NCBI RefSeq assembly: GCF_029227915.1
Contig: NC_079875.1
Coordinates: 24,994,001-25,058,000, forward strand
DNA: 64,000 bases
Direction of reading: 5' to 3'
Source: Hydractinia symbiolongicarpus
Taxonomy: Eukaryota; Cnidaria; Hydrozoa; Anthoathecata; Hydractiniidae
Shown: positions 1 through 64,000 of the stretch, piece after piece
How positions within the stretch are numbered: the first letter of the stretch is position 1
Layout: each line of letters begins with the position of its first letter
Translations under genes and position numbers: made by a program
Notes under the pieces: generated by a model
Databases searched by the model: none
What the model was told of the DNA's origin: nothing
Seen by the model: the letters and a program-made list of their open reading frames with translations, nothing else

Positions 1-2
1 AA

Positions 3-3000
3 ACAAGTAATTCAGAGGTCCTACACCCAAAGATACAAGAAGTTTTAGATAGACACAAGAAAGTTTTCAGTGGAATGGGGAAACTCAAAAATTTCCAGCT
101 TAAACTTCACATTGACGAGTCAATCACACCAGTCCAGCAACCAGTGAGAAGATTGCCATACCATACTAGACAGACAGTATCAGATGAAATAGACAGATTA
201 GTTAAAAATGACTGCATAGAAAAAGTAAATGGACCAACTAGTTGGATAAACCCAATAGTAGTGGTACCCAAAGCAAATAGGAAAATAAGACTATGTATTG
301 ACATGCGAAGAGCAAACGAAGCTATAATAAGAGAGAGACATCAAATTCCGACGTTAGATGAGATACTACCGGAACTCAATGACGCAAAATATTTTTGCAA
401 GCTTGATCTAAGAGAAGGTTATCATCAAATAGAGCTTGATGAGAGTTCTAGACACATTACCTCCTTTATAACTCACAAAGACTGTTATCAATCAAAACGA
501 CTCATCTATGGAGCTAATTCTGCATTTGAACAATTTCAGAAAACAATTGAGCAATGTATTGCAGGATGTGATGGAACAAAATCAATTTCGGATGATATCC
601 TGCTATGGGGAAAAAGCATAGATGAAACTGCAACAAGACTGGACAAATTACTGAAAACACTCTACGACAATGGACTGCGAGTCAACTCAAGCAAATGCGT
701 ATTCGCAGTAAATGAGCTCACATTCTCGGGATACAGACTGACCGACAAAGGAATATTTCCTGATAAATTTAAAGTGGATGCTGTGAATCAAACCAAACGA
801 CCTACAAATGCCACAGAAGTAAGAAGTTTTCTGGGACTAGTTAATTACTGTTCCCAGTTCATTCATCATTATGCTGATCTTACAGAGCCTCTACGAAAGC
901 TCACAAAGAAAAATGTAGAATTTCAATGGAATGAAGCTCAAGAAAACTCATTTGTCAAGTTAAAGGAAGAACTAACTAACTCGCGAGTTATGGCCTATTA
1001 TCAACCATATGCTGATACAAAAATAATTGTAGATGCATCACCCATAGGACTTGGAGCTATTTTGACACAGAAGCAAAGGAACAACACCTTCAAGCCAATA
1101 GCATATGCATCTAAAGCTTTAAATGAAACTGAACAAAGATATTCTCAAACAGAGCGAGAAAGTCTTGCAGTGTTGTGGGGAATACAAAAATTCCATTACC
1201 ACCTATACGATCGTGACTTCACAGTTATCACAGACCACAAACCACTGGAGAAAATGTTATCATCAAGAGGGAATCCCACACCACGTATACAACGATGGGT
1301 ATTAAAATTACAACCGTACAAGTTTAAAGTTGTATATGAACCAGGAGCAACCAACGCATCAGATGTTCTCTCCAGGTCTCCTTTAGAAGCACCTGTAACA
1401 AGTGACTACTTTACTAACGAAGCAGAACATTATGTCAACACGATAATCAACGATGCTACGCCAATTGCAGTCACGATAAAAAAAATTGCTGATGATTCTG
1501 CAACAGACGAGGAATTGACAAAGCTCAGAGTAAACATTAAACTGAAGAAATGGAATAAATATCCTGAAATGAAACAATACTATCTCTGCCGAAATGAACT
1601 AGTAGTAAAAGACAACTTAGTGCTAAAGGGCAACCGTTTAGTCATCCCGAAGACTCTCAGAAAGAGAATCTTAGATAGCGCACATGAGCATCACCTTGGT
1701 ATAGTCAAAACCAAAGGACTTCTACGAGGAAAAGTATGGTGGCCTGGGATAGATAAAGAGATTGAAGAAATGATCAGAACTTGTATGTCATGTCAAGCAA
1801 CAAGTTCAGCAGTAGTTAGACCAACACATACCCAATCGACTGAAATTCCACCTACAAGTTGGCATACCTTAGCACTTGATATACAAGGTCCATATCCAAC
1901 AATGGACTACTTAATCGTGCTGATAGACTACAGATCCAGATATCCTGTCGTTATACAAACAAAAAAGATTGACACTGACCATGTAATCAAAGGTCTAGAT
2001 AAAACATTCAAGTTATTTGGATATCCAATGAAGTTAATTGCCGACAATGGGAAACAAATGATCTCCCAAGAATTTAAGAGTTACCTAAAGGAAAATGGAA
2101 TTGAACTTCACAGCACCACACCATATTCACCATGGGCAAATGGAGAGGTTGAAAGATTTAACAGATCATTGAAAAAAGCAAATCAATGTGCTCATGCAGC
2201 CGGAAAAGATTGGAGAAAGGAACAGGACAAATTTCTCCTACTCTACAGAACTACACCTCATGCAACAACCAACACACCTCCAGCTACTGTCATGTTTGGT
2301 AGAAACATCAGAAATAAAATTCCTGTATATTCCAAGTTTTTGTCAGAAAATTTGAAACTTGACGAAACAGACAGAAGAAATAAGAAAAAAACAAAAGAAT
2401 ATGCTGATACCAACAGAAAAACAGTACAAGAACATCACATCAATGTACGTGACAGCGTCTTAGCGAGAAATATGATGAGGAAAGACAAACTATCGACAAA
2501 TTGGATACCTAAACCATTCAAAGTAATCAAATCATACGAAAAGAGTGCGTTAATTGAAGACGCACAAGGAAGAAGATACATGAGGAACAAGGTACATCTA
2601 AGAAAATATTTACGAAGGAAGGAGGAAGTAGAGAGGAATCAAACAGAAGACATACACAGAGAGAAACATGAGAAGACAGAAAGTAAAAACAACAACAGAG
2701 AAAAGAAAATAGCTAAAGAGACTGAGAAAAGCAACAACACAGGATACAATGGCGAATTCATCACGATAGCTGTTCCACTAGTAGGCCTAGATTGCTTAGT
2801 TAGTTCTGACAGTGAAGCTGTGTGCACACAAACAAACTGCCAAACGTCTAACACAAGAAGAATTGCTAAAATAATACCTGTTGTTCCAGATGATGTTGTT
2901 CCAGATGAAGTTGTTCCAGATGAAGAAAATAATTTGGACATGCGAACACGAACAGTGACTGAAGACATAACTCCAGAAACCAAACTAGAAACACATCAGC

Positions 3001-3080
3001 AGCACAACGAGAAGAAGTGTTTACAAACTAAAAGTCATCCTTGGAAATCATATCTTTCACGAAGTAAGAAGAAACAATAG
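3..3080 (+). CDS. pol: Ty3/gypsy retrotransposon Pol (RT, RNase H, integrase), 5'-truncated by window edge
   Basis: The frame is open to the left edge, so the methionine at 75 is internal and the 5' end lies outside the window. Order of domains: reverse transcriptase (about residues 1-230 counted from 75) with first catalytic Asp in CKLDLREGYHQI and the catalytic pair in SISDDILLWG, which has Ser-Asp-Asp context rather than the usual Tyr-x-Asp-Asp; RNase H (about 310-400) with IIVDASPIGLGAIL, TERESLAVLWG and TDHKPLEKML; HHCC zinc-binding integrase domain (HEHHLGIVKTKGLL then CMSCQ); integrase core with LALDIQGPY, LIADNGKQM and ANGEVERFNRSLKKA giving D, D, E. No chromodomain is seen. The tail holds a short VVPDE triplication from 2880. 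The frame has no stop or frameshift. The class resembles the K02A2.6-like invertebrate gypsy group; that assignment is from memory of the family. Confidence 0.93.
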   Translation, partial: TSNSEVLHPKIQEVLDRHKKVFSGMGKLKNFQLKLHIDESITPVQQPVRRLPYHTRQTVSDEIDRLVKNDCIEKVNGPTSWINPIVVVPKANRKIRLCIDMRRANEAIIRERHQIPTLDEILPELNDAKYFCKLDLREGYHQIELDESSRHITSFITHKDCYQSKRLIYGANSAFEQFQKTIEQCIAGCDGTKSISDDILLWGKSIDETATRLDKLLKTLYDNGLRVNSSKCVFAVNELTFSGYRLTDKGIFPDKFKVDAVNQTKRPTNATEVRSFLGLVNYCSQFIHHYADLTEPLRKLTKKNVEFQWNEAQENSFVKLKEELTNSRVMAYYQPYADTKIIVDASPIGLGAILTQKQRNNTFKPIAYASKALNETEQRYSQTERESLAVLWGIQKFHYHLYDRDFTVITDHKPLEKMLSSRGNPTPRIQRWVLKLQPYKFKVVYEPGATNASDVLSRSPLEAPVTSDYFTNEAEHYVNTIINDATPIAVTIKKIADDSATDEELTKLRVNIKLKKWNKYPEMKQYYLCRNELVVKDNLVLKGNRLVIPKTLRKRILDSAHEHHLGIVKTKGLLRGKVWWPGIDKEIEEMIRTCMSCQATSSAVVRPTHTQSTEIPPTSWHTLALDIQGPYPTMDYLIVLIDYRSRYPVVIQTKKIDTDHVIKGLDKTFKLFGYPMKLIADNGKQMISQEFKSYLKENGIELHSTTPYSPWANGEVERFNRSLKKANQCAHAAGKDWRKEQDKFLLLYRTTPHATTNTPPATVMFGRNIRNKIPVYSKFLSENLKLDETDRRNKKKTKEYADTNRKTVQEHHINVRDSVLARNMMRKDKLSTNWIPKPFKVIKSYEKSALIEDAQGRRYMRNKVHLRKYLRRKEEVERNQTEDIHREKHEKTESKNNNREKKIAKETEKSNNTGYNGEFITIAVPLVGLDCLVSSDSEAVCTQTNCQTSNTRRIAKIIPVVPDDVVPDEVVPDEENNLDMRTRTVTEDITPETKLETHQQHNEKKCLQTKSHPWKSYLSRSKKKQ

Positions 3081-3304
3081 AAACACGTGACGTTGATAAC
3101 AGAACTTATGTTACACGAAATTTGGACAGTATTCAGTGATACTGGACACAAAACATTTATGAAGAAGTTCACACATTATGTTCACACCTTTTGTTAATCA
3201 CGCTTTGCGAACATGTAAATAAGAAGCATGTGAAATAAAAAAAAACGCTTTTCAAAGAAGTTAATCATGTATTTACTCATGTGATGGTTTATGTTTTATT
3301 ATGT

Positions 3305-3450
3305 GGAACGACGACGTTCGATGAATCAACAACACGATGACGTACGATGAATCAACAACACGATGACGTACGATGAATCAACAACACGATGACGTTCGAT
3401 TGATGAGCAACACGACGACGTTCGATTGATGAACAACACGATGACGTAAT
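3305..3450 (+). repeat. Tandem repeat of about 30 bp between pol and the 3' LTR
   Basis: Four to five copies of a roughly 30-bp unit built on CGATGAATCAACAACACGA, drifting to CGATTGATGAACAACACGA toward the right. It lies between the pol stop and the polypurine tract, so it is part of the gypsy 3' untranslated region. Confidence 0.8.
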
Positions 3451-3477
3451 GAAGGATTCGATCAAGAAAGAAGAGGA

Positions 3478-3643
3478 TGTAGTATTTGTATATAATCGGC
3501 GACCGTGAGAATTGTAGATATAGAACGTGGAGACGAAATAAATATGGCGGTATATTTTAATATAAGAATTCGTGTGTGTCACATAGTTGATCGGTCAGAC
3601 TAATCTAGGTTCATCTTAGTCAGCTAGGTATTAGAACACTACA
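3478..3643 (+). mobile_element. 3' LTR of the gypsy element (166 bp)
   Basis: The segment starts TGTAGT and ends ACTACA, the short terminal inverted repeat expected of an LTR. A purine run (AAGAAAGAAGAGGA, about 3464-3477) directly precedes it and fits the polypurine tract. Inside are a TATA-like TATATAATC near 3490 and a polyadenylation signal AATAAA at 3537. The 5' LTR is outside the window, so LTR identity and target duplication cannot be tested. The boundary is inferred from these signals only. Confidence 0.65.
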
Positions 3644-4108
3644 AGGTTGAAACAATTTCTAGAATATTCAAAACATTTCAAAACAAACTATATGGGTTGA
3701 ATTTTCTAATTGAAAGTCAAATAGAGAGTTACTATATGCGCTATTACTATTCCTAAAGGTATCACAGTACTTCATTTAACTGAACAATCCTATAAAATTT
3801 CCAAAGTTTTCAAGTTATCATAGCCAAGAACGTAGAAATGCAATCCTGAGAAAAACACCAATAAATATTTTCAAGGCATTACTTTAAATCGAACAGGGTT
3901 TTAATCGACTTGCCCTAGAAATACTTATATTCTTGAATAAATTGCGTCCAGTACGGGATAAATTTTTTTAACACTTTTGTGAAGGTTTCCCCTTTAGAGA
4001 ATTATTTTGTTAAATTTAAGTCAAATAATCTTAGCGAATTTGATTCACAATTTTAAAAAAGATATCCTGCAACGAAATCTTTTTCTTTGGTCAATTTTAA
4101 TTTTTTAG

Positions 4109-7100
4109 GATTCCAACAGATCGCTCTATTCAGATTCTAACAATGATGACAACGATGACAATGATGACATTGATGGTACGCCCTCTATCAAACACTAATT
4201 TATTTATTTTGACAATGAAAACTGATTGACTGTAAGGTAGCCTTTACATGGACGCAAAATGAGATTTTAAATTCTATAACATGTCGTTCTGTTTAAACGA
4301 AGTTTTTCATATCCAGGTAGTGTGGACTGCACAAGCTCAATAACTTTGTACACATGCGCAATAACTTTGTACACACGCGCCATAGTTTATTTCGGATAAA
4401 TCATGTTTGCATGAAGATTTTGAGAAAGAATTGAAATCTCATTGCGGTCCCGACTGAACTCTACCAAAAAATGCAACTGTTCATATCTATTATTTTTTTC
4501 AGATGTGTGCGATAACAGTGGAGCAGAGGAGTTATTGGTAATGATACTAAATATGTTTAAGATATCTCCACCTTTTATAATAGCCGTTGTGTATCTATGC
4601 GCAAAATGGTATCAGTGCAGCGATATCTTGCCGTAACGATATCTAAGCACGTAGATGTCATAATTCAATTCATTTATAATTTATAATTATATCTTTAATA
4701 AATTAAACATGAGGTAACAGCAGAGATCTCAAAAATTTTCACATAAATTGACATCTTGTTCGCGGACTTAAATTCTCTCCAAATTTTATATTGGTAGATT
4801 CGCGAAGTGATTTCCTAAAAAAAGTCTACAGGTAAAGTCTACAGGTAAAAGCTCATTGCATTTTCATTTTTATTTTTTCTTGATTATGGAAAAGGAGAAT
4901 TTTAGGAAAAAAAAGTTCCTACAAAATATATAAAGTCAGTGACCCGTGGAAATTTTTACCGGTTCGCCCATCTATTTTATACTGCATTGCATGCGTCTAG
5001 CTACTGGCGGTAACATTTTTCGTGACAGACAGACAGAAAACGGGTATCACAATATAGACTGGTGGTTAACCCGTGAAACAAACCACGGGAATTTGTTATG
5101 GAATTACTCTGCAGTAGTCCTGATCCCTTGAATAATACCCTTATAGGCATAGAAGCAAGCTCAAAAACACATTTTTCTTTTTTCGTAAAATAATTTATCG
5201 GAAGTAGTGTTACGCCGCTTTCTCGCAAAATACGTGTATTTAGCAATAATTTGCGCATTTTTGCTGCCAGTTTAAGAAAGAGGCTGCTCTTGTAATAAGC
5301 GTGTTAAAAGCTAAATTTGACATTTCGTTGCACTTCTGTTTATTTAAGAACATAAGAAGAAGAATTTCAGCAAAATTTAAACCCATCCAGCTTCAGCTAA
5401 AATTTAGACATTATTATTTGTTATAAAAATGCGCATTCACGAAAAAATTCCGAATTCATATTCAATAATTGTCTTTTCATTATAATTTGCATTGTAAATT
5501 GTTCTACGGCTTTTAAGCCGGTAGAACTTTAAAATGGGCACCTTTTTGTCGCCGTTTTTACTACTGAGAAGGGTACAAGTCTACTGTAGCGGTAGGTAAA
5601 TTATTAATTTTTGGATATTGATAGCAGAAATACCCAGTTGAACATGGTACAAAAACCTATTATCTTTACAAACAAGTCATTTTGCATTATTATGTTATGT
5701 TCAGTTGGTTTCGGCAGTATAAAGCGACAAAGTGCTTTGTTATATTTTTTGTAAGTGGAATTTCTATGAATCTAGATTTGTATTTGTATATAGGGAGTTC
5801 TAACAGGCTAACAGGCTTCGTTATAGAAAAGGAAATAATTCAAAAATGTAGTTTTTGTTGATTTTTACGCTTCATAAAAGCAATGATTACACACTTGAAC
5901 TCGACGGCTATTTTCATGAAAACGCCGGATTAAGGCATAAGTAACTCTTTGACCCGGCGTTAAACGCAAGGTGGAGCGCCTAATAAGAGTCACAAACTGG
6001 GTTATATGTTTAAGTAGAGCGCGTTAGTACAGATATACAGTATGTCGTAAATTGAGTTAAGTGCACACTATATTATAGTGCTTCGGGTGTAACATATTTT
6101 TTTAATAAATAATTTTACTACACTTTTAGCTGAAATAAAAACAACCCGTTGTTACCCCGTTACAGCAAAAATCAAGTTTGATATACTTTACGGTATAAGT
6201 TTGGGCTGTAAGTGAAAGTTTAAAAATTAATCGCAAGATCAGGCTGAGCACTTAGTAATGGTGTTGCACCGTCGCACATCCATTTACACATAATAACCTC
6301 GCCACATAAAAAACTTTATCGCAATCTTTGGTTTAAATAAAAACACAGGAAACAGCCTGTTGTTAACACAGGACTGAGCGGTTCGTACAGGTAAAAAATA
6401 AACAAGGTTGGCGGGGATAAAAAACAGCGGAAAAACATTAAAGGAATAGCAATAAATAAGGCTAGCTATAGCTATGTGACTATAGGATGCTAGCTACCTC
6501 AAAATCTTCGTTCGTTTTAAATCCACGGGTAGCCGGCCTTAAAATATTGCATACAAATTATTATGCTATTATTATAAAGGTTGCTAAATTTGAGAAAAAA
6601 AATTACAATATATCTTACTTGTGAAAATCTCTTACCTTTCTGGCATTTCTGAACTTAAAGTTGTCAGATTAAAAGAAACAGGCAGGTAAAGTTTTTCTTG
6701 GGGAAGTGGAAAAGGAAAAGTTCTCAACAGTGACCAAAATTGTTTTTTTGAACTCCTATATAAACGTTACCTAATTTTTTGCTAAGGAAAGAAGCTCACG
6801 AGTTTCTTTCCTTAGCGTTGTGCGCTACAGCAGAAGATATAGTCAAATAAAAAATGTCTTTTATCTTATGTTTAAAAAACATCTGCATGAATTTCAATGA
6901 TAGCCATTTTACATCATGTCAGTATTTTACCTTCAAGAATGCGCGCGCATGTACAAAATTCATGAACTTCATTTTTCATGTTAGATAGTAAGAAACCGGT
7001 ACCAACACCGAGAGAAATTCAAGAGGAGGTGATTGTACGTACATTGTTTTTTTATTGATCATTAAAATTTCAAACTGACTTTATTTTATATCGCAAAGTT

Positions 7101-9915
7101 TCTAAATGACGAAATCTCATTATAGGAATGCAGTACCACTTATTCAAGTAAGTATTTATTGTTTTTTAAATACAATTAATCTTTAAAATATCCCTAAAAC
7201 TTAAATTACAGTTGTCATGTCTTCAAATGTGAGAAAAAATGGTTGAACTGGTATGTTTAGACTAGGCTTTGTAAAATTTTATAAAATGACCAAGTTTTAC
7301 ACATAAAAAATTTCTAAAATTAGAGCGTAGCTTTGAGTTTACCTACAGAAAACTTTAAATTAAATGTCTTAGACTAGTTTGGCAAGGATGACATGGGCTT
7401 AGACGATTTTTATGTTCGCTGGGTAACCAATTTAAATCAAATGTTTAAGACTAGTTAGCCAAGGATGACATGGGCTTAGACGATTTTTATGTTCACTGGG
7501 TAACCAATTTAAATCAAATGTTTTAGACTATTTAGCCAAGGATGACATGGGCTTAGACTATTTTTATGTTCACTGGGTAACCAAAAAGTATTGTTTTTGC
7601 TCCTCTGTAACGGACCCCTATAATAAATCATGCTTTCGCTGTAGAACTTTGTGCCTAAAGGCTGTTTTCTCAACTAATTTTTTTTTGCACAGCAATACAA
7701 AGACCTGTTCCAGCACCGCGGCGTGCTAAAACGATAAAGGTACGTTAATAAATATTACTCCAACCATAAATTTTTTGCGATTTATTTTTTTTAATTCAAG
7801 GTTTTTTATATTTTTTAGCCTTTTGGGCAAACTTGAAAATGGTTTTGCGAATTTTTACAGGAATTAATTTTCGTGAATTTAGCACAAATTATTTCTTACG
7901 AAAATTGTTAAAGAATTTGCTACTTGCAAAATTCGTGAAAATGAATTACCTAAATAAAAATTAAATGTCATTCAATTATTTTTTCACGAATTCCGCAAAC
8001 TTTTTCGAAATTTAACTCTCTCAAAATTAGTGCAATGCTACTAATTCTATATTTGTAGCATTATTTTGTTTAGGAATCCACTTGAGAAAAAGGTACTACT
8101 ATTTGTTTTAACTTCATCTACTATTTTATCCCGGTAAGTAAATTTTCCGAATGGTAATGCCGTTGCTTGAATTTTTTTTTAGTAACAAATCTTCCCTTCC
8201 CTTTCTTCATATATAAATATATGAATGGACAATATGTTAGAAGATCTGTTTTTCTTAGATTTTGAAATGTTCGATTGGCAGCCTACACCAAGGCCAAGAG
8301 CAACAACGGACTCTAATCTAGTATGTTAGTTAGTTTGCAAGATAATTTACATGTAACTTCTTCATTAAATATACTATACTCTGCTTTTTGCATTTAGACA
8401 AGACAAGAGGGTCCAGGTAAAAGTATTATTTTATTCGGCATTTTTCAACCTTGAAAAGTACTAATATCTGTCTAAAGTATTTAATATCAATTTAAAAATG
8501 GGTAAGATTATTTGTAGCACATAACATCCCTCAGCTGACGAGAATTTTGCCCCATATCTGGTATGATGAACAAGTAAAACAGAAATTATTACAGATTCAT
8601 TTATTTTAGAACTAACTTTTTTAATGCACGTTCATGCAGAAAAAGAGGTAAAAAGTTTTAATTTCAACATTACAAGTTTAATTTTAGTTTAACAATTATG
8701 TATTGGCAAAGGTGTAACCTTTTTTGTATACCTTTTCTTTAGGTTCGTTTCATCTATTTTTTAAAGCAGATATTTAAGCCACATTTGTGGCGCTTTGATT
8801 AGCAAAAAGTGTCACTTATCTTTTTATTTTCTTTTGTTCTTGTTATCAATTTCAACAATGTCTAAGTTTTATATGGCTCAGGTAATATGAAAAAGGGTAA
8901 AAACGCAAAAAACATTTAAACGTACCAGCTAGTTGCTGAAATAAGTCCTTACAAAGTATAATATCTGGAAAATCACGTCTATTAAAGTAGTTCCTGAAAA
9001 AAAAGTAATGCGGATTTTTTTTTTAATGTTTTAGGGATTTGAAGCTGAAGCAAATTGTAATATATTACTTTCTGTCATCCTCAGCAAAAAATACTTAACC
9101 TATTCCATATCTGAAAGAAAGTGAAAACTCAAAATGTTTGTTTTCATAACGTTTCACCTGTACATTTTTTCAGCATATTCATTGGACCCAACAGAATGTT
9201 GTCATTCAGAGGTAACACAATTACCACATTTGACAATAAAATTATTTTCTCTTTCTTTAGTATTTTATAAGGTAATATTTTCTTTACTTTCAGGTTGCTT
9301 CCACTTGCAGTAAGTAACAATTCTCACCCTGCATTGTTCTTTTTTTTATTTAAAAAATCAGTTAGATAATTAAAATAACTACTAACACATCATTGGCATG
9401 CAAAGTGCTTTTCTATTGTATTTTTTTATTGTAATTGATATATTGATATATTTCTTAACCTCAGACAGTGCATTTTTAGCTGATCTTAGGCATCAAAAAC
9501 CCAAATATTTTCCAGGACCCCGATTATGCTGAGTCCTCGCTAAAGTGACGAAATTTGTCCCTCTCACTTTTGAAATCAAAGAGTGGGCTTCGCTTTTTAA
9601 GGATTTTCTACTATTCTTTCGCGAACAAATATAATGCAATGAACCTACAGGTTATTTTTCACTTAACCTCTGCACTCCTACACAAACATGTCCACTTAAG
9701 ACTATATAAATACTAAATATTATACCATCATATCTATTTCAAATAAAATCTAAGAGTGCACGCATTGATACAGTATTTGTATGAACTATCTATTTTTTTA
9801 TTTTAACAAATACAACCACATATCTCCAATTTTATATTTAGATTTTGAGTCAACATTTTCAAGCTTGCGTACTAATTACAGTACATTATCGTCAATGAAA
9901 CCGCTTTTAAAATCG
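4109..9915 (+). CDS. Microexon chain upstream of the death-domain exon (cytoplasmic-tail or adaptor region)
   Basis: Candidate exons with AG/GT borders: 4109-4175 (A), 4503-4537 (B), 6985-7028 or 7034 (C), 7126-7147 (D), 7693-7739 (E), 8074-8092 (F), 8259-8320 (G), 8398-8416 (H), 8640-8647 (I, 8 nt, weak), 9174-9211 (J), 9294-9309 (L), 9842-9915 (M). Lengths alternate 3n+1 and 3n+2, so phases run 0 to 1 then 1 to 0 and each pair can be skipped without a frameshift. A is Asp/Asn-rich. C, E and G each carry a PxxxPR motif (PVPTPR, PVPAPR, PTPRPR). F has an in-frame TGA. B ends in phase 0 whereas C needs phase 1, so either B is skipped or a small exon at 4.5-7.0 kb is missed. The 5' end was not found; no signal peptide or membrane segment is seen. 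M joins in phase to the death-domain exon. Confidence 0.6.
7359..7584 (+). repeat. Three tandem copies of a 77-bp unit in an intron
   Basis: Three near-identical copies, each containing GGATGACATGGGCTTAGAC and CTGGGTAACCAA, lie between exons D and E of the death-domain gene. Confidence 0.85.
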
Positions 9916-10511
9916 GTAAGGTGACACTGTAGACTGAAGTATTAAATATACTTTTACCCTAACTTTCAATAATGAGACCTAGCTGTGAACTTTCTATATC
10001 TCTGTAACATGTGCTTTTTACATATGTGACAAAAACTGATACTTTTCGATTTCTGATTTCTGACTACTAAAATCTACACTTACTTAACGGGAAGAATACC
10101 TGACATTTCTTATTTTTTGACTAGTTATTAAAAATTGTAATGAAATTGACAACAGTCAAATTACCTGTGGTGTATGTTTCTTCTTTTAAAGTTTATATTT
10201 TTTTAATGGGAAACAATGACTTCACTCAACGGATTATAAATCGATCAGAAAAAAAAACTTTCAGAATGCTATTTTAGCCAATTAAAGAAAGATTTAACCG
10301 GGAAATATCAACTTTTTAAAAGGCGGACACTTCTAATTAGCGACAGTGAATAAATAATGTGTTCGCCACCTTCTGTTTTGCGTGTATCAATTTTCAAACA
10401 TACGATTTGCATGTAATGATTAGAAAAGGTCGATAATTATTTTTAATAAATAAATAAATTGCGCACCCCTTGAAGCACTGAAATAGGTAGTACTGAAAAC
10501 ATTTTTTGTAG

Positions 10512-11084
10512 GGTATGCTTCGGGATTTATGCAGTCGCGATCGTCAACATCTCTGTAAACATCTGGATTCTAGGAGAGAATATGAAAAGCTAGCACACTA
10601 TCTACAAGAACCATTGAAGCTCACACAAATTGAAATAGATAACCTGTTCTTAGCAGGAGAAAATCCTGCTTCATTTTTTTTTAAGGCTTTCATGATAAAG
10701 AAAACAGATTTCAAAGTCAGGAAATTTCAACAGTATATGAAAGAGATGGGCAGAAAAGATGTGCTTGATTATATGAAGAAAAAAGAATGGCCTGAATTGT
10801 TTCTTGAAATACCATTTGATCCGCGGGAAGAGCTTGTCTCGTATCTGAACAAGTCTCCGGGTAATTGGAAGATATTTGCTACAAAGTGTGGATACTCCTC
10901 TGATGACATTGCACTTATTCAAGGCAACCACATGGAAAAGAAAAGTGCTACGGAGTTTTTGCTGACTATCATAAATCAACGATGCCCAGATTTCACAATT
11001 GACAATTTACGAGAAGCATTTGCTAAAATGAAGCGACATGACCTGATTCATTTTTTGGATAAAAAGACATCTATGGTGGCTTAA
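10512..11084 (+). CDS. Terminal exon with two tandem death-fold domains
   Basis: The exon follows a TTTTTTGTAG acceptor and opens in phase 0, matching the phase-0 donor at 9915. It encodes about 190 residues. The first domain (about 3-90) has the six-helix death-fold pattern: a Leu-rich first helix (LCKHLDSRREYEKLAHYL), a hydrophobic centre, and RKDVLDYMKK at the end. The second (about 97-186) is closer to a classical death domain: EELVSYL, NWKIFATKCGYSSDDIALI with the conserved Trp, SATEFLLTI, and KRHDLIHFLDKK. Death domains recruit partners by homotypic contact in apoptosis, Toll/IL-1 or NF-kB signalling. With PxxxPR motifs upstream this looks like an adaptor or the cytoplasmic tail of a receptor; which of these cannot be told because the 5' end is missing. 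No caspase, kinase or TIR domain is visible. Confidence 0.75.
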   Translation, partial: GMLRDLCSRDRQHLCKHLDSRREYEKLAHYLQEPLKLTQIEIDNLFLAGENPASFFFKAFMIKKTDFKVRKFQQYMKEMGRKDVLDYMKKKEWPELFLEIPFDPREELVSYLNKSPGNWKIFATKCGYSSDDIALIQGNHMEKKSATEFLLTIINQRCPDFTIDNLREAFAKMKRHDLIHFLDKKTSMVA

Positions 11085-12050
11085 TATGGAATAAAATGAA
11101 ACGACACAAAAAAAACATAGATATTTTCAGACATAAAAAGAATTAATATTAAGCTGATGATACAAAAGTCGATTAGTTGCGTTTCACACATAAATACGTT
11201 GCTTTAAGCGAGTTCAAAAAAGTTCTCATTATTTTTTTTCTAGAAGTAAACTAAAATCTTTGAGAAAGCCATTATCTACAAATGTTATTTTAAACAAAAT
11301 TAGCTAAAAATTGTTTTGCATCCTTATATCCAGATCCATTTAATAGATATTTACTTGCACTGAGAAGTTGGCTGCTTATCACTTAATTTTAAAGTAGTGA
11401 CGATTTTGGACTTTTTTTTAAAAAAAAATGGCGGCATTTTAGACGAAGTCAACTGAATTTGTGCCCAAAATATAAATTTTTAAAAGTGTCTTGAAAAAAT
11501 AGCACATGTTTTTATAAATGGACTAAAATGTTATAACAGTTCATTATCTACAAATATCATTTGCTTGCTCCGCCTAATTCAAAATTACATAAAATTAATC
11601 ACTTGAATTGTGTAACATTTTTGAAAAGACTTTGTTACAAATTGCCATGTTTGCTTTTCTTTGTTGTACGAGTTTTTAAAAAGTTTTAAAACAACCACAC
11701 TTTAACATCTATTTGATTTATTTACTTTAAAATTTTACATTTGTTGCACCAAATAACTAATTGCTATATTTACATCATGTTGGAAACTGTTTATTGTTAT
11801 AAGCAGGTAAAAAACAGGACTTTTAATGTGATACACTGGTCTATTTGTAGAACGCAATTAATCAACTCGCGCATCACCAGCTTTATAATCCAATCCATTC
11901 TTTTGATATTCACCCAATGTACCACACCAATTGTAATTATTTTTTTATCCACTATTTTTGTACACCTATATATCACATTTATTTTTCTATTTGTATATTT
12001 TGCTAAATCACTTTTAAGAAGTTATTTTCTCGAGTATAATATAAAGTAAG
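11085..12050. other. AT-rich intergenic/3' flank; no gene seen
   Basis: A stop-free stretch of about 100 codons at 11741-12049 has no recognisable domain and its composition matches its surroundings. I see no supported gene here. Confidence 0.5.
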
Positions 12051-12139
12051 ATGTAAACTAGAATACAAAAACTCCACCCATGGTTTGTCTGTTTGTTTGT
12101 AACTGTGTTTACAACGCACGAAATCTTAAAGTAACAAAC

Positions 12140-12590
12140 AACAGACGCGATATAAATTCAACGTCTAATCAATGTTAGTTCTGCCAAGTCAATGCAACTT
12201 ACGTAATTTTAACGTCTTTCTAACGTTGCCCTCTAAATGAATACAACGGTCGTTTATTGACTTCGTTTTAACGTCGTTACCTCAGCGTCTTTCCAACCGA
12301 TGTAACGTTGATGTAATGTCGCATAAAAAAAGTTCAACTTGTTTTTATTGTCCCCTCCCTTCGACTTAAATTTAAGTTCGCATCGTTGACGTCTTTTCGA
12401 CGTCGTTACCACAATGTCTTTTCAACCGACGTGATATCAACGTTGATGCATCGTGGAAAAAAGAACGTTGTTTTTGGCAACCTAAAGACAACGTCATTTT
12501 AACCCCTCGCTATTTCAGTCGATTAACCGATGTTTATTCATTGTTAAGCCTGCAACGTTCATTTCACCGACGTATTATCAACGTTTACAC
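12140..12590. repeat. CpG-rich repeat built on AACGT/ACGTC motifs
   Basis: In an otherwise CpG-poor region this block repeats TTTTAACGTC, CGACGTCGTTACC, CTTTTCAACCGACGT and ATCAACGTTGATG with imperfect internal duplication (12250-12330 resembles 12390-12455). Both strands look alike because many motifs are near-palindromic. It fits a small non-autonomous element with internal subrepeats; no clear terminal repeats were found. Confidence 0.5.
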
Positions 12591-12639
12591 CATATAGGAT
12601 AAATTTTGGTGCTAAAGAGTACTCAATGCTATTGGTAAA

Positions 12640-15600
12640 GATTGAAATAAACTATTTTACTCTCAACGGACAGAGCTGAAGTTGTGTTGTGCTATCAACA
12701 ACAACACCCATTTTTACGTTAATGGATTAACATGCAGTGTTAACCGTCTGGACTTTGCAAGCGGGAAATACGGATTTTTAGGCATTCTGATTGGCTTAGC
12801 GCTCTTGACGACGGGCCGATTTGCAGCGGTATTGCCCGTGGTCAAGACAAATAGTAGCTTAAAATGTAAACAAGCACGAAAAAAAGTTTTAAAAAGCATT
12901 GGAAATGATTATTTATCTAACTCCTACAATACATTTATCAATAAAAATATTTTCATAGGATAGAAACAACAACAATGTCAAGTTTAACAGTTGAAATAAC
13001 CAGATCCAGCAACATTCCGTCTGGATGCTTCTTCAACATGGCTAGTTAACTAGCTACATTGTCCATAAAAAACGATGACCTAATATCCAGCTTTATCAAA
13101 AGTACTAAATACACGGTTAACAAATACAATAATATCGATTACATACTCCGTACTGTACCGAAATTATTGTCCTCAGTCATTGCACCGACTTTACAAGCTC
13201 GGCTGGCACTTAGACCTCGGGCGATATTTTGCGGTTATTATTGTATTACTGTTTATACTACCGTTTTGAACCAGATTATATATGATGCCAATGTAATGTT
13301 ATTTCTTACATGTAATTACTCTATATATCGTCATTATAATTTTATTATTTCAAGATATTAACAATTTTGTTCACAACTTTACACACAGATGAAATCTACC
13401 TAAAAATATTGATTGGATTTCTTGATCCATTTCTTCGAACAGAGGGTTTTGTGTCGTCAGATTTTGAGGGGAAAAAGTATTTCAACTTGTTTTTTTTATG
13501 TGAAAAATTGTATTTTCTTTTAGAAAATATATCCTGTGAAACAATAATTTAATATAGATTTAATAACTTCGTTTTTTTTATATTTACACATTCGTTATGT
13601 GGCATGTATTACCCTGCCTAGCTATTAGCGGGAAACTTTTGCAGAGAAAGAATGGTGAAATTTATATCCACAAATCGAAAAGGGCAAACAATAGAACCCC
13701 TACGAACAGCCGAGAGTAAGTATATGTATTGGTGAAAATTTTGTTTCGGTCTCATTCGTACACGAAGCTCAAGAAGGAGATATTTGAAATATCTTCACAT
13801 ATTTGACATCCCAGGAATTGATCGGTCAACTATTGCGTTTTATATTTGAGAGACATATAAAAACATTCGTACATATTTCTAAAAGTTTCCTTTGTTGAAA
13901 GTCTGGTTTCTTAATAAAAATAAGTTTATTCCGGGAAAAACTGTTCTAAAAGAAAAGCGAGTTATAGCTATATTACACACTTTATTTTTATAAGAATCGT
14001 CCTAAATTTTTTTAGCTTATATTGAAATATTGCTCTTAACTCCCTTCCGTCGCATTCAATGTTAAAAAAGTGCCATTTGAGGTTTAGTGGTGTAAACAAT
14101 TGGAAGATTATCACGTGAACCTCTAGCTATATATACATGTTGATCATGAGAGAAAAAGGGAAGTATACACTATTTGTAGAATATATATGTTCTTTATTTT
14201 GCTGACTTTGCTAAACTTTTTGGTTCTTGTTTTCTTGGTCTAAAATAGCCAGAGTCTACATATTCTGTGGGCGCTTGTTGCTAGAACAACCTATGTGATA
14301 AGACATCAAAGTAGAATTATCTCACTCACTGTGTAGTATACGCAGCTAGCTAGCCAAAAAAGCTGAATTTTTCTATCTATGCTAGCTTTGTAGCTAGTAT
14401 ATGCTAGCTATATGGCGTTGTTTGCTCTTTTTTATGCTTAAAGTAACTAGCTATCTATACCATATCTACACTCTAATATAGTTCCATCTAAATTTAGGTT
14501 AGCTAGCTTTATATGTGAGTGAGGCTAAGAATTGGTCTATTCCATGTAAAAAAATAGTGATATACAAGCTATAGCTACATACCTTCCTAAACACCGCGGT
14601 ATTTAAAAAACATCTTGTCTCGCTTAATTAAACATTTATAAGGAGAATGACCAGATTAAACTACCGGGCAACCCAGTCAAAAAAATGTCCGACGAAGAAT
14701 CAATCATTTTGATGTATTGGGGCGAAATCCTATACATCTTCCACCTAACTTATATTTGCCTTATTTAATGAGGAAATGGGCTACGCTTCGCTCCGCAGAA
14801 AGAGAAAACAATAGTTAAGAAAAACCAATTCCAGCTACTTTTAGATCGTTTAATCTATAAATTTAAGGAAGTAGTTAATTTTTTGTGTGTGGTCCTTTTT
14901 TATTGTCTGTGAAGATGCGCGCGATACGGAACTTTGTAAACATTCGCAACTCATCTATAAACGATAAAATATTTCGTTAGATACATTCAAAAATTTTCCT
15001 TCTAAAATTTTTTGTCACAATGTATTCTATATTTAGAAAGAATTAAGCTCAATAAAAGTTGATTTCACGTGTTGCAAAAGTTAACGATTGTTACCAACCT
15101 ATAAATCCGCTTCGAATGTTATTTTTTGATTTCCACTTGTCAAAAGCAGCAAAAAGAGCGCTTAAACTTTTAAACGACAAAAATATGTAAACATGAACGT
15201 TCCACGTAGAAAATTATTGCTGTTTAAGAAAATAAATCTTCTCAAACTATTGTTGTTGCTGAATGAAGAAAAAGAAAACAAAACAAAGAAGTATGCAAAA
15301 AAGTTTTGAATAAAACATCTGTATCAAGAAGGAAAACTAAAAGAGGAATTCAATCTTTTCGTTCAAGATATGAAATTGTATGGCAGTCAACTTTTTACCT
15401 TGGGTTGCTCTTTTAATTACAAAAAGATAATAGAGCCGATAAGTGCGAATGAAAGGCTTTGTTCACAATGAGATATAGTTTTGATGACTCTCGCTGTTGT
15501 TTATATCACGTGGCCTTGGAGCGTTTTATTTGGATAGCGCTTTGGAAACGTCGAAGTAGAGTCAACTTTTAAAACCGCGCTGAGCGGTTCGCTTTTAGCG

Positions 15601-16180
15601 GGTTTAGGACTAAAAGAACAATAGCGCGTTCTGGAACGCGTAGTGGAAATTCGGCTATATGTACTAAAAGGAAAAGAAATGAACATGATTCATTATATGA
15701 AGCAATAATATTTACGAAATTAAGTAATTTATTCTACCTTTTGATAAGAAACTTAGGGATAAGAAGAAAGGTCTATTATCTAGCCTACTGATTAGCTATC
15801 TAAAAATTTGCCGTTTTACTGTTATGACAAAGTAAACTTTTTGTGTGGAAAAGGCCTGACAACTGTCCGACGCAATTAAAGAAGAAAATATACGAATGCG
15901 AAGAGAAATCGAAAATGATGACAACACAACTGCGAAAGCTCACAAAAAACAGGAAAGACCAAAAAGAAGAGAAAGTATACTTGGTGTCATGATTCCATCA
16001 TCAAATTAATTGAATTTTCGAGCTCTTCTTTATCTTTCTTTACGTTCTTCTGCGTGTTTAAAAGTTTAATTATTATTATACAGGCTACTTTTTACTTATC
16101 TCCAGCATCAATTATTTTTTAGAATACACAGGTAAAATTTCGAAAGAAAAAATTAAAATGTTTTTAAAAAAAAATTTCAC
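12640..16180. other. Gene-poor stretch; one dispersed-repeat copy at 14630-14820
   Basis: No convincing exon set is seen. The segment at 14630-14820 (core ACTACCGGGCAACCCAGTC, then an AAATCCTA and ATGAGGAAATGG region) recurs at 18770-18960, so it is a dispersed repeat. The block 12770-12850 is locally GC-richer but has no identified transcript. Confidence 0.4.
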
Positions 16181-16214
16181 CGTGTATTCCTGCCCTAACA
16201 TTTGTTGAGCATAC

Positions 16215-16545
16215 CTTAATGCTTCGAATAAACGCCCGGGGCGTTTATTAAATTTTTCGACATTTTTGGGGGTCGTATATTCGAGGGGGAGCGTTTAAAA
16301 GAGGGGGGCGTTTATTAAATTTTTTACCCTTCGTCTCTTTTGCAGTTTTTAAGGATACCTATATAATATATATCTTCACAACAGAAAATAGAAGACATTC
16401 ACATGTTTTAGAGAATAATTCATTCTCTAAAAGCGAAAAACTAAATTTCCAACCTTAATCCTAAGATTTAGGAAAAAAGTACTTTTACTATCGCCTCGAA
16501 TAAACGCCCCTTATGAGAGGGGCGTCTATTCGAGGGGGGCGTGTT
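16215..16545. mobile_element. Hairpin-bearing MITE-like element (AATAAACGCCCC family)
   Basis: The left part holds a near-perfect palindrome at 16227-16249 (11-bp arms AATAAACGCCC/GGGCGTTTATT, one-base centre). The right part holds a 17-bp stem with one mismatch and an 8-nt loop at 16494-16535. Several CGTTTATT and TATTCGAGG motifs lie between. No ORF is present. The structure fits a non-autonomous fold-back DNA element. Confidence 0.6.
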
Positions 16546-16654
16546 TAGGCTTGCGCGTTTGTGATCTCATTTGGTTGGTAAGATTTTATTTTATTCTTTT
16601 ATTTGTTCGGTTACAGCAGTGTTTGTGAGAAAGTATCCGAGGTCACCGGAATTT

Positions 16655-16835
16655 TTAACTCCCCTAAATAATGATTTCCCAGTCATAATAAACTAGTTTA
16701 TATTGCCCCCCCCCAAGTTGAGATAAACTAGTTAATAATAACTCCCCAGTCATAATAAACTAGTGAATTGTTACCCCCTAGAATCAACAACATCTCCTAG
16801 GAAATAATAACTCCCCCAGTTTATTTTGATTCCCT
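16655..16835. repeat. Short internally repeated block (AATAAACTAGT / CCCC)
   Basis: CAGTCATAATAAACTAGT occurs twice, with related copies separated by C-runs. Similar motifs (CCAGTTTATTTTAACTCCCC and AGTTTATTTTGACCCTGA) occur at 18025-18120, so the F-box relic between them may lie inside one element. Confidence 0.4.
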
Positions 16836-17424
16836 TATATTTTTTTGGGGATAAAACAGTAGAAAGTTGGTTCAGTTACTAAATTTAGATGATTAAAGTT
16901 TTCCCCGACTTTTTCAACTGGACCAAGATCTTTCCCCGAATTTTTTACCTTAACTAAAAAATTTTTGAGCAAACGTTTTTTGCATTTTTTGACGTAAATT
17001 TGTGCTTTGGACTGAAAATAAAAATAGAGGTTTTAGAGAATTGAAAGATCTAGTAGAATTTAACAGTTTTCAAAGTTAATCGGCGGGAAGTGACAAAATA
17101 TGAAATACAGTAGATAAGATTTTTTTTCTCGAAATCCTAGCAAAGTTACAAATTAATAAAAATAAGAAAGAATAAAGACAAGGTACAGATAAGGTGTCTT
17201 TTATTTATAAATCCTAAAAAACGTCAAATATTAATAGAAATGGTAGAAAACGTAACAAAGGTTTTTTAGAATAAGACTAAGATCAAAATGAAAAAAAAAT
17301 CTCTTGGTAATTTGTGATGCCTTTTATGAAAAAGTTGTTTAGTGTGTATTTTTTTCTTCGCCAAGTGTTTTGCATATCAATTTATGCGCGGTATCCATGA
17401 TACGGTCATTCAAACAAGCACTTT

Positions 17425-18132
17425 TCAAATTAAGGATTGCTCTATCTTTAATTTTGAGAAAAAATTGATCATTTTTGATCCAAATCTTTCTTGGCTCTCC
17501 TCTTTAATATCTGACGACACAATTGGTTGATTATCTTTGATTAGGATAGGGCTAGTTATATTTTTCCAGTAGGTCTTCCAAACCTGAAACATAGAATTAC
17601 ATTTCGGCTCTAGTAAAAGCCAAGATGACTTCCATTTCTGACTGTTCACCATGTATTCAATTTTCTTTAATACCTCAAAATGCGCTCCAAATAATTTTGT
17701 AAACTTTCTGGTGCTTATTTTGACTTTTCCATTATATCTCTTTAATTCATTCCGTTCTTTGTCATTAAATAACAAATGTAATATTGGTAGCACTTGATCT
17801 TTCCTTCTTACAAGGATTTTTTGAAACAATGGCATGTCAAAGAAACATGATTGAACGATGTAAGGGATTTTGTGGAAGCTTGTACAAGGATCATCTTTAT
17901 GATTTCATCAGGTAACTGATTCCATCTGTTTGGCAGGCTTTTCGTCATCGTGCAACAGGGGCAGTTTTTGTTCATCGTTTGATTGCTCGGGTGCATCATC
18001 GTGATGGGGCGGTAATGGCCCGGGTAACCAGTTTATTTTAACTCCCCTTTGCCTTTGAACTTCTCTTTGAAAAATTTTTTCTACTCTACGGGAGTTATTG
18101 TTCTCTAGTTTATTTTGACCCTGATCTTTCAC
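17425..18132 (-). pseudogene. Decayed F-box protein gene
   Basis: Three overlapping minus-strand reading frames appear to be one broken gene. 17908-18132 is charged and low in hydrophobics. 17808-17999 contains an F-box-like run (NRWNQLPDEIIKMILVQAS then VSLTCHCFK), with the LPxEII...IL and late Cys-x-x-Phe spacing of the family. The frame then stops at a six-A run near 17815 and continues in the next frame as 17425-17835, a basic, Trp-containing 130-residue segment with no known domain. F-box proteins link substrates to SCF ubiquitin ligases through SKP1. The A-run break could be an assembly indel. Repeats sharing CCAGTTTATTTT motifs flank the region, so a mobile-element origin is possible. 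Confidence 0.4.
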
Positions 18133-18769
18133 ATGGAGTTAGGATATTCTGCTGCACCGGATTTAAACAAAATGTTTTTATTCCCTGTTTAAGAAAAAAG
18201 AATATCAGGCTGAAATCTTTGGCTAAAAGCAATATGTATACTGTTTCCAACAATAGAGAAATAAAAAAAAATAAAAACGACGGTTATAATAAGTATTTTC
18301 AGGATTAAAGAATTAGATAATGTTGGAGTCATCTTGTTGTAACAGATAGTTAGAAGCGTAGTGTCAACATTTGGTAAAACTGTCCGAAAATAACTGTCGT
18401 GGTAATTCTAGATTCGCGTTAATTTTCTCCTACAATGTGTCAGGAAATTCAGGCTGAGAATAATGTTAACATGTTCCTAATTTTTTGCTTTATCAGAAGT
18501 TGTTACACGAAGCAGAAACAATATAAGGCTATACTAATTAGCTAAACATACCCCTTCTTTGTTTCTTGAAAATGACCTTCCGATCAAAGACCCTTGTTTG
18601 AGGCGCCATGTGTCCGAGAAAAGGTCACGTGATATTAGAAAAAGTAATCCATGATTCACGTGGCTAAAATTGTAGGCTGACTTGAACTAAACTAAAATTT
18701 CCCATTCGGGCATATTTAAAAAAACAAATGCATTCCATCGCCGTGTTATCTCGCTGAATCAGATTTTTA

Positions 18770-18960
18770 CGGAAAAATACCCAGATGAATTACTGGGCAA
18801 CCCAGTCAAAAAGGTTGACAAATGTGTCGAAAATTGAAAGTTTTGATATATAGTATGGAAATCCTATGACCTTCCACCGTCTCGTATTTGACTAATTAAT
18901 GAAAAAATGGACTTCATTACGCTCCGTTTCTTCACTTCGTTTTGCTCCGCAATAAAACAA
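18770..18960. repeat. Second copy of the GGGCAACCCAGTC dispersed repeat
   Basis: It matches 14630-14820 in order: TACTGGGCAACCCAGTCAAAA, GAAATCCTATGACCTTCCACC, then AATGAAAAAATGG and a purine-poor end rich in CGCTCCG. Confidence 0.6.
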
Positions 18961-19129
18961 AAATGTCAGTAGAATATTAAAAAGTCTCCAAATAGTAATT
19001 ATATATTGTTTTAAAAATATATGTTTGTACCTTTTCCATTTTAAATTTTTTGTTATTACTTTGGGAGTATTAATTCGTTTGTTTTTTTATTACAGCTTCG
19101 AGTGCAGTCCTTACCTTTCATTTTGCACT

Positions 19130-19262
19130 ATCGGTAAAGCTCTCGTTTGAGCTACGAAATTCGTGCAAACACAGCAATCGCTCAACTAGGCAACTACCTA
19201 AGATATCAATCCTGTTCTCATGCTGAGCGCTAAGCAGAAAGGATAGATTCACACTTTCATAG
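19130..19262 (-). mobile_element. Partial tRNA-derived SINE (family 1), 3' body
   Basis: The reverse complement matches the body of the SINE at 24501-24795: GTGTGAATCTATCCTTTCTG, GCTTAGCGCTCAGCATGAGA and TAGTTGAGCGATTGCTGTG. The Pol III head is absent. Confidence 0.75.
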
Positions 19263-19729
19263 ATGTATCTTCATATCAATTCGCGTTACATTATGTTCGC
19301 AACGTTGATAAACAAAATTGTGAAAATTCATTGCTTCTAGACTCAGTTTTTCAAGTACACGTATGCCATTGAATAAAAGATTTCCAACTGAGCATTCGCC
19401 AACATTACCAAAGAAATGGCATGATGAACCATAACGTCGTATATAACATTAGGATTTTTCGTTAAATCTCTTTTAGCATCTGATAAAATCTTTTCAACTT
19501 TTGCCTCAAAATTTTCAATTTGTATTTCCTAATGACTCTAATAATTTGATTTCTAAGTGCTTAGGCGATGTTGGGCAATTTCCTTAAACGAAACTAACCA
19601 TGTCGCTGGATGAACAGCCTGCTACAAAACACTGTCTAAGAGGCTTGTGCCGCCTTCCATCATTTTCTAAATGTACAAACAGTTTAAAATAAGCACGAAA
19701 CTTTTTGTAATTTTTTGTATTGATTCAAG

Positions 19730-19868
19730 ACAATTGTCATTTAAGGTCAACAACCTCGTCTCAGGTTCTATATATTTTACCCGTGAAATTGATAAAACAG
19801 GCATTTGAAACAGACGAGTGTCATATACTTGCGATTTTAGTATTGATACAAGACTAGTCGATTAGGCC
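19730..19868 (+). repeat. Isolated monomer of the 124-bp satellite
   Basis: One diverged unit (ACAATTGTCATTTAAGGTCAA, then CGTCTCAGGTTCTATATATT, then CTTGCGATTTTAG) lies 2.4 kb before the main array. Confidence 0.8.
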
Positions 19869-19999
19869 CGTGGAAAAATCCACTTAGGCAGAAAAACAAT
19901 TGAAAAGTTCTGTCATTTGAATTTTGATGACATCAGCAAATATTTCAGTATATTGAATATGCCTTTAACTAAAAAAAATAATCTGAGAATGCATAAAAA

Positions 20000-21670
20000 A
20001 AAAGTATATAAGTCATAATTTAACAACAAAGTTCTTAAAATCTAACACAAAATATCAAATGTCAAATCGCATAAAATCCTCCCAACAAAACTTCAGACAA
20101 AATATGAAAAACAACGGCGTGCAAAGTGTAAAATCTAGTTAGTAGAAAGTTACAACATTGACAGTCACAACCCAGACAGTTACGACAACAATAATAATAA
20201 TGTCAGAAATAACACATATCTCAAATATGTATACATCTTATTATGTGATTATGTTGATAACCTTCAATATTTTAATCTGAAGTGTTAAAAAGAAAGGCTT
20301 GCAACAGTAAGCACAGATTTATGAAATAAGTTCTTTACGCATTTTAAACATTGTCTTTTCCCTAAATGCTTATACAACAATACAACCTGAACAATATCAA
20401 AAAGCCAAACTTAAACAAACACAAAACACCTAAAAACAAAAAGTTAAACTTTGAAAAATCATTTATTCGGTTGCATACCATCTTCTCCCGCAAAAATATG
20501 CACAAAATGTAAAAATTAACCAGTTAACAAAACAATTTTTTGTCTAATGATCCGTACTGACTTTACCAAACATTTTAACCTGAAATGTCGAAAAAGCAAT
20601 GAGCAAGGAGTAAATTTCAATATTTTGAAAACATTGTATATATATATGGTCCTTCCTCACAAACGTTTACAATAAATGTAGAACACAAAGGTTTATGAGG
20701 AGCAAATCAAAATATGAACAAAAATCAGTTCAATTGGCATGTTCTATATTGTCTTCAGCCATAAAATCTTCCATAAAATTGATATGAAACCCATCAAATT
20801 CAACTCAGAAAAAGCAGTCATTTAAGTGCATACAAAAATACAACTTGTAGAATATCAAATTATTATTTTTAGTATATATAATTGCATATGGTCCTCCCTC
20901 ACAACAGTTAAATTTTTGCACTAAATTTGCAACACAAAATACAAATTCTAAATAATTCCTATGGTTTTCCTCAAAAGTTTAATCAAAATATAAAAGATGA
21001 GAGGTGAACGACAAAATCAAAGTTTGCAGAATTTAATTATTTTGGTATATATATGTCTATTGATATATGCCCTTTATAACAATATTTCAATCCAAAATGT
21101 GAAAAAGAAAACAATTTGCAACAAAATCAGTTATTCTGATGATATTGCATACACTTTTTCTCCACAAAAGTGTAAAAAAAGAATGGTTGTAGGAAATACT
21201 TCTGATTCAACAAAAATCAGTATTTGCATCTTGTACTCATTAAATATTACCCAAAATTTCAAAAAACTGTGATTTGGAACGCATCAAATTTATAAATAGA
21301 GAGGGATCAGTCATTTCAGTATGTTGTACAGAGTCCTGCCCGGTAAGAAATTATACAAAATATAAAAAAAAACACAAGTTTTTCGGTGTTGTACTCCCTC
21401 AAAAAAGTTGAAACTTTTCTTAATTGAGACAAAATGCCATAAACAAAAACATTTTAGTCAGAACATCTAGAACAACAAAAATCACTACACTTAAGGTACC
21501 AGAATTTCTACATGTTTAATAAAAATCGTTTCGTCATATTGCATGTAACTGATGTATATAAGTTTAGTTACACAAAATGTGAAAAATACATTAATTGCAT
21601 ACACAAATTGTGAAAAATGCATTATTTGCTTAAAAACAGTCTTTAAACTCTCCTTAAATATTATGTAATA
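20000..21670. repeat. AT-rich degenerate tandem repeats
   Basis: Recurring, badly decayed motifs such as ATATGGTCCTTCCTCACAA (20643) and ATATGGTCCTCCCTCACAAC (20885), 242 bp apart, with many ACACAAAATGTGAAAAA segments. No gene seen. Confidence 0.35.
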
Positions 21671-22194
21671 CGTTTTTAAAAGTTGTTGTGGCTTGTTAAT
21701 TTAAGCTTAAAATGTCAATTAAAATAAGTTACAGTCACATTCTTAGCAAAGACCACTAAGATTAGCTTACATGTAAAAAGCAACATAAAACTGAAGCTAA
21801 CATAAGGCAGCTAATAGCTGGTCACTTAAATATAAACTGGAGACTTAGCTAGGTATAAAGAACATGGCTACATATTTATAAATTCCTAGCTACCTAGCTA
21901 GTTGTTGTTGGTGTGGTTGATGCTAGCTAACAAACATGTCTCGCATCAATAATATCATCAAAACTTCAAAAAACATAAACAAACCTTACAGAAACCTTTC
22001 TATACTTCATTTATATACCATGCTCCTTTTTAAATGCTTTTGTAAAGATTTGTTTTGAAGGCAAGGGAAGACAAATGCTTAAAAAGGACAGCCATCTTTT
22101 TTGCAAACACAATTTCCGTTACTTTGTGCTAGAACTTCATTTAACAAACCACACAAAACTCGCGGCTTTTCACGACAAAGAAGAAATATTTTTT

Positions 22195-22300
22195 TCGGCA
22201 ACATCAAAGATTTTTTTCGGCAACATCAAAGGAAAATGACGATATCAACTTTGCCTGTCACAGACAGACGGACACACTTAGCGTATTATTATAGAGATAA
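22195..22300 (+). repeat. Dispersed element tail (GGCAACATCAAAGG ... ATTATTATAGAGATA)
   Basis: It shares CAACATCAAAGGAAAATGA, ACTTTGCCTGT, a GACAGACGGACACA run and TATTATTATA with 52905-53000. The satellite begins immediately at its end. Confidence 0.6.
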
Positions 22301-24865
22301 TTGTACTTTAGAGTCAACAACCTCGTCTCAGGCTCTATATATTATAGCCGTAAAATTGATGAACGAGGCATTTAAAATTGACGAGTGTCTCATATATTTG
22401 CGATTTTTCGTATTGATACAAGATAATTGTCATTTAGGGACGACAACCTTGTCTCAGGCTCTATATATTTTAGCCGTGAAATTGATAAACGAGGCATTAA
22501 AAAGAGACGAGTGTCATGTATTTGCGATTTTTCGTCTTGATACAAGACAATTGTCATTTAAGGTCAACAACCTCGTCTCAGGCTCTATATATTTTAGCCG
22601 TAAAATTGATGAACGAGGCATTAGAAATTGACGAGGGTCTCATATATTTGCGATTTTTTTTATTGATACAAGATAATTGTCATTTAAGGTCAACAACCTC
22701 GTCTCAGGCTCTATATATTTTAGCCGTAAAATTGATGAACGAGGCATTAAAAATTGACAAGTGTCTCATATATTTGCGACTTTTTTTTATTGATACAACA
22801 TAATTGTCATTTAGGGACGACAAGCTTGTCTCAGGCACTATATATTTTAGCCGTGAAATTGATAAACGAGGCATTTAAAAGCGACGAGTGTCATGTATTT
22901 GCGATTTTTCTTATTGATACAGGATAATTGTCAGTTAGGGTTAACAACCTCGTTTCAGGTTCTACATAATTAGCCGTAAAATAGATGGGAGCATTTAAAA
23001 GAGAAGAGTGACTTGTATATTTGCGATTTTCCGTACTGATACAGGATAATTGTACTTTAGGGACGACAACCTCGTTTCAGGTTCTTATCCTGTAAAATTG
23101 ATAAACAAGGCATTTAAAAGCGATGAATGTCTCACATATTTGCGTTTTTTTGTATTAATACTGGATAATTGTAATTTAGGGTCAACAATCTCGTCTCAAG
23201 TTGTATATTTTTCGGCCGTAGAATTGATAAACGAGGCATTTCATAGTGACGAGTGTCATGTATTTGCGATTTTTCGTATTGATACAGGATGATTGTATTT
23301 TAGGGTCAACAACCTCGTTTCAGGTTCTTATATTTTCCCTGTAAAATTGACGAACGAGGGATTTGAAAGAAACGAGTGTCTCATATATTTGCGATTTTTT
23401 GTATTAGTGCATGATAATTGTAATTTAGGGTCAACAATCTCGTCTCAAGTTGTATATTTTTCGGCCGTAGAATTGATAAACGAGGCATTTCATAGTGACG
23501 AGTGTCATGTATTTGCGATTTTTCGTATTGATACAGGATGATTGTATTTTAGGGTCAACAACCTCGTTTCAGGTTCTTATATTTTCCCTGTAAAATTGAC
23601 GAACGAGGGATTTGAAAGAAACGAGTGTCTCATATATTTGCGATTTTTTGTATTAGTGCAGGATAATTGTAATTTAGGGTCTACAACTGCGTGTTAGGTT
23701 CTTATATCTTGGCCGTGGAATTGATAAACGAGGGATTTAAAAGAGACGAGTGTCATGTTTTTGCGATTTTTCGTATTGATACAAGATAATTGTCATTTAT
23801 GGTCAACAATCTCGTCTCAGGTTGTATATATTTCGGCCGTGAAATTGATACACCAGGCATTTAAAACAGACGAGTGTTATGTACTTGAGATTTTTCGTAT
23901 TGATACAAAATAACTGTCATTTAGGGACGACAACCTGGTTTCAGGTTCTATATATTTTAGTCGTAAAATTGATAAACGGGGCATTTAAAAGAGACGAGTG
24001 TAATATATTTGCGACTTTTCGTATTCATACAAGATAATTGTCATTTAGGGTCGACAGCCTCGTCTCGGGTTCTATCCATTTTTGTCGTAAAATTGATAAA
24101 CGAGGCAATTAAAAGAGACGAGTGTAGTATATTTGCGATTTTTCGTATTTATACAAGATGATTGTCATTTAGGGACGGCAACCTCGTTTCAGGTTCTATA
24201 TATTTTGGTGGTAAAATTGATAAACGGGGCATTTAAAAGAGATGAGTGTAATATATTTGCGATTTTTCGTATTTATACAAGATGATTGTCATTTAGGGTC
24301 GGCAACCTCGTTTCAGGTTCTATATATTTTAGCCCCAAAATTGATAAACCAGGCATTTAAAAGAGACGAGTGTTATATATCTGCGATTTTTTGTGTTGAT
24401 ATAAGATAAATGTCAATTAGGGACGACAACCTCGGTAAAGGTTTTATATATTTTAGTCGTAAAATTGATAAACAAGGCATTTAAAAGAGACGAGTGTAAT
24501 ACCGACTGATAGCCTTGTGGTAGAGCGTTCGCTTTCGGTGCGGGAGGTCTTGGGTTCAAACCCCGGCCGAGTCATGCCAGAGACTATAAAAGTGTGAATC
24601 TATCCTTTCTGCTTAGCGCTCAGCATGAGAATAGGATTGATATCTTAGGCGGTTGTCTAGTTGAGCGATTGCTGTGCTTCCACGACTTTCGTAGCTCAAA
24701 TGGGAGCTTTAAATGCGCTAGGACCCCCTTCGCAGGACCCTCGTTGATAGCAGTACCAATGGGAACTGAAGAGGCTATCAATAACAATAATATATTTGCG
24801 ATTTTTCAAATTTATACAAGATAATTGTCATTTAGGGCCGACAACCTGGTTTCAGGTATATGGAA
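22290..24865 (+). repeat. 124/126-bp satellite, forward-oriented block
   Basis: About 20 monomers in tandem, each with GATAATTGTCATTTAGGG, CAACCTCGTCTCAGGTTC, TATATATTTTAGCCGTAAAA, TTGATAAACGAGGCATTTAA and TTTGCGATTTTTCGTATTGA. Units with GTGTCATG are 124 bp; units with GTGTCTCATA are 126 bp. The open frames running through it are a by-product of the repeat. One unit is interrupted by a SINE at 24501-24795. Confidence 0.95.
24501..24795 (+). mobile_element. tRNA-derived SINE (family 1, tRNA-Pro-like head)
   Basis: The head resembles a tRNA: A box TAGCCTTGTGG (24510-24520), a CGG-type anticodon-loop region like tRNA-Pro, and B box GGTTCAAACCC (24553-24563). A body of about 200 bp follows and the end is AATAACAATAATA. 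It sits inside one satellite unit: the unit GTAAT/ATATTTGCG is split and a short AATA is repeated on both sides, fitting a target duplication. Related bodies lie at 19130-19262 and 57420-57645. Confidence 0.85.
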
Positions 24866-26027
24866 CAAACTTAAAATACTGAATTGTTCAAAGCTATTTT
24901 GAAGTATGTGTGATGTGTGTGCATCAGTGGAGGTGAAGTATAAAGAAAAAACAAGCTTACATGTGAACTTTTAAAGCAGGGTTAGGTTAATTGACAGATC
25001 ATATATTAAGCATTATCTGATACTCAGCTTATTATCCAACCTAAAACTGACCAGTTGCCGATCCCGTGCTTATTACCAGTTTACGTATTTTCGGAAGAAA
25101 TAAGTGTATTCTTTCCTCCAAGATGTATCCAACATATTGTTTTCCTCGGTATGTACTTTTGACCTCGGGCTTTGTATTTTACAGTGCAACATCAAAACAG
25201 GTCAGTATCCGTTACCACCGTTTTGTTTAGAACTGTAATATTTTAACTAAAAAATGCATCGCCGTCAAATATTGGAGTACAAACTGTAGCGTTTCTATGT
25301 ATCCAATGTTAATTCTTTTTTTTTTTTTTAGCTCTGCCAGCCAATATCACAATGACAGGTATGCTTCTGCTCTCATAGATTTCGCCCCTAGTAATAAGAA
25401 GAAGAGGTGCTCATGTTTTGATTTGATTTTTAATAACTACAAATAAATGAAATCCGAATGATTTTATTGATTTGCGTCATCACGTAATTTTATTAACATC
25501 GCCACATATAACCGTTTTAAACTACTTATCATAGTATCAACCTTTAGCTAACTTTTTTCGTGACCACGTGACCAAGGAAAGACAATGAAAACATGTGTGT
25601 TAAAAGACAAAACATCTTGTCCAAAACAAACTAACACTGTTAGCCGACTGACTTGAATTGCCGGACATTAAGCAGTAAATTTAAGGTAGCAGGTTGGGGA
25701 AAATATATAGTGAAATTGAGTAGTCGCTTTACGCCGTTCTAAAATGATGCAATGCATCCATTTACATATTGTTGTTTGTGAAATGCAGTTGGGTATACCA
25801 CAAACATGACGATAACGAAGATGATTTCAGTTCATGAATGCTATAATGGCCAACGTTTAATATAATAATGTCCTCTATTTTTAAATATTAAAATGAAATA
25901 TATTTATCAATTATAATATTTCCCAAACTTTATAAATCGTCCTATTTCACCAAATTCGTCAAAATACTGGTGGATGAGTGCGAACATCCTGATAAGAAAC
26001 AACCGCTGCACAATGGACATTTTGTAG
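24866..26027. other. Non-satellite spacer between opposed satellite blocks
   Basis: Unique-looking AT-rich sequence. Weak plus-strand splice-bounded candidates are 25123-25148, 25185-25200 and 25332-25358, but together they run into a TGA, so no gene is called from them. Confidence 0.35.
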
Positions 26028-26206
26028 TTAGTTAGAAGCTCCGTTTCCGACGTTCTGCAGTAAGTCGGCAACAAAGTTTCTTTTCGGATTCTGCACTACA
26101 ATGTATGCTTTGTGTACCTCAACGGCGCAAATAATGGTGACCGGCTTCATGGTTTTCTTCTTCAAAAATACGCACAAAGGATGTAATCCATATAGAGCCG
26201 TGGACA
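26028..26206 (-). CDS. Orphan 3'-terminal exon, unknown protein
   Basis: A TTTGTCAG acceptor is followed by a phase-1 frame of 59 codons ending in TAA. The peptide has a non-repetitive, protein-like composition (ALYGLHPLCVFLKKKT, TIICAVEVHKAYIVVQNP, ending NVGNGASN) unlike the neighbouring satellite translations. The reading frame runs on upstream into the satellite, but the acceptor suggests the true exon starts at 26206. Upstream exons would have to lie beyond 26.2 kb on the minus strand, that is across or inside the satellite block, and none was found. I do not recognise the family. Confidence 0.4.
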
Positions 26207-26225
26207 CTGACAAAGTTAAATATGG

Positions 26226-29200
26226 TTTATAAAATGTGTCACGCGCCTCGTTTAATAATTTTACGACTAAAATATATAGAACCTGAGATGAGGTTGTCGA
26301 CCCTAAATGACAATTATCTTGTACGAACACCAAAAATCGCAAATACATGACACTCGTCACTTTGAAATGCGTCGTTTATCAATTTTACAACTAAAATATA
26401 TTGAACCTGAGACGAGATTGTCGTACCCAAATGACAATTTTCTTGTATCAACATGAAAAATCGCAAATACATGAGACTTGTCACTTTTAAATGCCTCGTT
26501 TATCAATTTTACGGCTGAAATATGTAGAACCTGAGACGAGGTTGTCGCCTTAAGTGACAATTAGCCTGTATCAATACGAAAAATCGCAAATATATAACAC
26601 TCATCACTTTGAAATGCCTTGTTTATCAATTTTACGGCTAAAATATATAGAAACTGAGAGGAGCTTGTCGTCCCTAAGGTACAATTATCTTGTATCAATA
26701 CGAAAAATTGCAAATACCTGACACTCGTCACTGTGAAATGCCTCGTTTATCAATTTTACGACTAAAATATGTAGAATCTGATACGAGGTTGTCGTACCCA
26801 AATGACAATTTTCTTGTATCAACATGAAAAATCGCAAATACATGACACTTGTCACTTTTAAATGCCTCGTTTATCAATTTTACGGCTAAAATAGGTAGAA
26901 CCTGAGAGGAGGTTGTCGTCCCTAAAGTACAATTATCCTGTATCAGTACGAAAAATCGCAAATATATGAGACACTCGTCTCTTTTAAATGCTTCGTATAT
27001 TAAGTTTACGGCTAAAATATAAAAACTTGAAACGAGGTTGTTGACCCTAAAGTACAATTATCCTATATCAATAAAAAATATCGCAAATATCTGAGACACA
27101 CGTCTCTTTGAAATGCCTCGTTTATCAATTTTACGGCTATAATATATACAACCTGAGACGAGGTTGTCGTCACTAAGGTACAATTAGCTTTCATCAAAAC
27201 GAAAAATCGCAAATACATGACACTTGTCACTTTTAAATGCCTCGTTTATCAATTTTACGACTAAAAGATATAGAATCTGAGACGAGGTTGTCGTACCCAA
27301 ATGACAATTTTCTTGTATCAATACGAAAAATCGCAAATACATGTCATTTTTAAATGCCTCGTTTAGCAATTTTACGACTAAAATATATAGAACCTGAGAC
27401 GAGGTTGTCGACCCTAAATGACAATTATCTTGTATCAACACAAAGAATCGCAAATATATGAGACATTTGTCTCTTTTAAATGCCTTGTTTATCAATTTTA
27501 AGGCAAAAATATATGGAACCTGAGACGAGGTTGTTGACCCTAAATACAATTATCTTGTATCAATACGAAAAGTCGCAAATACATGACACTCGTCACTTTG
27601 AAATGCCTTGTTTTCAATTTTAAGGATAAAATATATAGAACTTTTAACAAAATTGTCGACCCTAAATGACAATTAGCGTGTATCAAAACGAAAAATCGCA
27701 AATTCATGACAATTGTCACTTTGAAATGCCTTGTTTATCAATTTTACGGCTAAATTATATAGAAACTGAGACGAGCTTGTCGTCCCAAAAGTACAATTAT
27801 CTTGTATCAATACGAAAAATTGCAAATACATAACACTCGTCACTTTGAAGTGCCTCGTTTATCAATTTTACGACTAAAATATATAGAATCTGAGACAAGG
27901 TTGTCGTACCCAAATGACAATTTTCTTGTATCAACATGAAAAATCGCAAATACATGAGACTTGTCACTTTTAAATGCCTCGTTTGTCAATTATACTGCTA
28001 AAATATGTAGAACCTGAGACGAGGTTATCGACCCTAAGTGACAATTATCCTGTATCAGTACGAAAAATCGCAAATATATAACACTCATCACTTTGAAATG
28101 CCTTGTTTATCAACTTTACGGCTAAATTATATAGAAACTGAGACGAGCTTGTCGTCCCCAAGGTACAATTATCTTGTATCAATACAAAAAATTGCAAATA
28201 CATGACACTCGTCACTTTGAAGTGCCTCGTTTATCAATTTTACGACTAAAATATATAAAATCTGAGACGAGGTTGTCGTACCCAAATGACAATTTTCTTG
28301 TATCAACATGAAAAATCGCAAATACATGAGACTTGTCACTTTTAAATGCCTCGTTTGTCAATTTTACGGCTAAAATATGTAGAACCTGGGACGAGCTTGT
28401 CGTCCCAAAGGTACAATTATCTTGTATCAATACGAAAAATTGCAAATACATGACACTCGTCACTTTGAAGTGCCTCGTTTATCAATTTTAAGACTAAAAT
28501 ATATAGAACCTTTAACGAGCTTGTCGTCCCTAAATGATAATTATCTTGTATCACTACGAAAAATCGCATATACATGAGACATTTGTCTCTTTTGAGTGCC
28601 TTGTTTATCAATTTTGCGACAAAAATATATAGAATCTGAGACGAGGTTGTCGTACCCAAATGACAATTTTCTTGTATCAATAAGAAAAATCGCAAATACA
28701 TGTCACTTTTAAATGTCTCGTTTAGCAATTTTACGACTAAAATATATAGAACCTGAGACGAGGTTGTCGACCCTAAATGACAATTATCTTGTATCAACAC
28801 AAAGAATCGCAAATATATGACACATTTGTCTCTTTTAAATGCCTCGTTTAACAACTTTACGACTAAAATATGTAGAACCTGAGACGAGGTTGTTGACCCT
28901 AAATACAATTATCTTGTATCAATACGAAAATTCGCAAATACATGACACTCGTCACTTTGAAATGCCTTGTTTTTCAATTTTAAGGCTAAAATATATGGCA
29001 CCTGAGACGAGGTTGTTGACCCTAAATACAATTATCTTGTATCAATACGAAAAGTCGCAAATACATGACACTCGTCACTTTGAAATGCCTTGTTTTTCAA
29101 TTTTAAGGCTAAAATATATAGCACCTGAGACGAGGTTGTTGACCCTAAAGTACAATTATCTTGTATCAATACGAAAAGTCGCAAATACATGTCACTTTGA

Positions 29201-32200
29201 AATGCCTCGTTTATCAATTTTACGAGTAAATTATATAGAACCTCAGACGAGGTTGTCGACCCTAAATGACAATTATCTTGTATCAACACGAAGAATCGCA
29301 AATATATGAGACATTTGTCTCTTTCAAATGCCTCGTTTATTAATTTTGCGACTAAAATATATAAAACCTGATATGAGATTGTCGACCCTAAATGACAATT
29401 ATCTTGTACGAACACCAAAAATCGCAAATACATGACACTCGTCACTTTGAAATGCCTCGTTTATCAATTTTACAACTAAAATATATGGAACCTGAGACAA
29501 GATTGTCGTCCCTAAATGACAATTATCTTGTATCAACACGAAAAATCGCAAATATATGAGACATTTGTCTCTTTTGAGTGCCTTGTTTATCAATTTTAAG
29601 GCTAAAATATATAAACCTGAGACGAGGTTGTTGACCCTAAATGACAATTATCTTGTATCATTACGACTAATCGCAAATATATGACACTCGTCACTTTGAA
29701 ATGCCTTGTTTTCAATTTTAAGGATAAAATATATAGAACTTTTAACAAAATTGTCGACCCTAAATGACAATTAGCGTGTATCAAAACGAAAAATCGCAAA
29801 TTCATGACACTTGTCACTTTGAAATGCCTTGTTTATCAATTTTACGGCTAAATTATATAGAAACTGAGACGAGCTTGTCGTCCCAAAGGTACAATTATCT
29901 TGTATCAATACGAAAAATTGCAAATACATAACACTCGTCACTTTGAAGTGCCTCGTTTATCAATTTTACGACTAAAATATATAGAATCTGAGACAAGGTT
30001 GTCGTACCCAAATGACAATTTTCTTGTATCAACATGAAAAATCGCAAATACATGAGACTTGTCACTTTTAAATGCCTCGTTTGTCAATTATACTGCTAAA
30101 ATATGTAGAACCTGAGACGAGGTTGTCGACCCTAAGTGACAATTATCCTGTATCAGTACGAAAAATCGCAAATATATAACACTCATCACTTTGAAATGCC
30201 TTGTTTATCAATTTTACGGCTAAATTATATAGAAACTGAGACGAGCTTGTCGTCCCCAAGGTACAATTATCTTGTATCAATACAAAAAATTGCAAATACA
30301 TGACACTCGTCACTTTGAAGTGCCTCGTTTATCAATTTTACGACTAAAATATATAAAATCTGAGACGAGGTTGTCGTACCCAAATGACAATTTTCTTGTA
30401 TCAACATGAAAAATCGCAAATACATGAGACTTGTCACTTTTAAATGCCTCGTTTGTCAATTTTACGGCTAAAATATGTTAAACCTGGGACGAGCTTGTCG
30501 TCCCAAAGGTACAATTATCTTGTATCAATACGAAAAATTGCAAATACATGACACTCGTCACTTTGAAGTGCCTCGTTTATCAATTTTAAGACTAAAATAT
30601 ATAGAACCTTTAACGAGCTTGTCGTCCCTAAATGATAATTATCTTGTATCACTACGAAAAATCGCATATACATGAGACATTTGTCTCTTTTGAGTGCCTT
30701 GTTTATCAATTTTAAGGCTAAAATATATAGAACCTGAGACGAGGTTGTTGACCCTAAATGACAATTATCTTGTATCAATACGAAAAGTCGCTAATACATG
30801 ACACTCGTCATTTTGAAATGCCTAGTTTATCAATTTTGCGACAAAAATATATAGAATCTGAGACGAGGTTGTCGTACCCAAATGACAATTTTCTTGTATC
30901 AATAAGAAAAATCGCAAATACATGTCACTTTTAAATGTCTCGTTTAGCAATTTTACGACTAAAATATATAGAACCTGAGACGAGGTTGTCGACCCTAAAT
31001 GACAATTATCTTGTATCAACACAAAGAATCGCAAATATATGACACATTTGTCTCTTTTAAATGCCTCGTTTAACAACTTTACGACTAAAATATGTAGAAC
31101 CTGAGACGAGGTTGTTGACCCTAAATACAATTATCTTGTATCAATACGAAAATTCGCAAATACATGACACTCGTCACTTTGAAATGCCTTGTTTTTCAAT
31201 TTTAAGGCTAAAATATATGGCACCTGAGACGAGGTTGTTGACCCTAAATACAATTATCTTGTATCAATACGAAAAGTCGCAAATACATGACACTCGTCAC
31301 TTTGAAATGCCTTGTTTTTCAATTTTAAGGCTAAAATATATAGCACCTGAGACGAGGTTGTTGACCCTAAAGTACAATTATCTTGTATCAATACGAAAAG
31401 TCGCAAATACATGTCACTTTGAAATGCCTCGTTTATCAATTTTACGAGTAAATTATATAGAACCTCAGACGAGGTTGTCGACCCTAAATGACAATTATCT
31501 TGTATCAACACGAAGAATCGCAAATATATGAGACATTTGTCTCTTTCAAATGCCTCGTTTATTAATTTTGCGACTAAAATATATAAAACCTGATATGAGA
31601 TTGTCGACCCTAAATGACAATTATCTTGTACGAACACCAAAAATCGCAAATACATGACACTCGTCACTTTGAAATGCCTCGTTTATCAATTTTACAACTA
31701 AAATATATGGAACCTGAGACAAGATTGTCGTCCCTAAATGACAATTATCTTGTATCAACACGAAAAATCGCAAATATATGAGACATTTGTCTCTTTTGAG
31801 TGCCTTGTTTATCAATTTTAAGGCTAAAATATATAAACCTGAGACGAGGTTGTTGACCCTAAATGACAATTATCTTGTATCATTACGACTAATCGCAAAT
31901 ATATGACACTCGTCACTTTGAAATGCCTTGTTTTCAATTTTAAGGATAAAATATATAGAACTTTTAACAAAATTGTCGACCCTAAATGACAATTAGCGTG
32001 TATCAAAACGAAAAATCGCAAATTCATGACACTTGTCACTTTGAAATGCCTTGTTTATCAATTTTACGGCTAAATTATATAGAAACTGAGACGAGCTTGT
32101 CGTCCCAAAGGTACAATTATCTTGTATCAATACGAAAAATTGCAAATACATAACACTCGTCACTTTGAAGTGCCTCGTTTATCAATTTTACGACTAAAAT

Positions 32201-32738
32201 ATATAGAATCTGAGACAAGGTTGTCGTACCCAAATGACAATTTTCTTGTATCAACATGAAAAATCGCAAATATATGAAACATTTGTCTCTTTTGAGTGCC
32301 TTGTTTATCAATTTTAAGGCTAAAATATATAGAACCTGAGACGAGGTTGTTGACCCTAAATGAAAATTATCTTGTATCATTACGACTAATCGCAAATATA
32401 TGACACTCGTCACTTTGAAATGCCTCGTTTATCAATTTCACAACTAAATTATATGGAATCTGAGACAAGAATGTCGTCACTAAATGACAATTATCTTGTA
32501 TCAACACGAAGAATCGCAAATATATGAGACATTTGTCTCTTTTGAGTGCCTTGTTTATCAATTTTAAGGCTAAAATATATAGAACCTGAGACGAGGTTGT
32601 TGACCCTAAATGACAATTATCTTGTATCAGTACGACTAATCGCAAATATATGACACTCGTCACTTTGAAATGCCTCGTTTATCAATTTTACAACTAAATT
32701 ATATGGAACCTGAGACAAGATTGTCGTCCCTAAATGCA
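26226..32738 (-). repeat. 124/126-bp satellite, inverted block with higher-order repeats
   Basis: About 52 monomers of the same satellite as 22290-24865, in the opposite orientation. A segment starting at 27601 recurs at 29699 (offset 2098) and 31921 (offset 2222); the difference is one extra 124-bp monomer near 30710-30833. Long stretches at offset 2222 translate identically, so the duplication is recent. The 137- to 163-residue frames inside are repeat by-products, not genes. Confidence 0.95.
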
Positions 32739-32893
32739 GCAAATGTGCCGAAAAAAAATCAATTCCGGCGAAAAAAATTGTCTACGAGAAGGCGAAAATG
32801 AAAGTTCAAAATGTTGAACTTTTTCCGCCCGCCAAAAGAGACATTTGTTTTTTAACCAATCAGAATTCACCTCTGAGGAGAAGAAACTTCAAA

Positions 32894-34347
32894 ATGGCGT
32901 CTGGATCTCTACCAAATGCTGTGACACGTTTCTACGAACAGCAGAAGCAGCAACAACAACAACAGCAAGATCGTCAACAACTGAGACGAGAAGAGGAGAA
33001 TGCTTTTATTCCCAGAGCAGCTACAGCTAGCAGCTTACAACAAACTTGGTTGCTGCAGCAACAACAACAACAACTTCAGCAACAACAACTTCAGCAACAA
33101 CAACAGCAACTTGATGAACAACAAGAAGATGGCAACAATAATGCAGCTTTTCAGGAAGAAAGCTTCTACAACAGCGTCGAAACCGACCACTTGATAGAAA
33201 GCAACTTGAGATATGTTGAGCAATTACGCAGAGAGGCCCAAAATGTTGTCGATGGTGAAACTCTGCTGCAACAACAACGACACCAATCTCAACAACAAAC
33301 TGCTGTAGCACCAAATAATCTTTCTACAAGAGTAAGAGCATCAGTGGTAGATCCTGAAGTATTAATCGAACTAGTACGGCAATATCCATGTTTATGGAAT
33401 ACAAAGCTGAACGTGTACCGTGACCAAATTAAAAAGAAAAAAGCCTGGGAGATAATTTCGGCATCGTTAAATGGAGCTTTTACAGGTAATCCCATACTTT
33501 TGAACTTTTCTATCCACCTGGCTTCACTGTGACAGTTTGTTTTCATACATCAAGTAATTAGTGTGTTTGTATACATATATTTCCCTGGCCATCTTGAATA
33601 CAGTATACATAATATGTGTTTTTTTGAATGAATAAAGTTGTTTTTGTGATTTACTTTATATACAACAAATGTTGCATATCTATTTTTATTTACTTCACTT
33701 CAGTTGATGTTTTGAAGAACAAGTGGAAACTTATTCGAGACAGTTATAGCCGTTGTATGCATAAACGAGAAGAACAAACGAGATCCGGTGCAGCTGTATC
33801 AAAGCTCGCAAAATGTAGAAATTTTGAGGCTCTTAGTTTTCTCAGAAGTGCAGTGTCATCAAACGAAAGTGATAGTAATGTGGATGATTCTTTAGCCAGC
33901 CCAGAGATGTCACTTCCAATCTCACAGCATTCAAATAGACAGTCAATTGATGATTCTTTAACTCGTCCAGAGGTGTCGAAAAGAAGGTCAATTGAATCGG
34001 ATGATGATGAAACTTCTTCGATAACATCCAGAACATCATCACGAACTGAACCGTATTACAAGCCAACATCCACTGCAACAAAACGAAAGAAAAAATTGGC
34101 CTCAGATGTCGATGTGATGTTGATCAATTCTTTGAAAGATGTCAGTGCTGTGTGCAGCAACATCAGTAAACCTGTCGAGCCAACACCAACCAATGTCAGA
34201 GAAGAAAAAAATGATGCTGATCATTTGTTTTGCATGAGTTTGATTCCTGTTTTGAAAAGTCTCCCAGCTGTGAAAAACAGGCAAGCAAGATTGAAAATTC
34301 AAGAGGTTCTTTTCAAAATAGAGTTTGGGGAAGACCTACAGATGTAG
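32894..34347 (+). CDS. MADF-BESS DNA-binding protein (Harbinger accessory protein)
   Basis: Two exons: 32894-33485 and 33704-34347, intron phase 1 (ACAG/GTAATC and CTTCAG/TTGATG). The start at 32894 is chosen for its AAAATGG context; the frame is open further up to 32798. Residues from about 20 to 110 are glutamine-rich (CAA/CAG runs). A MADF domain (Myb/SANT-like) begins at LIELVRQYPCLWNTK and continues across the intron through VLKNKWKLIRDSY to RNFEALSFL. A Ser/Asp-rich linker with two near-repeats (DDSLASPEMS, DDSLTRPEVS) and KRKKK precedes a C-terminal BESS motif (DHLFCMSLIPVLKSL, then LKIQEVLFKIEF). In Harbinger elements such partners bind the ends and help move the transposase to the nucleus. 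The frame is intact. A sibling 5' exon is at 39312. Confidence 0.85.
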
Positions 34348-34982
34348 ATTTTGAACTAAAATGAGTCAATGTTTGGAAGTACCACCATTTCGGTTTAAAT
34401 TTAAAAAAAAGTAACTTAAAATCCATGCATGAAATTGTGGCACTCCCAAATTTTTACAAACCTTAGTTTTAACTTCAGGGGAACTATCCCTTTGCATTCT
34501 TTGCACATAAAAAGCTGTCTGCGACTGTTCTAAAACATGATTAGTTGTATATATGAATAAAGGTGGTCAACTATGAAGTTGTACTTCTGGAAATTAATGA
34601 GTATGTGCCAATGTGTAATTTCTTTTTTTGATTTTGAGCAAGCTCAATCTTCCATATTTCGTGACCTGCAGAAAAGTAGGTCAGTTTGACTTTGTAGTCA
34701 AGAAATTTTGAAAGTCCTGAGTACCAATAGGTTCAATTCAAGTAGGTAGTGTATATTCAACGGACTTTCAAAACAAAATTCGGTTCGCCATCTGAAATCG
34801 AACATTACAACGCTCTTTTTGCACTGGGCTACTCAGGTACAAGGACCATACACACACAGACATACGCAAAAAAACAGCTTTTAAATGAATTTTTTTTTCT
34901 TCATATTTTGCAACTCACACAAATGTTATATATTATATACCAGTATATATTAATTTACTATAGCTGTATATTGTATTCATGT

Positions 34983-36301
34983 TCAATATTTTTCATCGAA
35001 AGGATTTGTTGTGTTATTTACCATTTCTTCTTGCCAACCTACAGCACCATCAATTGAATTGAAGTGTACTTTGAAATCTTCACGCACTGTTTTTGCATCC
35101 CTGGTGAAGTTGTGGGACCCCTGTGATACTAAATGTGTCAGGGCCCCACCATTAGTTATGTCTGATCGCCACTGACCAGGCCTTGTAAATCTCATAGTTT
35201 CCTGATCAACTAGCTCAGGTGGACAATACGTATGAGTAGCTGATTGTGATTTCATGAGAAAATTGTGAAGCGCATTTGCAGCTTTTGTGATGAACTTTAC
35301 GTTGTCAGCGTTCGCAATTATCGGTCTTCGAAAAATTCGAAAACGACTTGCTAAAATTCCGAATGAATTTTCTATCACTCTCCTTGCACGTGACAACGAT
35401 AGTTGAAAATTGTTTCTGATGAGTCGAGGACATTTCTGTGTGGGAATGGTCGCATCATGAATGTTTTCAGTGCGAATGCTTCATCAGCAACAAAGGTGAA
35501 CGGGAACATTTTATTAGAGTGGTAGCCTGGTATCGCTCTTGGCGTTGGTATGTTAAGTAAATTATTATCAATTGCGTGTCCTAAGTTGCTGCTAGTGTAA
35601 ACTCCGCTATCACTCTGTCTACCATATTCTCCTACATCAACCAGTGTGAATTCATAGTTCGCATTACACACAGCGAGCAACACGATGCTATATGTTTTTT
35701 TATAATTGTAAAACATGAACCCGCTTCTCGGAGGAGCTTGTATAACGACGTGTTTCCCATCAATTGCACCAATGCAGTTCGGAAAGTTCCACGTATCTCT
35801 AAAATCATTAGCTATTTTTAACCATTTTTCCTTTGAGTTCGGAACATCAAGATAACCTTTTTCTGACAAGACATTCCATAAAACCTGACAGGTTTCTCTG
35901 ATAATTCTCCCAACAGTCGCTGGACTTATCCGAAATCGAGTGGCAAGTGAAATTTGAGCATCTCCCGTGGCTAAATAACGTAATGTTAAACACAGTCGCT
36001 CGGCTGGAGAGGTTGTTTCTCTTCTAAATGACGATTTTTTAATGAAAGGTCCAACCCAAGAAATCAAAGTTTCTAAAATATGGGGATGCATTCGGAAGGT
36101 TTGAAAAAAGTAAAAATGATCAAACATCATCATATCCTTCACCAAAATGTTGAATTCTCCTCTTCTCGCACGGTCCTTGAATAGCTGCCTAACCCACATA
36201 CTTTTTTTGTATTTTCCAATTCTTCCTCGAAATCTTCTTCTTAAAATGATCAAAATCAAGATTTTTTTTTGCAACAACACAAGCTTGTTTATAGCAGCCA
36301 T
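34983..36301 (-). pseudogene. PIF/Harbinger DDE transposase with one frameshift
   Basis: The first frame (35375-36301, start MAAINKLV) has a DDE_Tnp_4-type nuclease: first Asp in IGAIDGKHVV (residue 181), DVGEYGRQSDSGVY, and second Asp in VADEAFALK (273). Near 35411 the frame ends early after IFNYR and continues in the next frame (34983-35396) as LSRARRVIENSFGILASRF, carrying the catalytic Glu. One missing base explains the break, so the gene is either just dead or an assembly indel. A helix-turn-helix precedes the nuclease (SLATRFRISPATVGRIIRET). The stop at 34983 lies about 640 bp from the end of the MADF-BESS gene. The enzyme cuts and rejoins element ends. Confidence 0.85.
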
Positions 36302-36423
36302 ATTTGTTCATATTCATTGCCGTGCTCAAAATTTCCCGCTCAATGGAAATTGAAACTGAGAATCGCGCGGGCGGAAATTTCCTGCCCGCTCGGGAATTTC
36401 CGCCGAGTGGAAAACGGCCTTTA

Positions 36424-37371
36424 TAATCGACCTCCTTTCACTTGAGTAGCTGTCGTAGCAAGACATACGCAAGATATACATACGCATCATGAATCAAAAC
36501 GATCCTGTGAATTTGTTTCAGTTGCACGACAATAAGAACGGTAAGTTGAAAAAATAAAATTGTTTTTACTAACTGATGAGAATACCTAAACCAAGGTATG
36601 GCCGCCCACTATCACGAGAAGTTATTGATTAGTCCGTGCTAGGACGGGGCCAAAAACTCCAATGACGGTAGAAATCAACTGATGATCTCATTATTCAGTT
36701 AGTTTTTTAAAAGAACGAAACACAAATTGCCAATATCAACACTTATATTCGTAGATAACCAGAGCAAACTACAACAACATGTTCGCTCGAACAAACTGAA
36801 ACTAAACCAATTTGATTGTTCAATGTACGATGGGGAAAGCGAGAGGGAATAATACACTGATTTTCACAGATTCATGATTCTTTTATCGTATATTGTAAAA
36901 ACATGTACATCACTTTAATAAAATCTCTTCTTCTTCATTACACGTCGAGTAAATTTTTCGGTTGCAAACAAGTTTCCGTTCAATAATCCATTCATATATT
37001 GATTACACGCATGCCAATAAGGCAGAATTAAAGAACTAAATTTAGCAGAAACAAATTTTAAACAAATAGATGAACACTGGTATTGTTAGGTCCAAGTTAC
37101 ATGTCGAGCACTGGCCAGGTCTTCTGATGGTGTAAATTCGACGTCCGCCTTAGTTACTTAAAGACATACATCAGGGAAATACATCAGGGTTTAAACTACA
37201 AACACGTACAAGAATACCTGACACAACTTATATAAAAAAATAAAACGTATATACGTTATACAAAAGTGTTACCGTAACAATATAACTTTAGAAAAAGACA
37301 GAGTATATGCCACTATTTCTAGAAGAAACATTGACATTCCACCACTGCTCGATTTATTATTATTAAAAAGA
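36424..37371. other. Intergenic region; no gene seen
   Basis: Between the Harbinger right end and the terminal exon at 37372. An ATG-containing 20-residue open stretch at 36489 ends in a GTAAGT-like donor (36540) and could be a first exon on the plus strand, but no partner exon was identified. Confidence 0.3.
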
Positions 37372-38323
37372 CTACATTTTTAGAGAATCGTGCATAAATA
37401 AGCCTAATAATAAGTTCTCCGTCTCTTGTGATAGCAAATAGTAATTTTCCACCATTGTTAGATTTAGTGTGTACACTTTGGTGATTTTGACATTTGGGCG
37501 AATGATATTGTTCCACACAACTGTGCAGCTTTGTCCCGATGTATATTTTCTTTCCTCCATTTTATTGAACCACAACCCATCGATTTTTCGACTTCCAATG
37601 GCCAATACTTTTAACAACCAGAAGCGCTCATCTTCATCGGCGTGTACAGCTATGGTATTGCCACACATTACCTGGTCTTTTCCTGCAACTAAAAATGAAG
37701 ATTTGAGTTATGAAAGTAAAAAAAAAAAAAAACACGGGACAGTTAAAACATAACTAACATTTTCAACATTCAATTTTGATAGAGCAACAAAATAGTATAA
37801 AGACGGTACCGTTTAAAGCTAGTGCAGCTGGGTTTGAACATGCGCTGGCTTCAACAACAAAGTGCATTTTTTCTTCACCAACGTCCGTAGTATCTGAGAT
37901 AGAAACACCATCACAAAGTTGCAGATGACAAGAAAATAACACTAAATATATATGAAACGTAAACATTTTAATCTTGTGCCTTACCTGCGGCTGTGCTTTA
38001 AAACGTTTTATAAGATTGACTTGAGCTGGATGATTTTTCTGGAAAGAAAGACAAAATGAAATAAGAGAAAAAAGGGTCAAGTTAATGAAACATTCCTGAT
38101 TTAAATTATACAATAAAGGGTATATATATATATACCTAACTCCGCTTTTTCCAGACATATGAGTTCTGCAGCATCAACTAAAAATAATTAAAAACATCCC
38201 GATTATTACTGTGCAGACAACTTAAGAACTGCATAGAATAAAAACAAGAAAAACTATGTTTTAAAATCATAATAACAAATCTTTACGTACCTTGTATATC
38301 AACTGACGGTGAACTTGGAATGT
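37372..38323 (-). CDS. 3' part of an unidentified spliced gene, all introns phase 1
   Basis: Exons in coding order on the minus strand: 38291-38323, 38136-38177, 37985-38038, 37810-37893, 37372-37688 (stop). All internal exons are multiples of three and open and close in phase 1. The first exons are Ser/Asp/Glu-rich; 37985-38038 carries an in-frame TAA at 37998-38000 in the phase its neighbours demand. The last exon encodes 105 codons: GKDQVMCGNTIAVHADEDE, FWLLKVLAIGSRK, GLWFNKMEERKY, then a hydrophobic end. The GNTIAV...FWLLKV pattern recalls small beta-barrel chromatin readers, but I cannot name it. Phase usage and acidic exons match the linker of the gene at 41.8-45.2 kb. 5' exons are missing beyond the TA tract. 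Confidence 0.5.
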
Positions 38324-38355
38324 CTATAGACAAAAAGAGATCCAATAGCGATTAA

Positions 38356-38568
<213 letters not shown>

Positions 38569-39030
38569 CCTAGATTGACCTTATGGCGACATACCCAAAA
38601 ATATTACCTTAGGGTGACACCTAAAAATAACTATTTTTTTGGAAAAATTATCCATTGACGACAAAGATCTGCTGCTATGCTTCTTTTGTACAGGTATTAA
38701 CATGCCATCGTAAAAACCTGCTAAAAATTATAAAAGATATATAATTCTTGGTCGCCTTACCGTTTTTTTGTCGCCTTAACGAAAATAGTATCACTGGATC
38801 GGGCTTATGGCGACAATATATGTCGCCCTAAAGACGTTTTTGTGACATCTTCCAAAAAATACAAAAAGCTGACTTGACGTCGAAATACAGTAAATTATGC
38901 CTATAGCGAACACCTAGTAATAGGGCCACCCACGATGGCTCTAAAGTCTTTTGTAAAATATGAAGAGCGAGTGCGAAATGTCTTATGCGAGATGATGGCT
39001 ATTAGCTTCGTGCGCAAAAATTTAGCTTAA

Positions 39031-39650
39031 AGGCTCGTTTCCATTTGAGTGCATTTTCCGCTATAGCACAAAAGCTCTCGAGCTTATTGTTGGCGCATGC
39101 GCACTTAGAAAAAATTACTGCTTGTTAAGAGATTTTTTGTGCTCGAGAGCAGCTCTTGAGCTCAGTGTCAAAGTTGAATTCATTCTACTTTTGGCGACGT
39201 TGTTTTTCTCTCTAACACAAATAGCCAATGATATTTGAGTATTTTAAACTATTTCGTAATTTGCCAGTCGTCAGCAAAATTTCAAAAACATAAGCAATAA
39301 TAAATCTGAAAATGGCGGACAACGAAGAGACATGTGTTTCTCCAGACGAAAATGAACTTGAAATAAATATGCTCTATCATAAAATTTTGCAGCAACAACC
39401 AAACAATTCTAACGAAGAAACTACTGTTGATGTTGCGGCAATAAGACCTCAAGAGGATTATAATATTGAAAGTTTTATCCCGGATATAGAATCATATCCG
39501 TGTTTATGGAATACTACCACTAGGTCCCATCATGACCAGAACATGCGTATTACTGGTTGGAAACAGTTGTCCAAACGGTTTGGAAAACCAGGTCGGTTTG
39601 CTGTCTTTTTATTTTTAGCTAATCAGCTTTAACTATAAAGTACATGTCCA
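39031..39650 (+). mobile_element. Truncated second PIF/Harbinger copy, left end
   Basis: It begins AGGCTCGTTTCC right after TAA, parallel to AGGCCGTTTTCC at the end of the first copy. The MADF exon follows 280 bp in. The element ends where LINE sequence begins near 39.65 kb; no transposase is left. Confidence 0.6.
39312..39591 (+). pseudogene. First exon of a MADF protein in the truncated Harbinger copy
   Basis: The frame starts ATGGCGGACAACG and gives about 93 codons: an acidic N-terminus, then the start of a MADF domain (ESYPCLWNTTTRSHHDQN, GWKQLSKRFGKP) ending at CCAG/GTCGGT in phase 1, the same intron position and phase as the complete gene at 33485. The second exon with the rest of MADF and BESS is missing. 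It lacks the polyglutamine tract, so it is a distinct family. Confidence 0.65.
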
Positions 39651-39660
39651 CCCAACTCTG

Positions 39661-40587
39661 TTAAAAAAGAACTTGCGCAAACTCATATTTTACGAACGAA
39701 CAGATCTTTCGTCATGCGATTTCGAACCTTTGTATCAAACGAAAGATGTAAACAACGCTTGGAAATATTTGAGAACCATTTTGACAACGTTATTCAACAA
39801 ACATGCACCCATTATAACAAAGCGAATCAGGGGTTCCCTATGCCCCTGGTTGTCAGCTAATATTAAGAAGAATATTAATGTACGTGATCAACTTCTGCGT
39901 AAATTCCGGAAATCGAAAAGTTCACCGATTGGGATTCTTACAAACAGCTAAGAAACACTTGTACATACCAAATACGAAAATCGAGAAATGATTACCATCA
40001 CTTTTATACTCGAACACTTTTTGAAAGTTTTTTGCCACAGTAGCAGTCAGACTAAAGAAAATCGCTTTTCTGTTAAAAGAATTTGTATTGAGTGTTCCGC
40101 GTCCAAGTAATATTAAAACAAAAACTGTTTTTGCCTTTAGGTATGTTTCGAATTTATTCGTACAGAAAGAGTTAAAAAACCTGATACGTAAAAAAGCTAC
40201 CGTCATAGATGATTTGCCGAATGGGATGTTAAAGGATTGTAGGGAGGAAATAGCAAAACCTTAACACACATCATCAACCTTTCCCTTAAAACTGCAACTG
40301 TACCCAAAGATTGGAAAACTGCGAAAATAACTCCACTACACAAAAGTGGAAACGTTACTGATGCAAATAACTATAGACCTATATCTATACTCCCCGTTGT
40401 TTCTAAAATACTAGAAAAGGCTGTTCAACACCAACTTATGAACTACCTGGAAGAAAAAAACCTTCTTATAGATAAACAGTTCGGTTACAGGAGAAAGCGT
40501 TCAACGGAGCTAGCGACCACTTTATTTATTGACACCATCAGAAAAGCAGGCGACAAAGGACATCTCGGGAATGAAGAACCAAAATAA
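39661..40587 (+). pseudogene. LINE (non-LTR retrotransposon) fragment: linker and N-terminal reverse transcriptase
   Basis: A first open part (39661-39951) encodes the region between endonuclease and RT: NNAWKYLRTIL, KHAPIITKRIRG, CPWLSANIKK, RDQLLRKFRKSK. After frameshifts and stops an RT N-terminus appears at about 40257-40587: VPKDWKTAKITPLHKSG, NNYRPISILPVVSKILEKAV, then QFGYRRKRSTELA. The catalytic YxDD part is absent. The pattern fits the Jockey/CR1-like clades. It is cut at both ends and dead, and abuts the truncated Harbinger copy. Confidence 0.75.
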
Positions 40588-40589
40588 GT

Positions 40590-41820
40590 TTCTTGAAAGT
40601 CTGTGGAATAAAATCTGCATTCTAAGCAAATTAAATCAATCTTGCTTGCATTTCATTTTTATCGCATATAATTATCCACACACAAATAAACAGAACGTGC
40701 TCGCATAAGATATTTCGAACTTGCAGTCATTATTTTTCTCGCGCGCATCAAATGTTGTCTCCTTCTCTCTTTGTATTTTCCAACGAGCTTTCAGGGCCAT
40801 CGTAGCTAATTTTTTTAAGAGCTAATGACGGCAAATAATCTTTACATAGCCAACACTACTGATAGCGGACACATTTTCTCAGAATGTCTTAGCAATTTAG
40901 AGAATATAGTTTATTTCATTAAGAGATGAGATAAAAGCGGCAACAAAATTACCATAGTTCTAATCTTACTCGAGAATTCGAAGCATTGAACTACTGAAAT
41001 TCCAGCAGTAGCATCCCTAACTTTTTGAAACCTGCAGCTACGAGTCTCAAAGTGAGGTTGACGAGGTTTGGTCTTATTGAGATTTTAATATCTAGCCTGC
41101 GTTGAGTAAAGTTTGCTTAACCGACGTCCAAATACAGTTTACGTTAAGTTCTGTGGGTCAATTTTCCAGGAAACAAGGTTCGCTATTTAAAATTTCTACC
41201 CCGCAAGTACAGAATCGCAATTTTGTTCTCTGTCCAAGCTGTAAGATGGCGTGCTTGTCCAAGCTGTGAAGATAGTGTGCAGTTTGTTCGTCTAAACTTT
41301 TAGGTAAGATATACAGCGTTAGTGTCTGTGCGCGCACAGGTGTATTTCATTGTAACATTTAATTACAACGTTTAATGTAACTTAGAAATGCGACAAAGCC
41401 TACACATACTATGACTACAAAATTAAAAGACAAGCAACAAAAAAATGTTTATGTAAACATTTGCGTAGTTATTTTCTCAGCCAAACCTAACACGATTTCT
41501 TCCACTTAGACGTGAAAATTAGCATTATGTTCATTAAGATATCGCAACAAAATAATAGGAGACCCATAAAAACAAGAATTTGTGCTCATGCGTATATTAA
41601 ACACAGGTCAGCCACGAGTTTAAGGGGTTTTGTGAAAGAATCTTGGAGATTGCGGGGTCAAATTTTATGAGAAAACTATTCACCTCATGGGGCTGGGTTC
41701 CTGCAAAAATATGTAACGATGTAAATAATTACTTATAAATACAATAAGTTTCTCGTGATTCAGTTGACCACAAAACAAAATTGACCAAAAGATGTTTTCA
41801 CTTTTCTAGCAACATCCACT
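40590..41820. other. Intergenic region; no gene seen
   Basis: AT-rich with short local duplications (TCCAAGCTGT at 41237 and 41259). No exon set supported. Confidence 0.4.
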
Positions 41821-43565
41821 TTAGCCACAAATTCCCAAATGGTTTTTGGCCACTTGCTGTTGATGAAGTCTCAATCTACGAAGATTTACAATTCTCGTCC
41901 TAACTTGTTTAATGTTGAAATCAAATTGTTTGGCAAATTCTTCCATTTCTCCACGGCCTAAAAACATACAAATATAAAATTCTAGAATGAGATAAAATGT
42001 CGGGGCAGCATTTCCTCATTTCAACTAAAGCAGCAAAAACGTGCAGGCAAAGAAAGTTAATATACGAGATTATTCAAACTACAATCCCACCGCACTTGAA
42101 CAATTTGGAATATATGCATATGTAACGATTTTGAATTGCAACAAAATATTGACTTTTTCTAAAATTTACTTGAGAAACTTTTGAAATTAATTAGGATTTT
42201 CAAAGTTCGTGCGTGAAATTATAATACAAATCTTTATAGCACTGTTTCGCAAGTTTAAACTTTAAATCTACAGTAACCTCAGAAGACCTGAAGGTAGTGT
42301 AATATCCAATACAGAACGAAAAATCCTAGGTAAAGTATCAATTAAAAAATATTAACCAAGGTTGCGCTTGTTGCATGAACGGCGATATTGGCAGTGCTTT
42401 CGTTAACATGATAAAATTCAAGTAAATATTCAAAATTTTAATATAGTCACACAAGTTCATAGCTATAAGCAGGCTGAAAACAGTGTAACAAGATTAGTTA
42501 TGAACAAATTTCGGAATGCTGGTTGTTTAGAAGTTTGAAAACGAAACGTTGAATTTTAGTTTTTAACTAGCAGTTCAACAAAATCAACACTTATTAAGAG
42601 AGTATTAGTGGTGGCGGTGTGAAAAAAATTTAAAATCATTCATTTTTATTTTACTATTGTTTGTTGTTAAATTAAGAGAACTCAATATGCAGTTTACTAA
42701 CGTTCAGTGATCATACCAAAAAATAAACTAACTAGAAAGCTAGCCACGGAGAAACAGCTACTATCCCGCTAACCTAATTTTTAGCTATTTTAAACATCAA
42801 CTGTCAATACTCAAAAACTTATATCATACGTTGCTATGGTTATGTTTATTGTTTAATAATATTTTACAAGATTTTATAGAGCATATAGCATCATAAACGC
42901 TTCACATAAAGAAAAAAATTATGAAAGGGGTTAACTTTTCCTTACACATGGATGTGCTTAATATGTGCGTAATACCCTTTTGAAAAAAACAACTTTATAG
43001 TAAGTTCAGTTTAAAGAAAAAACACGAAACAGTCTGGTTTTAACACTGGGCTAAGCACTTAGTAGAGCTAAACTGTGTTGAACATGCGTATAGGTGTAAT
43101 ACCCTTTTTTAAAAAGATTTATTGCAACTTCGATTTCAATAAAAACACAAGGAACAGCCTGTCGTTATCCCGTTCTGCTAAAACAATGGCTCAACAATTT
43201 TATTCCGCAGAAAACGTCTTCAGAAAAACAATAAATGGCGTAGCTACCTAACTGCATTTAGCATAAGAATTATTGCTTAAGATTATTGTTGTAGACAAAC
43301 TGCATTTGGCTACTTTTCAGCTTCACAACCCCAACGTAAAAATAAATAATATTAGCTAGGATAAAAACTCATATTAAACTGAATAACACCCTTAAAAGAA
43401 TAAGGAATAAATAACTTTTTCAGTGATACAACTAACAAGAATACTAACTGGGATATCCGCGTTCCTTTTTCAGATGGTCTGCAAATGCCACATCAAAGGC
43501 ATCTTTGCTTTCCTCTGACCACAATGTATACATTCGCTGAGAATTAAGTCTTTTGCCATTTTGGT
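41821..43565 (-). CDS. Homeodomain-like C-terminus of the tyrosine-recombinase gene (two exons)
   Basis: Exons 43449-43565 and 41821-41957 (stop TAA), joined in phase 1 (CCCA/GTTAGT to TTTTTAG/GCCG). Across the junction the peptide reads YTLWSEESKDAFDVAFADHL, KKERGYPSRGEMEEFAKQFD, FNIKQVRTRIVNLRRLRL. It has the homeodomain layout: helix 1 Phe in the DAFDVAF segment, loop with Tyr-Pro, helix 2 with EEFA, and recognition helix QVRTRIVNLRR retaining the Asn and Arg equivalent to N51 and R53, but with Arg-Ile in place of Trp-Phe. The join restores a continuous fold, which supports the splice model. It probably gives DNA binding to the upstream recombinase-like and SET parts. It could instead be a Myb-like helix-turn-helix. 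Confidence 0.65.
42950..43250. repeat. Dispersed repeat related to 6050-6470
   Basis: Both regions share AATAAAAACACA, GGAACAGCCTGT, GTTATCCCGTT and GGGCTAAGCACTTAGTA modules. Located in the intron between 41957 and 43449. Confidence 0.45.
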
Positions 43566-43647
43566 CTAATAAAAAAGTGACTAAATTTAAAAGAACAAAA
43601 CAAGGCAAACAAATGTTTTTTCAATAGACAAAAAATGAAAAACTTAC

Positions 43648-45164
43648 TAGCGATTTCTTTGCATCCAGAAACTTTTTTAAAGTCATTGTCACTATCTGAC
43701 CCTAAATATTTAGTTTCTGATGTTGGAATCAAAATTTTTCGAACCAGCACTTAATTTTGGGAGCTTATAAAAACTTACCTTGTGTTTCCTTCGATGAAAC
43801 TTCATAGTCACTATCATCATCAACACTCAAGTTTTCATCTAATAATGTAAAATATTGGTAAAACCTGATACCACCTCTGTACATAACGTTAAAGGTCCAT
43901 AGGAATTGCTAGGAATGTTCCCTACGAAATTTAAAAACACACAAAATTACTTACCATTTGAGCTTTCTTCGTGACTATCTTTCGAATCTAAAAATATATT
44001 TCGGTGTGCACTATTGTTTAACTGCAATAATGATATACAAAAAGTAACTGACAAAATTTCATCACTGACAGAACGGCTTTACACAGGGTGAACATATTTC
44101 TAAAAATTATTTTTGTGCATGAGTGGGACTGCTGACGTCAGCAATATTTTTAAACTCTTATATCTCCAAGCATTCGTTAAAATTACACAATAGTATACAA
44201 TATTTTGACAATTGTTTTAAGCTCTACACAATAGAAGGAACGCCAAATAAATTTCTGACAGTTTTTCGTGTCTGTCATCAAAATTCAAATAACTAATCTA
44301 TTTCATTGTTTTTTCTGCCGAAGTGAATTTTTCCTTGGGCCTTATCGAATAGTCTATATTACAATATTAAAGTTCAGTGTGTCTGTATGTGACTTTTGCA
44401 AAGTGGATTTCACTTTTTATAGTTTCCAACAAAGCCAATAAAACATCACCTATAAAATTGTTCTGTAATTTCCCAAACTTTTACATTATAACAATATTGA
44501 CGCCAAATAAAAGTATACTAAGATTAGTGAAGCCATTGCATTGCACTTTTAAATTTAAAGCCACATAACTTGCAAACAGGTGGAAAAAACTGACATTATC
44601 CCCTGCTAAAACAAGGTCAATTTCCTAAAGCTTGGTCAACCTACTCATTTTGGAACAGATGGATTAACGAGTCAACAAAAACCCTTTAAATCACTACATT
44701 TTTTCAACCATTCATTAAAATATTTTCTCTATTACCATTTTTATCAGTGTTCCAAGCTTTACACGATACAGGTAACAGCTAGCATTATAAAAAAAATGTT
44801 TCTCTGCATCGGCGTGTCATTGCTGACATCAAAATTCAAATTTTAAATGGCAGATGTTCTTTGTTTCTTTTTTTTTTTTGGTAAGTGGATTTTTCCATGG
44901 GCTTCTATATTAATTAGCAATAATAAGTAGCCTGAACATCCATCCATATACTTAAAAGTCGGCTATAATTTACATGCCAATTTTAAGAAACCCTAATCTC
45001 CAAAGCAATAGAATTTTTAAACAGCCTTTTATGAAAATATTATTTATACACAGAGGGTAGAATACCTTTGCAGTTTTTCTGAGACAACTTCCGTTTTGGA
45101 TACTTCTTTATATTAGGCTGCGCTTGTTCCACACATTTTTGTCTTTTTAAAACATCTTTATTAC
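43648..45164 (-). CDS. Acidic/basic linker microexons of the tyrosine-recombinase gene
   Basis: Coding order: 45066-45164 (99 nt), 43955-43987 (33 nt), 43779-43838 (60 nt), 43648-43749 (102 nt). Each is a multiple of three, opens and closes in phase 1, and has clear AG and GTAAG/GTATT borders. The first is Lys-rich (KRQKCVEQAQ, KKYPKRKLSQKNCK) and may be a nuclear signal. The next two are acidic (KDSHEESSN, DDDSDYEVSSKE). The last has LVRKILIPTSETKYLGSDSD. Because all are symmetric, any could be skipped without breaking the frame. Confidence 0.6.
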
Positions 45165-45352
45165 CTGAAACATTAAAACACTTGGTATGAAACACGCACA
45201 TAAATTTTAACGTAGGTTATTGACACAAAACATTAAAATATGGTAATCTTTTTAGAGACATCACTACGGATCATTTGTCAGCCTTACAAAGTAATAAGGG
45301 CATTAGATTTTATCTGCTAAATAATTTTTTTGGCCTTAAAGTAAATGTTTAC

Positions 45353-46712
45353 CTTGCAGTGGTTTACTCTTCCTTTTCTTTTCCACAACTAATGTCACCT
45401 CTGAGGATGTCTTCTCTTCAACATCAATCTCTGAGGAGTTTACAGCCCCCGACAGTGTCTTTTTTTTCCTCTCCTCTACTAATGTTGTCTTCGAGGAAGC
45501 CTTCTCTTCAACTTCATTCTTCGAGAAGTTTACGTCCTCATGAATTGAGTTAACCTTGTCAAATGTTGATGAATTTATCTGGAGCAGTCTATGACCAGTG
45601 GTTTTAAGCTGCATGGAGCCAGCAGGTGCTTGATAGACGTTCTCGTTAATATGTTGTTAATGCCCAAAATGCTTATAAATCAACTGCTTCTCAGCTTCTG
45701 GTAACTGCAGTCTTGCCAGAATAGAAGCAACTCGGTGTCTATTCTTCGTCGCATTAACTGCACCTGTTAGAGATACCCTCTTTAAAATGTAATCAATACA
45801 ATGCCAACCACTTGCATGACTCTGGCTTCTCTGTGTGCTTGCAAAAACGTATGGGTTTTTGTCGTGCACACCTGCATTTTTTCTTACTTCCATGTTGGTT
45901 AAATAATTCATTGCATTTATTGTCTCAGGTGGAAAAATTAACGGGACCAAATGATTAGCTCCTTTGCCAGTTTGGTAAGTGATTAGCATAGAACCTTTAT
46001 TAAATCCCTCAGGCAAATCTTCCTTATCTACCCAGTCTCCTCTCAACGCTTCCTGCCATTGATATAGCTGCAATCTAACAGGTTCACCACCTCTGCGTGC
46101 ACAGAAGATAATAAGAGTTGTAGCCGTTGCTGATCTGATGTCAACAAAAAAATTAGCTGGATGGTCAAAAACATCGATTGAACTCATTATCTTTTTAGAT
46201 TCTGACATTAACATATTTACATCATCCTCTTCGGGAAGATTAACAGGCTTCCTGAGAGTCACATTCTTTCTGTATTGTAGATCGTAGTAAGCATCTCCAA
46301 AGAAATCATTTTCATATAGTTTTAAAACTTGCATGAAATCAGAAACTCTCTGTGCCCTAACATCAGATCCTTGCACTAAAAAATGTCCAGTGAGGAATTT
46401 CGATGTTGATTTTAGCAGATTTAAAATGCTAACTTTTAACCCACTTTTTTGTCCAGATATCGACACTCTTTCAGTATCTCCACTAGACGACTCAACTATG
46501 GTGTTAATTGCTTCACCTAATATAATTACTGTTTCCCTTCTGTACATGTCAGCTGCATTTCCAAGTCGATCAGTTAATTCAACGGAAGACTGTTTGTTAT
46601 AAGCCTTTTGAAAACACAAATAAAGTCGAGCGGTTAGTCTCATGCGCGACCTTGCCAGCTTTTTAGTTTCCGTGACTTTGTCTTGACATGGAGCAGAAAA
46701 GTCTTGATCCAA
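45353..46712 (-). pseudogene. Tyrosine-recombinase-like domain (Crypton-type relative), broken
   Basis: Same large exon as 46663-49101, in the next frame. The start of the domain (KLARSRMRLTARLYLCFQKA) is helical like a core-binding segment. Box I Arg is in IIFCARRGGEPVRLQL; further conserved parts are GKGANHLVPLIFPP, NPYVFASTQ, then HRVASILARLQLPEAE and KHFGH. A TAA at 45657 follows GH, yet the frame continues on in register with QHINENVYQAP, whose Tyr is the likely nucleophile, and on to 45353 (donor GCAAG/GTAAAC, phase 1). The stop removes the presumed nucleophile. One surplus base near 46665-46700 separates this frame from the upstream one. The residues Arg, His-x-x-Ala/Arg, His and Tyr match tyrosine recombinases found in many invertebrate genomes. 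Confidence 0.75.
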
Positions 46713-49101
46713 ACATTAGTATAATTTCATCTGTTTTAACATAATTGCCAACATCGTCTAAAAGTAGCGTATTTAGAAGATCTGCAAAACCACTAGGTAA
46801 TTCCTGAAGGGACGCACATTTGGAAATTGCAACCATTGGAACCGTAAGATTAGTTCCTGCTGATGGACATTCCAGCTGGTGCCTAGACTTATAATTTCTT
46901 GCAAAAAAACCCTTACATGCACAACACATAATCGGTATGTCATCTGTTCCCACAGGGGCCTTTCTTTCCCTCATGAAACATGATTTGCCAGCTTCCACTT
47001 GACTAATATTGTAATCTTTAATTGCCTCTTTTCTAAACTCCTCAATTTTAATATCTTGTTCCTTTGAATTTACTGATAACAATGGGATGACCCGAGGTTC
47101 AAATTTATGTTTAGTAAGGATGTGACGTTTCAGTCTTGTTTGTGGTATCTTGCAGAATAAACAAGGTCTGACAGGCTTTCGATAACCAGTCTTTTTCTTA
47201 GCTGTAGCATTATTTTTGTGCAATGGCTTATCTGTGAAATGGACATTTTCGGTGCTTTCAATACTTTCAGTGTCATTGTCTGAATCAACTACTTCAAGCG
47301 ACTGCTCTAGAACAAGTCCTGAATCATTGACTGGAGTTACCAAACTTGCGCCAGGCAGAGACGTATTTAAATCATGCACATTTGGTAAATCTTGTGATGG
47401 CTGGTCTTTATTTTCTTCATTGTCACTGTCAGGTACATTTATTTTACCAGAAAATGGCTTTATATCTGCACATATTTTTTCCATTTGATCTTCTGAAAAT
47501 AAGTTACTAGAAGAATCATCAAGTTCATCAGTAAAGTCTAGCTGTGATTTACCGAAAGGAATTATTCTAGATCTAGTGGGAGCAGTGGACATTTTTGGTG
47601 TTGAGGCCGATAGTTTACACAACACTGATGAGGTAAATGGTGAAGACCCCCTCAAAGCAACCTGAAAATCTACAGGAATTTCCATTTCCTCATTTTGTTC
47701 TTTTGAATGACAAATGCTAGCACCTGCAGCAATGAGAACATGCTTCTTTTCCAACCTTAAAGGCATATCATCAGACAAAACAGTGGAACCAACTGTGTTA
47801 CTGAACATTTTTGTGTCAACTAATGTGGTTTTAATAGCATTTTCTTGATAAACACTTTTTAGCACAGGTTCATATTTCTCTTGTGATATATTTATTGAAT
47901 CTACTGGAGGAATGGCATTGGCATCTATGGCAATCAGCGAAGATTCTGTCATTTTCAAAGTTGCTGGCAATACAGTGGAAGCAACTGTTCTACAGTTTGC
48001 TGCGTGAATTTCCGTACAAACCATTGCTGCTACACCAGTTGGTGAATGTAGACTTTCTGACACACATTCAAGTTTTTCTTGTTGCATACTGGTCGAATCT
48101 ACTGAAGGAATACTGTCAACACCTGTAACAAGTAGAGCAGGTTTCTCTTCCATATGTGAAGCCACATATTCCGACAATATAGTGGAATCAACCATTTTAC
48201 AGTTAGCTGTTGACATTTTTATGTCAACTAATGTCATTACAGTAGTTGAAGAATTGAGACTATCTAGCACAGGTTCACAATTTTTTTGTGATGCCTTGTT
48301 TAAGGCTACTGAAGTAGCGATATCAGTGTCTGTAGCAAGAAGGGGATGTTTTTCTTCCATATTTTGGGTCACCTTTTTAGGCAATGCTATGGAATCAACT
48401 ATTTTACAGCTAGCTGTGGAAATTCTTGTGTCAACTAATGTCACCGTAGAAGTTGTTAAATAAGAACAGCTGAATTTGTGTAATTGTTTATCTTGTTGCA
48501 TATTGTTTGATTCTCTTGAACAGACAATGCTGGCATCTGTAGCAAGGACAGCACAATTCTCTTTTATATTTGATGCAACATATTTGCTCAATACAGTGGA
48601 ATCAACTATTTTACAGCTCGTGGAGGATACTCCTGTACCAACTGTGTTTACAGCTATTGGAGGAGAAATGTCAAAATTAGTAGCAGGAGGTTTCTTCTCC
48701 ACCTTCGATGCCACATCTTCAGGTAATACAGGGGAACCAACTGTGGTTGTATCAATTAATGCTGTTACAGTAGTTGGCAAATGGAGACTACCATGTGGTT
48801 TATGATTTTTATGTGAAATGATGTTTGAAGCAATTGAAGGAACAACTCCAGTATCTGTAGTAAGGAATGCTGTTTTACAACTCTCCATAGACATTTTTGT
48901 CTTGAGTAACAATGTATTAACAGAATTTTGACATTGAACACTCTCTTTCACAGGTTTCGCTTTTTTGTCATGTATCTTGTTTAAACATGTTGATGAAACA
49001 ATGCTGGTAAAGACAGGCTCAATTTTATGATGCGGTACCTCGTTTGCACCTATTTCACAAATCTTGCTGGTTTCACACTCACTATCGGCTTCAGTTAATA
49101 C
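46663..49101 (-). CDS. Repeat-rich segment with two zinc fingers, N-terminal to the recombinase
   Basis: The exon opens at 49101 (GAATGCAG/GTATTAAC, phase 0). About residues 45-520 hold some seven diverged repeats of 65-72 residues with the pattern LVDTxMSTASCKIVDST, then EEKxxLLATDA, then QEKxEPVLxSL. The stretch 540-640 is Ser/Asp-rich. A C2H2 finger follows (about 649-667, CLFC and HILTKH), then a second zinc-knuckle-like finger (728-747, CCAC and HQLEC). The frame ends DEIILMFGSRLFCSM and stops; one extra base separates it from the recombinase frame. Paired fingers before a tyrosine recombinase suggest DNA or RNA recognition. I know no homologue of the repeat part. Confidence 0.7.
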   Translation of the reverse strand, partial: VLTEADSECETSKICEIGANEVPHHKIEPVFTSIVSSTCLNKIHDKKAKPVKESVQCQNSVNTLLLKTKMSMESCKTAFLTTDTGVVPSIASNIISHKNHKPHGSLHLPTTVTALIDTTTVGSPVLPEDVASKVEKKPPATNFDISPPIAVNTVGTGVSSTSCKIVDSTVLSKYVASNIKENCAVLATDASIVCSRESNNMQQDKQLHKFSCSYLTTSTVTLVDTRISTASCKIVDSIALPKKVTQNMEEKHPLLATDTDIATSVALNKASQKNCEPVLDSLNSSTTVMTLVDIKMSTANCKMVDSTILSEYVASHMEEKPALLVTGVDSIPSVDSTSMQQEKLECVSESLHSPTGVAAMVCTEIHAANCRTVASTVLPATLKMTESSLIAIDANAIPPVDSINISQEKYEPVLKSVYQENAIKTTLVDTKMFSNTVGSTVLSDDMPLRLEKKHVLIAAGASICHSKEQNEEMEIPVDFQVALRGSSPFTSSVLCKLSASTPKMSTAPTRSRIIPFGKSQLDFTDELDDSSSNLFSEDQMEKICADIKPFSGKINVPDSDNEENKDQPSQDLPNVHDLNTSLPGASLVTPVNDSGLVLEQSLEVVDSDNDTESIESTENVHFTDKPLHKNNATAKKKTGYRKPVRPCLFCKIPQTRLKRHILTKHKFEPRVIPLLSVNSKEQDIKIEEFRKEAIKDYNISQVEAGKSCFMRERKAPVGTDDIPIMCCACKGFFARNYKSRHQLECPSAGTNLTVPMVAISKCASLQELPSGFADLLNTLLLDDVGNYVKTDEIILMFGSRLFCSMSRQSHGN

Positions 49102-49294
49102 CTGCATTCAAAAAAAGTAAGTACGAGCCTAAAATGTGAACAGTTAATTGATCTATTGCTAGAGTCCTGATACAAAAAAATTCCTCATATTGTGAATGAA
49201 ATGTGATTATCACAGTTAATATATAGTATTAAGATGATTGGTGCTATTTAAAGGACCTAAATTATTTTTATGAAATTTGTTTAACCCTATTTGG

Positions 49295-49970
49295 TCCGTG
49301 GGGGGGGGGGGGGGATTCCGCCCCCCCCCTGATGGTTTTGTTTTAATAACTCCTTATTGCTTTGTTATATCGCTATGTTACTTACTGAGTGTCAATATTT
49401 ATCTATTAGACACCTGCATGCTAAATTTTTAGGTCCCATACCTGTCAGAGGCTTTGATATTAGCCATTACTCGAAACTACCTCTAAAAATCTCTATGAAA
49501 TCCTTATAATGGGGAAAATATAATAACTCCTGTTAGGATTATCCTTTGAACTTGAAACTTGCAACACAATTTTGTTTGATCAAGAAGAATCATTTTGCAT
49601 AATTTGGACACGTGACTAATCCAATTTCCCGATTTTGTTGGGTTTTACCGGGTTTTCGGGCAATTTTTTATGCGATCCATGTAAGAACCGGAAGATGTGT
49701 TAAATAACTTTTATTTATCTTTCAGAAACTTCAAACAGAATGTAAAAATTCGCTCTAAAACAAACGTAATTAAATTTTAAGCAGATAGTGGCATTTTCAA
49801 CAAATTTCAAGCTTCTGATGACGTCACAGAAAATGGGCTGACGCAAGCAAAAATTGATTGCCGCCATTTTGTTCCTTTTATGACGTACTATAAGTGTGCC
49901 AAGTTTGATTCAATTTGAACAACCTTATGAAAAGTTATTGAGGGGGGGGGGCGGAATGCCCACAATACAA
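49295..49970. mobile_element. MITE-like element with G/C-run terminal inverted repeats (intronic)
   Basis: The left end GTGG(G)n-ATTCCG-(C)9 and the right end (G)10-CGGAAT-GCCCAC are inverted copies of one another. Between them are about 640 bp without an ORF but with GATGACGTCACAG. It lies in the intron between 49101 and 50316. No clear target duplication. Confidence 0.55.
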
Positions 49971-50315
49971 AGTTTCTACACATTCTTTACAACAAGAAAT
50001 TAATTAACAGTTAGTGTGCCTTGTATACGCGAATAAAAAGGTTTTAAACAAGATATCTTGGAAGAATAAAGCTTCATTCATTTCATAGTCTATAAATTAT
50101 TCCACAATTAAAACTTTTGTAAACCTATTTTATACAAAATAAATATAAATTTGTTTTCTAAGTTTATAATTTACATCTTTATGTCTTTCAATTAAATTAG
50201 TATCAAAGTGAAAAAAATGTGTAGTTATACAAAGATATATTGGTATATGCACAAGTGTGTATAAATAACATGAGACATTCTGCAATTTTTGACAGTGACA
50301 ACAAACAAGACATAC

Positions 50316-50567
50316 CTTGTTATCATTTATAATATAACCACTGTCATCAATTCTTTCAGTTTCATCCAATGCATTGCAATATGCATCTTCTAATATAGGA
50401 TATTTTCCCAACTAAAATGGATATGAAAATAGGTCTATTTAGAATGTAAACATTTAGCAAGATACTAAAAATTCCAATTTAAAATAGTTTAAGAACTTAA
50501 AAATAAGTGGAATAATACTTACATGAGAATACAATAAGGTCAAGCTTAACGGCTTTAGGTATAATTT
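50316..50567 (-). CDS. Two small phase-0 exons joining the zinc-finger exon to the repeat exon
   Basis: 50523-50567 (45 nt) and 50316-50411 (96 nt), both phase 0 to 0 with CAG/TAG acceptors and GTAAGT/GTATGT donors. They encode KLYLKPLSLTLLYSH and an acidic stretch beginning LGKYPILEDAYCNALDE. The second joins in frame to VLTEADSECET at 49101. The terminal His of the first may complete a zinc finger begun in the exon at 50811. Confidence 0.6.
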
Positions 50568-50810
50568 CTGAAATCAGAGAAAAAAAAAAAAGATTAAAAT
50601 TACAACAAACTACCGTTAGAGAGGATGTGCAGTCAAAAATTACATTTTCATAAGCAATGGTCATTGCTTATGAAGAAAGAAAACAATTGCCATTATCAAG
50701 AAAACAATTGCCATAATTCTTTTTAAGTGAAACCTTCATTTTTCTGAAATAATCTGTGTTAACCACATGTTAAGATATACCTTTGTATACTGACCCCTTT
50801 ACATTTTTAC

Positions 50811-51104
50811 GAATGCTGGGCTCGTACCCACAACATACTTATCTACTTGTGCCTTTATAAAAGAGGCAGAGGCAACACCATTAGACTTTGATGAATGATA
50901 ATTTTGGCAAGTTTTACAGTAAATAAGAATTACTTCTCCATCGTCATTACATTCATAACCAAGGTTTTGAAAACCCCAGCTATAAACTTTTTGTACTTGG
51001 CATCTCAATGTTTCTGTCGTGTTGAATGAGTAAACAAAAATATCCGACTCAACATAAAGTTGTTGTGAAGAAAAAAACATATTGCGGCCCAGTTCACATG
51101 TCAT
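50811..51104 (-). CDS. BED/TTF-like zinc-finger exon
   Basis: A frame of 98 codons from ATG 51104, ending at GCATTC/GTAAAA (50811) in phase 0. It contains a Trp-Gly-Phe region, then VILIYCKTCQNYH and a downstream FIKAQVDKYVVGTS, leading over the splice to LLYSH. The Cys-x2-Cys, F...G and final His spacing resembles the BED/TTF-type fingers found at the N-termini of transposase-related proteins. An in-frame TGA precedes the ATG. Either a gene starts here, or the exon begins internally at the phase-0 acceptor TTGAG/TCGGAT (51047), which would join the SET exons in frame. Confidence 0.5.
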
Positions 51105-51626
51105 TCACTTTTTTATCATTCTTATTTTAAAATGCGCATTTATTCTTTATAATATGAAACTATCAAGTGTAAATTTCGCCTAATTTTGTGCAATCGATTT
51201 TTATCTTTTGCTACTCTCAATCTAAAAATAGATTCATGGTATACATACATTCGAAAGATTTAATAAAGATCAGGAATGGTTTCTACAAAGAAAAAACAGT
51301 AACACGAAACTTCAAACTTTTTGTGCGCGCATGGATATTATAACTATTATTTATTGTGCGATGCGTGTGATTTATTGCATACAGAAAATAGGGATAGTCC
51401 TTCTTTCGCATAAAAAAGCTAAATGCCGTCCTTAATTCAAAGGGCTGTGCCAGCAACATGGTCAGTTGATGGATTATATCCATAAACTGACAATCACTGA
51501 CAGTCTATGAAATGGATTGTTACTCCCTGCACTGAGATTTTAAGACTGCTTTTAAAACACAAAATTGCAGTTACACACTTTCCGTTCCTGTTTCATTAGG
51601 TATAAGTATATTATTGTCACACTTAC

Positions 51627-52097
51627 ATTTTTTCTCCACCATAACGATGGTGCCTGGTAGTCATATCTGATTTCTTCATTTTTAGTGATGTATTTTTTTT
51701 AATAAAGTATCAAATTAGGCTCATTGTTAAATGTGATAATCCTCATAACAGCATTTGCATATCTTGAAGGTGAGTCATTGATAAATTTAGCAATGCCTTG
51801 TGATCTTGATGCATCAATACTAAATAAAATTATTTCTTGGTTGTGATAAATGCATAATATAAAAATAAATCTTAATTTCATTTATTTTAAGTAAATAACA
51901 ATAGTAGAGTAGATCAGAGAACAAAAAGAAATATTCTTACCAATATTTTTTTCCATGACTTGTGAAAAAAAACATAAAGTTGCCACTCTCATTATCTGCT
52001 TCTCGTACCTCCCCTTCTTTTGCTGTGAGTAGTTCTCCACAATATTTACCTATTGGAGTATCTTTAAAAATTTCTTTAGTGGTGAAAACCCCATATC
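51627..52097 (-). CDS. SET domain exons 2 and 3, one in-frame TAA
   Basis: Exons 51941-52097 (phase 1 to 2) and 51627-51819 (phase 2 to 0). The join reads FFFTSHGKKYCIDASRSQG. SET motifs in order: GYGVFTTKEIF, TPIGKYCGELL, YCIDASRSQGIAKFINDS (the RFINHS motif with Asp for His), then EEIRYDYQAPSLWW (the ELxYDY motif). A TAA at 51699-51701 falls between NLILY and KKYITKNEE in the same frame. SET domains transfer methyl groups from S-adenosylmethionine to lysine, often on histones; the arrangement recalls KMT5A/SET8-like enzymes. The donor at 51626 is GTAAGT in phase 0. The lesion may be real or an assembly error. Confidence 0.8.
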
Positions 52098-52265
52098 CTA
52101 AACAAAGTGGTGGAATGCATGTTAGTAAAAAGTTTTATTTAAAATTTTAACTTTAAAAGAAAAAAAAAAAACTGAATAATTCATCCTACAATATTATTAT
52201 CTAGGGAACCAGACATAATCAATTAGTTATCAAACGCACTATATTGATTATTATTATATTGATTA

Positions 52266-52380
52266 TTATATATTGATTGATATATTATAATATATATTAT
52301 TGATTGATATTTTGATTATTATATATTGATTATATTGATGATTATTATTATTATTTAATTGATTATTAAAATGAATGTAT
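52266..52380. repeat. AT-only simple repeat (ATATTGATTATT)n
   Basis: Degenerate ATTGATTATTATA repeats in the first intron of the SET gene. Confidence 0.7.
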
Positions 52381-52639
52381 CTATTTTGGTAAGAAATACA
52401 TTCAAAAATTACACATTGAATTGTGCTATTTCTAGTGTTAGCCACATAAATTTTAGGTAATAGCTTAGTACTCAAATATTGTTCACACTGTTGTTCATGT
52501 TGAGATATAAGGTAGTGAGGTATATTTATGCAGCTCTCTCAAACTATTGTACTTCAAGTGTAGGCAGATTTTGCGGTTGACATTATGCAGTTGAAACCAC
52601 ACGTTTCGTTTTTTATAAAATCATAGCATTTATATTAGG

Positions 52640-53000
52640 ATTTGAAGGTTTTTGATGACGTCATCAACCCGTTTATTCTGAAACGGATTTGGGGAGCCAG
52701 GTTTCGAAAAATTACCCAAATTTGTCATAGGTGGTCCCTAGTTACCCACACGGTGAAAAATCATTGACGTCACCACCTTGCTTTGGCCTCAAAGATTTAG
52801 GTGCACTGTAATGGCTTCATTTATTTAATATAAGATATTGACGTTAAAGTAGTATTATTAACGCCGCACCGTAACGTCAGAAAATTTAACATATTAGACA
52901 TGCATTTTTCGACAACATCAAAGGAAAATGAACACATCCACTTTGCCTGTTACGGACACACACACAGACACAGTCTCTGTATTATTATATAGATAAAATG
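52640..53000 (+). mobile_element. Dispersed element with TGACGTCA and a GACACAGTCTCTGTATTATTATATAG end
   Basis: The start has TTTTTGATGACGTCATCAACC; the last 95 bp match 22195-22300. Non-coding. Confidence 0.5.
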
Positions 53001-53082
53001 TAGCGTAAGGTACCAAATCGTAGATGCTATTATAAAAACAAACAAAAAAAAAACTTTTTTACTAAATGCAAAGTGGAGATAG

Positions 53083-53345
53083 ATCATCATCATCATCATT
53101 CTCGGCTTAACGTCCGTTTTCCATGCTAGCATGGGTTGGACGGGGTATATTAATGACCCTCTTCCAATCTGGATCTAGACTGTGTTAGATCTAGATTCAC
53201 ATATTTTACATGGCTAGCCTCACAAATATTGAATGCTCATTTTGGGCTACACAGACCCAATCAGGGTCTGCGCTCTACCAGACAAGTCCCCGCAACATCC
53301 AACGGCCTACACATTGTGCCATGTCCCCAATAGACCTATTTCAAT
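53083..53345 (-). mobile_element. tRNA-derived SINE (family 2), 3' half with (ATG)n tail
   Basis: On the minus strand it reads TAGGCCGTTGGATGTTG, GTCTGGTAGAGCGCAG, TGTGAGGCTAGCCATGTAAA, then CCATGCTAGCATGGAAAACG, GACGTTAAGCCGAG and (ATG)n. The body matches 54960-55150. The last module (CATGCTAGCATGG...GGACGTTAA) resembles a conserved tail domain I recall from SINEs of cephalopods and other invertebrates. Confidence 0.75.
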
Positions 53346-54845
53346 ATCCATTTCCATTCCGCAAAATACACAGCCGGAATAGACATACTAACATGAAAAC
53401 TAGGTTAGTTTAGAGACAATTTTAATTTTCCAGCGAAGTGATGCACATATAGTTTGTTCAACTTTATTATTTCTTTAACTTGTTAAATAGGCAAATTATG
53501 AACTTTTGGTAAAAGCAATAGAAAATGGCATTTATTTTATACCCATTGGGCTTATTAAAGGTTGAATGATTACACACTAGCACTAGCATTGCCTACTACT
53601 AGCTAGTTGGAGCTTTAACCAACGTTGTTGACATATATATATATATACAATTTATTCTTTGTTATTGGATATCTTTTATTTCTTAAAACATCTGTAAATA
53701 ACATTATGACTTGGCTATCCTAAGCATGTTGGATTGGTGGTATTTGGCTGAATACTGGTCTTCATGTAATATATTCAACATATTGTAATAAGAGCAATGC
53801 AATCACCCAAGGTAAAAGCATGCCTTACTCATAAGTACCCTTGAGCCTTGATTTTTTAAAAAAATATTGCCTGTATAAATGTTACAGTTTCAGCTACAGA
53901 AAATTGTTTTTTAAATTAACAAATTTTTCTGTTAATAAGTAGTATCGTTATTCCACGTAAGGTATAATTATGGCTATTGTAATTTAATTTTTACCTAAAA
54001 GCAAAGATAAAAATATGTAAATTATTTCTTATAAGGGTGCTTGTTGTAGACAAATCTGATAGAACTAACATAAAAACCTTTGTGTATTATACTTCTTGAG
54101 TTTCTGAATTTAAGCATTCTACTGTAAAAAGGCAATAGATTTTTTAAAAGAATACTATGTATTTTAATAAAATAATAATCAATAGGCATTTTTTTTTCTC
54201 CTTTTGAAGCTAAGAGAATTGTAGATGAATAAACCGGTCACGATTTGTTTCAAGTTACATGTGGTTTTAATGTACCCACTTAGATATATGTTTAATATTT
54301 GATCGATTTACCACAATAACTTAACCAGATAGTCTAGGAAAGTTAAGAAAGTTTTAGATATAGACGGCCTTACAACTAATAAATGGCCTGGTTTTGTTTG
54401 TTAAAGATAACCCTATAACCTTTTACTGTCATTATCAAAATAGTTGATCTTGCTCTGTCAAGTTAATTCCAAGGAGAATAAGAACAATTTAACCTTAAAT
54501 CTATTTTCTTAAAGAAGAGAGGAACACTGTATATACCTACTAAATATTTTTATTTATGGAAATGTGTAATCTTTGACAAAAACATTTTCATAAGAACAGC
54601 AGCATGTTCAGTTGTAGGTTTATCATTTCTTGAACATGTTCAAGGAATGATGAACTTACAATACATACTAATATGAATATGAACAGACAAACCGAAACAA
54701 TAAACAATAAGTACACTGGATTGAGCCAAAATATGTTTATTAATGTATACTAAATGGAAAGATTAAAGCATTTTAGCAGGGGAGTGTGACAATAATTAAA
54801 GGATATATAGCTGGGCAGAACATCATCTCTGTATACATAGCCATT

Positions 54846-55190
54846 TTGTGGCGCTGCAGATTTGTGGTGATAGCTCTCGTACTCTGTGCAGGAGACCAGG
54901 GTTCAATTCCTCTTGACGGCGATTCAACATGGGCGAGTGAATGTTACCATAGCCCTGGGTTAACCCAAGCCATGTGTGGGCCGTTGGATGTTGCCGGGCG
55001 TTGTCTAGTAGAGCGCGGGCCCTAATTGGGTCTGCGTAGCTCAAAATGAGCATTAAATACTCTAGGACTCTGCATCTAAGCCATGGATCCTCCTGGAAAT
55101 AATAGACAGGGTATATCCCTCGATATTTGTGAGGCTAGCCATGTAAAATATGCACATCTATCTATCATCTATAACATCCTACATAATAAT
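54846..55190 (+). mobile_element. tRNA-derived SINE (family 2), with Pol III head
   Basis: A-box-like GTGGTGATAGCTC and B box GGTTCAATTCC (54899-54909). The body contains CCATAGCCCTGGGTTAACCC, GGGCCGTTGGATGTTGCC, GTCTAGTAGAGCG and GTAGCTCAAAATGAGCATT. The last modules parallel the family 1 body (GTCTAGTTGAGCG, GTAGCTCAAATGGGAGC), so the families share a body. Located in the first intron of the SET gene. Confidence 0.8.
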
Positions 55191-55619
55191 ATCTGGCTAG
55201 GATAAAAGCTGGCTAACTTTTTTAGGAAAATAATTATAACATATATAGCTAATTATAATATATATATATAAATTATAATTATTAAAATTACATGAAGTTG
55301 CAGTAAACTAGGTAAACATTTTAGACCTTACAGTATAGAATACAAACTTTTTGGATTAAAGTTGCCATAAATACACACTAATATCAATAATTATTTACAG
55401 TTTTTGTCACACTACCACTGTTAATAGTCTATATACTTTTATCCACTACGATTCTTTCAATATGGCAGTTGAAAATGATAAATTTGTTGATACTAATGTC
55501 AGAACAGCTAGTAAACAACTTAGCGTCCTGAACTTTATCTAAAGTAACCTCGTTTTCATGCAACGTTTTGATTTTTTGCTACCACGACTGATCATGAAAA
55601 GGCGATATTAAAATAGGTC

Positions 55620-55750
55620 TATTCCCCTCGCATGGCTTGGGTTAACCTGGAGCTTTGGTAACATTAACATTCAGTCAACCATGATAAATCTCCCACAAGG
55701 AGTATCGCACCCTGGTCTCCTGCACAAAGTACAAGAGTTAAAACCACTAT
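55620..55750 (-). mobile_element. tRNA-derived SINE (family 2), 5' half
   Basis: The reverse complement matches the head and first body part of 54846-55190: CTTGTACTTTGTGCAGGAG, ACCAGGGTGCGATACTCC, then GGTTAACCCAAGCCATG. The B box is degraded (GGTGCGATACTCC). Confidence 0.75.
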
Positions 55751-56477
55751 ATAAAGCTACGGCGTCATGAAAAACAAATGCAGAGTGCTTTTATAGGGTG
55801 CTTTTGTAACTCTAACCTTAAAATCTACCATATAGTACATATCAAAGTTTCAAAGCTATCAAGTACTATGTTGTAATTTTAGCTGTTTCAATTACTTTTC
55901 ATTACGCTAACAACTAGGAGCTACCATGTTTTTGTTCACAATTTCTCGCTTGGGTAAAATAAATAAAAACAAGACCTGCAACCCTTGAACTAATGTCTTA
56001 CACCCTTAGCATGGGAAGCTCTTTATAGAGCATGGACATCAGGAGTAGGGTTCCAGACCAGTATAAATAGCTAAATGGGTAGCTATATATACTTTCGATT
56101 AAAATTTAACAAAAATTTGAGCAAAATATAGAGAAAAGCAGAAAATATCGTCAAAATTCATTGTGATACAATAAAGCAAAATAGAGAGAAAAGCAGAAAA
56201 TATCGTTTAAATTCATCATTCCAAGTTCTAAGGATCTTTCAGCAAACTGGGGAACTATTGAGAATGGCAAATATGACAACTAGCAAGATGTGCAGATGTA
56301 GCAGCTTTTATATATATTGTTGGTACTGTCCTTGGCCTGATTTATCCGTGATAAGACTGGCCCTGCATTTTTTGGTCGTAGTAGCTAAAGGTCTACACCA
56401 GGCAAAAAAATAAACAAATGCAGGGTCAGTCAGATTACATGAAAAAAGCTGACAACAGTAAGGACTTATTGTTTTAC

Positions 56478-56601
56478 CTATTTCTTCACTGATAAGCTCT
56501 TTAACTAAATACTTAGGATCATGGGCCAGCACTTTTCTCAGTTCATCATTCTCTTCACCACTGGTTGATTTTTTTTTTCTCCGAGCTCTTATCGCGTCCA
56601 T
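56478..56601 (-). CDS. First exon of the SET-domain gene
   Basis: ATG at 56601 in strong context (ACAAAATGGA). 124 nt encode MDAIRARRKKKSTSGEENDE (basic then acidic), then LAHDPKYLVKELISEEI, ending GAAATAG/GTAAAA in phase 1. This joins in phase to the SET exon at 52097, where the glycine-tyrosine-glycine start of SET is completed across the splice. The 4.4-kb intron holds SINEs. A promoter-like block directly precedes the ATG. Confidence 0.65.
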
Positions 56602-56604
56602 TTT

Positions 56605-56740
56605 GTTTTATCACATGGACTTTTTGCAGCCTGGCCCGGCCAAGGCGGGAAATATGCAAATGAAGTGTCGCCCTTGGCCAATCATGTTTTCAGGAATCCC
56701 CGCGATTTTTAATGGCGCGCAAAACAGTGCACATAACACA
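56605..56740 (-). promoter_or_regulatory. Compact promoter-like region of the SET gene
   Basis: Read on the minus strand within 130 bp upstream of the ATG: ATTGG (inverted CCAAT), ATTTGCAT (octamer), TTTCCCGCC (a match to E2F sites), and GC-rich CCTTGGCCGGGCC. The block is GC-rich against AT-rich surroundings. No TATA box near the ATG. Confidence 0.5.
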
Positions 56741-57185
56741 CTTGACTCACAGGACCGTCCTTTCCCCTGTTTTGATATAAAATTAAACATGTACTTATAC
56801 TACACTATAATCATTCAAAAATATCTGCATATAATGGCACTGTTTATATATCAATTTTGCGCGGAAGAGCAGCCAGACCTTAAATGAAAATTCTCTTATG
56901 ATGTACCAATTTCGATTCCAGAATCATTATTTGATATTCTATGAATCCGTGTACGAGAAACACAACCCTTGGATCAAGATTAGTGATGTACCTTTTCTCC
57001 TCGAAAGCAACAAAGTTCCGAATTCATGAATATGGAAACAGTTGTTAGTGATCTTATCACTTCAGGGATGAGATCTATCTGTTTATTCTCGATCGTTTGC
57101 GTGAGTTTGATATGCAATTTTAGATAAGCGTGTAGGATTGGCTGACAACACGATGACAATGACAAATAACCAGCTGCTTAAAATA

Positions 57186-57415
57186 GTGTAGATGGTGTAG
57201 TGGTAGCGCATTCGATTTGTAATCATAAGGATTCAGATTCGAGTCCCCACTCCAGCGCACTTGTCAGCCAATTTGGTGCCATCTACTGACCGCTAACTGG
57301 CCTGTGTGGCAGGCAATGATATGCGTACCTCTGGCGTTAATATAACACAGTTGCAGTCGGAGGGGGAAGCCAACCGTTAAGATGGAATCCCCAAGGACGT
57401 TAAAACTTCCCGTTA
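57186..57415 (+). mobile_element. tRNA-derived SINE (family 3, tRNA-Thr-like head)
   Basis: Head GGTGTAGTGGTAGCGCA, anticodon-loop region TTTGTAA (TGT, Thr-like) and B-box-like GATTCGAGTCC. The body ends GGAATCCCCAAGGACGTTAAA and the tail is (ACTT)n. Degenerate cloverleaf, so a SINE and not a functional tRNA. Confidence 0.75.
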
Positions 57416-57419
57416 CTTA

Positions 57420-57645
57420 CTTACTTTTTGTGGAGTATAAAGCTTGGGTTCAAACCACGCCACAGACTATAAAGTGTGAATCTGCTAAGCGTTCAGCACT
57501 AGAAATTGATATCTTAGGCAGATGCCCTTGCGCGATTGCTGTGGTTGCATGACTTTCGTCGCTTGGAGCTTTAAATGCACTAGCATTCCCTTGGCAGGAT
57601 CCTCATCGATAGCAATACCAAAAGAAACTGAAGAGGCTATGGGTA
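57420..57645 (+). mobile_element. tRNA-derived SINE (family 1), degraded copy
   Basis: Follows the family 3 SINE directly. B box GGTTCAAACCA, then GACTATAAAGTGTGAATCTG, TGATATCTTAGGCAG, GCGATTGCTGTGGT and ACTGAAGAGGCTAT as in 24501-24795. Confidence 0.75.
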
Positions 57646-57649
57646 AACA

Positions 57650-58170
57650 AACTTTCGGCGAAACCGGCGAATTAAAAGGAATTTTCAGTAGAATTGGGAC
57701 ATAAAATTTATTTCATATTTCAATAAGTCTTTAAAACATATGTAACAAAGGTTATTAAACTTTCTGACAAATAGGTCAGAATTAATAAAAGGAAAACTCG
57801 AGTTTTCCTTATCTATATCTACTGTAAAAAAAGAAAGGATTGAACCAAAAGGTGAATTATATATAAATAATGAATACACTGAATGACTTAATATTAAAAA
57901 TGGTACAAGTTCTGTGAAAAGCTTTATTAATGAAAAATATGTCGATAAAATGTTGTCGTTTGCTTACACTAATTTATCTATATCTATAACGAAATTTATT
58001 TTCGGTCATTTGGCTTGTTATAACCCAATATAAACTGCAAAAAAATGAAGACATACAAAAGACAACAAAGATTCTGAAGCGTCTAAGATAATCTCGCGAT
58101 AAACATTACTGACCTTATTGACCGTATTGTTTTAACAATCTATAATAAAGCACAATAAATTATACCAAAT
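57650..58170. other. AT-rich flank; no gene seen
   Basis: Short open stretches only, no recognisable domain or splice-consistent exon set. Confidence 0.4.
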
Positions 58171-58174
58171 TGTG

Positions 58175-61100
58175 AATACAAAAACTGCATATTAACAGAA
58201 TTTAATACATATATAATTATGATTTCAAAATCTACTTTCAAATTTCAAGACAGAAGAACTTGCGAATACAAAACCTGAATATTAACAGAATTTAATGCAT
58301 ATATATTATGGTTTCAAAATCTACCTAAAGGCGACATTTCAAATTTCAAGAAATACCAAAATCTGAATACAAAAATTGCATATTAACAGAATTTAATACA
58401 TATATATTATGGTTTCAAAATCTACTTAAAGGCGACATTTCAAATTTCAAGAAATACCAAAATGTGAATACAAAAACTGAATATTAACAGAATTTAATAC
58501 ACATGCTTTCAAAATCTACTTAAAGGCAACATTTCAAATTTCAAGAAATACCAAATTGTGAATACAAACACTGAATATTAAAAGAATTTAATACATATAT
58601 ATTATGGTTTTAAAATCTACTTAAAGGCAGCATTTCAAATTTCAATAAAGAAGAGCTTGCGAATAAAAACCGAATATTAACAGAATTTAATGCATATATA
58701 TTATGGTTTCAAATCTACTTAATGGCGACATTTCAAATTTCAAGAAATACCAAAATGTGAATACAAAAACTGAATGTTAACAGAATTTAATACATATGGT
58801 TTCAAAATCTACTTAAAGGCGACATTTCAAATTTTAAGAAATACCAAAATGTGAATCCAAAAACTGAATATTAAAAGAATTTAATACATATATATTATGG
58901 TTTCAAAATCTACTTAAATCAACATTTCAAATATTAAGAAATTCGAAATTACGAATACAAAAACTGAATATTAACAGAATTTAAAACATATATATTATGG
59001 TTTCAAAATGTACTTAAATTAACATTTTAAATTTTAAGAAATTCAAATTACGAATACAAAAACTGAATATTAAAAGAATTTAATACATATATATTATGGT
59101 TTCAAAATCTACCTAAAGGCGACATTTCAAATTTCAAGAGATACCAAAATGTGAATACAAAAACTGCATATTAACAGAATTTAATACATATATATTATGG
59201 TTTCAAAATCTACCTAAGGGCAACATTTCAAATCTCAAGAGATACCAAAATGTGAATACAAAAACTGCATATTAACAGAATTTAATACACATGCTTTCAA
59301 AATCTACTTAAAGGCAACATTTCAAATTTCAAGAAATTCCAGATTACGAATACAAAAATTGCATATTAACAGAATATAATATATATGGTTTCAAAATCTA
59401 CTTAAAAGCAACATTTCAAATTTTAAGAAATACCAAAATGTGAATACAAAAACTGAATATTAAAAGAATTTAATACATATATATTATGGTTTCAAAATCT
59501 ACTTAAATCAACATTTCAAATATTAAGAAATTCGAAATTACGAATACAAAAACTGAATGTTAACAGAATTTAATACATTATATTATGGTTTCAAAATCTA
59601 CCTAAAGGCGACATTTCAAATTTCAAGAAATACCAAAATGTGAATACAAAAACTGCATATTAACAAAATTTAGTACATATGGTTTCAAAATCTACTTAAA
59701 GGCGACATTTCAAATTTTAAGAAATACCAAAATGTGAATCCAAAAACTGAATATTAAAAGAATTTACTATATGCTTTCAAAATCTACTTAAAAGCAACAT
59801 ATCAAATCACAAGAAATTCGAAATTACGAATACAAAAACTGAATGTTAACAGAATTTAATACATATATATTATGTTCCAAAGTCTACCTAAAGGCGACAT
59901 TTCAAATTTCAAGAAATACCAAAATGTGAATACAAAAACTGAATATTAACAGAATGTAATACATATGGTTTCAAAATCTACTTAAAGGCGACATTTCAAA
60001 TTTCAAGAAATACCAAATTGTGAATACAAAAACAGAATATTAACAGAATTTAATACACATGCTTTCAAAATCTACTTAAAGGCAACATTTCAAATTTCAA
60101 GAAATTCCAAATTACGAATACAAAAATTGCATATTAAAAGAATTTACTATATGCTTTCAAAATCTACTTAAAAGCAACATTTCAAATTACAAGAAATTAG
60201 AAATTACGAATACAAAAACTGAATGTTAACAGAATTTAATACATATATATTATGTTCCAAAGTCTACCTAAAGGCGACATTTCAAATTTCAAGAAATAAC
60301 AAAATGTGAATACAAAAACTGAATATTAACAGAATGTAATACATATGGTTTCAAAATCTACTTAAAGGCAACATTTCAAATTTCAAGAAATTCCAAATTA
60401 CGAATACAAAAATTGCATATTAACAGAATTTAATATATATGGTTTCAAAATCGACTTAAAGGCGACATTTCAAATTTTAAGAAATACCAAAATGTGAATA
60501 CAAAAACTGAATATTAAAAGAATTTAATACATATATATTATGGTTTCAAAATCTACTTAAATCAACATTTCAAATATCAAGAAATTTGAAATTACGAATA
60601 TAAAAACTGAATGTTAACAGAATTTAAAACATATACAAAATCTACTTAAAGGCAACATTTCAAATTTCATGAAATTGGAAATTACGAATACAAAAACTGA
60701 ATATTAAAAGAATTTAATACATATATATTATGGTTTCAATATCTACCTAAAGGCGACATTTCAAATTTCAAGAAATACCAAAATGTGAATACAAAAACTG
60801 CATATTAACAAAATTTAGTACATATGGTTTCAAAATCTACTTAAAGGCAACATTTCAAATTTCAAGAAATTCCAAATTACGAATACAAAAATTGCATATT
60901 AAAAGAATTTACTATATACTTTCAAAATCTACTTAAAAGCAACATTTCAAATTAGAAGAAATTCAAAATTACGAATACAAAAACTGAATGTTAACAGAAT
61001 TTAATACATATATATTATGTTCCAAAGTCTACCTAAAGGCAACATTTCAAATTTCAAGAAATACCAAAATGTGAATACAAAAACTGAATATTAACAGAAT

Positions 61101-61740
61101 GTAATACATATGGTTTCAAAATCTACTTAAAGGCAACATTTCAAATTTCAAGAAATTCCAAATTACGAATACAAAAATTGCATATTAACAGAATTTAATA
61201 TATATGGTTTCAAAATCTACTTAAAGGTGACATTTCAAATTTTAAGAAATACCAAAATGTGAATACAAAATCTGAATATTAAAAGAATTTAATACATATA
61301 TATTATGGTTTCAAAATCTACTTAAATCAACATTTCAAATATCAAGAAATTTGAAATTACGAATATAAAAACTGAATGTTAACAGAATTTAAAACATATA
61401 CAAAATCTACTTAAAAGCAACATTTCAAATTTCATGAAATTGGAAATTACGAATACAAAAACTGAATATTAAAAAAATTTAACACATATATATTATGGTT
61501 TCAATATCTACCTAAAGGCGACATTTCAAATTTCAAGAAATACCAAAATGTGAATACAAACACTGAATATTAAGAGAATTTAATATGCTTTCAAAATCTT
61601 CTTAAAGGCAACATTTCAAATTTCTAGAAATATGAAATTTTTAATGCAAAAACTGAATATTAACAGAATTTGATATCATGCTTTCAAAATGTACTTAAAG
61701 GCGACATTACAAATTTCAACAAATACGAAATTGATAACAA
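58175..61740 (+). repeat. Second satellite (about 90-101 bp), forward arm
   Basis: About 37 monomers with GAATACAAAAACTGAATATT, AACAGAATTTAATACATA, GGTTTCAAAATCTACTTAAA, GGCGACATTTCAAATTTCAA and GAAATACCAAAATGT. Units with TATATATTATGG are about 101 bp; units lacking it are about 90 bp. A block around 60671 recurs at 61436 (offset 765), a higher-order repeat. Confidence 0.95.
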
Positions 61741-62025
61741 TATAATAACACAATTTAATATAAAAACATAACTAAGGTGACATTTCAATATTAGTGTTGC
61801 ATCGTCCTAATTGATCAAGTACTTATTACGCATAAACATAGTTGGCTGTATACGAATAACGCACACTGTTTTACGGGCACATTCTCATTCTTGTCGTTCC
61901 ATACTTTATGACAGAACAGACAGCAACTGCCCAAGCTGTCTGGTCACTACAAACATACAAACAAAATGGACGGATTGTCAACAATAACCGAAAACAAAAT
62001 TACTCAAATTCAAACTTCATCAACA
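61741..62025. other. Unique spacer between satellite arms
   Basis: About 285 bp of non-repeat sequence (for example GCCCAAGCTGTCTGGTCAC). No ORF. A single forward satellite monomer follows at 62026-62129. Confidence 0.7.
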
Positions 62026-63632
62026 AAGGCGACATTTCAAATTTCAAGAAATACCAAAATGTGAATACAAAAACTGCATATTAACAAAATTTAGTACATA
62101 TGGTTTCAAAATCTACTTAAAGGCGACATTTATGTATTAAATTCTGTTAATATGCAGTTTTTGTAAAATTTCATATTTCTAGAAATTTGAAATGTTGCCT
62201 TTAAGAAGATTTTGAAAGCATATTAAATTCTCTTAATATTCAGTGTTTGTATTCACAATTTGGTATTTCTTGAAATTTGAAATGTCGCCTTTAAGTAGAT
62301 TTTGAAACCATATGTACTAAATTTTGTTAATATGCAGTTTTTGTATTCACATTTTGGTATTTCTTGAAATTTAAAATGTCGCCTTTAGGTAGATATTGAA
62401 ACCATAATATATATGTGTTAAATTTTTTTAATATTCAGTTTTTGTATTCGTAATTTCCAATTTCATGAAATTTGAAATGTTGCTTTTAAGTAGATTTTGT
62501 ATATGTTTTAAATTCTGTTAACATTCAGTTTTTATATTCGTAATTTTAAATTTCTTGATATTTGAAATGTTGATTTAAGTAGATTTTGAAACCATAATAT
62601 ATATGTATTAAACTCTTTTAATATTCAGTTTTTGTATTCACATTTTGGTATTTCTTAAAATTTGAAATGTCACCTTTAAGTAGATTTTGAAACCATATAT
62701 ATTAAATTCTGTTAATATGCAATTTTTGTATTCGTAATTTGGAATTTCTTGAAATTTGAAATGTTGCCTTTAAGTAGATTTTGAAACCATATGTATTACA
62801 TTCTGTTAATATTCAGTTTTTGTATTCACATTTTGGTATTTCTTGAAATTTGAAATGTTGCCTTTAGGTAGACTTTGGAACATAATATATATGTATTAAA
62901 TTCTGTTAACATTCAGTTTTTGTATTCGTAATTTTGAATTTCTTGTAATTTGAAATGTTGCTTTTAAGTAGATTTTGAAAGCATATAGTAAATTCTTTTA
63001 ATATGCAATTTTTTTATTCGTAATTTGGAATTTCTTGAAATTTGAAATGTTGCCTTTAAGTAGATTTTGAAACCATATGTACTAAATTTTGTTAATATGC
63101 AGTTTTTGTATTCACATTTTGGTATTTCTTGAAATTTGAAATGTCGCCTTTAGGTAGATATTGAAACCATAATATATATGTATTAAATTCTTTTAATATT
63201 CAGTTTTTGTATTCGTAATTTCCAATTTCATGAAATTTGAAATGTTGCCTTTAAGTAGATTTTGTATATGTTTTAAATTCTGTTAACATTCAGATTTTGT
63301 ATTCGTAATTTCGAATTTCTTAATATTTGAAATGTTGATTTAAGTAGATTTTGAAACCATAATATATATGTATTAAATTCTTTTAATATTCAGTTTTTGG
63401 ATTCACATTTTGGTATTTCTTAAAATTTGAAATGTCGCCTTTAAGTAGATTTTGAAACCATATGTATTAAATTCTGTTAACATTCAGTTTTTGTATTCAC
63501 ATTTTGGTATTTCTTGAATTCAAATTACGAATACAAAAACTGAATATTAAAAGAATTTAATTCTTTTAATATTCAGTTTTTGTATTCACATTTTGGTATT
63601 TCTTAAAATTTGAAATGTCGCCTTTAAGTCGA
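62026..63632 (-). repeat. Second satellite, inverted arm
   Basis: After one forward monomer (62026-62129) the repeat flips at 62130. The inverted units copy the diagnostic variants of the forward arm in mirrored order, and the 765-bp offset recurs (62451 and 63216). Confidence 0.93.
63529..63587. repeat. 59-bp perfect palindrome within the satellite
   Basis: Two 29-bp arms (start GAATACAAAAACTGAATATT, end AATATTCAGTTTTTGTATTC) around a single T. It marks a head-to-head monomer junction. Confidence 0.9.
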
Positions 63633-64000
63633 TTTTGAAGGTTTGTTTTCACCCAGCGAAATTTTAATAATGGCGGATGTAGCACAAATGCGATTCGTCA
63701 ATTAAGCCAAATGTCAATCATCACTACGGCAACAAAGCTGATCCGAATAGCCGAATTGCGGTTACCATTTTTCAGGACAGACAGAAAAGGGTATAATAAT
63801 ATAGTTTCAAAATACTTTTTTCAGAAACTGTTACGTCATTTCCCTTTCGTTTTAAGTTGTTTCACAAAAATATATTTTAAGAATCTTTGTTGGAAACAAT
63901 CTCTAGCTATACAAATTTGACACAATTTTTTTATATCAAAGTTATTTCACTTCATTTCACGTTGTTTGAATAAAAATTGTTTTAACTTTGTTTCCCAATT
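63633..64000. other. Flank with a dispersed GGACAGACAGAAAAGGG end motif
   Basis: Contains ATGGCGGATG at 63670 with no long frame, and GGACAGACAGAAAAGGGTAT followed by AATAATATAG at 63774-63805, which also ends elements near 5013, 22255 and 52960. Confidence 0.4.

Follow-up and report, generated by a model that had tools for sequence, protein, structure and literature searches.

A decayed gene joining a KMT5A-like SET domain to a tyrosine recombinase in a probable large DNA transposon of Hydractinia symbiolongicarpus

The window analysed here is a stretch of 64,000 nucleotides from Hydractinia symbiolongicarpus (contig NC_079875.1, positions 24,994,001 to 25,058,000), and all coordinates are those of this stretch. 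On its minus strand lies one gene (56601-41821) that runs from a SET domain through an acidic linker and two finger-like Cys/His clusters to a tyrosine recombinase (YR) and a helix-turn-helix (HTH)-like tail (Table 1). The gene sits in a 26.5-kb element (38567-65107; 26,541 bp) that reaches 1.1 kb past the window. An earlier reading made from the letters alone (“sequence-only reading”) had described a composite gene over this span; a single minus-strand gene of that extent stands, and the mobile unit is far larger. What the sequence itself establishes is how the gene is built, that SET and YR are fused, where both ends of the element lie and that TA repeats flank it, along with a sister family (family A) with near-identical copies and the loss of frame in the window copy.

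Table 1. Positions of the exons, repeats and element parts discussed in the text
Feature	Position	Strand	Description
Exon 1	56478-56601	-	start codon, basic N-terminus; end ...ISEEI-G, phase 1
Exon 2	51941-52097	-	SET N-terminal half (GYGVFTT...)
Exon 3	51627-51819	-	SET C-terminal half (IDAS...NDSPSRYANAVM...EIRYDY...WWRKN); phase-0 donor
TTF/BED-like ORF (by eye)	50811-51104	-	within intron 3
Exon 4	45353-49101	-	repeat-rich acidic linker, two finger-like clusters, tyrosine recombinase
Exon 5	45066-45164	-	charged; phase 1 to 1
Exon 6	43955-43987	-	phase 1 to 1; boundary set by hand from sequence context
Exon 7	43779-43838	-	phase 1 to 1; boundaries set by hand
Exon 8	43648-43716	-	phase 1 to 1; boundaries set by hand
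Exon 9	43449-43565	-	HTH-like tail, first half (MYTLWSEESKDAFDVAFADHLKKERGYP); boundary set by hand
Exon 10	41821-41957	-	HTH-like tail, second half (RGEMEEFAKQFDFNIKQVRTRIVN...) and stop codon
Mobile element	38567-64000 in the window, on to 65107	-	(TA)51 beyond right end
(TA)103 array	38361-38566	.	adjoins left (3') element end from outside
Left terminal inverted repeat	38567-38591	+	22-bp core CTAGATTGACCTTATGGCGACA at 38570-38591
94-bp tandem arrays	58162-61733 and, inverted, 62131-63639	.	upstream of gene

The three SET exons have GT/AG splice sites and matching phases, and a family A exon ending ...INDHI-G has the same phase as exon 1. The joined exons, in which one stop was written as X, cover the whole Pfam SET model (E = 2.3e-14), which bears out the SET domain that the sequence-only reading had placed at 56601-51627. 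The best PDB relative of the window SET is KMT5A (3.8e-12), with KMT2D near (2.1e-11), and exon 3 by itself is closer to KMT2D than to KMT5A. For the SET of the predicted Hydra protein P0115, KMT5A scores 4.8e-19 vs 1.2e-8 for the next family, and the top 50 matches listed by Foldseek for the P0115 model are all SET domains. The SET part is KMT5A-like: KMT5A (SETD8/SET8), an H4K20 methyltransferase, is its closest relative in sequence and structure. KMT5A has NHSKS at the place where the window copy has NDSPS, and whereas KMT5A carries no recombinase, the SET here, a predicted methyltransferase, is fused to one.

Downstream of SET, a TTF/BED finger (51104-50811) had been proposed as the next part of the protein. 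BLAST of this piece against 124 proteins gave no match better than E 0.55, and ~220 bp of it recur elsewhere in the genome at 85.6% and 78.3% identity; it was therefore judged a dispersed repeat and dropped from the gene, the phase-0 donor of exon 3 joining directly to the exon at 49101. Without this finger, the composite gene from SET through recombinase to tail agrees with the domain order of Hydra predicted proteins. The ORFs for fingers and YR (49107-46663 and 46715-45657) align with residues 254-899 of Hydra P0101; a Pfam search with the finger-like clusters returned no match. The change of frame near 46.7 kb, read earlier as an exon junction between fingers and YR, is a frameshift inside exon 4 (about 46678-46690), since homologues stay in one frame and the closest paralogue found (L039, decayed and located on another contig) retains a motif missing from the window. 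There are also two in-frame stops: a TAA inside exon 3 (51701-51699) and a TAA (45659-45657) that breaks the YR between its H and Y catalytic segments, just ahead of the Tyr segment NENVYQAP. The two stops and the frameshift show that the window locus is a dead element copy; of the mobile-element-derived regulator suggested previously, the mobile origin is kept and a working regulator at this locus is not.

The tail exons align with Hydra tails: exon 9 with P0101 941-979 and with Clytia P0046 468-506 (family A counterpart, L051 3056-2940), and exon 10 with P0101 980-1009 at 60% identity. The segment is conserved; the label “homeodomain-like” for the last exon conveys an impression of a helix-turn-helix, and a Pfam search with this exon gave no match.

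The YR has the core-binding and catalytic domains of the Xer/Cre/lambda Int fold and aligns with Hydra P0101, in accord with the recombinase-like domain proposed at the outset. Its identity is taken from folds because single-exon Pfam matches were too weak for naming (0.027). In the P0115 model the YR was found by VIA-align and is not among the top 50 matches listed by Foldseek. Of the catalytic residues (R, K, R, H/W, Y), R, R, H and Y are kept in 12/12 aligned YRs and K in 11/12; in box II (HxxR), the first His is replaced by Thr in all 12.

The sequence-only reading had named a lack of relatives that combine SET and recombinase in a single chain as grounds for refuting the fusion. That refutation fails, as the Hydra predicted proteins P0115 (1030 aa) and P0101 (1023 aa) each contain both domains. 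The domain order of the window gene is also that of a Clytia predicted protein in which SET is cut, and a medaka protein has SET joined to YR. With the Hydra SET-to-finger stretch as query, five proteins were found, all named Hydra; in a wider search, 1 of 21 matches was named non-hydrozoan (medaka), most of the 21 carrying no species name. Across the YR loci of the genome, SET lies upstream on the same strand in 33 of 92 and downstream in 1, and none was found upstream in 59.

The left terminal inverted repeat (TIR) core matches the right end (65107 downwards, L057) at 19/22 positions, a score reached by 0 of 1000 shuffles. Its zero-mismatch genome matches fall only at the two ends of this element, and 14 matches were found with at most two mismatches (reversed control, 1). 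The 12 other places among these 14 were considered as element ends and set aside; two were inspected (L060 and L061) and are not next to TA arrays. Arrays of (TA)n with n of at least 20 number six in 295,531 bp, all six at element ends, in a sample chosen because of the elements. TA runs measure 28-394 bp at 12 inspected ends, which were picked by a pattern requiring 10 bp of TA. For family A, the TA count free of this selection covers right ends. The TA arrays could be part of the element instead of its target. Units of the 94-bp arrays hold a motif resembling the end motif, with 32 occurrences in 57001-63700 (shuffled mean 0.005; 0 in 1-37000), the motif having been picked after the arrays were seen and the repeat units not being independent; a zero-mismatch search of the arrays for the strict end motif CCTTANGGNGACA found none. 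A lone reverse transcriptase (RT)-like fragment was noted by eye at 40243-40587.

Elsewhere in this genome, elements of 17.5 kb that bear the same gene form family A. Those of its copies that were compared share 99.9-100% identity and lie on different chromosomes, and this near-identity suggests recent movement of the SET-YR fusion to sites in or next to TA microsatellites. Family A TIRs match at 18/23 positions and are partly like those of the window: the observed score was reached, out of 1000 shuffles, by 1 left-left, 237 right-right, and 30 and 210 crosswise. An ORF scan of the C12 copy, which multi-exon genes could escape, found nothing >150 aa except the YR and no long RT ORF.

We consider it likely that the locus is a decayed large DNA transposon with one multi-exon gene (KMT5A-like SET, fingers, Xer/Cre-type YR and HTH-like tail) that integrates at TA repeats. 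Weighing against this reading are the YR loci with no SET found upstream, the Thr in box II, the merely partial likeness between the TIRs of the window and of family A, and the leaning of exon 3 towards KMT2D. As for its movement, we infer that the recombinase would attach to the terminal and subterminal repeats through its fingers and tail and cut the element out as a circle. There, the two TIRs would lie opposite one another with a short TA tract between them, in a lox/FRT-like manner, and the alternating TA spacer could pair with any (TA)n microsatellite, at which the circle would integrate. SET may methylate nucleosomes at the donor or target, on H4K20 by relationship, for the purpose of opening the site, timing recombination or countering silencing. 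The broader proposal is that animals, namely hydrozoans and possibly teleosts, harbour a separate superfamily of YR transposons. Its members would fuse a KMT5A-type histone methyltransferase to the recombinase, and their circle junction (TIR-(TA)n-TIR) would recombine with TA microsatellites; we hold the chances for and against this proposal to be about even. If true, this would be a natural recombinase bringing its own chromatin writer. Should a Cre/Xer-type enzyme work in animal chromatin with SET on the same chain, it becomes testable whether mobile elements write histone marks for access or escape from silencing, and by what means a site-specific recombinase can be directed to a target as common and as low in information as TA repeats. 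The near-identical copies on different Hydractinia chromosomes suggest amplification recent enough for study of the mechanism in a laboratory cnidarian.

Three other explanations for this locus were weighed. ZMYM and KCTD1 are host genes that took up Crypton recombinases, and SET, fingers and recombinase could likewise have been fused as a chromatin factor in a domesticated host regulator; the long open frame of exon 4 (814 aa), the intact splice sites and an end sequence present solely at this element would fit such a gene. We find this very unlikely, however, given the stops in SET and YR, the frameshift, the TIR-bearing, TA-flanked ends of an element on either side of the gene, the decayed paralogue on another contig and the near-identical, multi-copy sister family. 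Two neighbouring genes, a SET gene ending at 51627 and a recombinase gene beginning near 51104, might be read from the 2.5-kb intron that holds the TTF-like ORF between the parts, but this is scarcely credible: single predicted proteins (Hydra P0115, P0101 and P0103; Clytia P0118) extend from SET at least as far as the fingers, the phase-0 donor and acceptor agree, and the microexons that separate SET from YR in family A are of phase 0.

The SET-YR gene could instead be cargo of a TIR transposon on which a DDE enzyme with TA targets acts in trans, the YR resolving intermediates only. This keeps some probability because the portions of PMC3212892 and PMC3627910 available describe no TIRs in YR elements of this type; TIRs with TA flanks would suit Tc1/mariner-like TA targeting, and MarCry-1_FO, in the same portion of PMC3212892, combines a Mariner with a Crypton and has TIRs as well as TA duplications. 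It is nevertheless unlikely, as the ORF scan of the C12 copy yielded no ORF >150 aa besides the YR, the TA runs at the 12 TA-selected ends are longer than a 2-bp target, and the YR catalytic residues are kept in family A.

CryptonA DNA transposons are reported from cnidarians and medaka, and the available portion of Kojima and Jurka 2011 (PMC3212892) describes animal Cryptons as having neither terminal repeats nor a C-terminal domain. The ORF scan of the C12 copy would suit a Crypton, a DNA element, in that the YR is the only large ORF found. The element here differs in its TIRs of 22-23 bp (19/22 and 18/23 in the two families, against no terminal inverted repeats and short direct repeats or none in Cryptons), TA flanks, SET, fingers and HTH-like tail, and in its tandem arrays, many exons and size of 17-27 kb; it is thereby at odds with the view that YR transposons have no terminal inverted repeats. 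In that portion of PMC3212892 the word “methyltransferase” is absent, and both instances of “set” are the everyday word. MarCry-1_FO shares TIRs, TA at the flanks and a Crypton-type YR, but has a DDE transposase (PMC3212892, same portion), and none was seen here by ORF scan. DIRS/Pat YR retrotransposons sometimes carry a methyltransferase domain, with inverted repeats in some groups (PMC4157794, in part). They encode reverse transcriptase, unlike what the ORF scan of C12 returned, and the domain in the element here is a SET domain. No SET-YR transposon was found in the open-licence literature among the matches listed. SETMAR, a SET domain fused to a DDE mariner transposase, is similar in joining SET to a transposase, but it is a single primate host gene and not a mobile multi-copy family.

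The gene comprises ten exons on the minus strand, from 56601 down to 41821, with splice sites and phases checked by script for exons 1-5 and the boundaries of exons 6-9 set by hand. Joined, exons 1-3 encode a complete SET domain (Pfam SET, 2.3e-14, model positions 1-105, one stop being read as X), which bears out the SET domain that the sequence-only reading had placed across 56601-51627. The best PDB relatives of this domain are KMT5A (3.8e-12) and, second, KMT2D (2.1e-11); exon 3 by itself is closer to KMT2D than to KMT5A. The finger-like Cys/His clusters of exon 4 have no Pfam match. The end of the protein, previously called homeodomain-like, stands as a pair of conserved tail exons, but we term it HTH-like.

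Exons of the SET-tyrosine recombinase (YR) gene and TA arrays at the ends of the window element
Feature	Position	Strand	Content
Exon 1	56601-56478	minus	part of SET-coding exons 1-3
Exon 2	52097-51941	minus	part of SET-coding exons 1-3
Exon 3	51819-51627	minus	part of SET-coding exons 1-3; phase-0 end
Exon 4	49101-45353	minus	acidic repeat-rich linker, two finger-like Cys/His clusters, YR
Exons 5-8		minus	short, charged, phase 1
Exon 9	43565-43449	minus	HTH-like tail, conserved
Exon 10	41957-41821	minus	HTH-like tail, conserved
(TA)103	38361-38566		abuts left end of element
(TA)51	65108-65209, 1.1 kb outside window		abuts right end of element

On the evidence of predicted proteins and exon phases, the SET and recombinase parts are one gene, not two, since predicted Hydra, Clytia and medaka proteins join these parts and exon 3 ends in phase 0, which matches the phase at which exon 4 starts (49101). 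The single gene proposed earlier thus holds, and the same domain order occurs in Hydra: predicted protein P0115 (1030 aa) has SET, fingers, YR and tail, P0101 (1023 aa) has a partly cut SET followed by fingers, YR and tail, P0078 (634 aa) has SET, fingers and an incomplete YR, and P0103 (500 aa) has SET and fingers. The order is found in part in Clytia P0118, where the apparent end of a SET is joined to fingers, YR and tail; Pfam reports no family for this protein, which is listed in UniRef as “SET domain-containing protein.” Medaka P0124 joins a SET (1.4e-17) to a YR-like part that matches a Hydractinia YR at E 1.2e-11 and 23% identity. A further Hydra protein, P0102, carries a PHD finger N-terminal to SET, a reader domain beside a writer, and ends ahead of the fingers. 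In some copies, the element protein may thus combine a reader with a writer.

A TTF/BED-like piece between exons 3 and 4, which had been read as a finger of this gene, was rejected as part of it: its best BLAST match among 124 proteins has an E of 0.55, and it is a dispersed repeat, ~220 bp of which recur in the genome at 85.6% and 78.3% identity. The start of an ORF at another locus (L036; TTF and hAT-like by eye) is related to it. Close by in intron 3, 49313-49949 is also a dispersed repeat (88% identity to 4253-4912 of locus L040). At 40243-40587, on the plus strand within the element, is an isolated fragment resembling a reverse transcriptase, by eye of LINE type.

Judged against Hydra P0101, the window copy of the gene is broken. 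This comparison places an in-frame TAA at 51701-51699 in exon 3, inside SET, a frameshift at ~46678-46690 that links the finger frame to the YR frame, and a TAA at 45659-45657 between HFGH and the tyrosine segment NENVYQAP. The fingers (49101-46663) and recombinase (46712-45353) of the sequence-only reading are both present, but the frame change between them is a frameshift within exon 4. It is absent from a decayed paralogue, L039, four pieces of which have 80.7-83.6% DNA identity to the window.

The genome (480.9 Mb, 76 contigs) gave at least 113 matches to the window YR; among those listed, nine score identically, each an open frame of 568 aa. In sister family A, one exon ends INDHI-G and the next begins GYGVFTT, by direct reading the same place and phase as in window exons 1 and 2. 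The family A gene has a SET (Pfam, 7.8e-13), phase-0 microexons and the finger-YR ORF of 568 aa, followed by a tail exon (E 7.8e-5); five pieces spanning the C12 copy contain no ORF >150 aa besides the YR. C12 and C15, two of the nine identically scoring copies, share 99.97% identity across 3,474 bp and 100% across 2,053 bp on the side of the SET; in C15 these stretches are separated by a 3.5-kb insert. On the 3′ side, the two share 99.97% identity across 3,601 bp. C12 and C8 are 99.94% identical over 3,221 bp on the 5′ side.

A Hydra SET query listed 137 genome matches. When listed matches were merged within 3 kb, there were 92 YR and 121 SET loci, and 33 of the 92 YR loci had a same-strand SET ≤12 kb upstream. 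Among these matches, one YR locus had a same-strand SET downstream, none had an opposite-strand SET on either side, and for 59 of 92 no SET was found. Spacings of ~4.3, 8.0, 6.1-6.2 and 9.9 kb recur, so the 33 pairs are not independent and represent perhaps ten families. The window locus lies outside the 33 because its SET is not among the listed matches to the Hydra SET; in L040, another broken copy, SET and YR pieces lie 2.1 kb apart. Other SET matches, including L044, L045 and L050, are multi-copy SET ORFs unpaired with YR in this count; in L045, the one scanned, a DBF zinc finger (PF07535, 5.3e-12) accompanies the SET. Such ORFs make up a second class of repeated sequence that carries SET.

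TA arrays also adjoin the ends of family A copies. All six arrays of ≥20 units in 295,531 bp, a sample chosen for elements, lie at window-element or family A ends. The inner ends are inverted repeats in the window element (19/22; 0/1000 shuffles reach the score) and in family A (18/23; 5/1000). Between the two, likeness is strong for left-left only (1/1000), the other pairings giving 30, 210 and 237/1000. A pattern derived from these four ends (five TA units, then three unconstrained bases and the common end motif) has 21 exact and 2 one-mismatch genome matches, with 0 for the reversed control. The exact matches form 8 inverted pairs, seven spanning 17.4-17.5 kb and the window element 26.6 kb, plus 5 single ends. 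Within 20 kb, 20/21 have YR and 20/21 have SET, the SET position for the two window ends being taken from the window exons rather than the genome search. Compared on the same strand, the outer flanks of 12 retrieved ends have no mutual similarity at E 1e-10. Because the pattern itself requires TA, the right repeat was searched alone; 8 of its 9 places are among the TA-flanked ends (reversed control, 0). The one-mismatch motifs, at C7:12854425 and C9:4983051, also lie next to TA. A YR belonging to another family (C7:12859309) lies ~4.9 kb from the former, a hint that similar ends occur in further families.

Upstream of the gene, an end-like motif recurs in tandem arrays, 32 times in family A upstream sequence (shuffled mean 0.01) and 32 times in window 57001-63700 (shuffled mean 0.005), with motifs picked after the arrays were seen and the strict end motif found there only with one mismatch. 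These motifs may be extra, putative binding sites. Two other arrays of 124-bp units, 22295-24501 and 26245-32736 (~18 and ~52 copies, opposite orientation), are laid out like the inverted 94-bp arrays within the window element and may mark a second, different element.

If the element were circularized by joining its ends, its two terminal repeats would lie inverted about a TA tract. Such a junction would resemble the YR site described as typical, two inverted 11-13 bp sites flanking a 6-8 bp segment (PMC3212892), and its TA spacer would be homologous to every TA microsatellite, which would explain TA at both sides of the element. We infer that the element probably acts in this way.

Among the literature matches listed, there was no published SET-YR element, and in passages from one of the nine papers naming both Crypton and SET domain the two are unrelated. 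Animal Cryptons are described as having neither terminal repeats nor a C-terminal domain (PMC3212892), and YR-using transposons are said to be without TIRs and TSDs (PMC3627910). A methyltransferase domain is described as sometimes encoded by YR retrotransposons (PMC4157794). The SET part here is nearest KMT5A, by entry titles an H4K20 methyltransferase.
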